From the NCBI GenBank assembly GCA_002746115.1, contig NVXL01000213.1, positions 1 through 46,820 on the forward strand: a DNA stretch of 46,820 nucleotides, given 5' to 3'. Positions 1-46,820 of this stretch are shown here, piece by piece (the stretch's first letter is position 1; each line of letters begins with the position of its first letter). The notes under the pieces are model-generated. The model was not told where the DNA came from. It was given only the letters and a program-made list of their open reading frames with translations, and made no database searches. This DNA comes from Alteromonadaceae bacterium (lineage in GTDB: Bacteria > Pseudomonadota > Gammaproteobacteria > Pseudomonadales > Cellvibrionaceae). The position numbers were made by a program, and so were the translations under genes.

Positions 1-132
1 GACCGGGTTTATCTCCATATTGTGCCGAATAACCCGTACTAAACTATCGCCAACGACTTCCGTTTGAACACTATCGATGGACGCTGGAATAGTTACAGCA
101 AGCGATAGTTTAAGTCTTTGCCTATGTGACAT
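1..132 (-). CDS. Possible 5' end of a gene running off the window (44 residues, unknown)
   Basis: An open frame on the minus strand starts with ATG at 130-132 and stays open to base 1, so only an N-terminus of 44 residues is seen. It begins MSHRQRLKLSLAVTIP and continues with a mixed hydrophobic/charged composition that looks protein-like. Upstream of this ATG the same frame is open to a stop at 316-318, but its translation is Leu/Pro/Cys-rich and looks non-coding, which supports the chosen start. There is no clear Shine-Dalgarno sequence. No family can be assigned from so short a piece, and the call depends on sequence left of the window. Confidence 0.35.
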   Translation of the reverse strand, partial: MSHRQRLKLSLAVTIPASIDSVQTEVVGDSLVRVIRHNMEINPV

Positions 133-1204
133 GAGTTCGAGCAGTATCAAGCGCTTCAGGTGGAGGGTGTGATTGATGGGCAGGAATATTAGCGAATAAG
201 GGGCGGGGAGGCAATACAGCGGTAGAGCTTGGAGGGTACCTAAAAACCCAGGTTGGTTGGAGCGAAATATTAGAAATACATGGCATGTGGATATACGAAC
301 TATTACCCGGAATGCTCAAGTTTTAGTAATCCCAACCTTAAAGGTCATACCAAAACGTGAGTTTTCCGAGTAATTCCCATTCCCTGCTGCGATTCGAATG
401 AATTATCCCTACTTCGTATATGAGCCAACATTACCTGTCCTTGCTCCCAATCCTTATGGCTCTATCCCGCAATTTGATCCCTGTGTCCGTCTCCGTATGT
501 CTGTTTCCATTGGCATTTCCTGACCACGGTCTCTTCCTTTGCTGTGCTGGCGGTAGTCATTACCTTACTCCCTGCGTTGCACTGTGGCTTTTTTGTCATC
601 CATTCTCTGTTGCCTGATTTAAGTCTAGCTAAAGGTGGTTAAAAGCGACATTACACGTGATTACACTATATTGCGGGGTAATTGATATAGCCATTTTGGA
701 CGTGTTGCCTATCAAGTATGAATATCTAATGATGTGTTGATAGCTATATGGAGTGAAGGGGCGTGTGCAAGGTGTTTTGTAAAGTTGTGAAGGCCATTTG
801 GCTGAGTGGGGAAAGTGAAGTGTGAGCGGGGTTCTTAATTGTTGCCGCGCGATTTAGCTCTGAAATGACCTTATTTTATAGGGTGAAAGTGGTTACCAAA
901 GATATTCTTCTGAGTATTTGTGGGCTTCAACCTGTACTTGGAATATCAAGTGAGGGTTTATGACATATTCAGGGAGTGAGTATTGTTTTCGGTTGGCAGA
1001 AAAGCAGTCTAGGTTGTAAATTGTGTTGGCTGGTGGTTTTTTGTTCGTTTTTTTGGTGTTGGCTTGTCAGGGAAGTCCTATGGGTCAGCTTTCTATGGTT
1101 AAAATTATACAAATATAGGGGTAATCCTCGCGTTGTTGGTGTAAGTCGCTAGGGCTAAACTAGCTGAACCAAATAATAAAAATTAATTAGGCTAGGATGA
1201 TGCA
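133..1204. other. Long stretch without a recognisable gene
   Basis: About 1.07 kb with no frame I can support. The two short open frames here (122-319 minus, 420-617 plus) give Cys/Leu/Pro-rich translations without family resemblance. The last 60 bases before the GH8 gene contain a small inverted repeat (GCTAG at 1148-1152 with CTAGC downstream) and a ribosome-binding site AGGA at 1194-1197. The stretch presumably carries the GH8 promoter, but no convincing -35/-10 pair was found. It could also contain decayed coding DNA, which cannot be judged by eye. Confidence 0.5.
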
Positions 1205-3082
1205 ATGAAGAAGAATAATAGATTAGCGCTTGCGCTATGTTCGTTTTTGTCGGTAGTTACGCCGACGGTAGGTTTCACTGAGGCGGCGTATAATACAGGT
1301 GTGCACCGTAATCTCTTTACTGAAATGAACGTGGCTAATTCAACGCAAGTCACCCAAAAAGTACAAAGCGCTTACCAACAGCTGTTTTATGGTGAGCCAA
1401 ATAACCAAGCGCTTATGTTTGATCATGGTAGCGATATGGCTTTTATTAAAGCTGTTGACTCTAATGATATTCGTTCTGAGGGTATGTCTTACGGAATGAT
1501 TATTGCCGTTATGATGGACGATCAGGCGGCATTTGATAGGTTATGGAAGTTCTCTAAGCAGTACATGCAACATCAAAATGGTGATCTCAAATATTACTTT
1601 TCTTGGCAGCTCAATACTACTGAGCCGTTTTCTATGATTGACCCTAACCCGGCACCCGATGGTGAAGAGTACTTTGCTACGGCGCTGATGTTTGCAGCTA
1701 ACCGCTGGGGTAATGGTACGGGGGTTCTTGATTACTCGGCTGAGGCGAATATCATTTTAAATGAGATGGTGAATAAAGCGCCCAACTCGACTATTGTGCC
1801 GATGATCAATCCGCAAGCCAATCAGATTGTCTTTACACCAAATAGTGGCTCAGAGGCATATACAGATCCGTCTTATCATACGCCAGCGTTTTATGAGTTA
1901 TGGTCGCGTTGGGCAACTCAAGATAAGCAGTATTGGTTAACGGTTGCTGATACTAGCCGAGATTTCTTTACCGTAGCGGCTCATCCAAGCACTGGCCTGT
2001 ATTCTGAATATGCGGATTTTGACGGTACACCGAAGGTGACCTCATTCAACCCGAACAGTCACCTGTCGGCATTTGATCAGATGCGTACGATTCAAAATGT
2101 TGCGGTCGATTGGGCTTGGTTTGAGAAAGATTCACGTGCGATTGAGTTGTCTAATCGCATTCTGAGCTTCTATCACAGTCGTGTTAATGGTTATGTGACC
2201 GTATATACTATGGCGGGTGAACCGCAGGTGGATTACCGTATGGAAGGGCACGTTGCTATGAATGCTGTGGCTGCATTGGCGGCGGATATTCCGGAGGCGC
2301 GTGATTTTGTCACGGATCTATGGGAGTTGCCAGTACCGACGGGTACCTACCGTTACTATAATGGGCTGCTTTATATGTTGGGTTTGCTACATACCTCTGG
2401 CGAGTTCAAAATCTATAAGCCTCAATCGGGCAGTTCTTCAAGCTCATCGACAAGTTCGTCTTCAAGCTCTTCAAGTTCTAGTTCGTCGTCGAGCAGTTCG
2501 AGCTCTTCTAGTAGTTCTTCAAGTTCAGGTGGTACGTCGAGTTGTACTGGTGTGAACAGCTACCCAGATTGGGTTTCTAGTGATTGGCCTGGTGGCCCGG
2601 CTAACCACAATGAAAGCGGCGATTTGATGCAGGATGGAGGCAAGCTATATTCTGCAAACTGGTACACGAATATGCGCCCAGGAAGCGATGCCTCTTGGAG
2701 TCTAGTCGGGGGTTGTGACTCGTCTGGCAGCAGTTCGAGCTCTTCTAGTAGTAGCTCAAATTCGTCTTCCAGCAGCTCAAGCTCGTCTAGCAGTTCCAGC
2801 TCATCTTCGAGCAGTTCAAGTTCAAGCTCGTCTAGCAGCTCTAGTTCATCTTCAAGTAGTTCAAGTTCGTCTAGCAGTTCAAGTTCTGGCGGAACTGATA
2901 TTTGCTTAGGTATTAACGTTTACCCTAATTGGACGGCGGCAGATTGGTCTGGTGGTCAGTTAAATCACAGCGAGGGAGGCGATTCTATGCAGCATGGCGG
3001 TAATTTATATTCGGCTAATTGGTACACGAAATCTGTTCCCGGTAGCGACGCCTCATGGACGCTTGTGGGAAGCTGTAACTAA
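1205..3082 (+). CDS. Secreted GH8 xylanase-type enzyme with two polyserine-linked small CBMs
   Basis: The 625-residue protein has a signal peptide (about residues 1-27) and a GH8 (alpha/alpha)6-barrel catalytic domain (about 28-405). Two cysteine-bounded modules of about 58 residues follow (447-504 and 567-624), resembling CBM5/12-type domains. They are joined by polyserine linkers at 410-441 and 509-561. The catalytic domain resembles the reducing-end xylose-releasing oligoxylanase and GH8 xylanase branch rather than cellulases: SEGMSYGM with the likely general acid E92, DPNPAPDGEEYFA with D152, and SAFDQMRTIQN with the likely base D291. The Leu-His-Pro loop that blocks the aglycone side in Rex enzymes is not visible; the equivalent stretch reads YRMEGHVAMNA. 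Endo action on xylan, as in the Teredinibacter GH8 enzyme, is therefore my preferred reading. It converges on the xylose operon. The start has AGGA seven bases upstream. Confidence 0.88.
   Translation: MKKNNRLALALCSFLSVVTPTVGFTEAAYNTGVHRNLFTEMNVANSTQVTQKVQSAYQQLFYGEPNNQALMFDHGSDMAFIKAVDSNDIRSEGMSYGMIIAVMMDDQAAFDRLWKFSKQYMQHQNGDLKYYFSWQLNTTEPFSMIDPNPAPDGEEYFATALMFAANRWGNGTGVLDYSAEANIILNEMVNKAPNSTIVPMINPQANQIVFTPNSGSEAYTDPSYHTPAFYELWSRWATQDKQYWLTVADTSRDFFTVAAHPSTGLYSEYADFDGTPKVTSFNPNSHLSAFDQMRTIQNVAVDWAWFEKDSRAIELSNRILSFYHSRVNGYVTVYTMAGEPQVDYRMEGHVAMNAVAALAADIPEARDFVTDLWELPVPTGTYRYYNGLLYMLGLLHTSGEFKIYKPQSGSSSSSSTSSSSSSSSSSSSSSSSSSSSSSSSSGGTSSCTGVNSYPDWVSSDWPGGPANHNESGDLMQDGGKLYSANWYTNMRPGSDASWSLVGGCDSSGSSSSSSSSSSNSSSSSSSSSSSSSSSSSSSSSSSSSSSSSSSSSSSSSSSSSSGGTDICLGINVYPNWTAADWSGGQLNHSEGGDSMQHGGNLYSANWYTKSVPGSDASWTLVGSCN
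2432..2527 (+). repeat. Polyserine linker 1 of the GH8 enzyme
   Basis: Serine codons encode residues 410-441 almost without interruption (one Thr). AGC, AGT, TCG, TCA and TCT are mixed, so the DNA repeat is imperfect although the protein is homopolymeric. Such linkers are typical of secreted enzymes of Saccharophagus and Cellvibrio relatives. Confidence 0.9.
2729..2887 (+). repeat. Polyserine linker 2 of the GH8 enzyme
   Basis: Residues 509-561 are serine except for a single Asn. The codons alternate in short blocks such as AGCAGTTCGAGC, giving a degenerate repeat that may vary in length between strains. It joins the two small binding modules. Confidence 0.9.
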
Positions 3083-3137
3083 CTATGTATTTAAAGCTGT
3101 TTAAAGTCATCTAGCGCGATCTAAAATAAGCGTTATA

Positions 3138-3171
3138 AAAAAGCCACCTAAAATGTTTTAGGTGGCTTTTT
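3138..3171. terminator. Bidirectional rho-independent terminator between GH8 and xylA
   Basis: A perfect 16-bp inverted repeat has arms at 3138-3153 and 3156-3171 around a two-base centre, so about 15 pairs close on a four-base loop. The core is GCCACCTAAAA. The arms begin with A5 and end with T5, so both transcripts finish in a U-tract. It sits 55 bases after the GH8 stop and just before the xylA stop, as expected for convergent genes. Confidence 0.9.
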
Positions 3172-3174
3172 GTT

Positions 3175-4518
3175 TTAAGCGCGTAACATGAAATTATTGA
3201 TAATATTTTCTAAACTTTCTTGTTTTCCTGAGTAGGCTTTGGGTTCTCCGGCGGTTTGAGCGTAGGCTTGCAATTGCTCAAGGCTTAAGCTGCCTTCACT
3301 AAACTTTTGGCCTTGCCCTTGGCTAAAGCTTTGGTAGCGTGAGGTTTTGGCCTTAGTTAGAACACCGTTGTCGATTAATTGACTGGCGACTTTTAAGCCA
3401 TAGGCAAAGGTATCCATTGCGCCGACGTGACCTATGAATAAATCTTCAGCGTCTGTGGATTCTCTGCGTACTTTCGCGTCAAAATTTAAACCGCCGTTAC
3501 CAAGCCCGCCAGCTTCAAGTACCACCAGCATGCCGCGCACAGCGTCGTATATATCCACAGGGAATTGATCCGTATCCCAACCGTTTTGAGGGTCACCACG
3601 GTTAGCATCAATAGAACCTAGTAGCCCAGCATCTGCGCACATTTGTAATTCGTGTTCAAAGCTATGGCCTGCTAAGGTGGCATGATTTGCCTCGATATTT
3701 AATTTAAAATCGCCATCGAGTTTGTGTTGACGTAGAAACCCGATCACTGTTTGCGCATCAAAGTCGTATTGATGCTTCATCGGCTCCATTGGTTTGGGCT
3801 CGATTAAGAAGCATCCCTTAAAGCCAATCTTACGGCCGTAGTCGCGCGCCATTGTTAGGAACTGAGCGAAGTTGTCCAGTTCTTGTTGAGTGTTAGTGTT
3901 GAGTAGTGAGGTGTAGCCTTCTCGTCCGCCCCAGAATACGTAATTCTCACCACCAAGCGCGACTGTAGCGTCGAGTGCGGCTTTGACTTGTGCGCCTGCA
4001 TGGGCGAGCACTTCGAAATTTGGGTTAGTCGCGGCGCCGTTCATGTAGCGTGGGTGGCTAAAAAGATTAGCCGTGCCCCAAAGCAGCTTGATACCGGTAC
4101 TGCGTTGTCGTTCACGAGCTAATTCAACTAAGGTGTGTAGGTTGTTTTCAGACTCGCTAACGGAGCTGCCTTCTGGTGCCATATCGCGATCGTGAAAGCA
4201 ATAATAAGGTGTGCCTAGCTTACTAAAAAACTCAAAGGCTGCATCGAGTTTGTTTTTCGCATTACTCATTGAATCATTGGTGTTATTCCATGGGTGGGTA
4301 TGCGTGCCAGGACCGAAGGGGTCTGCACCATTGCCACAAAAACTATGCCAATAACATGTGGCAAAGCGGAGGTGCTCCTCCATTGTTTTATTGCCGATTA
4401 CGGTTTGGGCGTCATAGTGTTTAAATGCCAAAGGGTTGTCTGACTCGATACCCTCATAAGCAATTTTATTGATTTCCGGGAAATAGGTATGGTCACCAGT
4501 GAAAACTTCTCTGCTCAT
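3175..4518 (-). CDS. xylA: Xylose isomerase
   Basis: The 447-residue cytoplasmic enzyme interconverts D-xylose and D-xylulose. All expected active-site residues are visible with a constant +8 offset from E. coli XylA: H109 and D112 in CFHDRD, E240 in FLIEPKP, E276 and H279 in NIEANHA, D304, D315 and D317 in [17 protein letters not shown], and D347. The length is that of the longer (class II) isomerases. The start is ATG with GGAG eight bases upstream. It is the last gene of the five-gene minus-strand operon, 63 bases after xylB, and ends at the bidirectional hairpin. Function is firm from sequence; xylose is the expected physiological substrate given the neighbours. Confidence 0.97.
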
Positions 4519-4581
4519 AATGCTGACTCCAAATGTCGAACGTAATATTTGTTTTGTGGTATTTTTTAGGCCGGTTGAATG

Positions 4582-6156
4582 TTACTGATAAAAACTCGAA
4601 ATCGCATCGACCGCTCGCGTGTATTCTTGATAGATAGCGTCATACCTTTCGACACTTTCTTTAAGTGGCTCGTGGCGGCTAGACTCGTTAATTTTGACGT
4701 GCTCCGCACATAGGGTTTTTATGTCTTTCGGATTCCCGGATACGTTGCTGTATGCGTGTAGTGCCTGTAAGGCTGCACCGAAAGCGGCGCCTTCGTCGGG
4801 CGAGACCTGTACCACGACGGTATCGCAAATGTCGGCCAGCATTTGTCGCCAGCTTGCACTTTTACTGCCTCCGCCGGTTAAACGTATTTGTTTTACCTTA
4901 ATGCCGTTATCTTTTAATGCTTCAATTCCTAAGCGTAAACCGAAGCTTGCCCCTTCCATGGCCGAACGTAATAAGTTCTCAGGGGTGGTGTTTAATGCAT
5001 CTAGCCCTAAAATAGTCCCTTTTGCCTTAGGTAGGTTAGGGCTGCGCTCGCCGTTAAAAAAGGGCAAGGTGAGTACGCCATTAGCGCCTATCGGTGTCTC
5101 TTTTACGGCCTGCTCTAACTGTTCAATATCGCGGTTAAATAAATGGCGGATTAACTCTGTGCTTAAGGTGCAATTCATGGTGCATAACAAAGGCAGCCAA
5201 CCATTAGTTGATGAGCAAAACGCGGCTAAGCGCTGGTGTTCATCGATGATCGCTTGGTCGCTGTGCGCGTAAACTGTTCCAGAGCTACCTAAGCTGACGG
5301 TGACTACGTCGTTATCGACGTTGCCGGTGCCTATTGCCGCCATCATGTTGTCGCCACCGCCGCAGGCAATTGGGATGTTAGGATTAAGGCCGTACAGAGC
5401 GGCAATTTCGGGGCTGAGTGTGCTAGATATACCAAAGGGGGGAAGGCACTTTAATAAATCTTTTTCTGTATCAATGGCATTTAATATTTCGCTATCCCAT
5501 TGGCGAGTCCGAATATTGAGTAGGCCGGTGCCTGAGGCGTCGCCGTATTCCATGCTGAGCGTGCCGCTGAGGTGGAAGTTAAGATAGTCGTGCGGTAGTA
5601 ATATGGTGTGTAGCTTGTCATATTGCTCAGGACGATTTTTTTTCAGCCATAATATTTTGGAAGCTGTGTAACCCGGCATAATAGGGTTGCCGAGTTTATC
5701 GGCACATGCATTATTGCCGCCCATCGCTTCCATTAATTCGTCGCACTCTTGGGTAGTGCTGGTGTCGCACCAGAGTTTTACTGGGGCGAGAACTTTACCG
5801 TTTTTGTCTAACGGAACAAACCCGTGTTGTTGACCCGAGACGCCAATGGCGACGGCGCTGGTTTTTATTTCTGAGGGAATATCTGCCATACAGTTGGCAA
5901 GTGCATCTAACCACCATTCGGCAAGTTGCTCAGAGCTACCGTTAGCCTCTTGGTTTAATGATAGTTCTGAACGGGACGAATATTTTATTTCTTGTGTGTG
6001 AGCATCGTAAAAAATAACTTTTACACTTTGTGTACCAATATCGATGCCGATAAATGTTTTTTCTTGATAAATTTGAGTGGTATCTTGTGTCATTGTCTGT
6101 GTCTTTTTGTCGGGCTGATATTTATAAGTTTTTGTGGTTAATTTTTTAGAAAACAT
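4582..6156 (-). CDS. xylB: Xylulokinase
   Basis: A FGGY-family carbohydrate kinase that phosphorylates D-xylulose with ATP, delivering xylulose-5-phosphate to the pentose phosphate pathway. Visible motifs are the N-terminal phosphate loop GIDIGTQSVK (37-46), SGQQHGFV, GGGDNMMAAIGTG with the likely catalytic base D269, NGERSPNLP, and the FGGY-type adenosine motif LTGGGSKSASWRQMLAD. Coordinates use the first ATG (6154-6156), giving 524 residues. A second ATG at 6093 (residue 22) would leave a more usual short N-terminus, and neither has a good Shine-Dalgarno sequence. It lies 18 bases after the epimerase gene and 63 before xylA, inside one operon. Confidence 0.95.
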   Translation of the reverse strand: MFSKKLTTKTYKYQPDKKTQTMTQDTTQIYQEKTFIGIDIGTQSVKVIFYDAHTQEIKYSSRSELSLNQEANGSSEQLAEWWLDALANCMADIPSEIKTSAVAIGVSGQQHGFVPLDKNGKVLAPVKLWCDTSTTQECDELMEAMGGNNACADKLGNPIMPGYTASKILWLKKNRPEQYDKLHTILLPHDYLNFHLSGTLSMEYGDASGTGLLNIRTRQWDSEILNAIDTEKDLLKCLPPFGISSTLSPEIAALYGLNPNIPIACGGGDNMMAAIGTGNVDNDVVTVSLGSSGTVYAHSDQAIIDEHQRLAAFCSSTNGWLPLLCTMNCTLSTELIRHLFNRDIEQLEQAVKETPIGANGVLTLPFFNGERSPNLPKAKGTILGLDALNTTPENLLRSAMEGASFGLRLGIEALKDNGIKVKQIRLTGGGSKSASWRQMLADICDTVVVQVSPDEGAAFGAALQALHAYSNVSGNPKDIKTLCAEHVKINESSRHEPLKESVERYDAIYQEYTRAVDAISSFYQ

Positions 6157-6174
6157 TAATTCTGTTCGAAAATA

Positions 6175-7200
6175 TTAGCTCTGTTCAAAAATATAGTGAG
6201 TTTCGTGCTTGGTTAATGTGTCTTTTTGTAAAAATGCACTAGGAAAATTTGTGTTGTTCGGGCTGTCCGGGAAGAACTGGCTTTCAAGGCATATGCCTTG
6301 GTGGTTTCGAAATACCTTTGAGCCCGCCAAATGGTTACCGGTATAACATTGTAATCCTGGAAGCGTGCTATGTACGTTTAAGCTTAGGCCGCTTCTCGGG
6401 TGGGCTAATTCTGCGAAGTGCTTCAGAGTGTTTTTACCCGTACTATTGCTGACCTCGTCTGGGGCGTGTAGCCAATTATTATCTAAGCCTTTATGCTGCA
6501 TGATAACGTCTTTCAATACTCTGCTCTGAGTGAAATCCAGAGCGGTATTTTCTACTGGCAATATATCCCCTAGGGGAATGCCGTCGCCGTTGACTGGAGT
6601 GTAGTATTGGCATGGAATGCGCAAATGGTGCTCAGCGATATCACCGCTGCCTGCTAAATTAAAATAGGCATGATTAGTGAGGTTAACCACGGTATCGTGA
6701 GTACTGGTTGCGCTCCAGATAAAAATAAGTTGTTGCTCTTGATCGTTTTCTTGTAAGCGATATTCAACCGTGACATTTAGCTTTCCAGGGTAACCCTGAT
6801 CACCATGCACCGACACTAAGCTTAAAGCGATATGTTTTTCGCTGGTGGATTCTATTGTCCAAGTGCGCTTTGAAAAACCCTCCTCACCACCGTGTAGGTG
6901 GTGAGGGTTTTCATTAACATCAAGCGCGTAGGCTGTACCGTTTAGGTTAAACTTAGCATGTTGAATACGGTTGCAATAGCGCCCACATACCGCACCAATC
7001 CAATGTTGATCATCGAGGTATTGGCTGAGCTGTGGGTAATGTAATACTGTATCAATAGCACAAGCATTACGAGTAGGTATGCGCAGGTTTTTAATGATTG
7101 CGCCATAATTACTAATGCACACCTCCATACCCTGATTACCTTTTAAATTATGGGTAAAAACCTCGTTGCCGTGTTTGTCTAAACCCCAAAAACTTGCCAT
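6175..7200 (-). CDS. galM: Aldose 1-epimerase (galactose mutarotase family)
   Basis: The enzyme interconverts alpha and beta anomers of aldoses. In this operon the likely substrate is xylose, so that beta-xylose released by the hydrolase reaches the isomerase in the right form. From the ATG at 7200 the protein is 341 residues. NHAYFNL contains the catalytic acid His (177), and CLESQFFPDSPN contains the catalytic base Glu (306); the HHLHGG motif is also present. A TTG four codons upstream (7212) is possible, but GGA lies seven bases before the ATG. There is no signal peptide, so it is cytoplasmic. Gaps are 38 bases from the transporter gene and 18 to xylB. Confidence 0.94.
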   Translation of the reverse strand: MASFWGLDKHGNEVFTHNLKGNQGMEVCISNYGAIIKNLRIPTRNACAIDTVLHYPQLSQYLDDQHWIGAVCGRYCNRIQHAKFNLNGTAYALDVNENPHHLHGGEEGFSKRTWTIESTSEKHIALSLVSVHGDQGYPGKLNVTVEYRLQENDQEQQLIFIWSATSTHDTVVNLTNHAYFNLAGSGDIAEHHLRIPCQYYTPVNGDGIPLGDILPVENTALDFTQSRVLKDVIMQHKGLDNNWLHAPDEVSNSTGKNTLKHFAELAHPRSGLSLNVHSTLPGLQCYTGNHLAGSKVFRNHQGICLESQFFPDSPNNTNFPSAFLQKDTLTKHETHYIFEQS

Positions 7201-7238
7201 ATTTAAATCCAACTTTCTATTTTAAGCTTATTCCTGGG

Positions 7239-8705
7239 CTACGCTGTGGCTCGCTGGGGAGCTTCTGATGTGGGCTCGTTTTTTGGGGAGTCGTTGCGTA
7301 ATTCATCCATCTGCTCAAGTTCTTTATTGCGGGTTTCTTTTACAAATAACACAACAAACCCAATCGATATTACGGCACAGGCGGCATAAATACTGTAAGT
7401 GCTAGCTAAGCCGATACTCGTTAGTAACACCGGAAAAGTGATGGTGATAGAGAAATTTGCTAACCATTGGCATAGGCCAGCAATAGCTAGACCTGATCCT
7501 CTAATACGGTTGCTAAACATTTCCCCAAGCATAACCCACATAACAGGCCCCCAAGAGGCGTTAAAAAAGGCGAGGTAAGCATGTGCTGCCACTAATGCCA
7601 CGATGCCGAGGTTGTCGCTCAGGGATAATTGCCCTTGAGCGTCTATATCCCCATTTGCAAAGCAGATACTCATAATGGCAAGTGTTAGGCTCATACCGGC
7701 GGAGCCAATCCACAGTAAGGGCTTACGCCCTATACGATCAATTAATAACATGGCGACAAAACAAGCGGCAACGCTGACGGCTCCAGAAATTATATTAATA
7801 AATAAGGCGTCACTTTCAGAAAATCCGACGGCTTGCCATAAAACAGCGCCATAATAAAAGACGACGTTGATGCCGACTAATTGCTGGAAGGTTGCAAGGC
7901 CAATACCGACCCACACTATGGCGGGTAGGCCTAATTTTTTAGTCTTTGTGGTCGGCTTGTCGTGTGGTGTATTGGTTAATGATTGCTTAATCTGTGAAAT
8001 TTTATCGTGAGCTTCATCAGCATCAAATATTTTTGTTAATACTTTCTCAGCCTCGATAAGCTGACCTTTAGCGACAAGATAGCGGGGGCTTTCAGGGATA
8101 GGTAGTAGTGCCAATAAGAATAGAACGGCAGGTACAAGTTCTATCCAGAACATCCAGCGCCACGCTTCGAACTCCGCCCAAAGTATTGTTAGGCTAGAAC
8201 CTGCTGTTTTAGCTAACAAGTAATTGCTGCTAAAGGCACAGAATAAGCCGAAAATAATGGCTACTTGTTGGATGCTGGATAGGCGACCTCGTATGTTTGC
8301 AGGTGCTATCTCGCTAATATACGCCGGAGCCATCACACTGGCGGCGCCAACAGCTAAGCCACCTATGATGCGAAATATAATAAATTCAGTTGAGTTGGAC
8401 GCGTAACCTGAACCCCAGGCGGATAGAATAAAGAGTACCGCCGTAGCAATTAACATGCGCTTGCGGCCAAACTCGTCGGCCATATATCCAGCAATCAATG
8501 CGCCTAAGGCACAGCCAAGCAGCATGGAGGAGACGTTAAAGCCCGTACCAACGCTGTTGGACTGGAAGGCCTGTTGTAGGCCGTCGATGGTGCCATTGAT
8601 AACACCACTATCAAATCCAAAAAGGAATCCGCCGATAGTGGCGGTAACACTGATGTAGATAATAAATTTTAGATTGTAGTGTTGCTCATGTTTGTCGGGG
8701 CGCAT
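7239..8705 (-). CDS. MFS sugar:H+ symporter, probable xylose transporter
   Basis: The 488-residue protein is a twelve-helix major facilitator of the sugar porter family. Signature motifs are present: GGFLFGFDSGVINGT in TM1, DEFGRKRM after TM2, SEIAPANIRGRL after TM4, PESPRYLV (204-210) at the start of the central loop, QQLVGINVVFYY in TM7, DRIGRKPLL after TM8, and VKETRNKELEQ near the end, a divergent form of the PETKG motif. The family covers XylE, GalP and AraE; the operon context points to xylose. A ribosome-binding AAGGA lies nine bases before the ATG. It is 96 bases after the GH3 gene and 38 before galM. Substrate is inferred, not shown. Confidence 0.92.
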   Translation of the reverse strand: MRPDKHEQHYNLKFIIYISVTATIGGFLFGFDSGVINGTIDGLQQAFQSNSVGTGFNVSSMLLGCALGALIAGYMADEFGRKRMLIATAVLFILSAWGSGYASNSTEFIIFRIIGGLAVGAASVMAPAYISEIAPANIRGRLSSIQQVAIIFGLFCAFSSNYLLAKTAGSSLTILWAEFEAWRWMFWIELVPAVLFLLALLPIPESPRYLVAKGQLIEAEKVLTKIFDADEAHDKISQIKQSLTNTPHDKPTTKTKKLGLPAIVWVGIGLATFQQLVGINVVFYYGAVLWQAVGFSESDALFINIISGAVSVAACFVAMLLIDRIGRKPLLWIGSAGMSLTLAIMSICFANGDIDAQGQLSLSDNLGIVALVAAHAYLAFFNASWGPVMWVMLGEMFSNRIRGSGLAIAGLCQWLANFSITITFPVLLTSIGLASTYSIYAACAVISIGFVVLFVKETRNKELEQMDELRNDSPKNEPTSEAPQRATA

Positions 8706-8801
8706 TGCTCGATCCTTTAAATGTGTTTTTATTATTACGGTTGCTCTAATGTTTAATTTTTGGGTTTTGGTGGTTCTTGTCTTAGTTTTGTTCAGATAGC
8801 G

Positions 8802-11465
8802 TTATCTGAAAGTGATGATTTTTTTAACAATAGCGCTGGGCTTTGTATAACCTTCTTGACCCGAACCCAGTGTGACTAATACTCGGCCTTTATAAGGTTG
8901 TAGTTGCCCTTGTTGATCGACATACTGAAGCTCGTTGGATTTCAAGGTGAATTCAAGTTGGTATTTTTGTTGCGGCGTCAACGTGGTTCTTTTAAAGGCT
9001 TTTAGTGCTCGGGTTGGGGTGCCGGGTTTATCTAATAAACTGATATATAGTTGACTGACCTCGTCACCGGTAATCTCGCTGGTATTGGTAATGCTGGCTT
9101 TAATCGACAGGGTCGCATCGGCACTGTGATGTTCAGGCGTTACCATCTCGCTATAGTTAAATTGGCTATAGCTCAAGCCATGACCAAATGCGTAAAGTGG
9201 TTTTTGCTTGTGGTATTTATAGGTGCGATTTTCCATGCTGTAGTCGTTAAATGCAGGTAAATGTTTGATGGATTTATAAAATGTAATCGGAAGCCTGCCG
9301 GATGGGTTGGCCTTGCCCCATAAGATATTTGCCAGTGCGGTTCCGGCTTTTTCGCCGGGGTAAAATGCTTGAATCAACGCGTCTAGATGAGCATTCTGCC
9401 AGTTGAGTGCCATGGCGCTACCGCTTACGTTAATCATAACGATCGGCTTTCCTGTGCTTTTTAATTTCTTTAGTAACTTGCTTTGTGCTTTAGGCAGTTG
9501 AATGTGGGTGCGGTCGCCGCCGCTAAAACCGTCCAATTCTAATGGCATTTCTTCGCCTTCTAAGCGTGCGTCAATTCCGCCAATAAAAATGATGACATCG
9601 GATTTACGTGCAGCTGCGATGGCTTCTTTTGTGAGGTCTCTATTGGTATCTAACCAGCTAAGCATGGCAGAGGGGGCGAGTGCATTGCTATGCCAGTGGT
9701 CGTGGATGGCAATGCGTGCCTCTAGGGCGTAGCTTTTACCGGCTTCTAAACTGATTGGGGCATTGATAGCTTGCCCGTTTATTTTTAAGGATACTGAGCC
9801 TGAAAAATCATATTTACCGTTATTCTCTGGCTGAATGAAGCCCGTCCATTGCACCGCAAAATTTTGCTCGATACTCTCGTCAATAGGTGATTTATTCCAT
9901 TTGAAATCGATGTTTCTGTCGACACGTTGCATTTTAGCCGCGGGGCTTTCGGGCGGAATGCTGGTGAGATCATCTTGCCATAAATTTTTGCGACGAAAAT
10001 CTGCCTGAACATAGTGAGCTCTTAACCCGCTTTGCATTTTTCCATTGGCGTCTTTGTGGAACAATACTTTCGCCTCGACGGGGCGATGATGGGTATATAT
10101 CTCAGCGATTTTTGCGGAGCCTGGCGCGTAGTAAACGTTCTCTGCACCCAGTTTTTGGATAATCCCTTCAAGCGGCGTAACAGCTTGTGTCGGTTTGCCG
10201 TGGTAATTAGCGGTTAATACGCCTGGGTTATTGGCATTGGGGCCGATAACGGCGACTTTTATGCCGGGTTTTAGGGGGAGTAATCCGTCATTTTTAAGCA
10301 ATACTAATGATTGCTCGGCGGCTTGTAGGCTAAGGTTGATATGCTCGGGGGAGGCAACGGTATCGATACTTAACTGGCTAAACGGTACTTGTGATTGCGG
10401 GTCGAACATACCTAGTTGCATTCGGGCTTTGAATAGGCGTTTGACTGAGACGTCGATTTCGGCTTCTGTGATTAAGTCTTGACGAAGAGCTGAGTGCAAA
10501 TTGGTGTAGGTGTTGCCATGGTGGTCACCGCAATTGAGATCTGTACCGTGTTTTACGGCATGAGCGGCGGCCTCGGCAGGGGAGCCTACAAAGTCGTGAG
10601 AGGTGTTGTCATAAAAGTCAGCGATCGCACCGCAATCCGATACTACGTATCCCTCAAAGCCCATTTGCTCACGTAAAATGTCGACCATAAACTCCGAACT
10701 TCCACAGGCGGGGGATCCGTTCACGGCGTTATAAGCGCACATTAACGAGGCGACATTGGTTTCACTAATGGTTGTTTGAAACGCAGGTAAATAGGTTTCG
10801 TACAAGTCTCTAGGAGATGGGTGGTAATCGTCGCTATGGCGAGTTGTTTCTGGACCGCTGTGAACCGCGTAATGTTTGATGGTGGCGATGGTTTTTAAAT
10901 AATGCTCATCGTCACCCTGTAAACCACGTACAAAATTAACCGCCATACGGCCTGTTAAAAATGGGTCTTCCCCATAGGTCTCTTGTCCTCTCCCCCAGCG
11001 TGGATCACGAAATATGTTGATATTAGGGGACCAAAAGGTGAGGCCTCCATATATGGTGTTAACGTTGTTTCGCATAAAGTCGTGGTGTTTGGCGCGTCCC
11101 TCATCGGAAATGGCCGTGGCCACACGGAACATTAAATCCTCATTGAAGGTCGCGGCTAGGCCGATAGCCTGGGGGAATACGGTGGCCTCTCCTGCGCGTG
11201 CGACACCATGCAAGGCCTCATTCCACCAGTTGTAGGCGGGGATGTCGAGGCGCTCGATTGCCGGTGTGTCGTTGAACATTTGTTCTATTTTTTCGGTGGT
11301 GGTCAAGCGTGAGACTAAGTCGTCGACACGAGTGTTAATGGGGAGCGTGGCATCTCTAAACGTGTAACCCGCTGACGCGAGGGGCGCTTGTGAGTGTTGC
11401 TCTGCATGGGCTGAGGTTTGAAATATTGTTAAAATAAGCCCTATGGCTAAAGTGGTAAATTTCAC
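8802..11465 (-). CDS. Secreted GH3 beta-xylosidase/glucosidase with PA14 insert
   Basis: The 887-residue protein has a signal peptide ending near SAHA (residue 21), so it should act in the periplasm or on the outer surface. The GH3 N-domain (about 35-370) contains DPRWGRGQETYGEDP, the KHY motif (197-199) and the nucleophile D277 in VVSDCGAI. The C-domain is interrupted by a PA14-type beta module (about 470-605), recognisable by GLRAHYVQADF and WTGFIQPENNGKYDFSG. A fibronectin III-like domain closes the protein. WNEALHGVAR and the SDCGAI signature are typical of the beta-xylosidase branch. It is the first gene of the operon, so hydrolysis, uptake and catabolism are co-transcribed. Xylobiose/xylo-oligosaccharides are the inferred substrates; beta-glucosidase activity cannot be excluded. 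Confidence 0.93.
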   Translation of the reverse strand: MKFTTLAIGLILTIFQTSAHAEQHSQAPLASAGYTFRDATLPINTRVDDLVSRLTTTEKIEQMFNDTPAIERLDIPAYNWWNEALHGVARAGEATVFPQAIGLAATFNEDLMFRVATAISDEGRAKHHDFMRNNVNTIYGGLTFWSPNINIFRDPRWGRGQETYGEDPFLTGRMAVNFVRGLQGDDEHYLKTIATIKHYAVHSGPETTRHSDDYHPSPRDLYETYLPAFQTTISETNVASLMCAYNAVNGSPACGSSEFMVDILREQMGFEGYVVSDCGAIADFYDNTSHDFVGSPAEAAAHAVKHGTDLNCGDHHGNTYTNLHSALRQDLITEAEIDVSVKRLFKARMQLGMFDPQSQVPFSQLSIDTVASPEHINLSLQAAEQSLVLLKNDGLLPLKPGIKVAVIGPNANNPGVLTANYHGKPTQAVTPLEGIIQKLGAENVYYAPGSAKIAEIYTHHRPVEAKVLFHKDANGKMQSGLRAHYVQADFRRKNLWQDDLTSIPPESPAAKMQRVDRNIDFKWNKSPIDESIEQNFAVQWTGFIQPENNGKYDFSGSVSLKINGQAINAPISLEAGKSYALEARIAIHDHWHSNALAPSAMLSWLDTNRDLTKEAIAAARKSDVIIFIGGIDARLEGEEMPLELDGFSGGDRTHIQLPKAQSKLLKKLKSTGKPIVMINVSGSAMALNWQNAHLDALIQAFYPGEKAGTALANILWGKANPSGRLPITFYKSIKHLPAFNDYSMENRTYKYHKQKPLYAFGHGLSYSQFNYSEMVTPEHHSADATLSIKASITNTSEITGDEVSQLYISLLDKPGTPTRALKAFKRTTLTPQQKYQLEFTLKSNELQYVDQQGQLQPYKGRVLVTLGSGQEGYTKPSAIVKKIITFR

Positions 11466-11693
11466 AGTTGCGTCTCACGTTGAGGGTGAATGTATTTGCT
11501 TAGTCGCGTAACAGTAAGATTAGGACGAAGGAGCGTCTTCGGCAACGCACAAGTTATCGACATACATGTACTGTTTTATCCTGCTAATATTAGGCGTTAA
11601 AAAAGCTGTGGGTGATACGGAAAAACTTTTTGACCCTGAGCTTGCCGCGCCATGGCGAAGTTATTTAACCTTTCAATTGTGGAGCCAAATGTA

Positions 11694-12158
11694 ATGTACG
11701 TGGATTATATGAATAGCCCAGTCGGAATATTAGAAATTGGCGCATCTGAGCGCGGTGTTACCCAAGTAATTTTTTGTGAGTCTGAAAGTAGAGATATCAA
11801 TAAAAGTAGCATTACTTCGCGTGTGGTTGAGCAGCTAAACGAATACTTTAATCGGGATCGAGAGTGCTTTGACCTGCCGTTTGATCAAGAGGGAACCCAA
11901 TTTCAGCAAGCGGTATGGCAGCAGCTACTGCATATACCCTTCGGGCAGACAGCATCCTATGGTGATGTTGCGAAGGCGATGAATAACCCCAAAGCGATGC
12001 GTGCGGTTGGCGCTGCGAATGGTAAAAACCCGATTAGCATCATTGTCCCGTGTCATCGAGTGATTGGTAGTAATGGATCGTTAACGGGCTATGCTGGGGG
12101 CTTGGCACGTAAAACTTGGTTGTTAAAACACGAGAACGCACAAGGCAATATGTTTTAA
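11694..12158 (+). CDS. ogt: Methylated-DNA--protein-cysteine methyltransferase
   Basis: A suicide DNA-repair protein that takes the alkyl group from O6-alkylguanine onto its own cysteine. The active-site motif PCHRV is present (C120 counted from this start), with GTQFQQAVWQQLLHIPFG and SYGDVAKAM of the DNA-binding fold and RAVGAANGKNP before it. I chose ATG 11694 because GGAG lies nine bases upstream and it gives the usual start at the MYVDYMNSPVG strand. A longer form from ATG 11652 adds 14 residues but has no good ribosome-binding site. It is transcribed divergently from the GH3 operon and converges on the AraC gene, with no obvious link to xylose metabolism. The lone Ogt/MGMT domain has no Ada N-domain. 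Confidence 0.95.
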   Translation: MYVDYMNSPVGILEIGASERGVTQVIFCESESRDINKSSITSRVVEQLNEYFNRDRECFDLPFDQEGTQFQQAVWQQLLHIPFGQTASYGDVAKAMNNPKAMRAVGAANGKNPISIIVPCHRVIGSNGSLTGYAGGLARKTWLLKHENAQGNMF

Positions 12159-12210
12159 CGGTACTAAGTGTTTTGGGTTAATGGCCGTGCCTTAGGTTAA
12201 TTAAGGGGTG

Positions 12211-13086
12211 TTACACCTGTTGAGTTTTTAAGACCATATGATGTTTATTGCGGTACTCGCTGGGTGTGCATTGCTTAATTTCGGAGAAACGTCGGTTAAA
12301 ATTGGACAAATTCGAGTAACCGCATTCAAATGCAATATAGGTAATATCATGATCGCCGGAGGCAAGTAGGCGGCAAGCGTGGGTGATACGCATCATATTC
12401 ACAAATGTGACAAAGGTTCGGCCTGTGGTGGCACGAAAAAAACGGCTAAAGCTTTGCGGCGTCATATTGACGACCTTGGCAACGTCCGTTTGCTTAATCT
12501 CGTTTGCCATATGTTCGGTGACGTAGTTCATTACTTTACCTAAGCGACCACTGTTAAATTCTCGATTGTCGGTCAAGTATAATTCGCTGGTTAAGGGACT
12601 TTTGACTGTACTTTGGCAGAGGTTGTCGATTAGCTGGATAAAGTGGGCGATGCGCATAAGGCCTGCGCTTTGGGCGATGGCTTCTAGGTGTTTTTGAGCT
12701 TGAATCTCAGCGCTATTTTGATAGTGCATGCCGCGTTTTGCTTGCTCTAGCAAGGTCTTAAACGCTTTGGCTTCGGGTACCTCCAAAAATGGCTCACCTA
12801 AACAGTCGGGAAGAAACTGCAACACAATCATCTCGTTCTCGCGGTGATCTTCATTGCTGATCCAGCAGTGAGGTGTGTTGGGGCCGACGATGACTAAATC
12901 ACCAGGGTAAAAGTACTCAACGCTGTCACCTACAAAGCGCGTACCTTGGCCTTGCACAATGTAGGATATTTCATACTCAGGGTGGAAATGCCAGCCGTGG
13001 TCATCCTCAAAAGCTGCACATTGGTAGTGCAAGCTTTTGAGTGAATGGTTGCCTTCGAGTACGACGGTTTCGAGCGTAGGGTCCAT
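12211..13086 (-). CDS. AraC-family transcription regulator with N-terminal cupin
   Basis: The 291-residue regulator has a cupin sensor (about 20-95; WHFHPEYEISYIVQG and PGDLVIVGPNTPHCW) and a C-terminal double helix-turn-helix AraC domain (about 185-285; TDVAKVVNMTPQSFSRFF and YIAFECGYSNLSNFNRRF, ending CTPSEYR). Such regulators bind a small sugar-like ligand in the cupin and activate adjacent catabolic genes. It lies 0.75 kb upstream of the xylose operon on the same strand, with ogt between in the other direction, so control of that operon is a reasonable inference rather than something seen. There is no clear Shine-Dalgarno sequence before the ATG. Confidence 0.92.
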   Translation of the reverse strand: MDPTLETVVLEGNHSLKSLHYQCAAFEDDHGWHFHPEYEISYIVQGQGTRFVGDSVEYFYPGDLVIVGPNTPHCWISNEDHRENEMIVLQFLPDCLGEPFLEVPEAKAFKTLLEQAKRGMHYQNSAEIQAQKHLEAIAQSAGLMRIAHFIQLIDNLCQSTVKSPLTSELYLTDNREFNSGRLGKVMNYVTEHMANEIKQTDVAKVVNMTPQSFSRFFRATTGRTFVTFVNMMRITHACRLLASGDHDITYIAFECGYSNLSNFNRRFSEIKQCTPSEYRNKHHMVLKTQQV

Positions 13087-13277
13087 AAGGAGAAGTACTG
13101 CCAGTTGCTAAAGTTGTTATTGAGTTTATGTTTAAGGTGTTGTGAGGAAGAATAAACGTAGGCTTAAGTTAAGACAAGGAGATTCCTTATCGCTTGCGGT
13201 GAAAATAGGGGCAAGTACGGTTCTTACTGCTATCCTTGCTATTATAAATAGCTGCAATCAAGCAGGTTGTGTACGCC

Positions 13278-14642
13278 ATGAAAAATGTGAAATTAGAATT
13301 AAAGAAACGTCTTTTATTTCTCCGCACTATTGGCATCTATTATGCTTTATTTGCTTCTAAAGCACTTTTTAAAAGCAAGTGTATTATGCTGGTAAGTATC
13401 CTTCCAATTTTGTTATTTGGCTCATCATCACCGGTGTTGGCGCAAAAAGTGGCGCAAAATAAAACCCTGTATATCTATCACGACAGTGACTACTCGAGCC
13501 ATACACAGTCTGCCATGGCGATGAAAATGGGTTTTCAAACCGCGATGGATGAAGTGGGCAATAAGGTGCAAGGTTATACCTTGAAGTTGCTCGAAAAGGA
13601 TCATCGCGGTAATAGTGTTAGAAGTAAGCTCCACATGAAACAGTTTTTAGCCGATCCCCAGGCGCTATTTATGCTTGGGGGCTTGCACTCGCCGCCCTAT
13701 ATTCGCTTTCGGGAGTACATTAATACCGAAGGTGTATTGTTGATGGTGCCTTGGGCCGCCGGTGGTCCGATAACACGCTTTGATAAGGGGCTCAACTGGG
13801 TATTTCGCTTGTCGATTGACGATACTAAAGCGGGTTACCGAATTGGGCAGTTCGCTTTAGACGGGCTTAACTGTAAGCGCCCTCACTTACTGTTGGAAGA
13901 TACTCCGTGGGGAAAGTCCAATCAAAATACAATGAACAAAGCACTGCTTACGCAACTCGAGGGCGAGCCGCCCGTCACTTGGTTTAATTGGAATACCCGC
14001 CCAAATGCGGCGCGCATTATTCTTCGGGATGTGGTTGAAACTGGCGCTGATTGCATTTTGTTTGTAGGTAATACGCTTGAGGGGGAGAACTTTTCAAAGG
14101 CAATGATCTCGTTTGAGGAGCAAAAACGCCTGCCTATTATAAGTCACTGGGGTATTACCGGTGGTGGGTTTCATGAACAGGTAGATAAGGTGATGAGGGA
14201 AAAATTGACGCTATATTTTATACAGACCTGTTTTTCATTTTTTTCGTCTGAGCCAAGTGAGCATACTCGCGATGTATTAGAGCGTGTTAAACGGTTATTT
14301 CCTAGTGCTATTCGCACAGCAGAGGATATTCCTGCGCCACCTGGATTTATTCATACGTATGATTTGACTCGCCTTATTATTTCTGCGTTAAAAGATGTTA
14401 CATTGACTGGGGATGTTAAAAAAGACCGTGCAGCGTTAAGGCATGCACTGGAGCGTGATCACAAGCCTGTTCAAGGGTTGATTAAAACGTATCGGCAAGC
14501 ATTCTCGCCATGGACAAAAACAAATAGTGATGCTCATGAAGCGTTGGATCTGGACGATTTTTGCATGGCACAATACGATAATGCAGATCGAGTTTTAGTC
14601 ATGCCAAATGCATTGCCAGTTACGGGGATTCATGTAAAGTGA
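13278..14642 (+). CDS. Periplasmic type-1 substrate-binding protein (Peripla_BP_6-like), kinase partner
   Basis: About 454 residues, exported, of the periplasmic binding protein type 1 fold used by branched-chain amino acid and amide ABC transporters. Visible landmarks are [23 protein letters not shown] (the ligand-cleft loop region), [11 protein letters not shown] and [16 protein letters not shown]. No permease or ATPase gene is nearby; the next gene, 19 bases on, is a hybrid histidine kinase, so the protein probably senses rather than transports. The start is uncertain. ATG 13278 (AGG eleven bases upstream) gives a long basic leader, GTG 13269 adds three residues, and ATG 13386 would give a neat signal peptide ending SSPVLA. 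The ligand is unknown. Confidence 0.8.
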
Positions 14643-14661
14643 AGTCTATTCATTAAATTAC

Positions 14662-17600
14662 ATGAACAAACATCTCTCCCCTGGCCGAGTGTTTTATTTT
14701 ATTCTCATCGCAAGTTTAATCTTGTCGGTAAGCATTAGTGTATGGATGGTCGGCGGAAGAGCTGAGCGGACGCTATTAGATTTTCAAGCGAAAACAAGTG
14801 AAATACAAGCCCAGTTAGCCGTGAGTAATCTTAGTCAATATTTAGACACTCGTATTAAAGTATTACAAGACCTTGCTCGGCAACCCATGTTAGTGAACGG
14901 TGTAATGAGAACCGGTAATTCCCGTGCCAACTTGATTGATATGTTAGATGGCTATAAGTTGTTCGGGAGGCAAGAAGCTTTGCATTTGGTGGATATCACC
15001 GGGGCGACAAGTTATGCGAATAGCCTTGTTGTTAGATCTGAGGTGCCGATAACCGGCGCCTGGTTTGATGTGCTTATTGAGGGGACGAGAACACAGACCA
15101 TTAGTTTGATTCAGCGGGGGGATAAGAACTTCTTTCGAATAGCTGTACCTATACCATATAATGGGTTTTCGGAAGGGGTTTTGTTTGTTGTTTTCTCGGA
15201 AAGTATTGATGATCTCTACTCATCTATTATTGGGGGTGAATCTCAAACAATTATACTCACCGGAGAATATTTGCGCTATTCCGGGGTAGCAGACAAGGCC
15301 GATTTTATGAGCGTGGCTGTTAACTCATTGGGCGATACCGGTTTGCAGCTGGAGTATTTAATTAGCAGTAAAGATATTGAGGGAGAGAAATCGGGTTTTA
15401 TTCGAGATATCGCACTGGCGATTATTGTAAGTTTAAGTCTCTCGTATATATTTCTCAGTATTTTAGGTCGTCAGCTGATTTTAAATCCTGTCAAACGGCT
15501 AGAAGAGTCGGAAAAATCGCTACGTGAGAGCGAGGCGCTTCAAGAGCTTATTATTCAGAGCATCCCTGATTATTTGTTTGTTAAAGATTCTGATTTTCGC
15601 ATGGTGAAAGCGAACCATAATTTTTTAGGGCTTTACCCTTCTGATGTGCGTGACGGCGTTATCGGTAGTACCACGCTAGAGGAATATGACGAGCAAGAGC
15701 GAGAGGCATTTCTTAAAGAGGATAGACGAGCGTTTGCGGGCAACTATTCGGAAGTTGAGGAGAGTATCACCTTCCCCGATGGTCATAGACGAACATTATT
15801 AACCAAAAAAATCCGTTTTGAAAAATCCAATGGCGATGCATTTATCCTAGGCTTATCAAGGGATATTACCGATCAAAAGCTAGCCGAGAAAACTGTGTTT
15901 GAAGCTAAGGAGGCAGCAGAAGCTGCCAACCATGCTAAAAGTGAATTCTTGGCGAGTATGAGCCATGAAATTCGTACGCCAATGAATGGTGTATTGGGTA
16001 TGTTGGGGTTATTACGTAATACTGAGTTAAGTGAAGATCAGCGGCGAAGGGTCGAGGTGGCACAGAGTAGCGCTCAATCGTTATTAGCTTTGATTAATGA
16101 TATTTTGGATTTCTCTAAAGTCGATGCGGGTAAGTTGGAGTTGGAATATCTCGATTTTGACTTGTGCAGTATGTTAGGGGAGTTTGTTGAAGGAGCGGCT
16201 TATCAAGCGCAGCAGAAGGGTTTGGAATTAATATTGGATATTACGAAAATTGGCACTTCGATGGTAAACGGCGATCCTGGTAGGCTAAGGCAAATACTCA
16301 CCAATATTGTTGGCAATGCGATTAAGTTTACCTCAGAAGGTGAAATTGTTATTCGCGTTAACCTTATTCATTCAAGTGAGAAGCGTTGGAGTATAGAGTG
16401 CTCAATTTCAGATACAGGAATGGGGATTCCCGAAGAACATATAGGGGGGCTATTTGACTCGTTCAGCCAAGTAGATGCGTCTACGACTCGTCAGTTTGGC
16501 GGCACAGGCCTTGGCCTTGCGATTGTCAAAAAACTTTGCCATTTAATGCAGGGTGAAATCCGGGTTGTTAGTGAGTTAACAAAGGGTAGCTGCTTTACAT
16601 TTAATGTATTAGTGGGGAAAAGTGATGCACCCCATCAGTTGGTGCCCTGTGTGGATGTGGGTAGGGTTAATGTATTGGTGGTTGATGATAACGCGACTAA
16701 TCGCAGCGTTCTATGTGAACAGCTTAAGCTGTGGGGGGCGAAAACAGTTGAGGCTGATAGCGCTAAATCGGCGCTACAATGTTGTGAAAATCGATTTAAA
16801 CAAAAGGGTTTGGACTTTTTTGATATTGCTTTTTTGGATATGCAAATGCCCTATATGGATGGCGCTCAATTAGGGGGATTATTAGCCGATGATGCTAGAT
16901 TTACTCGCATGAAGCTGGTTATGATGACTTCAATGGCACACCAGGGAGATGCTAAGTACTTTCAGTCTTTAGGTTTTTCCGCATATTTTCCAAAACCTGC
17001 GACGCCATCGGATCTATTTGATGCATTACGAGTCATTACCGCAGATGGGGAGGCATTACGTCAAGCCCAGCCCTTGTTAACACGGCATTATTTAAAAAGC
17101 ATGACGCGCAGTGACGAGCCGATGCCTGCTCAGTCGAAAGCGTGGCCACTAAACACGCGAATCTTGCTTGCGGAAGATAATCAGGTGAATCAAGAGGTCG
17201 CTAGAGATATTTTAAATGACCTTGGCCTCACGTTAGTGGATGTTGCTGCTAATGGCGTTGAGGTGTTGGCGAGTTTAATGCAGGCACCTTCGGATGCGCC
17301 TTATTCCTTGGTTTTAATGGATTGTCAAATGCCGGATATGGACGGTTACGAGGCTAGCTTGAATATTCGCGATGGAGGTGCGGGGGTGGTAAATAAAAAT
17401 ATTCCGATTGTCGCGATGACCGCAAATGCGATGGCGGGTGATCGTGAAAAATGTATAAAGGCAGGTATGAACGATTATTTGGCCAAGCCAATTGAGCCTG
17501 ATTTACTTGCGGCTAAACTACATCAATGGTTGCTTGGCGTTGAAAAGCAAGAGCCGCTTATGGAGGGGGGGGAAGTGGAACCTACTATAGAACCAGAGCT

Positions 17601-17949
17601 ATTAGTTTGGGATAAAGCCGCTGCTTTACGGCGCGTTCGGGGTAAGGCGGCACGTCTTCAGCGCTTGGTTGGTTTATATCTTGATGATATTCCTCTGCGT
17701 TTAACTGAATTAGAGCAAGCTTGTGCAGAGCAAGAACAAGACCAAAAGCGTTTGGTTGACTTGTGTCATTTAATCAAAGGTGTTGCCGCAAACCTCGGTG
17801 CGCTTCAAGTACAGCATGTTGCAACAAAAATGGATGCGGCTGGTAAGCGCGGAGACCTATCGCTTATGACGGCCGAATTGCCGCACCTGTTAAGTGCATC
17901 CGAAAATTTACATCAGGAATTGAAGTTGTTTGTAGAACAGAAAATTTAA
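14662..17949 (+). CDS. Hybrid sensor histidine kinase (Cache-PAS-HisKA-HATPase-REC-REC-Hpt)
   Basis: A 1095-residue inner-membrane kinase. TM1 is at about 10-30, a periplasmic Cache-like sensor at about 35-245 and TM2 at about 248-270. A PAS domain (about 290-405), a short coiled coil and HisKA with phospho-acceptor H435 ([12 protein letters not shown]) follow. The HATPase shows [17 protein letters not shown] and [10 protein letters not shown]. The first receiver (about 668-790, D726) and second receiver (about 818-945, D887) both keep the acidic pair and the conserved Lys, and Hpt carries H1036 ([12 protein letters not shown]). This is a complete His-Asp-His phosphorelay without an output domain, so a separate response regulator must exist elsewhere. 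The preceding binding-protein gene is presumably its periplasmic ligand-presenting partner, by analogy with TorT-TorS or LuxP-LuxQ. The signal sensed is unknown. Confidence 0.93.
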
Positions 17950-17965
17950 TTGTTTTTAGATCCGG

Positions 17966-17983
17966 GTATGTATAAATACATAC
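17966..17983. terminator. Weak AT-rich hairpin after the hybrid kinase
   Basis: GTATGTAT and ATACATAC form a perfect 8-bp inverted repeat with a two-base centre, 17 bases after the kinase stop. It is AT-rich and lacks a good U-tract, so termination is doubtful. It could also be a binding site between these convergent genes. Confidence 0.3.
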
Positions 17984-18086
17984 TGCATCAATAGTAATTA
18001 ATTAAAATTTTGTCGATAAGGTATTTTAATTTAGTGTGTTTAGTTGTTTGTTATATGTATGCTGGAAGTGAGTATATGTTTGTATG

Positions 18087-18593
18087 TTAACTGATTTTTG
18101 ATAAGCGCTCCTCGGTTTGGTGTCGGCTCTGTTGAGAGAGTACATTATGCAAGTCGCGGCTTACCTCTCTAGCGAGATTCATCATTAATATAGCAAACAG
18201 TATTTTATCGTGTTCGAATAGCTGCAGTAACGCCTCGCGGCTTAAGATAAAAAGTTGAGTCTTTTCTGTAGTTTGAGCGCTTAGTACTTGGTTTTGTATG
18301 CCGATAAGCGCTGACTCGCCAAAGCAATCGCCCTGTTTCAGCTTTTGCACCTGATTGGGCTGATTCGCGGCTTCGTTATATAGCGCAACTTCACCACGAT
18401 ATACGATGAAGATATCAGAGGGTTTATCCCCTTTCTGGAAAATTTTCTCGTTTCGAGTGAACCATTGCACTGTGAGGTGCTGTGACAACCTATTTACTTG
18501 GTCGGTATTCATTGCGCCAATTAATGAAACACGATCACGTATATTAAGTAAGTGTTTAGGGTTAACCTTGGTGCTACCTGCAAGTTGTTTCAT
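18087..18593 (-). CDS. CRP-like cyclic nucleotide-binding domain protein without DNA-binding domain
   Basis: About 168 residues, nearly all one cNMP-binding beta-roll (FTRNEKIFQKGDKPSDIFIVYRG, then GDCFGESALIGIQNQ). No helix-turn-helix follows, so it is not a CRP-type transcription factor by itself. In the phosphate-binding cassette the usual Arg-(Ser/Thr)-Ala is replaced by VLSA, so the arginine that holds the cyclic phosphate is missing; binding of cAMP or cGMP is doubtful. I chose ATG 18593 because GGAAGAGG lies upstream at suitable spacing; the TTG at 18611 is in frame but lies inside that site. It stands alone, convergent with the hybrid kinase. A role in signalling is likely, the partner unknown. 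Confidence 0.85.
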   Translation of the reverse strand: MKQLAGSTKVNPKHLLNIRDRVSLIGAMNTDQVNRLSQHLTVQWFTRNEKIFQKGDKPSDIFIVYRGEVALYNEAANQPNQVQKLKQGDCFGESALIGIQNQVLSAQTTEKTQLFILSREALLQLFEHDKILFAILMMNLAREVSRDLHNVLSQQSRHQTEERLSKIS

Positions 18594-19262
18594 TTTTCCA
18601 TCCTCTTCCAAAAAACTGTATTCTTAATCTAATAGAGCGGCTGAAAGTCAAAGTAGTTTAATTCTTACTTATATTGTTTTTTCCTATCATATAGATATTG
18701 TGAATATTAGCCTTTGTTCGGGTGTTTTTACCTTGTTTTGTTCGTTTTTGGTGCGAGTTAAGGCTTTGCTTGAGTAGTCGCCATGGAAATCTAGAATCGA
18801 TATCAAAACATTAGGGAGTGCCTGCTAACGTAGACGGTGGCTAATCTAAGTTGGATTTGCCAGTCCCCGTGGTGTGGGGGTTTTGGGGGGTAGATGTTAC
18901 TTTTCGTAAAGTATTATATCTTTTTGGCATATATCGATCATTATTTGACATATCGTTTTTCGTTGCGTAATGTAGCGACTGTGTCACACGGAAAGCGTTG
19001 ATTTCTTGTTGTGATTATATGCAAAGTCAAATATTTGAGAGGTTTGATTAACCACGCAAAAAGTTATAGATAACAACAAAATAATAGATAAATAATTAAA
19101 ATAAAAATTAAGTAACCAATGCAGTCTGAAAACAGCGAAATAACAAAGATCTAAAAGAGGTGTTCATACTTAATAAGTAAGTGTTGGGCGTATCTTTTGA
19201 TATCGAGCTTTTTTGGTTGGTGAAATTACAAGCTATTTAGCTTATTTGAAGGAAAATAATAA
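18594..19262. other. Long regulatory interval upstream of the GH5 cellulase
   Basis: About 670 bases without a gene between two divergent starts. It contains a G-rich stretch (about 18860-18895) and an A-rich leader (about 19060-19160) directly before the cellulase. AAGGA lies ten bases before the cellulase ATG. No convincing promoter hexamers or operator palindrome were identified by eye. The length suggests complex control or a long untranslated leader. Confidence 0.5.
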
Positions 19263-21161
19263 ATGCATAATAAAATTCAAAAACTAAAAAAAACTGGATT
19301 AAGCGCTTGTGTCGCAATGATCCTTGGTACGAGTCTGCCTTCTTGGGCGGTACAAGTCGATATGCAAGTGACGAATGAGTGGAACGAAGGCTTCCAAGTG
19401 GATGTCACTATCCTTAATGACGAAAGCGCAGCCATCAGCGGATGGGAGCTGGGTTTTGCCTCACCCATACAAATTGCTCAAATATGGAACGCCAATATAG
19501 AACCGAGCACAGGTGAACAGCATCTTTTTAGCGCGTTAGGGTGGAACGCTAATATTGCACCGGGTCAACAAGTAAGCTTTGGTTTTGTGGCTTCTGGTGG
19601 CACTAGTTCCGACCTTCCAACAGGTTATACATTTAATGGTGTTGCCGGCGGACCCCCAGGTTCAACGCCTGTACCGACAGCAACTCCGGCACCGACGCCA
19701 ACCGCTACACCAGCACCTACAGCTACACCAGCACCTACAGCTACACCGGCACCTACAGCAACACCAGCACCGACGACAACACCAGCACCGACGCCAACCG
19801 CAACACCAGCACCCACCGCAACACCTACGCCTGTTCCGACAGCAACGCCTACTCCTAGTGGCGGAGACTTTGCTGCGAATTGTACTCCAGGCGGCACCGG
19901 TGATTGGCTGCGTACTGCGGGTAATTTGTTAGTTGATCGCAATTGTCGGCCTGTTTGGTTAACTGGCGCGAATTGGTTTGGATTTAATGCGACTGAGCGT
20001 GTTTTCCACGGTCTTTGGTCGGTTAATTTAGATAGCACTATGCAAGCGATTGCTGATCGCGGCATCAACTTTTTACGAGTTCCTATTTCTACTGAGTTAT
20101 TACATGAGTGGAGTACAGGTCAAGCCGCTGGCGTGGCCATTAACGATTACGCTAACCCTGAATTAGCCGGTTTAACTAGCCTTGAAATATTTGATCAGTT
20201 ACTTGTTGTGAGTGAAAGCCTGGGCGTTAAAGTCATGCTTGATGTTCACAGTGCAAAAGCGGATAACACCGGTCACATTGCCCCTCTTTGGTACGATGAC
20301 ACTTTCACTGAAGCCATGTTCTATGATACTTGGGAGTGGGTTGCAACACGTTATAAAGATAACGATACCTTAATTGCCTACGATATTGAAAACGAACCAC
20401 ACGGAAATCAATCCAGCGCGCTACGTGCTAAATGGGATAACTCTCTCGACAGTGACAACTTTAAGTATGCTTGTGAGGAAGCCTCTAACCGTATTCTAAA
20501 CATTAACCCGGACGTACTGGTAATGTGTGAAGGCGTTGAGATCTTCCCAACTGACGGCATTACTTGGAGCTCGACTGACGAAGATGATTACCATGCAACT
20601 TGGTGGGGCGCTAACTTACGCGGTGTAACAGATTACCCAATTGACCTTGGCGCGAATCAGGATCAATTAGTTTACTCTCCGCATGAGTACGGGCCATTAG
20701 TTCACTTACAGCCATGGTTTCAATCAGCATTTACAGCTGAGTCTTTATACCAAGACGTATGGCAGCCAAACTGGTTCTTTATTCAAGAGCAAAACATTGC
20801 ACCGCTATTTATTGGTGAGTGGGGCGGCTTTATGGATGGTGGTATTAATGAGCAGTGGATGGCTTACTTCCGTGACTTCCTTGGCGAGCATTTTGTTCAC
20901 CACACTTTCTGGGTAATTAACCCTAACTCTGGCGATACTGGCGGACTTCTTAGCCACGACTGGGTGACTTGGGATGAAGATAAATACGGCACGATGTTAG
21001 AGCCTGTACTTTGGCAAGATGCTTCAGGTAAATATATTGGTCTAGATCACGACATACCATTAGGTGGTGTAGGGTCAACAACTGGTATTACTGTAGATGC
21101 ATATTACTCTAGCGGTGGTAGTGCACCTGCGGGACCGACGAGTACTACTGTTAGTAATTAA
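19263..21161 (+). CDS. Secreted cellulase: CBM2 - Pro/Thr linker - GH5
   Basis: The 632-residue protein has a signal peptide ending at PSWA (about residue 29) and a CBM2-type cellulose-binding module (about 30-128; [32 protein letters not shown]). A linker of TPAPTA repeats (about 133-200) leads to a GH5 catalytic barrel (about 205-615). The acid/base is E378 in DIENEPHG and the nucleophile E519 in FIGEWGG. The CBM2 lacks the pair of cysteines that usually staples this family's ends. An endo-beta-1,4-glucanase is the likely activity, although the GH5 subfamily is not clear to me and mannanase or lichenase activity is possible. It is monocistronic with a strong terminator directly downstream. 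Confidence 0.9.
19707..19796 (+). repeat. 18-bp tandem repeat encoding the TPAPTA linker
   Basis: Five successive 18-bp units of the form ACACCAGCACCTACAGCT; the first two are identical and the others differ by a few bases. Each encodes Thr-Pro-Ala-Pro-Thr-(Ala/Thr/Pro). In-frame copy-number change would alter linker length without breaking the gene. Confidence 0.9.
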
Positions 21162-21183
21162 TCTGTCACTTCTTAATAGAGAG

Positions 21184-21210
21184 AAAAGGGCGCTTCGGCG
21201 CTCTTTTTTT
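21184..21210 (+). terminator. Rho-independent terminator after the GH5 cellulase
   Basis: AAAAGGGCGC, loop TTCG, GCGCTCTTTT: a ten-pair stem including one G-U pair, with a UUCG tetraloop and a run of T directly after, 22 bases behind the stop codon. Confidence 0.93.
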
Positions 21211-21434
21211 TGTTCAAAATTTTAGCTAGCTTGTCCGGAGCTTGAATGCATGCGAGCTTTTGTCTGCTTTGTGCATGGCTCGGGATGGAAACGTTATTAG
21301 CTCCAATATATGTACCTTTATGTGCCATAAGCACAAGTAAACTATACTTGTGCTAACAGCCAGAATGGCATAGCGCCTGACACGGATTGCGACTTGTTGC
21401 GGTTATGGTCTCGTGGGTTTGGTATGGGTTTGAT

Positions 21435-22316
21435 ATGAGGTATATGAAGGGCTGGCTTATCATTGCCGCGCTTGTCGGTGTGGTCTTCGCTTCGGCAACT
21501 TTGGCTGCCAGCTCTGAGAAAGAGGTTACGCTTTACATTGCGGGGCTTGAAAACAACCTTTACGATCATCGAGAGCAATATTATTTTGATATGATCCGCC
21601 TAGCGGCACGAAAAAGTGGTTTGACGGTACACTTGAAGCATAGGCTTATGCCCGAGTTGCGAGAAAATCGTGCGATTTTGGAGCTGCAAAAAGGCACGAT
21701 AGATATCTATTGGATGGCCACAAATACTGAGCGGGAGAGGAGCCTAAGGCCTATTCGTATGCCGTTATATAAAGGCTTGATTGGTTGGCGGGTGATGTTG
21801 GTTTCGGAGGGTAAGACTGATATCTTCACCAAATTGAAGTCATTGGAGGAAATTAAAAAACTGGTTGCAGGTCAAGGGCATGACTGGCCCGATAGCGATA
21901 TTTTGGAGGCTAACGGTTATACCGTGCACCGCTCCTCGTCATGGTCGGGATTGTTTGAGCTGGTCAATCTTAGGCGAGTGGATTACTTCCCTCGTTCTGC
22001 CGTTGAGATTCAGACTGAGTTGGCCATATTTCCAAGTCTAAAGTTGGAGATAGAGCCTAGTGTAGTATTTCAGTACCCCATGCCATATTATTTGTTTTTA
22101 AATAAATCCAATGAGGATCTTGCTGTAGCGCTAGAGAATGGCTTTTATAAAGCCGTTGATGATGGGGATTTTGATTTAATCTTTTATCGCTACTTTGGCA
22201 AACATCTAAAATCTCTTAACCTTTCAAAACGCCAAAAAATACAGTTGATAAACCCAGCCCTACCGCCTAAAACACCGCTGAATAAAAAGAATCTCTGGTT
22301 TGGTAGTGGCGCCTAA
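21435..22316 (+). CDS. Orphan periplasmic binding protein (type-2, SBP_bac_3-like)
   Basis: About 293 residues. The N-terminus MRYMKGWLIIAALVGVVFAS is a typical signal peptide (cleavage near TLAA). The mature part has the two-lobed pattern of family 3 solute-binding proteins: YFDMIRLAARKSGL, then LQKGTIDIYWMATN, which is where amino-acid binding proteins place the first-lobe ligand loop, and DFDLIFYRYFGKHL near the end. No ABC permease or ATPase is adjacent. Such solitary members are common in Cellvibrio relatives; the ligand is unknown. Other in-frame starts exist at TTG 21387 and ATG 21444; none has a strong ribosome-binding site. 272 bases separate it from the efflux genes, so co-transcription is uncertain. 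Confidence 0.8.
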   Translation: MRYMKGWLIIAALVGVVFASATLAASSEKEVTLYIAGLENNLYDHREQYYFDMIRLAARKSGLTVHLKHRLMPELRENRAILELQKGTIDIYWMATNTERERSLRPIRMPLYKGLIGWRVMLVSEGKTDIFTKLKSLEEIKKLVAGQGHDWPDSDILEANGYTVHRSSSWSGLFELVNLRRVDYFPRSAVEIQTELAIFPSLKLEIEPSVVFQYPMPYYLFLNKSNEDLAVALENGFYKAVDDGDFDLIFYRYFGKHLKSLNLSKRQKIQLINPALPPKTPLNKKNLWFGSGA

Positions 22317-22588
22317 TACGTTCTGCATATCCCTCAAAAGCGCATAAAGTCATTCCTGTCGTGCGTATATGTACTTGATTGGTGTTAGTGTGCAGCGCTA
22401 ACATTGTCTGTAAGTTCCTAACGTCAGTAACCGCATCGTAATCTTTTGGTTAGCTTAGCTAATGTTACCCATACTGTAGCGTGTGACACTGTATACCTTA
22501 AGAGCAAAATATTAACGTCAATTGTTACCTTGGCACTAACTACCATCCCGACACCAACTATCAACAGGCTTTAATAGCGGAATCCCCT

Positions 22589-23683
22589 ATGGCGATTTAT
22601 CGAGCGAATACGCTCCAAAGATTGTGTTTAACCTTTATTAGCAGTTTACTATTAACCGCTTGTGAACCTGATGACAAGGTGACTTCGCTTGAGCCCATAC
22701 GGCTAGTGCGCACACATCAGGTCGTGGCTCAAGACGGTAATATTTGGCATGAATTACCAGGGCATGTCGATGTAGCCAAGAGAGCCGATTTAAGTTTTAG
22801 AGTGTCAGGCAAGCTTGAGCAAATGCTGGTCAGCGAGGGGAATACTGTCGAGGTCGGACAGCTACTGGCAAAGCTGAACGATACTGACTTTGTCATCCAA
22901 CTCAACAGCCTTAAGGCTCAATACAAGCGTGCACAGCAAGATTTCGATAGAGCGCAGTCTTTGGTAGAAAAAGGCGTTATATCGCGTTCGAACTTTAATA
23001 ATTTCGAGACTGACGAGGCCACTGCGAAAGCGTCGCTTGAAGCCGCCGAACAAAACTTGGCGTACACTCAGCTGCGCGCGCCATTTAGCGGCCAAATAGC
23101 GAAGCGCTATGTGGACAACTACGAGGAGGTGAATGCTAAGCAGTTTGTGTTTACCTTGCAGGATCTAGACACTTTAACCGTCAAGGTTGATGTACCTGAA
23201 AGCTTTATGATTAATGTGCGTCAGGGGCAGAGACCCGAAGTGTATGCACTTTTTGATAGCATCCCAAAGCAGCAGTTTCCATTGACCTTTCAAGAGGTTG
23301 CCACTCAAGCGAATAGTGATGCTAATACCTTTGAGGTCACCTTCGCCTTGCCTCCTATTGAGGAGTATACCGTGCTGCCAGGCATGTCCGTGACTGCCCG
23401 CGCTGCACCAATATCACGGGAGCCCAGCCTAGCGTCTCGTATTTTTGTACCGACCCATGCGGTTTTACAGGATGACGCTGGAACATATGTGTGGTTGGTT
23501 AATGCTACAGCTTTAGGCATGGGCAAGGTCTTTCGACAGAATGTGAGTGTCGGGACGCTTTCACAGCTGGGCTTAGAAGTGGTTGATGGCTTACATGGAG
23601 AAGAGCACTTAGTGAGCGCGGGCATGAGTAAAATGTACGAAGGCTTGGACGTACGCTTTGAGCCAGAGACGAAGAGGCTTTAA
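22589..23683 (+). CDS. RND efflux periplasmic adaptor lipoprotein
   Basis: The 364-residue membrane-fusion protein of the AcrA/MexA class bridges the inner-membrane pump and an outer-membrane channel. The signal sequence ends in the lipobox LLTAC (Cys about 25), so it is lipid-anchored. The biotinyl-lipoyl half motifs (LSFRVSGKLEQMLVSEGNTV and LRAPFSGQIAKRYVD) flank an alpha-helical hairpin (about 105-150), followed by beta-barrel and membrane-proximal domains. The stop codon overlaps the next ATG by one base (TAATG), so translation of the two pump subunits is coupled. No outer-membrane factor gene is present, so a housekeeping TolC is presumably shared. Substrates cannot be read from the sequence. 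Confidence 0.93.
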   Translation: MAIYRANTLQRLCLTFISSLLLTACEPDDKVTSLEPIRLVRTHQVVAQDGNIWHELPGHVDVAKRADLSFRVSGKLEQMLVSEGNTVEVGQLLAKLNDTDFVIQLNSLKAQYKRAQQDFDRAQSLVEKGVISRSNFNNFETDEATAKASLEAAEQNLAYTQLRAPFSGQIAKRYVDNYEEVNAKQFVFTLQDLDTLTVKVDVPESFMINVRQGQRPEVYALFDSIPKQQFPLTFQEVATQANSDANTFEVTFALPPIEEYTVLPGMSVTARAAPISREPSLASRIFVPTHAVLQDDAGTYVWLVNATALGMGKVFRQNVSVGTLSQLGLEVVDGLHGEEHLVSAGMSKMYEGLDVRFEPETKRL

Positions 23684-26600
23684 TGGTGAATATCACCCGT
23701 TTAGCCATTGATAATAACCGTTTAACGCTAGTACTGATCTTGGTCGCTATTTCTATGGGTTTACAGGCATTTTTGCACATGCCTCGCGCGTATGATCCTG
23801 GCTTTGTTATTCGTACTGCGCAAATCGTCACGCACTTTCCGGGCGCAAGCCCTGAGCGTGTTGAGTTGTTGATTTCTGCCAAAATAGAGGAGGTGGTGAA
23901 ACAAATTCCGGAATTGGATTTTGTGACCAGCGAGTCTCGCACAGGCATGTCGATTGTTTTGGTGAATATTAAAGAGCGCTATACCAATATGCGACCGATC
24001 TGGGATAACGTGCGTCGTAAGGTCGATGATGTTGTGAAGGATTTACCGCTTGGGGCGGGTAAACCTCAAGTGAACGATGAATTTGGCGATGTTTTTGGCA
24101 TTGTTTTAGCGATTACAGGAGAGGGGTTTTCCTATGTAGAGCTTGAGCGCGTGGCTGAGCAGGTGCAATCGCATTTATTGCGCTTGCCGGATGTGGCGAA
24201 AGTTGAAATTTATGGTGAGCAGGAGGAGCGTATTTTCATTGAATACGACAATACTCGCCTTGCTGAAATGGGGCTCTCTTCTAGTATTCTTTCGCAAACC
24301 TTACAAGCACGTAACATTGTCATCTCTGGCGGGTCATTTACCTTGGGGCGGGAGCGGATTTCTGTTGAGCCGTCAGGGAATTTTGAATCGGTTGAAGATA
24401 TTGAATATACCATTATTCAGTCTCCTGGCGCGCAAGAGCTACTGTACCTCAAAGATATTGCACGTGTGAAACGTGGTTATGTTGACCCGCCAGAATCGTT
24501 GGTGCACGCGAGTGGCCATGAGTCCTTGGCTATTGCCATTTCTATGCGTGAAGAGGGGAATAACTCTGAACTTGGTCAGCAAGTTCAGCAGGCGTTACAG
24601 CAGTTTTATCAGCGTTACCCTCACGGTGTTAATTTTGATTTAATCAACTTTTCCCCTGCAGAAGTCGACAAAAAAGTCAGTGATTTTATCAGTAGCTTGG
24701 GGCAGGCTATTTTAATAGTCACCTTGATTATGCTCGCAACCTTAGGTTTACGCACTGGGTTAGTTGTGTCTGCGTTGATACCCGTTTCGTTGTTACTTGC
24801 TGTGGTTGTGATGAATTTTTTGGATATTGGCCTGAATCAAATTTCTTTGGCCGCTTTAATTATAGCCCTTGGAATGCTGGTCGATAATGGCATCGTTATG
24901 TCTGAAAATATACTTGTACAGATGCAGCGGGGTAAGTCTGCACTTGAGGCTTCATTGCAATCGGCGGCTGAACTTCGGATGCCTTTATTAACGGCGTCAT
25001 TGACAACTGCAGCCGCATTTTTGCCAATCTATTTGGCGGAATCTAGCGTCGGGGAGTTTACGGCGTCGTTATTCAAAGTGGTTAGTATTACCCTGTTATG
25101 TTCTTGGCTTGTATCTTTGACGTTAATTCCGATGTTATGTGTTTCATTCCTTAAGGTAAAAGTTAAGGTAAAAACAAATATTAAAGTAAAAGTAAATGAC
25201 CAGAGAATAGTCGTGAGCGACGAGTCGATAGAGCTAAGCTTTAACGAGGAGTTTGGCAGTCGCTTTTACCGTTACTATCGAGGGTTATTGTTACTGACAT
25301 TAAATTATCGAAAAACCACCTTGATGCTGACTTTCATCGTCTTCGTTGTGGCTATGTCTGGATTCTCTATCATTCCAAAATTGTTTTTCCCTCCATCGGA
25401 TCGCAGTTATTTTAAAGCTGATCTGGAGATGCCTACCGGTACTTCGATTCGACAAACTCAAGCGGTGGTGAGTGATATCGAAGGGTATATTGCGTCTGAG
25501 CTAGTATTGTCGAGTGACCGGCTTGACGGTGTTACTGACTGGATTAGCTATATTGGTGATGCAGGGCCTCGTTTTATTCTTCCGCATCGGCCAAAGGCAC
25601 CGAGTGCCAATACCGCGACAATGGTGATAAACGTTAATTCCCTTACTGTAATCCCTGCCATGATGGCGGCGTTACGTGCTTATGGGCATGATAAACATCC
25701 TGACCTTGATCTGAAATTAAAATTAATTGAGAGTGGTCCTACCGTGAACTACCCTGTGGAGGTGCGCCTATCAGGCGATGATTCGGATTTACTGTTTAAA
25801 GCCGCAGCAAAGCTTAAACAAAAAATGCGCAATATCGGTGGCTTGGTCAATATTAACGACGATTGGGGGCAGCGCATTAAAAAATTGGAAATTAATATTA
25901 ACCAGGCTAGAGCCTTGCGTTCGGGGGTTTCGAGTCAAGATATCGCCCTGTCTTTACAGGCGGGTTTAAGTGGTTTTGAGTTAACCGAGTACCGTGAAGG
26001 TAAAGAGCTAATTCCGGTCATTCTGCGTTCCAAATTGACTGGCCAAAACGATCTTAATCAGGTCGAATCGTTAGCGGTCTCTTCGCAGTCTACTGGGCGA
26101 TCGGTACCGCTTAAGCAAGTAGCTGATGCGGCGTTGGTGTGGGACTTATCGAAGGTATTTCGCCGCAATGGTTACCGCACCGTGACTATTGGTGCGCAAT
26201 TAGCCGCTGGGGTGAACGCGGCTGAGAAGGTGGAGGAACTCAAACCCTGGTTAGCCGAGAAGAGTGAGCGATGGGGAGCTAATTTAAGTTATAAGTTTGG
26301 CGGTGATCATGAGTCTTCCGCAGTAGCGAATAAGTCGATTGCTGATAAGCTGATGGTCGCTGTACTGATTATCTTGTTATTGTTAGTCGCGCAGTTTAAT
26401 TCTTTGCGGCTAGCCATAATTGTGTTAGCGACAATACCTCTTGGCTTGATTGGTGTAGTTGTTGGGTTGATAGTCGCGCGTTCATATTTTGGGTTTATGA
26501 CGATTTTAGGTATCGTCTCTCTCGGTGGTATAGTGGTGAATAATGCGATTGTATTGCTGGAGCGCATCGGTATAGAACGGGAGCACCACCGTACCCAGCT

Positions 26601-26817
26601 GCAAGCGATTATCACAGCAGCTCAGCAACGCGCCCGGCCAATTTTATTAACCACAGCCACTACCGTCTGCGGCTTATTACCGTTGTATTTTGGTGGTGGT
26701 GAAATGTGGGAATCCATGGCCGTTGCTATTATTTTTGGTTTGTTGTTTTCTACCCTGTTAACTTTGGTGATTGTGCCAGTTTTGTATGCGGTTTTTTTCA
26801 GCGTTAATCGGCAGTAG
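23683..26817 (+). CDS. RND efflux transporter (AcrB superfamily, divergent proton relay)
   Basis: The 1044-residue inner-membrane pump has the duplicated six-TM plus large periplasmic-loop layout of the AcrB/HAE1 superfamily. TM4 has GMLVDNGIVMSENI with D401 at the AcrB D407 position but Asn402 where AcrB has D408. TM10 has GGIVVNNAIVLLERI, placing Asn953 where AcrB has the relay Lys940. The substitutions are likely a subfamily trait rather than damage, since the frame is intact. The cytoplasmic loop between TM6 and TM7 carries an unusual lysine-valine run (KVKVKVKTNIKVKVN). It follows the adaptor with a one-base overlap and ends just before a convergent hairpin. Drug, metal or lipid substrates are all possible. 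Confidence 0.93.
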   Translation: MVNITRLAIDNNRLTLVLILVAISMGLQAFLHMPRAYDPGFVIRTAQIVTHFPGASPERVELLISAKIEEVVKQIPELDFVTSESRTGMSIVLVNIKERYTNMRPIWDNVRRKVDDVVKDLPLGAGKPQVNDEFGDVFGIVLAITGEGFSYVELERVAEQVQSHLLRLPDVAKVEIYGEQEERIFIEYDNTRLAEMGLSSSILSQTLQARNIVISGGSFTLGRERISVEPSGNFESVEDIEYTIIQSPGAQELLYLKDIARVKRGYVDPPESLVHASGHESLAIAISMREEGNNSELGQQVQQALQQFYQRYPHGVNFDLINFSPAEVDKKVSDFISSLGQAILIVTLIMLATLGLRTGLVVSALIPVSLLLAVVVMNFLDIGLNQISLAALIIALGMLVDNGIVMSENILVQMQRGKSALEASLQSAAELRMPLLTASLTTAAAFLPIYLAESSVGEFTASLFKVVSITLLCSWLVSLTLIPMLCVSFLKVKVKVKTNIKVKVNDQRIVVSDESIELSFNEEFGSRFYRYYRGLLLLTLNYRKTTLMLTFIVFVVAMSGFSIIPKLFFPPSDRSYFKADLEMPTGTSIRQTQAVVSDIEGYIASELVLSSDRLDGVTDWISYIGDAGPRFILPHRPKAPSANTATMVINVNSLTVIPAMMAALRAYGHDKHPDLDLKLKLIESGPTVNYPVEVRLSGDDSDLLFKAAAKLKQKMRNIGGLVNINDDWGQRIKKLEININQARALRSGVSSQDIALSLQAGLSGFELTEYREGKELIPVILRSKLTGQNDLNQVESLAVSSQSTGRSVPLKQVADAALVWDLSKVFRRNGYRTVTIGAQLAAGVNAAEKVEELKPWLAEKSERWGANLSYKFGGDHESSAVANKSIADKLMVAVLIILLLLVAQFNSLRLAIIVLATIPLGLIGVVVGLIVARSYFGFMTILGIVSLGGIVVNNAIVLLERIGIEREHHRTQLQAIITAAQQRARPILLTTATTVCGLLPLYFGGGEMWESMAVAIIFGLLFSTLLTLVIVPVLYAVFFSVNRQ

Positions 26818-26819
26818 TA

Positions 26820-26845
26820 TTTACCTCCCTATAACGGGAGGTAAA
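26820..26845. terminator. Hairpin between convergent RND and outer-membrane barrel genes
   Basis: TTTACCTCCC (26820-26829) and GGGAGGTAAA (26836-26845) form a perfect 10-bp stem with a six-base loop. The repeat starts two bases after the RND stop and its right arm lies in the last codons of the convergent gene. T-runs are short, so it may act weakly in both directions. Confidence 0.6.
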
Positions 26846-28001
26846 AGCCGAGATTAAACGATAACGCTTTGGCTTGCTCGTAATCGTAATCATCTGCGGA
26901 TATCTTGAGTTTAAAATAAGGTGTATTAATTTCAAAGCCTGTGGCTTCTAGGTCAAAGTTATAAGATAGACCAAGGTATATCTGCTTGAAAAATCGATGG
27001 CGGTAGGCTATCTGTGAAAAGTAATGTGTATCGTAACGGAAAGTTTCTAATTGTAGGGTATCTCGGCCTGTAAAATTATAATCGCCCCGCAATTTGAGCT
27101 GCATTGGGAGGCGCTGTCCGATGTTACGCTCGCTCTCTTGCCAAGAAAGTGCGGGACTCACATTGAGTAGTCCGTCGTCGTCAAAGCGTACGCGGTTGGA
27201 TGTTGCGCCGCCGACGGTACGGTCTTGGTTCTTCCAAGAAATTTTGCTGAATAAATCTTTACCCTTAAATTCAACATGAAATTTGTCCAGCGGGCGCCAT
27301 TGAATGTCGATGTCAGCGCTGTAGCCATTGGCGGATAATTCGCTTTTTTCTCGGTCAAAGAACTTATCTTCGGAATATTGGTAATCGAGTTCAAGATCGC
27401 CCGAGGGGTTATCGCCTAAGCCCCCTAGTACACCGTTGAGGCGGCCTTCAAGCATGTCGTAGGCTTCTAGTAGTGAAAGGTGTATTTGAAAATCAATGTT
27501 TTTCGAGTAGCTACCGTAATAACCGAATTTAACGCCATGTGCGCTTATGTGTTGCGCCTCAAGGTCGATATCGTAATCAAGCCCTTGAGGGAGGGGGAGG
27601 TCATTCTTGTCGGCGTAAAATACGGTAGCGGTGTCGTTGGTGAATTCTAGAAAATAATCATAACGAGTAAATATCGCGTAGGATATACCGCCAAGCTTAT
27701 CGCTAAGATGGATTTTATGTCCAAGTTCAACTTGTGAGGTGGTAATCGCAAGCCCACCCTTATCAAGGGTGGGGCCTTTTAAGCCATCAGCAAATTGCTT
27801 AATTGGGGAAACTTCACTAAAGCTAAAACTCTCGGTGCTTTGGTATACGTGGTTTTTTTCTGTTGCATAGAGGTTTTGTGTTGATAGCAGAAAGCAAGAA
27901 GTTGTTAATATGTTAAAGCTTATGCGTGCGTAACGTGAGTAGTGTTTTGGGGAGGGGGACTTATAACCGGTCTTAGTGACGCTTATTTTATTTAAATCCA
28001 T
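26829..28001 (-). CDS. Putative outer-membrane beta-barrel protein, unknown
   Basis: From ATG 28001 (AGAGA six bases upstream) the protein is about 390 residues; an in-frame TTG at 28073 would extend it by 24. The N-terminus has a basic region followed by ISFNILTTSCFLLSTQ and a likely cleavage near NLYA. The mature part is rich in alternating hydrophobic/polar strands with many aromatics (GGISYAIFTRYDYFLEF, IYLGLSYNFDLEATGF, ALSFNLGFYLPL), which suggests a beta-barrel of around sixteen or more strands. I do not recognise a family. It follows the large lipoprotein gene on the same strand, but a terminator lies between them. It could be a channel or a surface-assembly protein; this cannot be decided here. 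Confidence 0.65.
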   Translation of the reverse strand: MDLNKISVTKTGYKSPSPKHYSRYARISFNILTTSCFLLSTQNLYATEKNHVYQSTESFSFSEVSPIKQFADGLKGPTLDKGGLAITTSQVELGHKIHLSDKLGGISYAIFTRYDYFLEFTNDTATVFYADKNDLPLPQGLDYDIDLEAQHISAHGVKFGYYGSYSKNIDFQIHLSLLEAYDMLEGRLNGVLGGLGDNPSGDLELDYQYSEDKFFDREKSELSANGYSADIDIQWRPLDKFHVEFKGKDLFSKISWKNQDRTVGGATSNRVRFDDDGLLNVSPALSWQESERNIGQRLPMQLKLRGDYNFTGRDTLQLETFRYDTHYFSQIAYRHRFFKQIYLGLSYNFDLEATGFEINTPYFKLKISADDYDYEQAKALSFNLGFYLPL

Positions 28002-28082
28002 AAAAATCTCTGGTCTAGCTTTGTTGTCTTTGAAGTATAGCGTTAGATTTGATATTCGGAATTGTGCTTTCAATTTTTTTTC

Positions 28083-28110
28083 AAAAAAAAGGAGGCAGTT
28101 ATGCCCCCTT
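28083..28110 (-). terminator. Rho-independent terminator after the large lipoprotein gene
   Basis: Read on the minus strand: AAGGGGGCA, loop TAAC, TGCCTCCTT, then a run of eight T (A-run at 28083-28090 on the plus strand). There is one internal mismatch in the stem. It lies about 50 bases after the stop of the 28158-30572 gene. Confidence 0.85.
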
Positions 28111-28157
28111 GTATTTAGTTAGCTCACTTTAAGTCGTGAGCCTGTTAACTGTGCTGA

Positions 28158-30572
28158 TTAGAAGCTCTCGTTAAAGCCGTCGGTGTAGCTGACAACAACA
28201 GTGCCTTGGTCGTCACTGATGGTGGCATGCTCTACGCCATCGACAGTAATGTTTCCGCTAACAACGCTTGCGCCATTAGTTTCTGTTTGCGTGAGAGATA
28301 GAACCACACCGCTTTCGTTGGCGACAGTTAAGCTCGACTCGGTAGCGTCGTCTGCAAGAGACGCACTGTTAAGTGCAATCGTTAACAAGGTAGCGTCAAA
28401 ATCAACGATAACAAGCAAGTCAGCATCGTCGGCACCGGTACGAGTCGCGATCACTGAGAGTGTGACGTCTTCTTCGCTAGAAATCCCCGGCACTTCAATT
28501 TGTGCTGTGATGTTAGCGGTGATATCGACGAAGTTGCTGTCACTCTCTTCAGTACAAACATCACTTTCTGACTGGGCACCGGTTACAAAGTCTCGGCTAT
28601 CAGAGCCAACACAGTTGAAGCTGAAGTCGGTACCGTCTGCGGTGACGCGAACGCTTGCGCTTAAGCTTGCACCGCTTGGCGCTTCGAATTCACCACTGAT
28701 AGCCAAAACGAGTTCATCAAAGGTAATGGTTTCATCCCATGTATCCAATACGCTAACAGGACCGTCATTGCCAGGAACGTAGGTTCCTGTCTCTGAGCTG
28801 TCAACGGTGACGTTACTTATGGATAGTAAGATGTCGCCAGTGAAGGTGACGGGATCAGTAACTACGCTAGAGCTGACTTCAGACATACTGACTTCAAGAT
28901 CAAAGACAACGCTGGTGAGGTCGGCATCAAACACTTCAGTACTACCGTTAGTGGTTTCCTGATTATCATTGATGCCAGGGATAGCTGTAGTTTCCACTTC
29001 CGAAGCTGTTGCCATTAAGGCCACATCACCTGAGATGATCTGGAGTGAAACACTTGCTGAGCTTGCTGTTCCCCATATATCCAAGTCGACCATAGCGGAG
29101 GCGGTATCAGTGCTTGTGCTACTGCCATCATCGTTAGCGACTGGTGTGCCATCAACATCGGTGACATCGGAGTTATTATCAACGGCACTGATATCTACCG
29201 CAACGGCAACCATATTTGGATCGGTACCGACGTTTACTGTGGCGTCTACGGTATAAGTGACTTCAGTATCGGTGGCAGCGATAGCGATGATAATATTGGT
29301 GTCTGGATCGGTAAATGTAGTTAAGTCAGTGTCAGCTTCATAAGCATCCCTAGCGCTAGCGATCGCTTCAGCTGTATAAACAAGTGCTTGTAAAACGTAA
29401 CCGGCATCACCATCTAGGCTGTTGCTGGCAAGTTCGACACGATCAGCAAAGGCTTCAGCATCCACAAATGTGGCCGCTTGCAAGTCACGTAGAGACTGTA
29501 CAAGGGCTTTAGCTTTATCTAGGTCGCCTAAGTTTGGATCCACTGCCGTGCCTGGGTCAGGATCGGTAGAGCCATTTTGAGCTAAGCCTTGGTTGGTATC
29601 GATAATGTTTTCGAGTGTAGCCAAGTTAGTTAACCCGTCGGTATCTGCGGCTTGAATCGCATCAATAACAGCAGAGGCCTGGGCTAGGATTTCAGCTAAA
29701 GTCACGCTAGTGCTTGCCGCATCTTCGGTATCCGCTAAACCACCATCGCTAACAAACTGTGTAGCAAAATTTTGTACTGCGGCGGCAATGGAGAGTGTTG
29801 GGTTGCCTCCAATTAAAGCTTCTACAATACTTGCGCTAAGTAAGTTGAAGTTAAGAACATTGTTGGACGCTGCGGCCACAGCTGCAGGATTCGTCAAATC
29901 GACAATGGGGAGTGTAGTAATGTCACCTTGAATACCGAAACGCTCAGCAATACTGCTGTTCGCATTTGATATAGCTGTGATGGCGGCTTCTAATGTGGTA
30001 TCACCACCAGTGCTTAAAGCATCCAAAGCGCTTGAGGTTGCAGTGTCTGTTAGCACTGAAAGGTTAACCTGTGTAGTTGAGTCGGTCACAGGGGGAACGA
30101 TCGCGTCGATATTAAAGTCAACATCGTCAATAGTGACAACGCCGCCAAAATCGACACCACCACCACAACCACCAGCCAAGTCACAGCGCATGCTCGTGCT
30201 GCCGTCATCCGCTGCACTCACACGCACAACAAATGGGCTGCCGTCGTAATCGGATATTTGAACCGAGTAGGTGCCGTCATCAGTGCTCGTTAAGCCGTTT
30301 ACAAGGCTGGTATCACTCCGTGCGCCATTAATAATTGGGTGGATGTTTACAATGCCGCCAAATATAAGGCCTTTAGAGGCTGCACCGCTGACAGTTAATG
30401 GAACGGGCTCAGGGGTTGGGGTTGCTGTTGGTTCAGCTGTTGGTTCGGCTGTTGGCGTTGGGCTGCCTACTAGCGGCGGGACTGACCCGTTGCCATTGCC
30501 ATTGTCGCATGCCGCAAGCGTAAGTGTCGCCGCAACGGATAAGAAAAGGATTAACAATCTCTTTGTACTCAT
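28158..30572 (-). CDS. Large acidic surface lipoprotein, unknown function
   Basis: From ATG 30572 the protein is about 804 residues; an in-frame ATG 66 bases upstream is less likely because MSTKRLLILFLSVAATLTLAAC gives a clean lipoprotein signal with lipobox LAAC. A Gly/Asn and TAEPTAEPTATPTPEP spacer leads into a first beta-rich domain (LTVSGAASKGLIFGG), then an Ala/Asp-rich probably helical region (about 190-420), then a Thr/Ser/Asp-rich beta-strand region to the end. Basic residues are rare, so the protein is strongly acidic, as are many secreted marine proteins. I do not recognise it as an enzyme. Roles in surface structure or polymer binding are possible. It is monocistronic by the strong terminator behind it. 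Confidence 0.75.
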   Translation of the reverse strand: MSTKRLLILFLSVAATLTLAACDNGNGNGSVPPLVGSPTPTAEPTAEPTATPTPEPVPLTVSGAASKGLIFGGIVNIHPIINGARSDTSLVNGLTSTDDGTYSVQISDYDGSPFVVRVSAADDGSTSMRCDLAGGCGGGVDFGGVVTIDDVDFNIDAIVPPVTDSTTQVNLSVLTDTATSSALDALSTGGDTTLEAAITAISNANSSIAERFGIQGDITTLPIVDLTNPAAVAAASNNVLNFNLLSASIVEALIGGNPTLSIAAAVQNFATQFVSDGGLADTEDAASTSVTLAEILAQASAVIDAIQAADTDGLTNLATLENIIDTNQGLAQNGSTDPDPGTAVDPNLGDLDKAKALVQSLRDLQAATFVDAEAFADRVELASNSLDGDAGYVLQALVYTAEAIASARDAYEADTDLTTFTDPDTNIIIAIAATDTEVTYTVDATVNVGTDPNMVAVAVDISAVDNNSDVTDVDGTPVANDDGSSTSTDTASAMVDLDIWGTASSASVSLQIISGDVALMATASEVETTAIPGINDNQETTNGSTEVFDADLTSVVFDLEVSMSEVSSSVVTDPVTFTGDILLSISNVTVDSSETGTYVPGNDGPVSVLDTWDETITFDELVLAISGEFEAPSGASLSASVRVTADGTDFSFNCVGSDSRDFVTGAQSESDVCTEESDSNFVDITANITAQIEVPGISSEEDVTLSVIATRTGADDADLLVIVDFDATLLTIALNSASLADDATESSLTVANESGVVLSLTQTETNGASVVSGNITVDGVEHATISDDQGTVVVSYTDGFNESF

Positions 30573-31102
30573 AGCTTTTATGCTCACTCGTAAAAAAATT
30601 AAGAAACAATCCATCGCTGTTTTAAAAGGCTGCAACATGCAAACATAGGCGCAATAAAAGCTAGGCTTAGTAGCTTGAAACGGCGGTCTCGTCTATGGTA
30701 AGCAATGGACGGGTACTAGCAAGGATAGTTCAGCCATTTTAGAAAAACCACTTTTACTAAAATTTCTTTTGCCTTTAAAAACAGTGTTTAAACAAAACTT
30801 GTGGAGGGCTTAGCCTTATTCTGTTTTTAAATTTAGGCGGGGATTATATTTCTTTTATTAAGGGTGTTTTTGACCCAAAATAGGTTTTTATTTAGATGTT
30901 CTGTTGAAATTTTTCGAATTCTGATCTATTGAATTTGACGTCCAAAAACACCCAAACATATGAGATATGGGGTTTTGTTAGTGAGTGTTTATTAAGTTTT
31001 GAGTGACGAATGTCGCTTAAGATGTAAAGTAAGTCGACTTTATTTTAGTTGTGGTGTTTTTCTTATGGGGAAACGCAATATTTAGAGGGCGTTGATGTGA
31101 AA
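30573..31102. other. Intergenic region with a long-spaced inverted repeat
   Basis: About 530 bases without a supported gene, upstream of the lipoprotein gene and downstream of the large GH5 gene. It holds the inverted repeat at 30862-30953 (listed separately) and otherwise AT-rich sequence. The lipoprotein promoter should be here, but no clear -35/-10 pair was picked out. Confidence 0.5.
30862..30953. repeat. 11-bp inverted repeat with 70-bp spacer
   Basis: GGGTGTTTTTG (30862-30872) and CAAAAACACCC (30943-30953) are exact reverse complements. The spacer contains TTCGAA and GACGTC palindromes. The layout fits paired regulator sites upstream of the lipoprotein gene, or the ends of a very small decayed element. 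No target duplication was seen. Confidence 0.6.
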
Positions 31103-31132
31103 ACGGGCTAATTAAATATTTAATTAGCCCGT
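31103..31132 (-). terminator. Perfect 30-bp palindrome, terminator of the large GH5 gene
   Basis: The palindrome is exact, with half-site ACGGGCTAATTAAAT. It lies 31 bases after the stop of the 31163-35011 gene and on the minus strand is followed by TTTT. The G+C block at the base of the stem and the following T-run fit intrinsic termination, although a hairpin closing without a loop must open a few pairs. Confidence 0.75.
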
Positions 31133-31162
31133 AGAGAGTCGCTATTGTTCAGCTAGTGTGTG

Positions 31163-34100
31163 TTATTGAGTCGGAAAGTTTGCACCTGCAGGAGGTGTAG
31201 CACCGAGGCAAGATACGTTATCAATCTCGATACTTGCTGATGAGCCATCACTTCCGCCAATCTGCCAGCTTAGTGCACGAACAGAGCTAACATTTTGAGC
31301 AACACCTGCCGCCCAGCTAGGCTGAGCCAGTTGGTTAAAGTTCACCAAAATTGTGCGCCAGTCATTTGATGATGGAGCCGTATGTTGATGAAAACCAAAA
31401 TCAGCGATGTTAGTTTGTTCAACACGAAAGTCATGGCTATCGCCACGATAATCATATTGTACTGCGCTACAACCGCTTAGATCGTGTCCGGTATCTGATG
31501 CATTCAGAGATAGAGCGAAACCCGCATAAGGATCCCAAAGTAAGGCGCCTTTACTAAAGTTTATCTGAGCGCTAATTGCACCACTGGCAGGTAGCTGTGC
31601 AGCACCTGTAATTGTGCTTTGACCACCGTCGCCAGAATCATCGAAAGAACCCCATTCACCACCCCAAAAGGAGAAGGTATCAGCGTCGTCGACGTTATCT
31701 ATCATCAGGCTAGCGGGGAGTTGTTGTGGACCGGCATTACTACTACCGGTGCGCCAAGGGGCAGTCGCTGCATAGCCAGCAAGACTGTTTTGTACCCACT
31801 CGCCGCGCTCACTTAAACCGCCGCTTGGTAGCCAGATGCTAGGTGGCTCATCCTTATCGGCAATTGCCCAGTAAGCGGATGAGATTTTGTTTTGATCAAG
31901 GAAGTTCATCCAGTCGTCACGACCCATACCGTCGTCGGCACCGTTAGGCCAAATGCCCCACTCACTTGCAAATACCGCAGCACCTGCGTCTAATGCTGTT
32001 TGTGCAAAGCCGCGCACGCCGTTGCCGTGTGAGCCAACGTAAAAATGCAATGCATAAGCGATGTTGCTACCACTAACAGGGTTAAATGCCGCTTCGTCCA
32101 CTCGCTGAGACCACCATGGGTTTCCGACAATAATTAGGTTGTCCGAATGCTCTCTAATAACTGGCACGATTTGCTCGGCATAGGACTTAACGGTATTCCA
32201 AGACGTAGTGTTTAATGGCTCGTTGTAGATTTCGAAAATAACATTATCATGATGACCGTAACGCTGTGCCATATCTCGGAAGAAATCAATGGACGCGCCA
32301 ACGTTATCTTCAGCGTGATGTGAGTGCCAATCAATAATGACGTAGATGTTACGTGCGATAGCCGCTTCGATAATTGTTTCAACGCGAGTTCGGTTTGCAA
32401 ACGGGTCTTCTATAAACCCGCCGCCATCTTCAGCGCCCATTGCTGCACGTATCATTTCGATATTCCACTCGTCTACCAGCATGTCTACTGTAGCGGCGTT
32501 CCACCATTTCTCTTGACCCCAGCCAGTGTTGCTCCAGAATAAACTCATGCCATGAATCTGAGCAGGTTGACCGGTGAGAGAGCCGTTTATGCGATTGCCG
32601 TTGGTTTCGAGTTGGCCATAGAAATCGACCGGACCATCACTGCCGCCGGAGCCGTCTGTTAGGCAGAACAAGTCGATACCTGAGATATCGCTATCCCCTA
32701 CGACGCCGTTGCCACCACCTAAGTGACAGGTCTGGCTTGTTTGTGAGGCGGTGACGATTACGCTGAAGTTACTACCTTCAGTTAATTGAGTGTTAAACCA
32801 AGTGGTGCCGGTATTGGCTGCGTTAAGCGTTAAAGTCTCGCTGCCATTTAGGCTCAAGCTAACACTACCTTCAGTTAGTCCATTCAAAGTAACGCCGATG
32901 TTATGTGTTGTGACGTTAGGGGTGGCAGTAGGCGTAGGCGTTGGAGTGCCAGGCCCTGGAGTGACGGTAGGCGTTGGTGTGACCGTCGGAGTTGGAGTAG
33001 GTGTGACTGTCGGAGTTGGAGTAGGTGTGACTGTCGGAGTTGGAGTAGGTGTGACCGTTGGAGTTGGAGTGGGTGTTGGAGTCGGAGTCGGTGTTGGTTC
33101 GATTAATTGCGTGACTCGGAACCAATTTAAGTTCCAAGCACCGCTCAGAGCTAAACCAAAGTTATGCGCACCAGCACTAAGTTCCACTTCGTGACTAATT
33201 GTCGCCCAGTTCTGCCAGCCACCGGTATTGGGTACCGTAAGGCTGCCATAAACAGGCGAGCCGCCACCTTCTTCAAGTTGCACCGAGCCGAATTGATCAC
33301 TCGCGACGCGATATTCGACGAGGTAAGTGCCGGTAACCGGTAGGTTCACTGTACTAAATGTCATCCAATCACCAGTATCGAACCAGCCAGCGTTTTGTCC
33401 GCCGCCTGTATCACTAGTACTTTCAATTTGAATGCCATTTTGAGCAGAGTAATCTTCCGCTTGAATGGTGATGCTGACACCAGGCTCCGGAGTGCTCGTA
33501 GGGTTTGGTGTAGAAGTGGGGGTTGGTGTAGGTGTAGGTGTAAAAGGTGTGGTCGAAGTGATTTCAAACCAGTTAATGTTCCATCCACCGTTGTTAGCCG
33601 CAATCGAAATGACTTGCTCACCGGCTTCCAGATTGACGGTGTGGGATTCCGTTGTCCAGTTTTGCCATGCGCCAGTTTGAGGGACGTTGAGGTCGCCAAA
33701 AACAGTGCTTTGGCCACTTTGCTCAAGCTGGAATGCGCCACCGCCGTCAAGGCTTGCTAAGCGGTATGACACGGTATATGTGCCGCTGGCAGGTACATTG
33801 ACAGCGTAGCTCATCCAGTCTCCAGCGTCGATAAAGCCGACGTTAGTGCCGCCACCAGTATCATCGGTGTTCTCGGTTTGAATACCGCTAGATTGGCAGT
33901 ACGACTCCGCTTCAATGCGTGCAGGCACTTGGGTGAAAGTGTCACAGCTAGAGCTTCCGCCTCCGCCTGATTTAAATGGCCAGTTGCTAACAATTCCAGC
34001 AACTTTGTTGCCTGATTCGGTCAGGTTGGTTGTGCCAGGATGGAAGATAGAAGCTGACTCGCCTTTATCGTTGATAGCCCAGTTTGCATGGCTAATGCCG

Positions 34101-35011
34101 TTGTCCTGTAAAAACTGCATCCAGATATCGGTTTCGCCATGGTTCAAAGGGCCGTTGCCGCTGGCTTCTACAGTTCCCCACTCAGTGGCAAACAACGCGA
34201 TGCCGTTATTGAGAGCCGTCTGGGCTTTTTGTCTTATGCCTTCTTTGTGTGTACCGGCATAAAAGTGCAAGGCGTAAGCAATGTTGCCGTGGCTAGTAAT
34301 AGGATCAAAGGAAGCTTGATCTACGTCTTGAGACCACTTAGGGGTGCCGACAATAATTAGATTATCACTATCGATTTCACGAATAGCGCTGATAACTGTT
34401 TCAGCATAAGGCTTGATGTCGTGACTCCACGACACGTGAATAGGCTCGTTGTAGATCTCATAGATAACGTTATCGAGGTGGCCGTAATCGTTCGCCATGA
34501 TGCGGAAGAAATCAACGGCTGCGTTGGGGTTTTGCTCGGCATGATGGCTATGCCAGTCGATAATGACGTACATATCGTTGGCAACTGCAGCGTCAACAAC
34601 GGTGCGAACGCGTGACACATTACCGCCTGGGCTGGATAAATAGCCGCCCCCGTCTTCTACGCCCATCGATGCGCGTACAATACTGGCCTGCCAGTTGTTT
34701 CTTAACGAGGCAACTTGGTTTGCGGTGTAAAACTTTTCACCACCCCAACCGTCGTTACTCCAAAACATGCTGTAACCAGCAAAACTTTTAGATTGGCCAT
34801 CGGCCAATACTCGGTTACCTTGAACGCTGAGTTTTTCAACAGCAGCTTCAACGTGCATGGCGGATGTGCCAAGCGCACTGAGTGCAACAAGTACTTGTGC
34901 TGGTGTTCTTACTTTTTGCCACAAGCTAGATGCAAGTGACGTTTTTCTTTGTGCAGTACTATTCCTTTGTGCAGTACTATCCGTAGGTTTTATCGTATTG
35001 ATAGATTTCAT
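31163..35011 (-). CDS. Bimodular cellulase GH5 - CBM6 - CBM6 - X - GH5 - CBM11-like
   Basis: A secreted 1282-residue enzyme. The long signal peptide ends near MHVEA (55). GH5 domain 1 is at about 58-345 (acid/base E189 in IYNEP, nucleophile E277 in ATEWGT). Two CBM6 modules follow at about 360-485 and 511-636, a Pro/Thr/Val linker at 637-700, and a small Ig-like module with two Cys at about 703-785. GH5 domain 2 is at about 795-1088 (E931 and E1017 in ASEWGI). A C-terminal jelly-roll resembling CBM11/CIA30 spans about 1100-1270. Both barrels carry IDWHSHHAE and the GH5_2-like EWG segment of bacterial endoglucanases and keep their glutamates. The plan recalls Saccharophagus degradans Cel5A. 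A good ribosome-binding site, AAGGGGA, precedes the ATG. Endoglucanase action on cellulose is expected. Confidence 0.93.
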   Translation of the reverse strand: MKSINTIKPTDSTAQRNSTAQRKTSLASSLWQKVRTPAQVLVALSALGTSAMHVEAAVEKLSVQGNRVLADGQSKSFAGYSMFWSNDGWGGEKFYTANQVASLRNNWQASIVRASMGVEDGGGYLSSPGGNVSRVRTVVDAAVANDMYVIIDWHSHHAEQNPNAAVDFFRIMANDYGHLDNVIYEIYNEPIHVSWSHDIKPYAETVISAIREIDSDNLIIVGTPKWSQDVDQASFDPITSHGNIAYALHFYAGTHKEGIRQKAQTALNNGIALFATEWGTVEASGNGPLNHGETDIWMQFLQDNGISHANWAINDKGESASIFHPGTTNLTESGNKVAGIVSNWPFKSGGGGSSSCDTFTQVPARIEAESYCQSSGIQTENTDDTGGGTNVGFIDAGDWMSYAVNVPASGTYTVSYRLASLDGGGAFQLEQSGQSTVFGDLNVPQTGAWQNWTTESHTVNLEAGEQVISIAANNGGWNINWFEITSTTPFTPTPTPTPTSTPNPTSTPEPGVSITIQAEDYSAQNGIQIESTSDTGGGQNAGWFDTGDWMTFSTVNLPVTGTYLVEYRVASDQFGSVQLEEGGGSPVYGSLTVPNTGGWQNWATISHEVELSAGAHNFGLALSGAWNLNWFRVTQLIEPTPTPTPTPTPTPTVTPTPTPTVTPTPTPTVTPTPTPTVTPTPTVTPGPGTPTPTPTATPNVTTHNIGVTLNGLTEGSVSLSLNGSETLTLNAANTGTTWFNTQLTEGSNFSVIVTASQTSQTCHLGGGNGVVGDSDISGIDLFCLTDGSGGSDGPVDFYGQLETNGNRINGSLTGQPAQIHGMSLFWSNTGWGQEKWWNAATVDMLVDEWNIEMIRAAMGAEDGGGFIEDPFANRTRVETIIEAAIARNIYVIIDWHSHHAEDNVGASIDFFRDMAQRYGHHDNVIFEIYNEPLNTTSWNTVKSYAEQIVPVIREHSDNLIIVGNPWWSQRVDEAAFNPVSGSNIAYALHFYVGSHGNGVRGFAQTALDAGAAVFASEWGIWPNGADDGMGRDDWMNFLDQNKISSAYWAIADKDEPPSIWLPSGGLSERGEWVQNSLAGYAATAPWRTGSSNAGPQQLPASLMIDNVDDADTFSFWGGEWGSFDDSGDGGQSTITGAAQLPASGAISAQINFSKGALLWDPYAGFALSLNASDTGHDLSGCSAVQYDYRGDSHDFRVEQTNIADFGFHQHTAPSSNDWRTILVNFNQLAQPSWAAGVAQNVSSVRALSWQIGGSDGSSASIEIDNVSCLGATPPAGANFPTQ
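32979..33074 (-). repeat. 24-bp tandem repeat encoding the PT/V linker
   Basis: Four consecutive 24-bp units (plus-strand form GTGACTGTCGGAGTTGGAG followed by TAGGT). Units 2 and 3 are identical; units 1 and 4 differ by one to three bases. They encode the TPTPTPTV repeats between the second CBM6 and the second half of the enzyme. An 18-bp degenerate unit precedes them at 32961-32978. Near identity implies recent duplication. Confidence 0.92.
34947..34982 (-). repeat. 18-bp tandem duplication in the cellulase signal peptide
   Basis: Two adjacent 18-bp units, CTTTGTGCAGTACTATTC and CTTTGTGCAGTACTATCC, differ by one base. They encode STAQRN and STAQRK in the unusually long N-region before the hydrophobic core. 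The duplication lengthens the polar leader but keeps the frame. Confidence 0.9.
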
Positions 35012-35393
35012 TTTTATTCCCCTTAAAGGGTCTTTTTATTGTTAGAAAGTTATTTTTAGAAAGTTGTTTGTAAAACTCAATATTCCTGAAAAATTAAGAA
35101 ACCGTACACTTGAAAAACGAGTGCAACTAGAGCCGTAACCGCTTAGGAATCAGGCCTTTAAAAAAGCCATGTAGAGTTTTGCAAATCAATCATAGCGGGT
35201 GAGAGGGAGGTTGTTTTAGAAAATCGATGAAACGTTTAACTTTCGGGTTGTACAAAACATCTGCAATCTATCTTGGGAATAAAAACGATTAAAGCGATGT
35301 TTTTTGGCGACTTAAATAAATGTAAAATTAAGGCGGATTAATTAAGTAAATACTTTTATATTCACGATAAAGCGGCCACTTTAGTGAGGTTTT
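35012..35393. other. Intergenic region between the large GH5 gene and msrQ
   Basis: About 380 AT-rich bases without a supported gene. The part next to 35011 holds the cellulase ribosome-binding site and should hold its promoter. The msrQ-proximal end merges into the 22-bp repeat array described separately. Nothing else stands out. Confidence 0.5.
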
Positions 35394-35474
35394 GGGATGA
35401 AGTGACCTTATATCCGGGACGAAGTGACTTTATGCTCGGGACGAAATGACTTTATAGACGAAATTACTTTATAG
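35394..35474. repeat. Degenerate 22-bp tandem repeat spanning the 3' end of msrQ
   Basis: Unit 1 (35394-35415) and unit 2 (35416-35437) are 22 bp of the form GGGACGAAGTGACTTTAT plus four bases. A 20-bp unit (35438-35457) and a 17-bp unit (35458-35474) follow. The msrQ stop falls inside unit 1, so the last residues of MsrQ (HKVTSSRI) are encoded by repeat sequence. Confidence 0.85.
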
Positions 35475-36058
35475 ATGACAAGCAACAAAAATATCGCGCC
35501 ATAAGAAAGCGCCTCGCCGTAGTCTGCTCTAGTGATCCAAGTGAGGTGCACAATAGCAAGGAGGTTGATGACATAAGTTAAGTTATGTAAGCGCTGCCAT
35601 TGCTTCGCTAGGCGACGGCGCATTTTTTTAGTCGATGTGATTGTTAGCGGAATCATCAATACAAATGCGCTAAAACCAACCGTAATATACGGCCTGTCGG
35701 CAATATCTTCGAGTACATACGCAAGTGTTAACGATTGGTCAAAAATCAAATACACTAAAAAATGTATCAAGGCATAAAAGAAGGCGTACAAACCCAAGGG
35801 GCGGCGGAATAGAACCAGCCAAGGGTTGCCTGTGAATTTGTTGAGCGGTGTTATAAAAAGGGAGAAAATCAATAGGCGTAAGCTCGTCTCTCCCGTTACG
35901 TGTGTGAGAGTCTCTACAGGGTTGGTGCCTAGGTTGTCGGCGTAAGCCCTATATAAAAGTTCAAATAGTGTGATCAAACACAATAAATGAAGCCCGGGGC
36001 GAAGCGCCCAGTGAATGACTTTTGCTGGAGGGCGAAACGCGAGATATTGTTTTTTCAT
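35408..36058 (-). CDS. msrQ: MsrQ, haem-binding membrane subunit of periplasmic Met-sulfoxide reductase
   Basis: The 216-residue protein has about six TM helices of the ferric-reductase-like fold (YedZ). It passes electrons from the quinone pool or flavin reductase to MsrP. Conserved histidines are visible at H99 (YALIHFLVYL), H158 (QRLHNLTYV) and H171 (AIVHLTWI), together with WHRPLGL-like RRPLGLYAF. It lies 73 bases downstream of msrP on the same strand, so the pair forms an operon in the order PQ. The C-terminal tail is made by a tandem repeat array. There is no clear Shine-Dalgarno sequence at the ATG. Confidence 0.94.
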   Translation of the reverse strand: MKKQYLAFRPPAKVIHWALRPGLHLLCLITLFELLYRAYADNLGTNPVETLTHVTGETSLRLLIFSLFITPLNKFTGNPWLVLFRRPLGLYAFFYALIHFLVYLIFDQSLTLAYVLEDIADRPYITVGFSAFVLMIPLTITSTKKMRRRLAKQWQRLHNLTYVINLLAIVHLTWITRADYGEALSYGAIFLLLVIYKVISSIKSFRPEHKVTSSRI

Positions 36059-36131
36059 AGATTAGTGTTAAAGAATATTTGTAGCATTGGTGTTAATAGT
36101 AGTGATTGTTGTGTTAACGGTGTTTATCTGC

Positions 36132-37103
36132 CTAATAGTGCTTTTTCAAATTAAGGTCTTTGTATAAATGCGCAACTTCTTGCTCATAACCATTGTACAT
36201 GAGCGTTTTACGCTTAAATAATTCGCCAATCCTTCGCTCCCGAGCCTGACTCCAGCGTGGGTGACTGACCTTAGGGTTTACATTGGAGTAAAAACCGTAC
36301 TCTTTCGGCGCCAGCATGTTCCAGCTCGTTTTGGGCTGAGTTTTACTAAAGCGAATTTTCACAATCGACTTAATACTTTTAAAACCATACTTCCACGGTA
36401 CCACAAGCCGAATGGGGGCGCCATTTTGATTGGGGAGTGGCTTTCCGTAAAGGCCTGTTGCCATAAATGTCAGGGGGTGCATGGCTTCGTCCATACGTAA
36501 ACCTTCTCGGTAGGGCCATTTGATACTGCTGCGGGTCTGCCCTGGGAGTGGGTCATTTTTGTCGTAGAGCGTCTCGAAGGCCACGTACTTTGCTTGGCTA
36601 GTTGGCTCGAAGCGTTTTAATAAATCCGACAAAGGGAAGCCTAGCCAAGGGATCACCATCGACCACGCTTCGACGCAGCGTAGGCGGTAAATTCGCTCTT
36701 CAAAGCTATGGGGTTTGAGGATGTCCTCCAGCGTATAAGTTCCCGGCTTATTACATTCCCCTTCGATTTGAATTGACCAGTTATCAGTGCTCAATGCGCT
36801 GGCATGCTGTTTCGGGTCATCTTTGCTAGAGCCGAGTTCGTAAAAGTTGTTGTAGCTAGTAATATCCTCAAAACTATTCATCGGCTCATCTAGCGTGACA
36901 GTGCGCTTTAAGTTTTGTAGTTTGTGTTCGGCGCTAGCGGGTAGCGAAGCCCAAGCAATTGTAGGGTAGTAGCTTGCGAGCGCAATGGCGCTACCGCCAT
37001 ATAAGCTTTGACGCAGAAATTTTCGGCGAGATAAAAACAGTTTTTCAGGCGTCACGTCGGACTCGGTGAGTACGCTTTCTGCCGAAGTAATTAGCTTTGC
37101 CAT
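36132..37103 (-). CDS. msrP: MsrP, periplasmic molybdopterin Met-sulfoxide reductase
   Basis: The 323-residue catalytic subunit (YedY) reduces methionine sulfoxide in oxidised envelope proteins. The twin-arginine signal SRRKFLRQS has R26-R27 and is followed by a hydrophobic stretch, as needed for export of a folded Mo-cofactor protein. The molybdenum ligand is C143 in [19 protein letters not shown], a motif nearly identical to the E. coli one. [29 protein letters not shown] is the expected C-terminal cofactor region. It is the first gene of the msrPQ operon, which repairs oxidative damage to exported proteins, useful for a bacterium relying on secreted enzymes. A probable promoter lies 28 bases upstream. 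Confidence 0.96.
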
Positions 37104-37130
37104 AGTGGTTTGCCCTGCTTATTGTCTTAA

Positions 37131-37159
37131 ATTTAAAAGCCTTAGGTAAGTATGGACAA
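37131..37159 (-). promoter_or_regulatory. Possible sigma70-type promoter of msrPQ
   Basis: On the minus strand TTGTCC (37159-37154) is followed after 17 bases by TTAAAT (37136-37131), matching four of six in each hexamer. The transcript would start about 20 bases before the msrP ATG. Confidence 0.4.
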
Positions 37160-37363
37160 GTAAATTGCGAAAAAATAGCGTGTTAACTGTAAGAAAAACT
37201 AGATTCCCCGACGGATGCGTCGAATATGGCGATAAAACTGCTTATACTCTGAATATATTGGGCTGACCGTACACGGTATACCCGCCTTAGCTTGACGCGA
37301 TGTTTGACAATGTTGACCATTAACATCAGCCAATAGCCACTAATGCTTGGGAGAGCGTTTGTT

Positions 37364-38512
37364 ATGATCCCTACTTCTAGCTTAGAAAAATCGCCGATGG
37401 TATTGCAGTGCAATCTATTGCTACACCTAATCAATGAGGTTGAAGCGATGATCGTATGGGCATTGACCAACGGTCGGGATGTGCCGTCGGCTATTGTGGA
37501 GCGCTTTTACGATATTCTCAACGAGGTGCCACCTGACGCGGCGTCAATGGCGAACAAAAAGGCCTCTTCGGTACTTGATGATTGCGATCAAGAGCGCTTG
37601 CGCGGTTTTACCGGAGACCTTAGTGATTTGGTTGACATTCATAGAGTTCTTCGTCTGATTATTATGCCCGCTAAACCTCGAACGGTAACATTAATGTTTA
37701 GGGAGCAACACCGTAAGTCTTTGTTGATGTTTTTAGGCCCAGTTCCGTTGATACGCCAACTAGTGACTATGGCGGTAGTGTTTCTCGCAGTGTTGTACAC
37801 CTTAGGGCAACTCTCAGTAGTCAATATTGAATCCATCAATAGAAGTATTCTTAACTCCGAGGGTACCAATCAGCTGTTCAATCAAGGTTTTTTACTGGCT
37901 TGTGCCGGGCTTGGCAGTGTTTTTTCCTGTTTGTTTCAATCTATGAGTTACGTCACCAAGGGGACATACGACCCCAAATACAACGTGTCTTATTGGGTCA
38001 GAATTATTTTAGGTCTCATGTCGGGTTTGATTTTGGTCGAGATGATACCGGATGAAATATTAAGGCAAGGTGTTATGGAAGAGTTTGGCAAGCCAACAAT
38101 TGCGCTGTTAGGTGGGTTCTCGGCCACAGTGGTGCATAAGCTCTTGCAGAAAATTGTTGATATCCTTAGCAATGTGATCGATCAAATCCCCGGCTCAAAG
38201 CGTCAACCCGACCCCGGGAATAGCTCTGCCGCTGCGGGTGCCGAAGTATATGCAGCGCCTAGCGTTGAGGGTGGCGATCATCCTGCAAATATTGCGCAAC
38301 ATATTAATGAGGCTGCCAATAAAATTGCACAACGAGCACGGCAACGTATTGAAGAGCGAGAACCCCGTGCCGTACAGTCCGATGTGGCCGAGACGAGCCC
38401 CCTAGATTTGTCAACGGAGGCAGCCGTTACGTCGCCACAGGCAGACATTGCTGCTGCATCAGGTGTAGATCTCCCCAAGACTGGCGCCAAAATATCGCTC
38501 AGACGCTCTTAG
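37364..38512 (+). CDS. Membrane protein of unknown function
   Basis: About 382 residues from ATG 37364, chosen because GGAGAG lies about nine bases upstream; ATG 37343 is upstream of that site. Residues 1-120 are soluble and helical. Hydrophobic segments follow at about 125-150 (LIRQLVTMAVVFLAVLYTLG), 175-195 (FLLACAGLGSVFSCLF), 215-235 (YWVRIILGLMSGLILVEMIP) and possibly 250-265. A long Ala/Glu/Arg-rich polar tail (about 290-382) includes a predicted helix (NEAANKIAQRARQRIEER). I recognise no family. It is divergent from msrP. The DUF1631-like gene lies downstream on the same strand after 215 bases containing a large potential hairpin, so joint transcription is unclear. Confidence 0.78.
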   Translation: MIPTSSLEKSPMVLQCNLLLHLINEVEAMIVWALTNGRDVPSAIVERFYDILNEVPPDAASMANKKASSVLDDCDQERLRGFTGDLSDLVDIHRVLRLIIMPAKPRTVTLMFREQHRKSLLMFLGPVPLIRQLVTMAVVFLAVLYTLGQLSVVNIESINRSILNSEGTNQLFNQGFLLACAGLGSVFSCLFQSMSYVTKGTYDPKYNVSYWVRIILGLMSGLILVEMIPDEILRQGVMEEFGKPTIALLGGFSATVVHKLLQKIVDILSNVIDQIPGSKRQPDPGNSSAAAGAEVYAAPSVEGGDHPANIAQHINEAANKIAQRARQRIEEREPRAVQSDVAETSPLDLSTEAAVTSPQADIAAASGVDLPKTGAKISLRRS

Positions 38513-38517
38513 CGGGT

Positions 38518-38564
38518 TGTCGTGTGTTGCTTGGTAAGGCTGGTTAATAAGGCCAGGCACGACA
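38518..38564 (+). other. Long imperfect hairpin after the membrane-protein gene
   Basis: TGTCGTG (38518-38524) pairs with CACGACA (38558-38564). Inside, CTTGG pairs with CCAGG, with a five-base bulge. It starts six bases after the stop codon. There is no U-tract behind it, so it may be an RNA-stability or processing element rather than a terminator. Confidence 0.45.
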
Positions 38565-38727
38565 GTAATCCGTCAGTTAACCCGGGGCTTTAGTCGAATA
38601 AGCTCACGCGGCACTTAAATTTGTTCTAGCCTTAAATATTAAACGACATAATTTCGTGGCTTTTTTAGCATTAACTCCCCTTTAAATCCCAGGTGCTTTT
38701 TGCAATGCCTGGTCAGGCGATTTGGCA

Positions 38728-40023
38728 ATGAATCAAAAAGTAACTATAAGCCCGAAGAATATATTATCTGGTGATGGCGAACAGATTCGTATGCTATTAC
38801 AGGCCTTGGCATCGGTTAAAAAAGATGTAGATTTAAACGTGAATGAACCCTTGGATGAAGCTTTGTTACAGGCTTATCCTAAAGATCATCGTTGGATGTA
38901 TTTTGTCGCTCTAGTGTTTGATACCGCGCTTAAGCGCAGCGCTTTAGACCCTGTTTTGTTGCAAGTAATGCCGCCCGTGAGGCAAGCGTTTATACGTTTG
39001 AGCTTGCAGGATGGACAGTTATTATCCGATGATAATCATGTCGCTCGTCGCTTATTAGCGCTTTTATATAGCAGCGGCGCACCTTGGTACGAAGGCCTAG
39101 GTGATGCTGGCGAAGCATACAAACAAGCCTTTTGTCGAAGCGTTCAAGCATTCGAAGATGTGCCCTCACAGCAGGATCCTGCGATATGGGAGCGCGAGCT
39201 AACGACGTTTGAGCGCTTCTTAGCGGAAGAGCAAGCGCAAGTTACGCAGTTACACGCTCGTGTGGCAGCACGAGAAGAAGCGATTATGTCGGTTGAATCC
39301 GCTGAACAAAAGATTCTGCAGATGTTGAATAGCCGTGTGGCTGGCAAGCAGATCCCCGCATTTTTACTTGAATTTCTATATCAAGATTTCAAAGAACAGT
39401 TATTGCACCTAGCTAAAAAACAAGGGCGAATTGATCCGCTGTTGCGACGCTGGCGTTCCTTGTTAGAGTTTTTTGTTTGGATCTGCGACGCAGAAAATGT
39501 CCAAAAAGATCCCCAAAGAGCATTCAGCTTAGGGCCGATGTTAATTTCACAGCTAACGGAGTTAATGGAGCAAACATTCAAAGAGCCTGTAAAGGAAGGT
39601 GCAGATGACCAGCAGGAGTTATTAGCTCGGTTTGAAGTGATGATGGTGGAAGTGTTAAAAGGTAAGCCGCCAGAATGCGTGTTGGCACCAGAGCTCAAAG
39701 TTCCTGAAGCTGCAGGCGGTGCGATTTTTTGTCAGGTGACGATGGGGCAAATGGATGTTGTGAGCGAGGGCGATTGGTTCCGATTTAAAACAGCAGATAA
39801 GCGTAGTTTGCGTTGTATGCTATTAAAAAAATTCGAAGATGACGACCAGTGGTTGTTTGTTAATCGCAATGGCACCCGAGTGATGCGTAAAGGCGCTCAA
39901 AAAGTAATAGAGGGAATAGAAGCCAAAGCTATTGTTAAACTGCTAATCGGTGGTGATGTATTGACCGATGCACTTAAAAAACATGCTTCGGCCTTGCTTA
40001 AGCAGTTTATGGCGGGGCGGTAA
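38728..40023 (+). CDS. DUF1631-like protein, unknown function
   Basis: About 431 residues, soluble, mostly helical, with a beta-rich C-terminal module (about 335-400; SEGDWFRFKTADKRSLRCMLLKKF, then WLFVNRNGTRVM). That module resembles the C-terminal part of DUF1631 proteins, but the usual members are about 700 residues long, so this is a short relative or a different family with a shared end. Residues 150-240 contain a helical segment (REEAIMSVESAEQKILQML) suited to helix packing. An in-frame TTG lies two codons upstream at 38722; I prefer the ATG. There are no signal peptide or TM segments, so it is cytoplasmic. The function is unknown. Confidence 0.72.
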   Translation: MNQKVTISPKNILSGDGEQIRMLLQALASVKKDVDLNVNEPLDEALLQAYPKDHRWMYFVALVFDTALKRSALDPVLLQVMPPVRQAFIRLSLQDGQLLSDDNHVARRLLALLYSSGAPWYEGLGDAGEAYKQAFCRSVQAFEDVPSQQDPAIWERELTTFERFLAEEQAQVTQLHARVAAREEAIMSVESAEQKILQMLNSRVAGKQIPAFLLEFLYQDFKEQLLHLAKKQGRIDPLLRRWRSLLEFFVWICDAENVQKDPQRAFSLGPMLISQLTELMEQTFKEPVKEGADDQQELLARFEVMMVEVLKGKPPECVLAPELKVPEAAGGAIFCQVTMGQMDVVSEGDWFRFKTADKRSLRCMLLKKFEDDDQWLFVNRNGTRVMRKGAQKVIEGIEAKAIVKLLIGGDVLTDALKKHASALLKQFMAGR

Positions 40024-40053
40024 TAAGCTCGCAGAGCGCCAAGTTCCCCATGG

Positions 40054-40082
40054 TTGACCTCAATCTTATCTATAACTATACT
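40054..40082 (+). promoter_or_regulatory. Sigma70-type promoter of the Panacea cassette
   Basis: TTGACC (40054-40059), 17-base spacer, TATACT (40077-40082): five of six matches in each hexamer. It would give a leader of about 60 bases before the ATG at 40148. The octamer TATAACTA occurs at 40071-40078 over the -10 region and again at 40121-40128 in the leader, a possible autoregulatory site. Confidence 0.65.
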
Positions 40083-40147
40083 AAGTCATCAAAACAACTG
40101 TTCAAACATACAGAAAAGTTTATAACTAATTGATTTAAGGAGGGTTT

Positions 40148-40645
40148 ATGACTTACAGCGCAAAAGCCGTAGCTAACCTCTTGATTGATGTGGCCCGAGA
40201 AAATGGTAGCTCTTTAGATCAAATGAAGCTACAAAAGCTTGTTTACATCACACACGGCTGGAACCTTGCAATCACCAACAAGCCCTTGATTGAAGACGGT
40301 ATTCAGGCTTGGAAATATGGCCCTGTAATTCCGGTGTTATACGAGGAGTTTAAAAACTGTGGTCGAAATGACATCATGGATTATGCAACGGATGTTAATG
40401 TTGCTGACGACCTGAGTTTCTCATTCACGCCTCCTAAAATAAATGAAAATGATAGCGCCACATATAAGCTAGCAAATAAGATATGGGCGACTTATGGGAA
40501 GTATAGCGGCCCACAACTGTCTAATTTAACCCATATGCCTGATACTCCTTGGGATAAAGCTTACATCGGTGGTGGCCAAGCGGTAATTGATAACAGTTTG
40601 ATTAGAGAGCACTTTGTTAACTTATCACGGAATCCAAATGCCTGA
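40148..40645 (+). CDS. Panacea-domain (SocA/DUF4065) protein, probable antitoxin
   Basis: A 165-residue cytoplasmic protein. The Panacea signature is clear: SLDQMKLQKLVYITHGWNLA (22-41), then PLIEDGIQAWKYGPVIPVLYEEF (48-70) and the later LSNLTHMPDTPWDKAY. Panacea proteins include the proteolytic adaptor SocA and the antitoxin PanA, which neutralises many unrelated toxins, including membrane-acting ones. A strong AGGAGG lies five bases before the ATG, so high expression is expected, as for an antitoxin. The next gene starts inside this one with an eight-base overlap (ATG 40638, stop 40643-40645), so the two are translationally coupled. The domain call is firm; the antitoxin role is an inference from family and layout. 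Confidence 0.88.
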   Translation: MTYSAKAVANLLIDVARENGSSLDQMKLQKLVYITHGWNLAITNKPLIEDGIQAWKYGPVIPVLYEEFKNCGRNDIMDYATDVNVADDLSFSFTPPKINENDSATYKLANKIWATYGKYSGPQLSNLTHMPDTPWDKAYIGGGQAVIDNSLIREHFVNLSRNPNA

Positions 40646-41108
40646 TAACGTCTCTCTCGATGCTCTAGACACCATTCAGATTCCCACCCTTGCAGAACAA
40701 TCTATCGAAGACGAGCTTTACCAATCATCCGAAAAACAATCACATGAAGAGCATAAAGTTCGCGGTGCGCAAGATGAGGCCTTAGGCGTAGCACGAGAAA
40801 AAATACGTAAGCTTGAAATTGAAAATGACGATTTGGCTAGGCTTGGGCCGCATAGAAGAAAGTATTCTTGGTGGATTTTATACTTCGTTATTGCCTTCGT
40901 AACCGTGACATTTGTAACGTTATTAATGAGCTCATATCAAATAAAAATCTCCGACGGAGACGCCTACCGGACTTTAATTAACTTGGATAAAGAAGTTGTT
41001 GTAACGCTGTTAGCGACAAACACTGTACAGGTTGTAGGCTTACTTTATGTCGTGGCCAAATGGCTTTTCCCGTCCAAACCGGAACAAAAGAAAGATAAGC
41101 AAGCGTAA
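40638..41108 (+). CDS. Coiled-coil two-TM protein, candidate toxin/effector partner
   Basis: About 156 residues from ATG 40638; an in-frame TTG at 40614 is less likely. Residues 1-65 are acidic and helical and form a probable coiled coil (GVAREKIRKLEIENDDLARL). Two TM helices follow at about 74-95 (WWILYFVIAFVTVTFVTLLM) and 118-142 (VVTLLATNTVQVVGLLYVVA), separated by a short polar loop, and the protein ends in a lysine-rich tail. I recognise no named family. Its position directly behind and overlapping a Panacea gene is that of a PanT toxin. Membrane insertion suggests action by membrane disruption or gating, but this is a hypothesis. CGGA seven bases before the ATG can serve as ribosome-binding site. 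Confidence 0.8.
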   Translation: MPDNVSLDALDTIQIPTLAEQSIEDELYQSSEKQSHEEHKVRGAQDEALGVAREKIRKLEIENDDLARLGPHRRKYSWWILYFVIAFVTVTFVTLLMSSYQIKISDGDAYRTLINLDKEVVVTLLATNTVQVVGLLYVVAKWLFPSKPEQKKDKQA

Positions 41109-41162
41109 CGACGTTACGCCGTATTCCTCGAGTCTTTCCAGCAAAATCACCCGCGCCAGCAA

Positions 41163-41900
41163 TTAATCGATTACAAATCGATAGCCTACATCTCTGATGG
41201 ACTGAATAAACTTTGGGGATCGAGGGTTGGTTTCAATTTTTTTACGCAAAGTCGTGACACAGCGGTCGACACTGCGTTCAGTCGTTAGGAGGCTGTTACG
41301 CCAGACGGCGTTGAGCAGCGTCTCGCGAGTGAGGGCGTGGCCTGCGCGACTCAAGAAAAAAGCTAACATATTGTACTCTTTGGGCGTTAACTTGATGGGG
41401 GCTTGGGTCTCTTGTTTCTCCTGCCTCTCTTGTGAAATGTGACGTGTTAATCGATGTGTTTGAGTGCAAAGATTAAAGTCACCAAAGTGATAGGAATGGG
41501 TTTGACTCTTGGCGTGTCGACGGATGAAGGCTTGGCTTCTAGCGTGAAGCTGGTTAATGCTAAAGGGCTTAGTGACATAATCATCGGCGCCAAGGTTTAA
41601 GCCGCGCACAATGTCGTCCTCATGCCCTTTAGCGGTTAACATGATAATAGGCGTGTCGATTTGAGCTTCGCGGATCTGGGCGCAGACATCAAAGCCATTA
41701 ATCTTTGGCAGCATAATATCCAATAATATCAAGTCAACCGGCGTCGAGAAGGCGATCTCCAGGGCCTGTTCTCCGTCCATAGCGGTGTAAACTTGGTACT
41801 TCTTACGGCTATAGCTATCTTTTAATCCACGGATAATCGCGGAATCATCCTCAATGATAAGGACGCTGTGTTGATCGCTAGGTGTGGGGGCTTCGGTCAT
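41163..41900 (-). CDS. OmpR/PhoB-family response regulator
   Basis: A 245-residue regulator from ATG 41900; an upstream in-frame ATG at 42020 would overlap the kinase gene by over 100 bases and is rejected. The receiver domain (about 12-125) has phospho-acceptor D61 in LILLDIMLP, the acidic pair IIEDD, and conserved TAK and DDYVTKPF. The C-terminal winged helix (about 145-243) has LTPKEYNMLAFFL, LTRETLLNAVW, RSVDRCVTTLRKKIE and the end RDVGYRF. It starts 11 bases after the sensor kinase gene, so the two form a cognate pair. It is the last gene of the three-gene minus-strand operon. Target genes are unknown; the upstream TPR gene may be one. Confidence 0.94.
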   Translation of the reverse strand: MTEAPTPSDQHSVLIIEDDSAIIRGLKDSYSRKKYQVYTAMDGEQALEIAFSTPVDLILLDIMLPKINGFDVCAQIREAQIDTPIIMLTAKGHEDDIVRGLNLGADDYVTKPFSINQLHARSQAFIRRHAKSQTHSYHFGDFNLCTQTHRLTRHISQERQEKQETQAPIKLTPKEYNMLAFFLSRAGHALTRETLLNAVWRNSLLTTERSVDRCVTTLRKKIETNPRSPKFIQSIRDVGYRFVID

Positions 41901-41910
41901 GACGCTTATT

Positions 41911-43926
41911 CTAATCTGTTGAGGCGGTTGTTGGGATGAGTAGGCTAAAGGTGCTGCCCTGTCCGAGTGTGCTTTGTAAGTCGATACGGCCATTGTGAGC
42001 GCGGGCAATATAGGCGGCAATGTATAAGCCTAGCCCGCAACCTTCGGTTTTTCTATTGAGGTAAGGATCAGCACGGAAAAATCGATTAAATACTCTTTGG
42101 CAGTCCTTTTTACTCAAGCCTATTCCCTTGTCGGTGACGGAGAATACGATATGTGAGCCATTTTTGTGATCGTAAATGGTCTGGCATTCAAGGGTGATGT
42201 GTTTGTCATCTGAGCTGTATTTACAGGCGTTATCAAGTAGATTGATTAAGGCGGTTTTTAGCATGTCTTTATCGCCTTCGAATAAAATCTCGTCAGAGTT
42301 TTTAGGCATGATTTTGTGTAGTGTGACGTTTTGCTGTTTAAACTTCTCAGCGAGTACTTCTAGAGATTCATCGATAACTTGCTCGGCTTGCACTGTGTCG
42401 AAGTAGAAATTATGCTGGTCACGTTCAACCCGTGAGTAGGTTAGAAAGTTATCGACTAGGTGTGTCAAGCGAATATTTTCTCGGCTAATAATTTCGATAT
42501 ATTCTCTTACGGTCTGCTGGGGGCAATCGCTATCTTCTAACATGTTATCAATAAGTAGGCGAATCGAGGTCAATGGGGTTTTTAATTCATGGGAGACTGT
42601 CGCCACTACGTCGTTTTTGAGTTGGTGCAACTTTTCCTGCCTATTCATATAGTAGGCAACGTAGATGGAGGAAATGATGAGTATGGCGATAACCATTGAA
42701 CCGGTCCAAAGAAATAACCAGGTTTTGGCCGTAATCGAGTCGTGTAAAGTCGTACGGTTCTGCCAGTCGGCAACAAAGGTCAAACCCTCTAATCTGTCGT
42801 TTAAAGGTATTTTCATAAATACCTCAGCAGATGCGCTATTGTCGTTTGCTGAGATAATATTGATATTAAGTTTGGCACCGCTGTAGCTGTGTTGGAACTC
42901 ATCCGTAAATGTGTCTGCCAGCAGGTGTTTGTTTACAAGCAAGGTTATACGCTTATCTTTGGTATGCAGTGCAATGTGTTCGGAATTAACCGTGGTCGCG
43001 CCCGTTCTCGGTGTTAATGTTGCGCGGGTTTGCTTATTTTTCAGGATGTTTTGGGCAAGTTGCTCTGCATCAATCGTTGGGAATGTCAGGTGATCAATAC
43101 CGGCTTGTTTTGCTACCGCTAGCGCTCGCTGCGCGATAAAGAGACGTTGGCTAGCGGGCATTTGCTTGTGCTGATAGTCATTGAGTTGGGTGGCTAGTGC
43201 GCGTAAATTTTCCTCATTGGGGTTTAGCTCGGCTATACGCAGCCTTGCATCCATAGCGGTACTGCGCACATTGGAGTCTAGAGCTTGCTGCTTTTGCTCG
43301 GTGTCCACGAGTTGTTGATAATATAGGCCTGTCTGTTTCAGCTGATTTAACTTGTATGCGTTACGTGCCATGGCGAGTAAAATCTTGGCTTGTTTTTGAC
43401 GGTGTTGCGTATCATATTTTGGGATTAAAGCTTTTAATTTCTTATAGCTTTGAAGGGCTTGCGCATGCTGTTTGAGGTAAAATTCTTGGTGCTGTGCTTT
43501 TTGCCACAAGGGGTGTTTGATTGGCGCATTTGAGGTGTTGGTAGTGGCGTTGGGGTAGGCGACTTGACCGTCCGGCTTCCATAAGATAACACTGTCGACA
43601 TAGTCCTGCTGGATAATCTCGGAAAATAATTTTCCGTAGTTTTGGTTTGTATTGTTTGTGCTGCTGGTATTGCCGGTATTGCTATTAGTGTCAGAGGCTT
43701 GTTGCTCAAAATAACTCCTTGTCCTAGAATTCCAAAGTTGCTGTACTGCCGCTAGCGATTTAAGTGCATCTTTATAGTAAATCGATTTTAATTTTTGCTC
43801 AGTAGCAATTCGCTCGTTTTGCATTGAGTGATACATAAACCACATAATGCAAAGTGTTGGCAGCACAAAACCCAAGCATAAGGCTGCGAGATAGGGCTTT
43901 ATTTTAGGTTTTGTGCTGATTAACAT
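41911..43926 (-). CDS. Sensor histidine kinase with long periplasmic helical domain
   Basis: The 671-residue inner-membrane kinase has TM1 at about 12-32 and a very long periplasmic region (33-400). This begins with a low-complexity Asn/Ser/Thr stretch (79-96) and has a helical, TPR-like section (about 140-280; ALQSYKKLKALIPKYD, AKILLAMARNAYKLNQLKQ, RLFIAQRALAVAK), then a beta-rich part. TM2 is at about 402-425, then HisKA with H446 (TVSHELKTPLTS) and HATPase (LINLLDNACKYS, DKGIGLS, EGCGLGLYIA). No HAMP domain is seen between TM2 and HisKA. It lies 27 bases after the secreted TPR-protein gene and 11 before the regulator gene. The TPR-like sensor suggests that it detects a protein or envelope structure. 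Confidence 0.92.
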   Translation of the reverse strand: MLISTKPKIKPYLAALCLGFVLPTLCIMWFMYHSMQNERIATEQKLKSIYYKDALKSLAAVQQLWNSRTRSYFEQQASDTNSNTGNTSSTNNTNQNYGKLFSEIIQQDYVDSVILWKPDGQVAYPNATTNTSNAPIKHPLWQKAQHQEFYLKQHAQALQSYKKLKALIPKYDTQHRQKQAKILLAMARNAYKLNQLKQTGLYYQQLVDTEQKQQALDSNVRSTAMDARLRIAELNPNEENLRALATQLNDYQHKQMPASQRLFIAQRALAVAKQAGIDHLTFPTIDAEQLAQNILKNKQTRATLTPRTGATTVNSEHIALHTKDKRITLLVNKHLLADTFTDEFQHSYSGAKLNINIISANDNSASAEVFMKIPLNDRLEGLTFVADWQNRTTLHDSITAKTWLFLWTGSMVIAILIISSIYVAYYMNRQEKLHQLKNDVVATVSHELKTPLTSIRLLIDNMLEDSDCPQQTVREYIEIISRENIRLTHLVDNFLTYSRVERDQHNFYFDTVQAEQVIDESLEVLAEKFKQQNVTLHKIMPKNSDEILFEGDKDMLKTALINLLDNACKYSSDDKHITLECQTIYDHKNGSHIVFSVTDKGIGLSKKDCQRVFNRFFRADPYLNRKTEGCGLGLYIAAYIARAHNGRIDLQSTLGQGSTFSLLIPTTASTD

Positions 43927-43953
43927 AGAAGATACTTCGTGGTTATTTAGCGA

Positions 43954-45537
43954 TTACAGTGGCTTGTTCTGTGGTTGTTTGCTTGCTGTTTTAGTCGCTG
44001 TTTTAGTTGATGTGGCGTCGATTACTTTAAAGCTTTCAATCATTTGATCATACTCAGCACGATGGCTCTCGAAGCTATCTTTTTCGATTTGAAAAATAAA
44101 CGAGTATCGATGTTTCTCGTGAAGAATAATCGCACGGTACTCGACCATAGCTTTTTTGTTGAATTCGTAGTCAGAAACATAACGAATGGCTTTGTTACCG
44201 TTCACCGTAAATTCTTCCATAGTCGCTTCACGAGGGACAAAGTTTTTGAAAAAACCGGTCGCCCACTCAATGGCCCATTCCGCAGGCATTTTCGGGTCTG
44301 TGGGGTACCACTCGCCAGTAGGGTGATCCGACACATCAAGGTATCCGACGGTTCCGGTGGCATCAAAAGGCACAATCATTAATTGAAGATGCTCATCATT
44401 TTTATGTGATGTATCAAAAGCGTGCCAGCGTTTTGCCAATTCAAATTCTGCGTTTTTACTGGCATAGCGATATGTGGTTGCTTGTGACGCTGAGAGTGAT
44501 CCGCTACCCTTAAGTTTAAACGTTTGGTGTTGAACGCTATACATCACAATAGGGCGGCTTGGCTCATCCTTCGCAACCCATAGTTCCATGCTAAATAGTG
44601 CTGCCTTAAATTGGCGATAGGTGACTTTTACGTGGTAAGTATTGTAACTCCCTGCGGGAACGTCAATTCTTGTGTTGTCATCAAGTACCTGTAAATCAAG
44701 GTGGATATAACCACCGGCTTGATGGCTGTAACTCGGTATTGTGACGCTGTAGTCTTTTTGTAGCGGTAGTCGTCGGATAATAGTTTCCATACTACTATCG
44801 GAGATTGATCCGGGTTTGAAGTCTTCTACAATGACCTCGTTAGAGATATTGTTTCGCATGATCACCTTGCCATCTTTCACTTCGGTGCTCATTCCTGGCC
44901 AATGTGGGCCACGGAGATCGGTAGAAATGGTCTCACCGCTTTCTTCGTCCTCTAATAAACTCACCGCGATTTGTCGTCGGTTGTGGGCGCTGGCAAAGAC
45001 CTGTTGATTTAGCCATTGGACTTGCCCGTTTGTGCCTATTTGCTTGAGTTTCACGAGATTTGTGTAGCTTTCTTTTAGCCCTGCGGGGTTATGGATGGTG
45101 TATTCAAGAACCTCGCCGTCGACCCATGGCGGTGGAAGTAAATTGAGCTGTGTAAACGGCAGGCTAAATTTTTCGTCTTCTGCATTTGCGACGATATTGG
45201 CAAAATCACCGTATTGATCAATCAGGGCGTTAAAGTTGAGCAGTGCTTGAGAGTTGTCGCCCAGCTTTTTATAACATCGCCCGAGGTGTAATAAGGCTTT
45301 TGCCGATACAACTCGTTGATTATCGGTGTTGGCGATAATGTCGGTATAAAGTTTGATCGCGGTATCGAGGTCACCTAAGGTTTCTTCTGTGTAGACGGCT
45401 TGGTCAAAACTTGCGTTAATATCCGTGTGTGTGTCGGCTTGAACTTGCCATGCTTGGCTTGATAGTGCGATAAGTCCGGCCAAACATAAGGCTTTTCTAA
45501 TCGATGTGCTTTTGTACTTTGTCTGTATTTTGTTCAT
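43954..45537 (-). CDS. Secreted TPR protein with DUF3108-like beta domain
   Basis: The 527-residue protein has a signal peptide ending near QVQA (35), two or three TPR-like helices pairs (about 45-135; DLDTAIKLYTDII, AKALLHLGRCYKKLGDNSQALLNFNALI), and then a beta-rich domain (about 150-365; VDGEVLEYTIHNPAG, IDVPAGSYNTYHVKV, WVAKDEPSRPIVMYSVQ) resembling DUF3108-type periplasmic domains. A C-terminal alpha/beta domain (about 385-512; EDVSD-like YLDVSDHPTGEWYPTDP, FNKKAMVEYRAIIL) may be a PsbP/MOG-like fold. It is the first gene of the operon with the sensor kinase and regulator, so it may be the periplasmic co-sensor. No enzymatic motif was recognised. Confidence 0.82.
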   Translation of the reverse strand: MNKIQTKYKSTSIRKALCLAGLIALSSQAWQVQADTHTDINASFDQAVYTEETLGDLDTAIKLYTDIIANTDNQRVVSAKALLHLGRCYKKLGDNSQALLNFNALIDQYGDFANIVANAEDEKFSLPFTQLNLLPPPWVDGEVLEYTIHNPAGLKESYTNLVKLKQIGTNGQVQWLNQQVFASAHNRRQIAVSLLEDEESGETISTDLRGPHWPGMSTEVKDGKVIMRNNISNEVIVEDFKPGSISDSSMETIIRRLPLQKDYSVTIPSYSHQAGGYIHLDLQVLDDNTRIDVPAGSYNTYHVKVTYRQFKAALFSMELWVAKDEPSRPIVMYSVQHQTFKLKGSGSLSASQATTYRYASKNAEFELAKRWHAFDTSHKNDEHLQLMIVPFDATGTVGYLDVSDHPTGEWYPTDPKMPAEWAIEWATGFFKNFVPREATMEEFTVNGNKAIRYVSDYEFNKKAMVEYRAIILHEKHRYSFIFQIEKDSFESHRAEYDQMIESFKVIDATSTKTATKTASKQPQNKPL

Positions 45538-45806
45538 GAGGTTTATTTCCGTTTAGTAATTTTCATCAGTGACGATTACTTTATCGGACTTATATCCTGT
45601 TTTTGTTACCAAAACTCGGAGATGAGTTTAATTGTGCTGGTATTGAGAGCGGCCTAAAGTAGCTCAGCACAAGGGGCGTAATCAATAGGTATTTAGTTAT
45701 TATCGTTAGATTTGAGTATAGCACTGTCGATGAGTCGTGGATAAACGCTGGGGTTTGTGCGGTGAGGAGGGCGGTGAGGGGATCGGTTCCTTGGGGCTTA
45801 AAAGCA

Positions 45807-45836
45807 AGACCCGACAAATGGTGGTTTATCGGGTCT
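45807..45836 (-). terminator. Probable terminator of the small coiled-coil gene
   Basis: AGACCCGA (45807-45814) and TCGGGTCT (45829-45836) form an exact 8-bp stem; the inner AAA/TTT can extend it past a bulge. On the minus strand it is followed by GCTTTTAAG, a short T-run. It lies about 260 bases after the 46100-46513 gene. Confidence 0.5.
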
Positions 45837-46033
45837 CTTTCTAGTCGCTACGGTAAAGCATACTAAGCGAGCGTTTAGCTTATCAATATTGTAGTGAAAG
45901 CTTTTTTGACAATGTTCTGGAGCTGCAACAACCATGTGAGTCGGATGTTTTCAAGTCTTGGCTGTATCCTGTTGTATATTATTTTATAGTTTTAATTGTT
46001 TTATTATAATCTTTTATTATTATTTATTGTTGT

Positions 46034-46081
46034 TTTTGCCGTTAACATTGTTGTTGTTGTTTTGCCGTTAATATTGTTGTT
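46034..46081. repeat. 22-bp T-rich direct repeat
   Basis: TTTTGCCGTTAACATTGTTG plus TT (46034-46055) recurs at 46060-46081 with one change (C to T). The period is 26 bp. The surrounding 100 bases are made of TTG and TTA triplets, probably slippage-derived, right behind the coiled-coil gene. Confidence 0.85.
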
Positions 46082-46099
46082 TTTTTGTTGGGTTCGCAG

Positions 46100-46513
46100 C
46101 TATTGTTGATTGACTAATGAGAGGCGATAGGTACTAGCCAATTGCTTTTTCAGCGAGCCTACCTTGCGAGCCTCTTCTACTGCGGTTTTCTCGTGAATGA
46201 TTGCAGCCGCCTTTAATGAAATGAGCTGCCGACGTGTTTTGCTTAATTCGTGCATAAGCTCATGCTTCTCTGAGATGGCTTTGCTTAAAGTAAGCTCGAG
46301 GTTGATCATGCGCTCACGCATGTCGTTTATCATCGTTCGCATACGCATACCTAAAGTAATTTTTCGCGTCTGAGTGCCGCGATCGCTGTCTCTGATCGGT
46401 ACTATCTGGAAGACGTTATTATTGGTTGATTCCGATATTGGTTTCACTTGAACTCTCAGTCGTGTGTTGTGTGGCTTGAAACCATTTAATACCATTTCAG
46501 TGGCAAACAACAT
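46100..46513 (-). CDS. Small basic coiled-coil protein, unknown
   Basis: The 137-residue protein has a beta/loop N-terminal part (about 1-50) and a long coiled coil (about 58-125) with heptads such as MINLELTLSKAISEKHELMHEL. An alternative ATG at 46495 would drop six residues. It is basic overall with no signal peptide or TM helix. I recognise no family. An inverted repeat (46526-46543) lies just upstream of the start. The coiled coil makes a random open frame unlikely, but expression is not proven and the neighbours give no clue to function. Confidence 0.6.
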   Translation of the reverse strand: MLFATEMVLNGFKPHNTRLRVQVKPISESTNNNVFQIVPIRDSDRGTQTRKITLGMRMRTMINDMRERMINLELTLSKAISEKHELMHELSKTRRQLISLKAAAIIHEKTAVEEARKVGSLKKQLASTYRLSLVNQQ

Positions 46514-46820
46514 CCGTCTGATGGCCTAAGCCCTAAGGCTTAGCCGCTAGCCCAGGCGTAAGGCTCGAACAGTAAGGGATTGTGGTGTGAGGATGGAGGG
46601 AGAAAAAAACGTGGCCATTAGTGAGTAAAGTACCCGCTAATAAAGGTTTGGCGCAAAGGTTTGTTCGTGTTTGGGGGAACGTGCATAGGCTCCTTGATCC
46701 TGTCGTGGCGGCAGGGTGATGGGTGTTTGCGGCAGGGTGATGGGTGTTTGCGACAGGTGCTCGTAGTTGATCTCGCTGGGTTAGCTCTTGCTAATAGTAG
46801 TATAACCATATCTTTTGGAT
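46514..46820. other. Window end without a supported gene
   Basis: About 307 bases. It begins with the inverted repeat CTAAGCC/GGCTTAG (46526-46532 and 46537-46543), a possible operator or terminator stem near the start of the coiled-coil gene, and contains a 21-bp tandem repeat. The minus-strand open frame at 46618-46809 is made largely of the repeat and is not credible as a gene. Confidence 0.5.
46708..46757. repeat. 21-bp tandem repeat, 2.4 copies
   Basis: GCGGCAGGGTGATGGGTGTT plus T at 46708-46728 is repeated exactly at 46729-46749, followed by a partial copy GCGACAGG. The identity of the two full copies implies recent duplication. Confidence 0.92.

Follow-up and report, generated by a model that had tools for sequence, protein, structure and literature searches.

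A putatively secreted TPR protein, a TPR-sensor histidine kinase and an OmpR-type regulator form a conserved three-gene unit in two distant bacterial groups

Introduction

Does a secreted repeat protein that is encoded next to a sensor histidine kinase act on the periplasmic part of that kinase? The question is raised by three genes near the end of the window, by which we mean the whole stretch of 46,820 nucleotides that was analysed. They encode a predicted exported protein (S), a sensor histidine kinase (K) and a response regulator (R). A preliminary description had proposed that S docks on K as a co-sensor through contact between helical repeats present in both proteins.

Results

The three open reading frames were confirmed where the preliminary description had placed them, on the minus strand, which carries all features given below, in the order S-K-R and with a gap of 27 bases between S and K. 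S (43954..45537) is a predicted exported protein of 527 amino acids according to its reading frame, Pfam, the structure model and PDB comparison. K (41911..43926) is a sensor histidine kinase of 671 amino acids with a TPR-type periplasmic domain and without a HAMP match, as judged from the reading frame, Pfam and the model. R (41163..41900) is shorter than the listed frame of 285 amino acids; its likely start is the ATG at position 41900, which gives a protein of 245 amino acids and leaves 10 bases between the K stop codon and R. Translation, Pfam and NCBIfam showed R to be an OmpR/PhoB-family response regulator with a receiver (Response_reg, 108.6 bits) and a winged helix (Trans_reg_C, 80.7 bits), scoring below the cut-off of each NCBIfam family among the matches listed (25 of 106). 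Promoter and terminator patterns at the locus were at chance level.

S begins with a putative signal peptide at about residues 1–35 (45433..45537), recognized by eye in the sequence with no lipobox seen, and residues 1–37 form a low-confidence stretch in the structure model. The adjoining TPR module (residues 38–130; 45148..45426) is supported by a Pfam TPR_6 match of 29.4 bits (curated cut-off 26.3), by the A9 profile, in which it is common to the partners in both phyla discussed below, and by VIA-align 2 (Z 13.5 against 3ma5_A over 88 residues, rmsd 2.0). A DUF3108/DUF1849-like beta-barrel follows (residues 127–349; 44491..45159; Pfam and VIA-align 2). DUF3108 (PF11306) matched inside the barrel at residues 233–331 with 33 bits (cut-off 26, E 6.7e-8); among five relatives of S, the match was above the cut-off in two (L028, 31.5; L022, 36.4), just below it in two (25.5 and 24.7) and missing in one. 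Residues 134–349 aligned with the DUF1849 protein 6ntr_D at a VIA-align 2 Z of 15.8 (202 aligned, rmsd 3.5). The C-terminal domain (residues 350–508; 44014..44490) has a PsbP/MOG1/DcrB-like fold according to Foldseek on the model and VIA-align 2 (Z 15.4 against 2xb3, 150 aligned, rmsd 2.8). It had no Pfam match in the window protein, while the L022 relative gave a DcrB match below the cut-off. The preliminary description had overlooked this domain. The folds of S also occur in envelope proteins (DUF1849 beta-barrel, PsbP/DcrB/LpqN), and MucB was among its Foldseek matches (rank 32, prob 0.94).

Pfam matches to HisKA (60.3 bits, residues 437–501; 42424..42618) and HATPase_c (85 bits, residues 551–666; 41929..42276) identify K as a sensor histidine kinase, and the motif VSHEL[KR]TPL around the phospho-acceptor histidine was present in all five aligned kinases. 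From the sequence, transmembrane helices were read at about residues 12–34 (43825..43893) and 400–424 (42655..42729). In the model, the first runs on as a long periplasmic helix (helix 11–81), and the second passes into the dimerization helix without a HAMP domain, forming one continuous helix (391–464). No HAMP match was obtained in any of the 16 kinases scanned (K of the window, its relatives and the kinases of the second phylum), in agreement with the preliminary description. The periplasmic part of K is predicted to consist of a TPR solenoid of eight paired helices (residues 139–296; 43039..43512) between two alpha/beta pieces (residues 92–124, 43555..43653, and residues 309–387, 42766..43002), which were assigned from the secondary structure of the model and might represent the first and second halves of a PAS/Cache-like fold.

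The repeats of K were not detected by Pfam in the window protein, whose periplasmic part gave a single stray match (E 0.047, far below the cut-off) at E ≤ 1; TPR models matched some relatives below their cut-offs. A six-row profile of the K sensor searched against the PDB gave consensus TPR proteins (best E 0.0017), and matches to solved structures were almost exclusively TPR proteins. Residues 139–296 of the model aligned with TPR structures at VIA-align 2 Z values up to 13.6 (145 residues, rmsd 3.7), on a scale where values below about 13 may reflect the common arrangement of helical repeats alone. Against the viral library the profile gave weak matches alone, many of them TPR-like (best E 0.012), and a profile of whole K gave kinase cores alone among the 60 matches listed. 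The helical repeats that the preliminary description had noted in both proteins were thus borne out, for S by TPR_6 and for K by profile, model and structure alignment. VbrK/VxrA chains were not retrieved by the K-sensor profile at E ≤ 10, and none of their structures was among the 50 matches listed by Foldseek or VIA-align 2 for K, which does not in itself speak against a likeness. Outside the TPR positions the sensor is poorly conserved, with four invariant columns in 15 rows.

Within the Cellvibrionaceae, S and K each matched at five places in the same four of 144 genomes, adjacent to each other at all five and always in the order S-K-R. Neither was found in the other 140 genomes, so the system is accessory in this family. 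The S-K pair is retained in the high-GC metagenome-assembled genome L028. A search of genomes with the TPR module of S alone returned 89 places, 78 of which lie no more than 2.5 kb from a same-strand kinase and regulator; in the set retrieved by S matches only, this was the case for 35 of 39. As a control, 12 weak generic TPR matches were inspected and none had a kinase or regulator on the same strand within 2 kb. The preliminary description had set separation of the TPR gene from the kinase beforehand as evidence against docking; because adjacency is conserved, at five of five places in the Cellvibrionaceae and at 78 of 89 over two phyla, this test did not refute the docking idea. At two loci (L095 and L098), TPR-type kinases occurred without S within the stretch retrieved, which counts against a dedicated partner.

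We regard the second group as a separate phylum on two grounds: its listed genomes do not recur among those listed for the phylum of the window, both lists being partial, and the 16S sequence of G1123 is at most 79.9% identical to plasmid-borne 16S among the full-coverage matches listed, nine further records of higher identity being, by ranking, shorter matches. Judging from gene style, it may be Acidobacteriota. Systems with the S TPR module occur there in 28 of 337 genomes; the module reaches up to eight copies in some genomes, and contig C36 of G1389 carries six triads in about 40 kb. Two gene orders exist across the triads. S is the first gene in the Cellvibrionaceae, G841 and L028, whereas it is mostly the last (K-R-S) in the second phylum. 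The C-terminal halves of S differ in kind, being of the DUF3108 type or a PD40 propeller: all ten second-phylum partners scanned carry the S-type TPR module at the head and a PD40 beta-propeller at the end. The S-K-R triad is therewith a conserved unit in two distant bacterial groups. Of 289 genomes sampled from the phylum of the window, with no more than 18 candidates scored in each, a single one, the genome of the window, yielded the S TPR module, and beyond the window itself only short TPR matches occurred in its order (2 of 390 genomes) and class (39 of 321). Plasmids gave no match for S or for one K sensor of the second phylum; a second-phylum S was matched partially, chiefly by propeller-type proteins.

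Blast clustering of 280 neighbouring genes from 79 loci, some of them overlapping, revealed no family common to most triads. The largest family, present at 12 of the 79 loci, is di-haem cytochrome peroxidase-like, followed by TPR proteins (9 loci), FtsX-type permeases (6) and Ser/Thr kinases (6); these names were assigned by reading. Downstream genes at two Cellvibrionaceae loci include one for a TonB receptor and one resembling a tryptophan halogenase, both likewise named by reading.

Co-variation of S and K was analysed in 55 triads, which remained of 59 after four with short S ends had been dropped. Divergence of the S TPR module followed that of K and R with r 0.60–0.69, the rest of S more loosely (r 0.35–0.47), and within the second phylum (49 triads) the correlation with the TPR part of K was 0.51 for the S TPR module and 0.09 for the rest of S, differences that may in part stem from poorer alignment of the C-terminal halves. 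Distances of the two TPR parts correlated with r 0.60 (55 triads). Given the distances of kinase core and regulator, the partial correlation was 0.007, and 135 of 300 permutations were as high. The idea that the two TPR parts evolve as a pair was therefore dropped: no co-variation beyond that with kinase core and regulator was seen, and direct TPR–TPR contact is unsupported by this analysis. The S and K TPR profiles cross-match weakly, as expected of TPRs generally.

Discussion

Several known systems resemble the triad. In VxrABC/RvvABC of Vibrio, the kinase is accompanied by an OmpR-type regulator and by a third protein, predicted to be periplasmic, that takes part in signalling; the VbrK/VxrA sensor is described as having a membrane-proximal PAS-like and a membrane-distal TPR-like part, with no linker between TM2 and DHp in VxrA (excerpts of PMC8534201 and PMC10237652). 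S-K-R shares with them the three-gene plan, a predicted TPR-type sensor part and the lack of a linker or HAMP before the DHp helices. It differs in the size of the K periplasmic part, about 365 amino acids compared with 224 for the DUF3404 domain of RvvA, and in S, which has 527 amino acids and its own TPR compared with 276 amino acids and DUF2861 in RvvC. DUF3404 (PF11884) had no match in K (E ≤ 1), five relatives (E ≤ 0.1) or ten second-phylum kinases (E ≤ 0.01), in scans whose HMMER filters may drop weak matches, nor had DUF2861 in S (E ≤ 1), five relatives (E ≤ 0.1) or ten second-phylum partners (E ≤ 0.001). The interaction of VxrC with VxrA 'appears to inhibit' VxrA (PMC10237652, excerpt). 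Deletion of rvvC or rvvB left transcription of biofilm genes unaltered (same excerpt), as did deletion of vxrC, D and E for type VI secretion (PMC10268840); these two results make the precedent a mixed one.

In the ExoR-ExoS-ChvI system (RSI switch) of the Rhizobiales, a secreted helical-repeat protein acts on the periplasmic domain of the kinase, the regulator is of the OmpR family, and ExoR has a signal peptide and six Sel1 repeats (PMC4550343, excerpt). Unlike ExoR, S combines TPRs with two further domains and has no Sel1 match in Pfam, and the K sensor itself contains repeats. The barrel of S resembles a DUF1849 protein of Brucella (PDB 6ntr), which we take to be EipB; EipB and TtpA reportedly work together. 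TtpA is a periplasmic TPR protein, mentioned with citation of the EipB paper (PMC7327166, excerpt). In S, unlike EipB/TtpA, barrel and TPR lie in one chain, beside a kinase. The second-phylum partners resemble PG1058 of Porphyromonas, a type IX secretion component with TPR, propeller, CRD and OmpA_C domains, in having a TPR and, behind it, a PD40-type propeller within a single exported protein; PG1058 differs in its OmpA_C domain and, as far as the excerpt describes it, in not being paired with a TPR-sensor kinase (PMC5053529). The claim of the preliminary description that no named system has exactly this plan calls for qualification: VxrABC/RvvABC and ExoR-ExoS-ChvI come close to it, but the DUF3404, DUF2861 and Sel1 models had no match. 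S-K-R is a widespread variant of a known plan, a kinase with a periplasmic partner, and no description of the triad was found in the open-licence literature searched.

We favour, with a probability of about 0.6, a reading in which the two-component system has S as its own secreted partner, which acts on K through its TPR module. S would be exported to the periplasm, where its C-terminal half, here the DUF3108/DUF1849-like barrel with the PsbP-like domain and in the second phylum the PD40 beta-propeller, would meet the signal. The N-terminal TPR module, as the constant part, would act on the TPR-containing sensor of K. By analogy with ExoR and VxrC, S may restrain K until binding of a ligand to S, or loss of S, frees the kinase. 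K would relay the change from TM2 directly into the HisKA helices and phosphorylate R, whose putative regulon probably includes its own operon. The linkage conserved over two phyla, the closer tracking of K and R by the S TPR module than by the rest of S, and the swapped C-terminal halves speak for this reading; the nil partial correlation of the two TPR parts, the kinases without S and the accessory distribution in the Cellvibrionaceae speak against it.

Alternatively, K and R could control S as their output; S would then be a protein of the envelope or one that handles lipids or polymers, K alone would sense, linkage would reflect co-regulation, and the TPRs of S would bind other envelope proteins. 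The envelope-protein folds of S, the MucB match, the missing excess of TPR–TPR co-variation and the terminal position of S in most second-phylum triads fit this reading. Nevertheless, we consider it rather unlikely, as S is the first gene in the Cellvibrionaceae, G841 and L028, and the C-terminal half is swapped entirely while TPR module, K and R are kept, which is more in keeping with an adapter than with an enzyme-like product.

It is less probable still that K senses a small ligand directly, via the Cache/PAS-like part or the TPR groove, and that S delivers or scavenges this ligand without docking. Alpha/beta pieces flank the TPR in the model, as in PAS-like sensors, and the TPR-like domain of VbrK reportedly contains a pocket (PMC8534201, excerpt). 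However, the sensor is poorly conserved outside the TPR positions, and Pfam has no sensor model for the periplasmic domain of K; no Pfam family of known ligand covers this domain, and membership in such a family is what the preliminary description had named as evidence against its docking idea. Moreover, one study saw no binding of beta-lactams to VbrK, and its authors supposed that a sensing protein docks there (PMC8534201, excerpt). Finally, the neighbourhood might be no more than an inherited operon that transfer has spread and in which S has no functional tie to K. The patchy occurrence in both the family and the second phylum agrees with this, but two gene orders, several triads per genome and linkage over two phyla make it highly improbable.

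The conservation of the unit suggests, short of proof, that a helper, S, informs the sensor K of outside conditions. We tentatively propose that the triads constitute a large, unnamed two-component family that spans two phyla or more; a constant TPR module of the secreted partner would plug into a TPR kinase sensor, and the other half would be exchanged for new specificities. These triads bear on what contacts the TPR-like part in sensors such as VbrK. For K-type kinases, a candidate docking protein adjoins in 78 of 89 cases, its TPR half constant and its other half exchangeable. With such a candidate next door, the docking idea is directly testable in pairs from environmental bacteria, and genomes with multiple triads permit tests of pair specificity.

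Gene organization and domain content

Three open reading frames on the minus strand encode a putatively secreted repeat protein (S, 43954-45537), a sensor kinase (K, 41911-43926) and an OmpR/PhoB-type regulator (R, 41163-41900). Spacers are 27 bases (S-K) and 10 bases (K-R). The nearest downstream frame is convergent and the nearest upstream frame on the same strand lies >500 bases away; hence the unit comprises these three genes, as originally described. The N-terminus of S resembles a signal peptide by sequence reading, and its TPR and DUF3108 matches both exceed the Pfam cut-off. Pfam also assigned HisKA and HATPase_c to K, and receiver and winged-helix domains to R. Among the 25 NCBIfam matches listed for each, the PnpS/PhoR-like and PhoB-like scores were far under the curated cut-offs. 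The preliminary description had seen no HAMP domain in K, and Pfam detected none in K either.

At 40148-41108 (plus strand), convergent to the triad, a Panacea/SocA-type antitoxin-domain gene (PF13274, 74.3 bits) shares 32 bases with a 164-aa frame, an overlap that may be smaller given the TTG start. Reading of this frame shows a membrane helix, and Pfam and PADLOC gave no match to it; the two genes may form a toxin-antitoxin pair, the frame being an unnamed membrane partner. At 13269-17949 (plus strand), 19 bases separate a Peripla_BP_6 periplasmic-binding-protein gene from a downstream hybrid kinase that carries PAS, Hpt and two receiver stretches, likely another binding protein/kinase pairing in the window. 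The 6.3 Mb genome contains 124 HisKA matches, many within open frames of 1300-1800 aa.

Predicted structures of K and S

A model of K residues 1-505, built from five related sequences, reached a moderate mean pLDDT of 71.9. A long helix (11-81), a helix at 92-107 and two strands precede eight paired helices (139-296), followed by six strands and one helix (309-387) and one unbroken helix (391-464) spanning TM2 into HisKA. Structural alignment matched the helix pairs to TPR proteins, LGN (4wne; Z 13.6, 145 residues) ranking above PlcR and Rap-type proteins. Foldseek E-values for the model were weak (best 0.016), with probabilities near 1 for many matches. By this layout, a TPR solenoid may interrupt, or sit upon, a putative PAS/Cache-like core.

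In the S model (five sequences, mean pLDDT 79), residues 40-125 are helical and two beta domains are present. Residues 38-130 likewise align with TPR structures, in line with the repeat-like helices first read in both proteins. Residues 134-349 resemble the Brucella DUF1849 protein 6ntr_D (Z 15.8, 202 aligned, rmsd 3.5), residues 127-344 a sperm axoneme entry chain (9fqr_Xh; Z 18.3, 210 aligned) and residues 351-506 cyanobacterial PsbP (2xb3; Z 15.4, 150 aligned, rmsd 2.8). Such likeness of fold does not demonstrate function.

Distribution of the triad

Among 144 genomes of the window's family, Cellvibrionaceae, the K sensor and S each occur at five places in the same four genomes; carriers include Agaribacterium haliotis, with two copies, and Exilibacterium tricleocarpae. 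S-K adjacency and S-K-R order are kept at all five. Family relatives of S share only 23-28% identity with the window copy, and this conservation is therefore not mere recent common descent. A draw of 390 genomes from the order gave nothing full-length and further short TPR matches in two; in the class draw, 39 of 321 genomes besides the window's own matched, every one by a short TPR match. A scan of named genomes added one locus (L028), from an uncultured high-GC MAG (G833) of a second phylum, with S then K, truncated by the contig end.

Elsewhere in the window lie glycoside-hydrolase genes at 1205-3082 (GH8+CBM), 8802-11465 (GH3), 19263-21161 (GH5+CBM2) and 31163-35011 (GH5+CBM6/CBM35), a set that suggests an organism degrading plant polysaccharides. 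Adjacent minus-strand frames of 414 and 826 aa (26829-28073 and 28158-30638) had no Pfam match at E<=1e-4 and no PADLOC match at E<=0.01.

The K-sensor profile matched 31 of 297 second-phylum genomes (at most six candidates scored per genome). Two matches were full-length, in the MAG itself and in genome G841; the others were partial, mostly the TPR stretch. Sixteen stretches were taken from 15 of the 31 genomes, and 13 carried a kinase and regulator (in the MAG, the contig end instead) beside a protein starting with the S-type TPR. One stretch (L090) stops inside the regulator, and two (L095, and L098, whose frame is also without HATPase_c) had no such partner within the fetched stretch. In all ten second-phylum partners scanned, PD40 beta-propeller repeats follow the TPR: the C-terminal half of S is swapped. 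Ten second-phylum kinases scanned at E<=0.01 had neither HAMP nor a named sensor domain.

Linkage and divergence of the S-type TPR module

A search profile restricted to the S-type TPR (18 sequences) was run on 32 chosen genomes (16 with K matches, 12 without and four Cellvibrionaceae) and on 337 drawn second-phylum genomes, 28 of which were positive. In the 12 genomes without K matches, any matches were weak (best E 2.2e-10). The 39 places of the 14 newly positive genomes and those of the first set were all fetched and scanned with local profiles, yielding 89 distinct places at local E < 1e-11. Regulator and kinase both lay on the same strand within 2.5 kb at 78 of the 89 (43/50 first set, 35/39 second). 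The preliminary description called for a check on whether the three genes stay together in other genomes; they mostly do so, in two phyla. At 65 of the 78 (38 and 27), a frame in the same 2.5 kb matched the K-type TPR profile. Gene order takes two forms: S leads in G841, the MAG and Cellvibrionaceae, and closes the unit in most second-phylum cases. In arrays of triads, the nearest kinase may belong to the next unit.

Of the 11 other places, six fall on or close to a contig end (L086, whose kinase is present, L104, L107, L121 and two in L169). The others comprise a regulator piece alone (L166), a tandem second S (L112), a degraded regulator frame with the kinase absent (L110), one frame joining kinase-sensor and regulator pieces (L145) and an ordinary TPR protein (L129).

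Could the choice of genomes have produced this linkage? First-set genomes were partly picked by kinase matches, and kinase partners had supplied the sequences of the TPR profile. The bias is limited, because 12 of the 14 second-set genomes were absent from the K-sensor match list (five of these lay outside that search). No kinase or regulator lay on the same strand within 2 kb of any of 12 weaker TPR matches used as a control; such genes stand 2.6 kb or more away in L124 and, for one match in L089, on the opposite strand.

At 12 of 79 loci (L088, L091, L100, L102-L104, L114, L115, L118, L121, L171, L172), the triad has nearby a di-haem cytochrome peroxidase/MauG-like gene (by reading), a possible target or companion. 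About 40 kb of genome G1389 (contig C36:32500-72500, in L142-L144) holds six TPR-kinase/regulator/partner units, all on one strand, an array suited to tests of pair specificity.

Over 55 complete triads, mean identities were as follows: S TPR, 0.40; remainder of S, 0.27; K TPR, 0.28; kinase core, 0.41; regulator, 0.51. Distances correlated with those of K and R at 0.60-0.69 for the S TPR and 0.35-0.47 for the rest of S; for the 49 second-phylum triads alone, correlations to the K TPR were 0.51 and 0.09. Part of this gap may be noise, since the remainder of S aligns poorly and is partly non-homologous between phyla. On a literal reading, S would travel with the kinase through its TPR half, the other half being freer.

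Discussion

The data establish the genes, their domains, their linkage and the swap of the C-terminal half of S. They would be explained most simply by a secreted partner linked to the kinase by its TPR and sensing by its other half. S would be exported, its TPR would be a lasting link to the kinase, and its other half would meet the signal; the sign of control and the targets of the triad we likewise infer. Counting against docking of S on K by repeat-repeat contact, as proposed earlier, no co-variation of S TPR with K TPR was seen beyond that with kinase core and regulator (0.007).

The earlier view that no named system has exactly this plan has to be qualified. Vibrio VxrABC shares the plan (TPR-like kinase sensor, no linker, OmpR-type regulator, third gene for a periplasmic protein), and RvvABC resembles the triad in gene content. 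Unlike these systems, K has no DUF3404 match and S no DUF2861 match among the window, relative and second-phylum proteins scanned; judged by these profiles, the triad falls outside the VxrABC/RvvABC type on the families tested. Deleting rvvC increased rvv promoter activity 12-fold and left biofilm-gene transcription unchanged (PMC10237652), and deletion of vxrC, D and E left type VI secretion unchanged (PMC10268840). We found no description of the triad in open-licence papers, the literature covered. What appears new is a constant partner module, the S-type TPR, fused to exchangeable domains and spread over two phyla, at up to eight places per genome.
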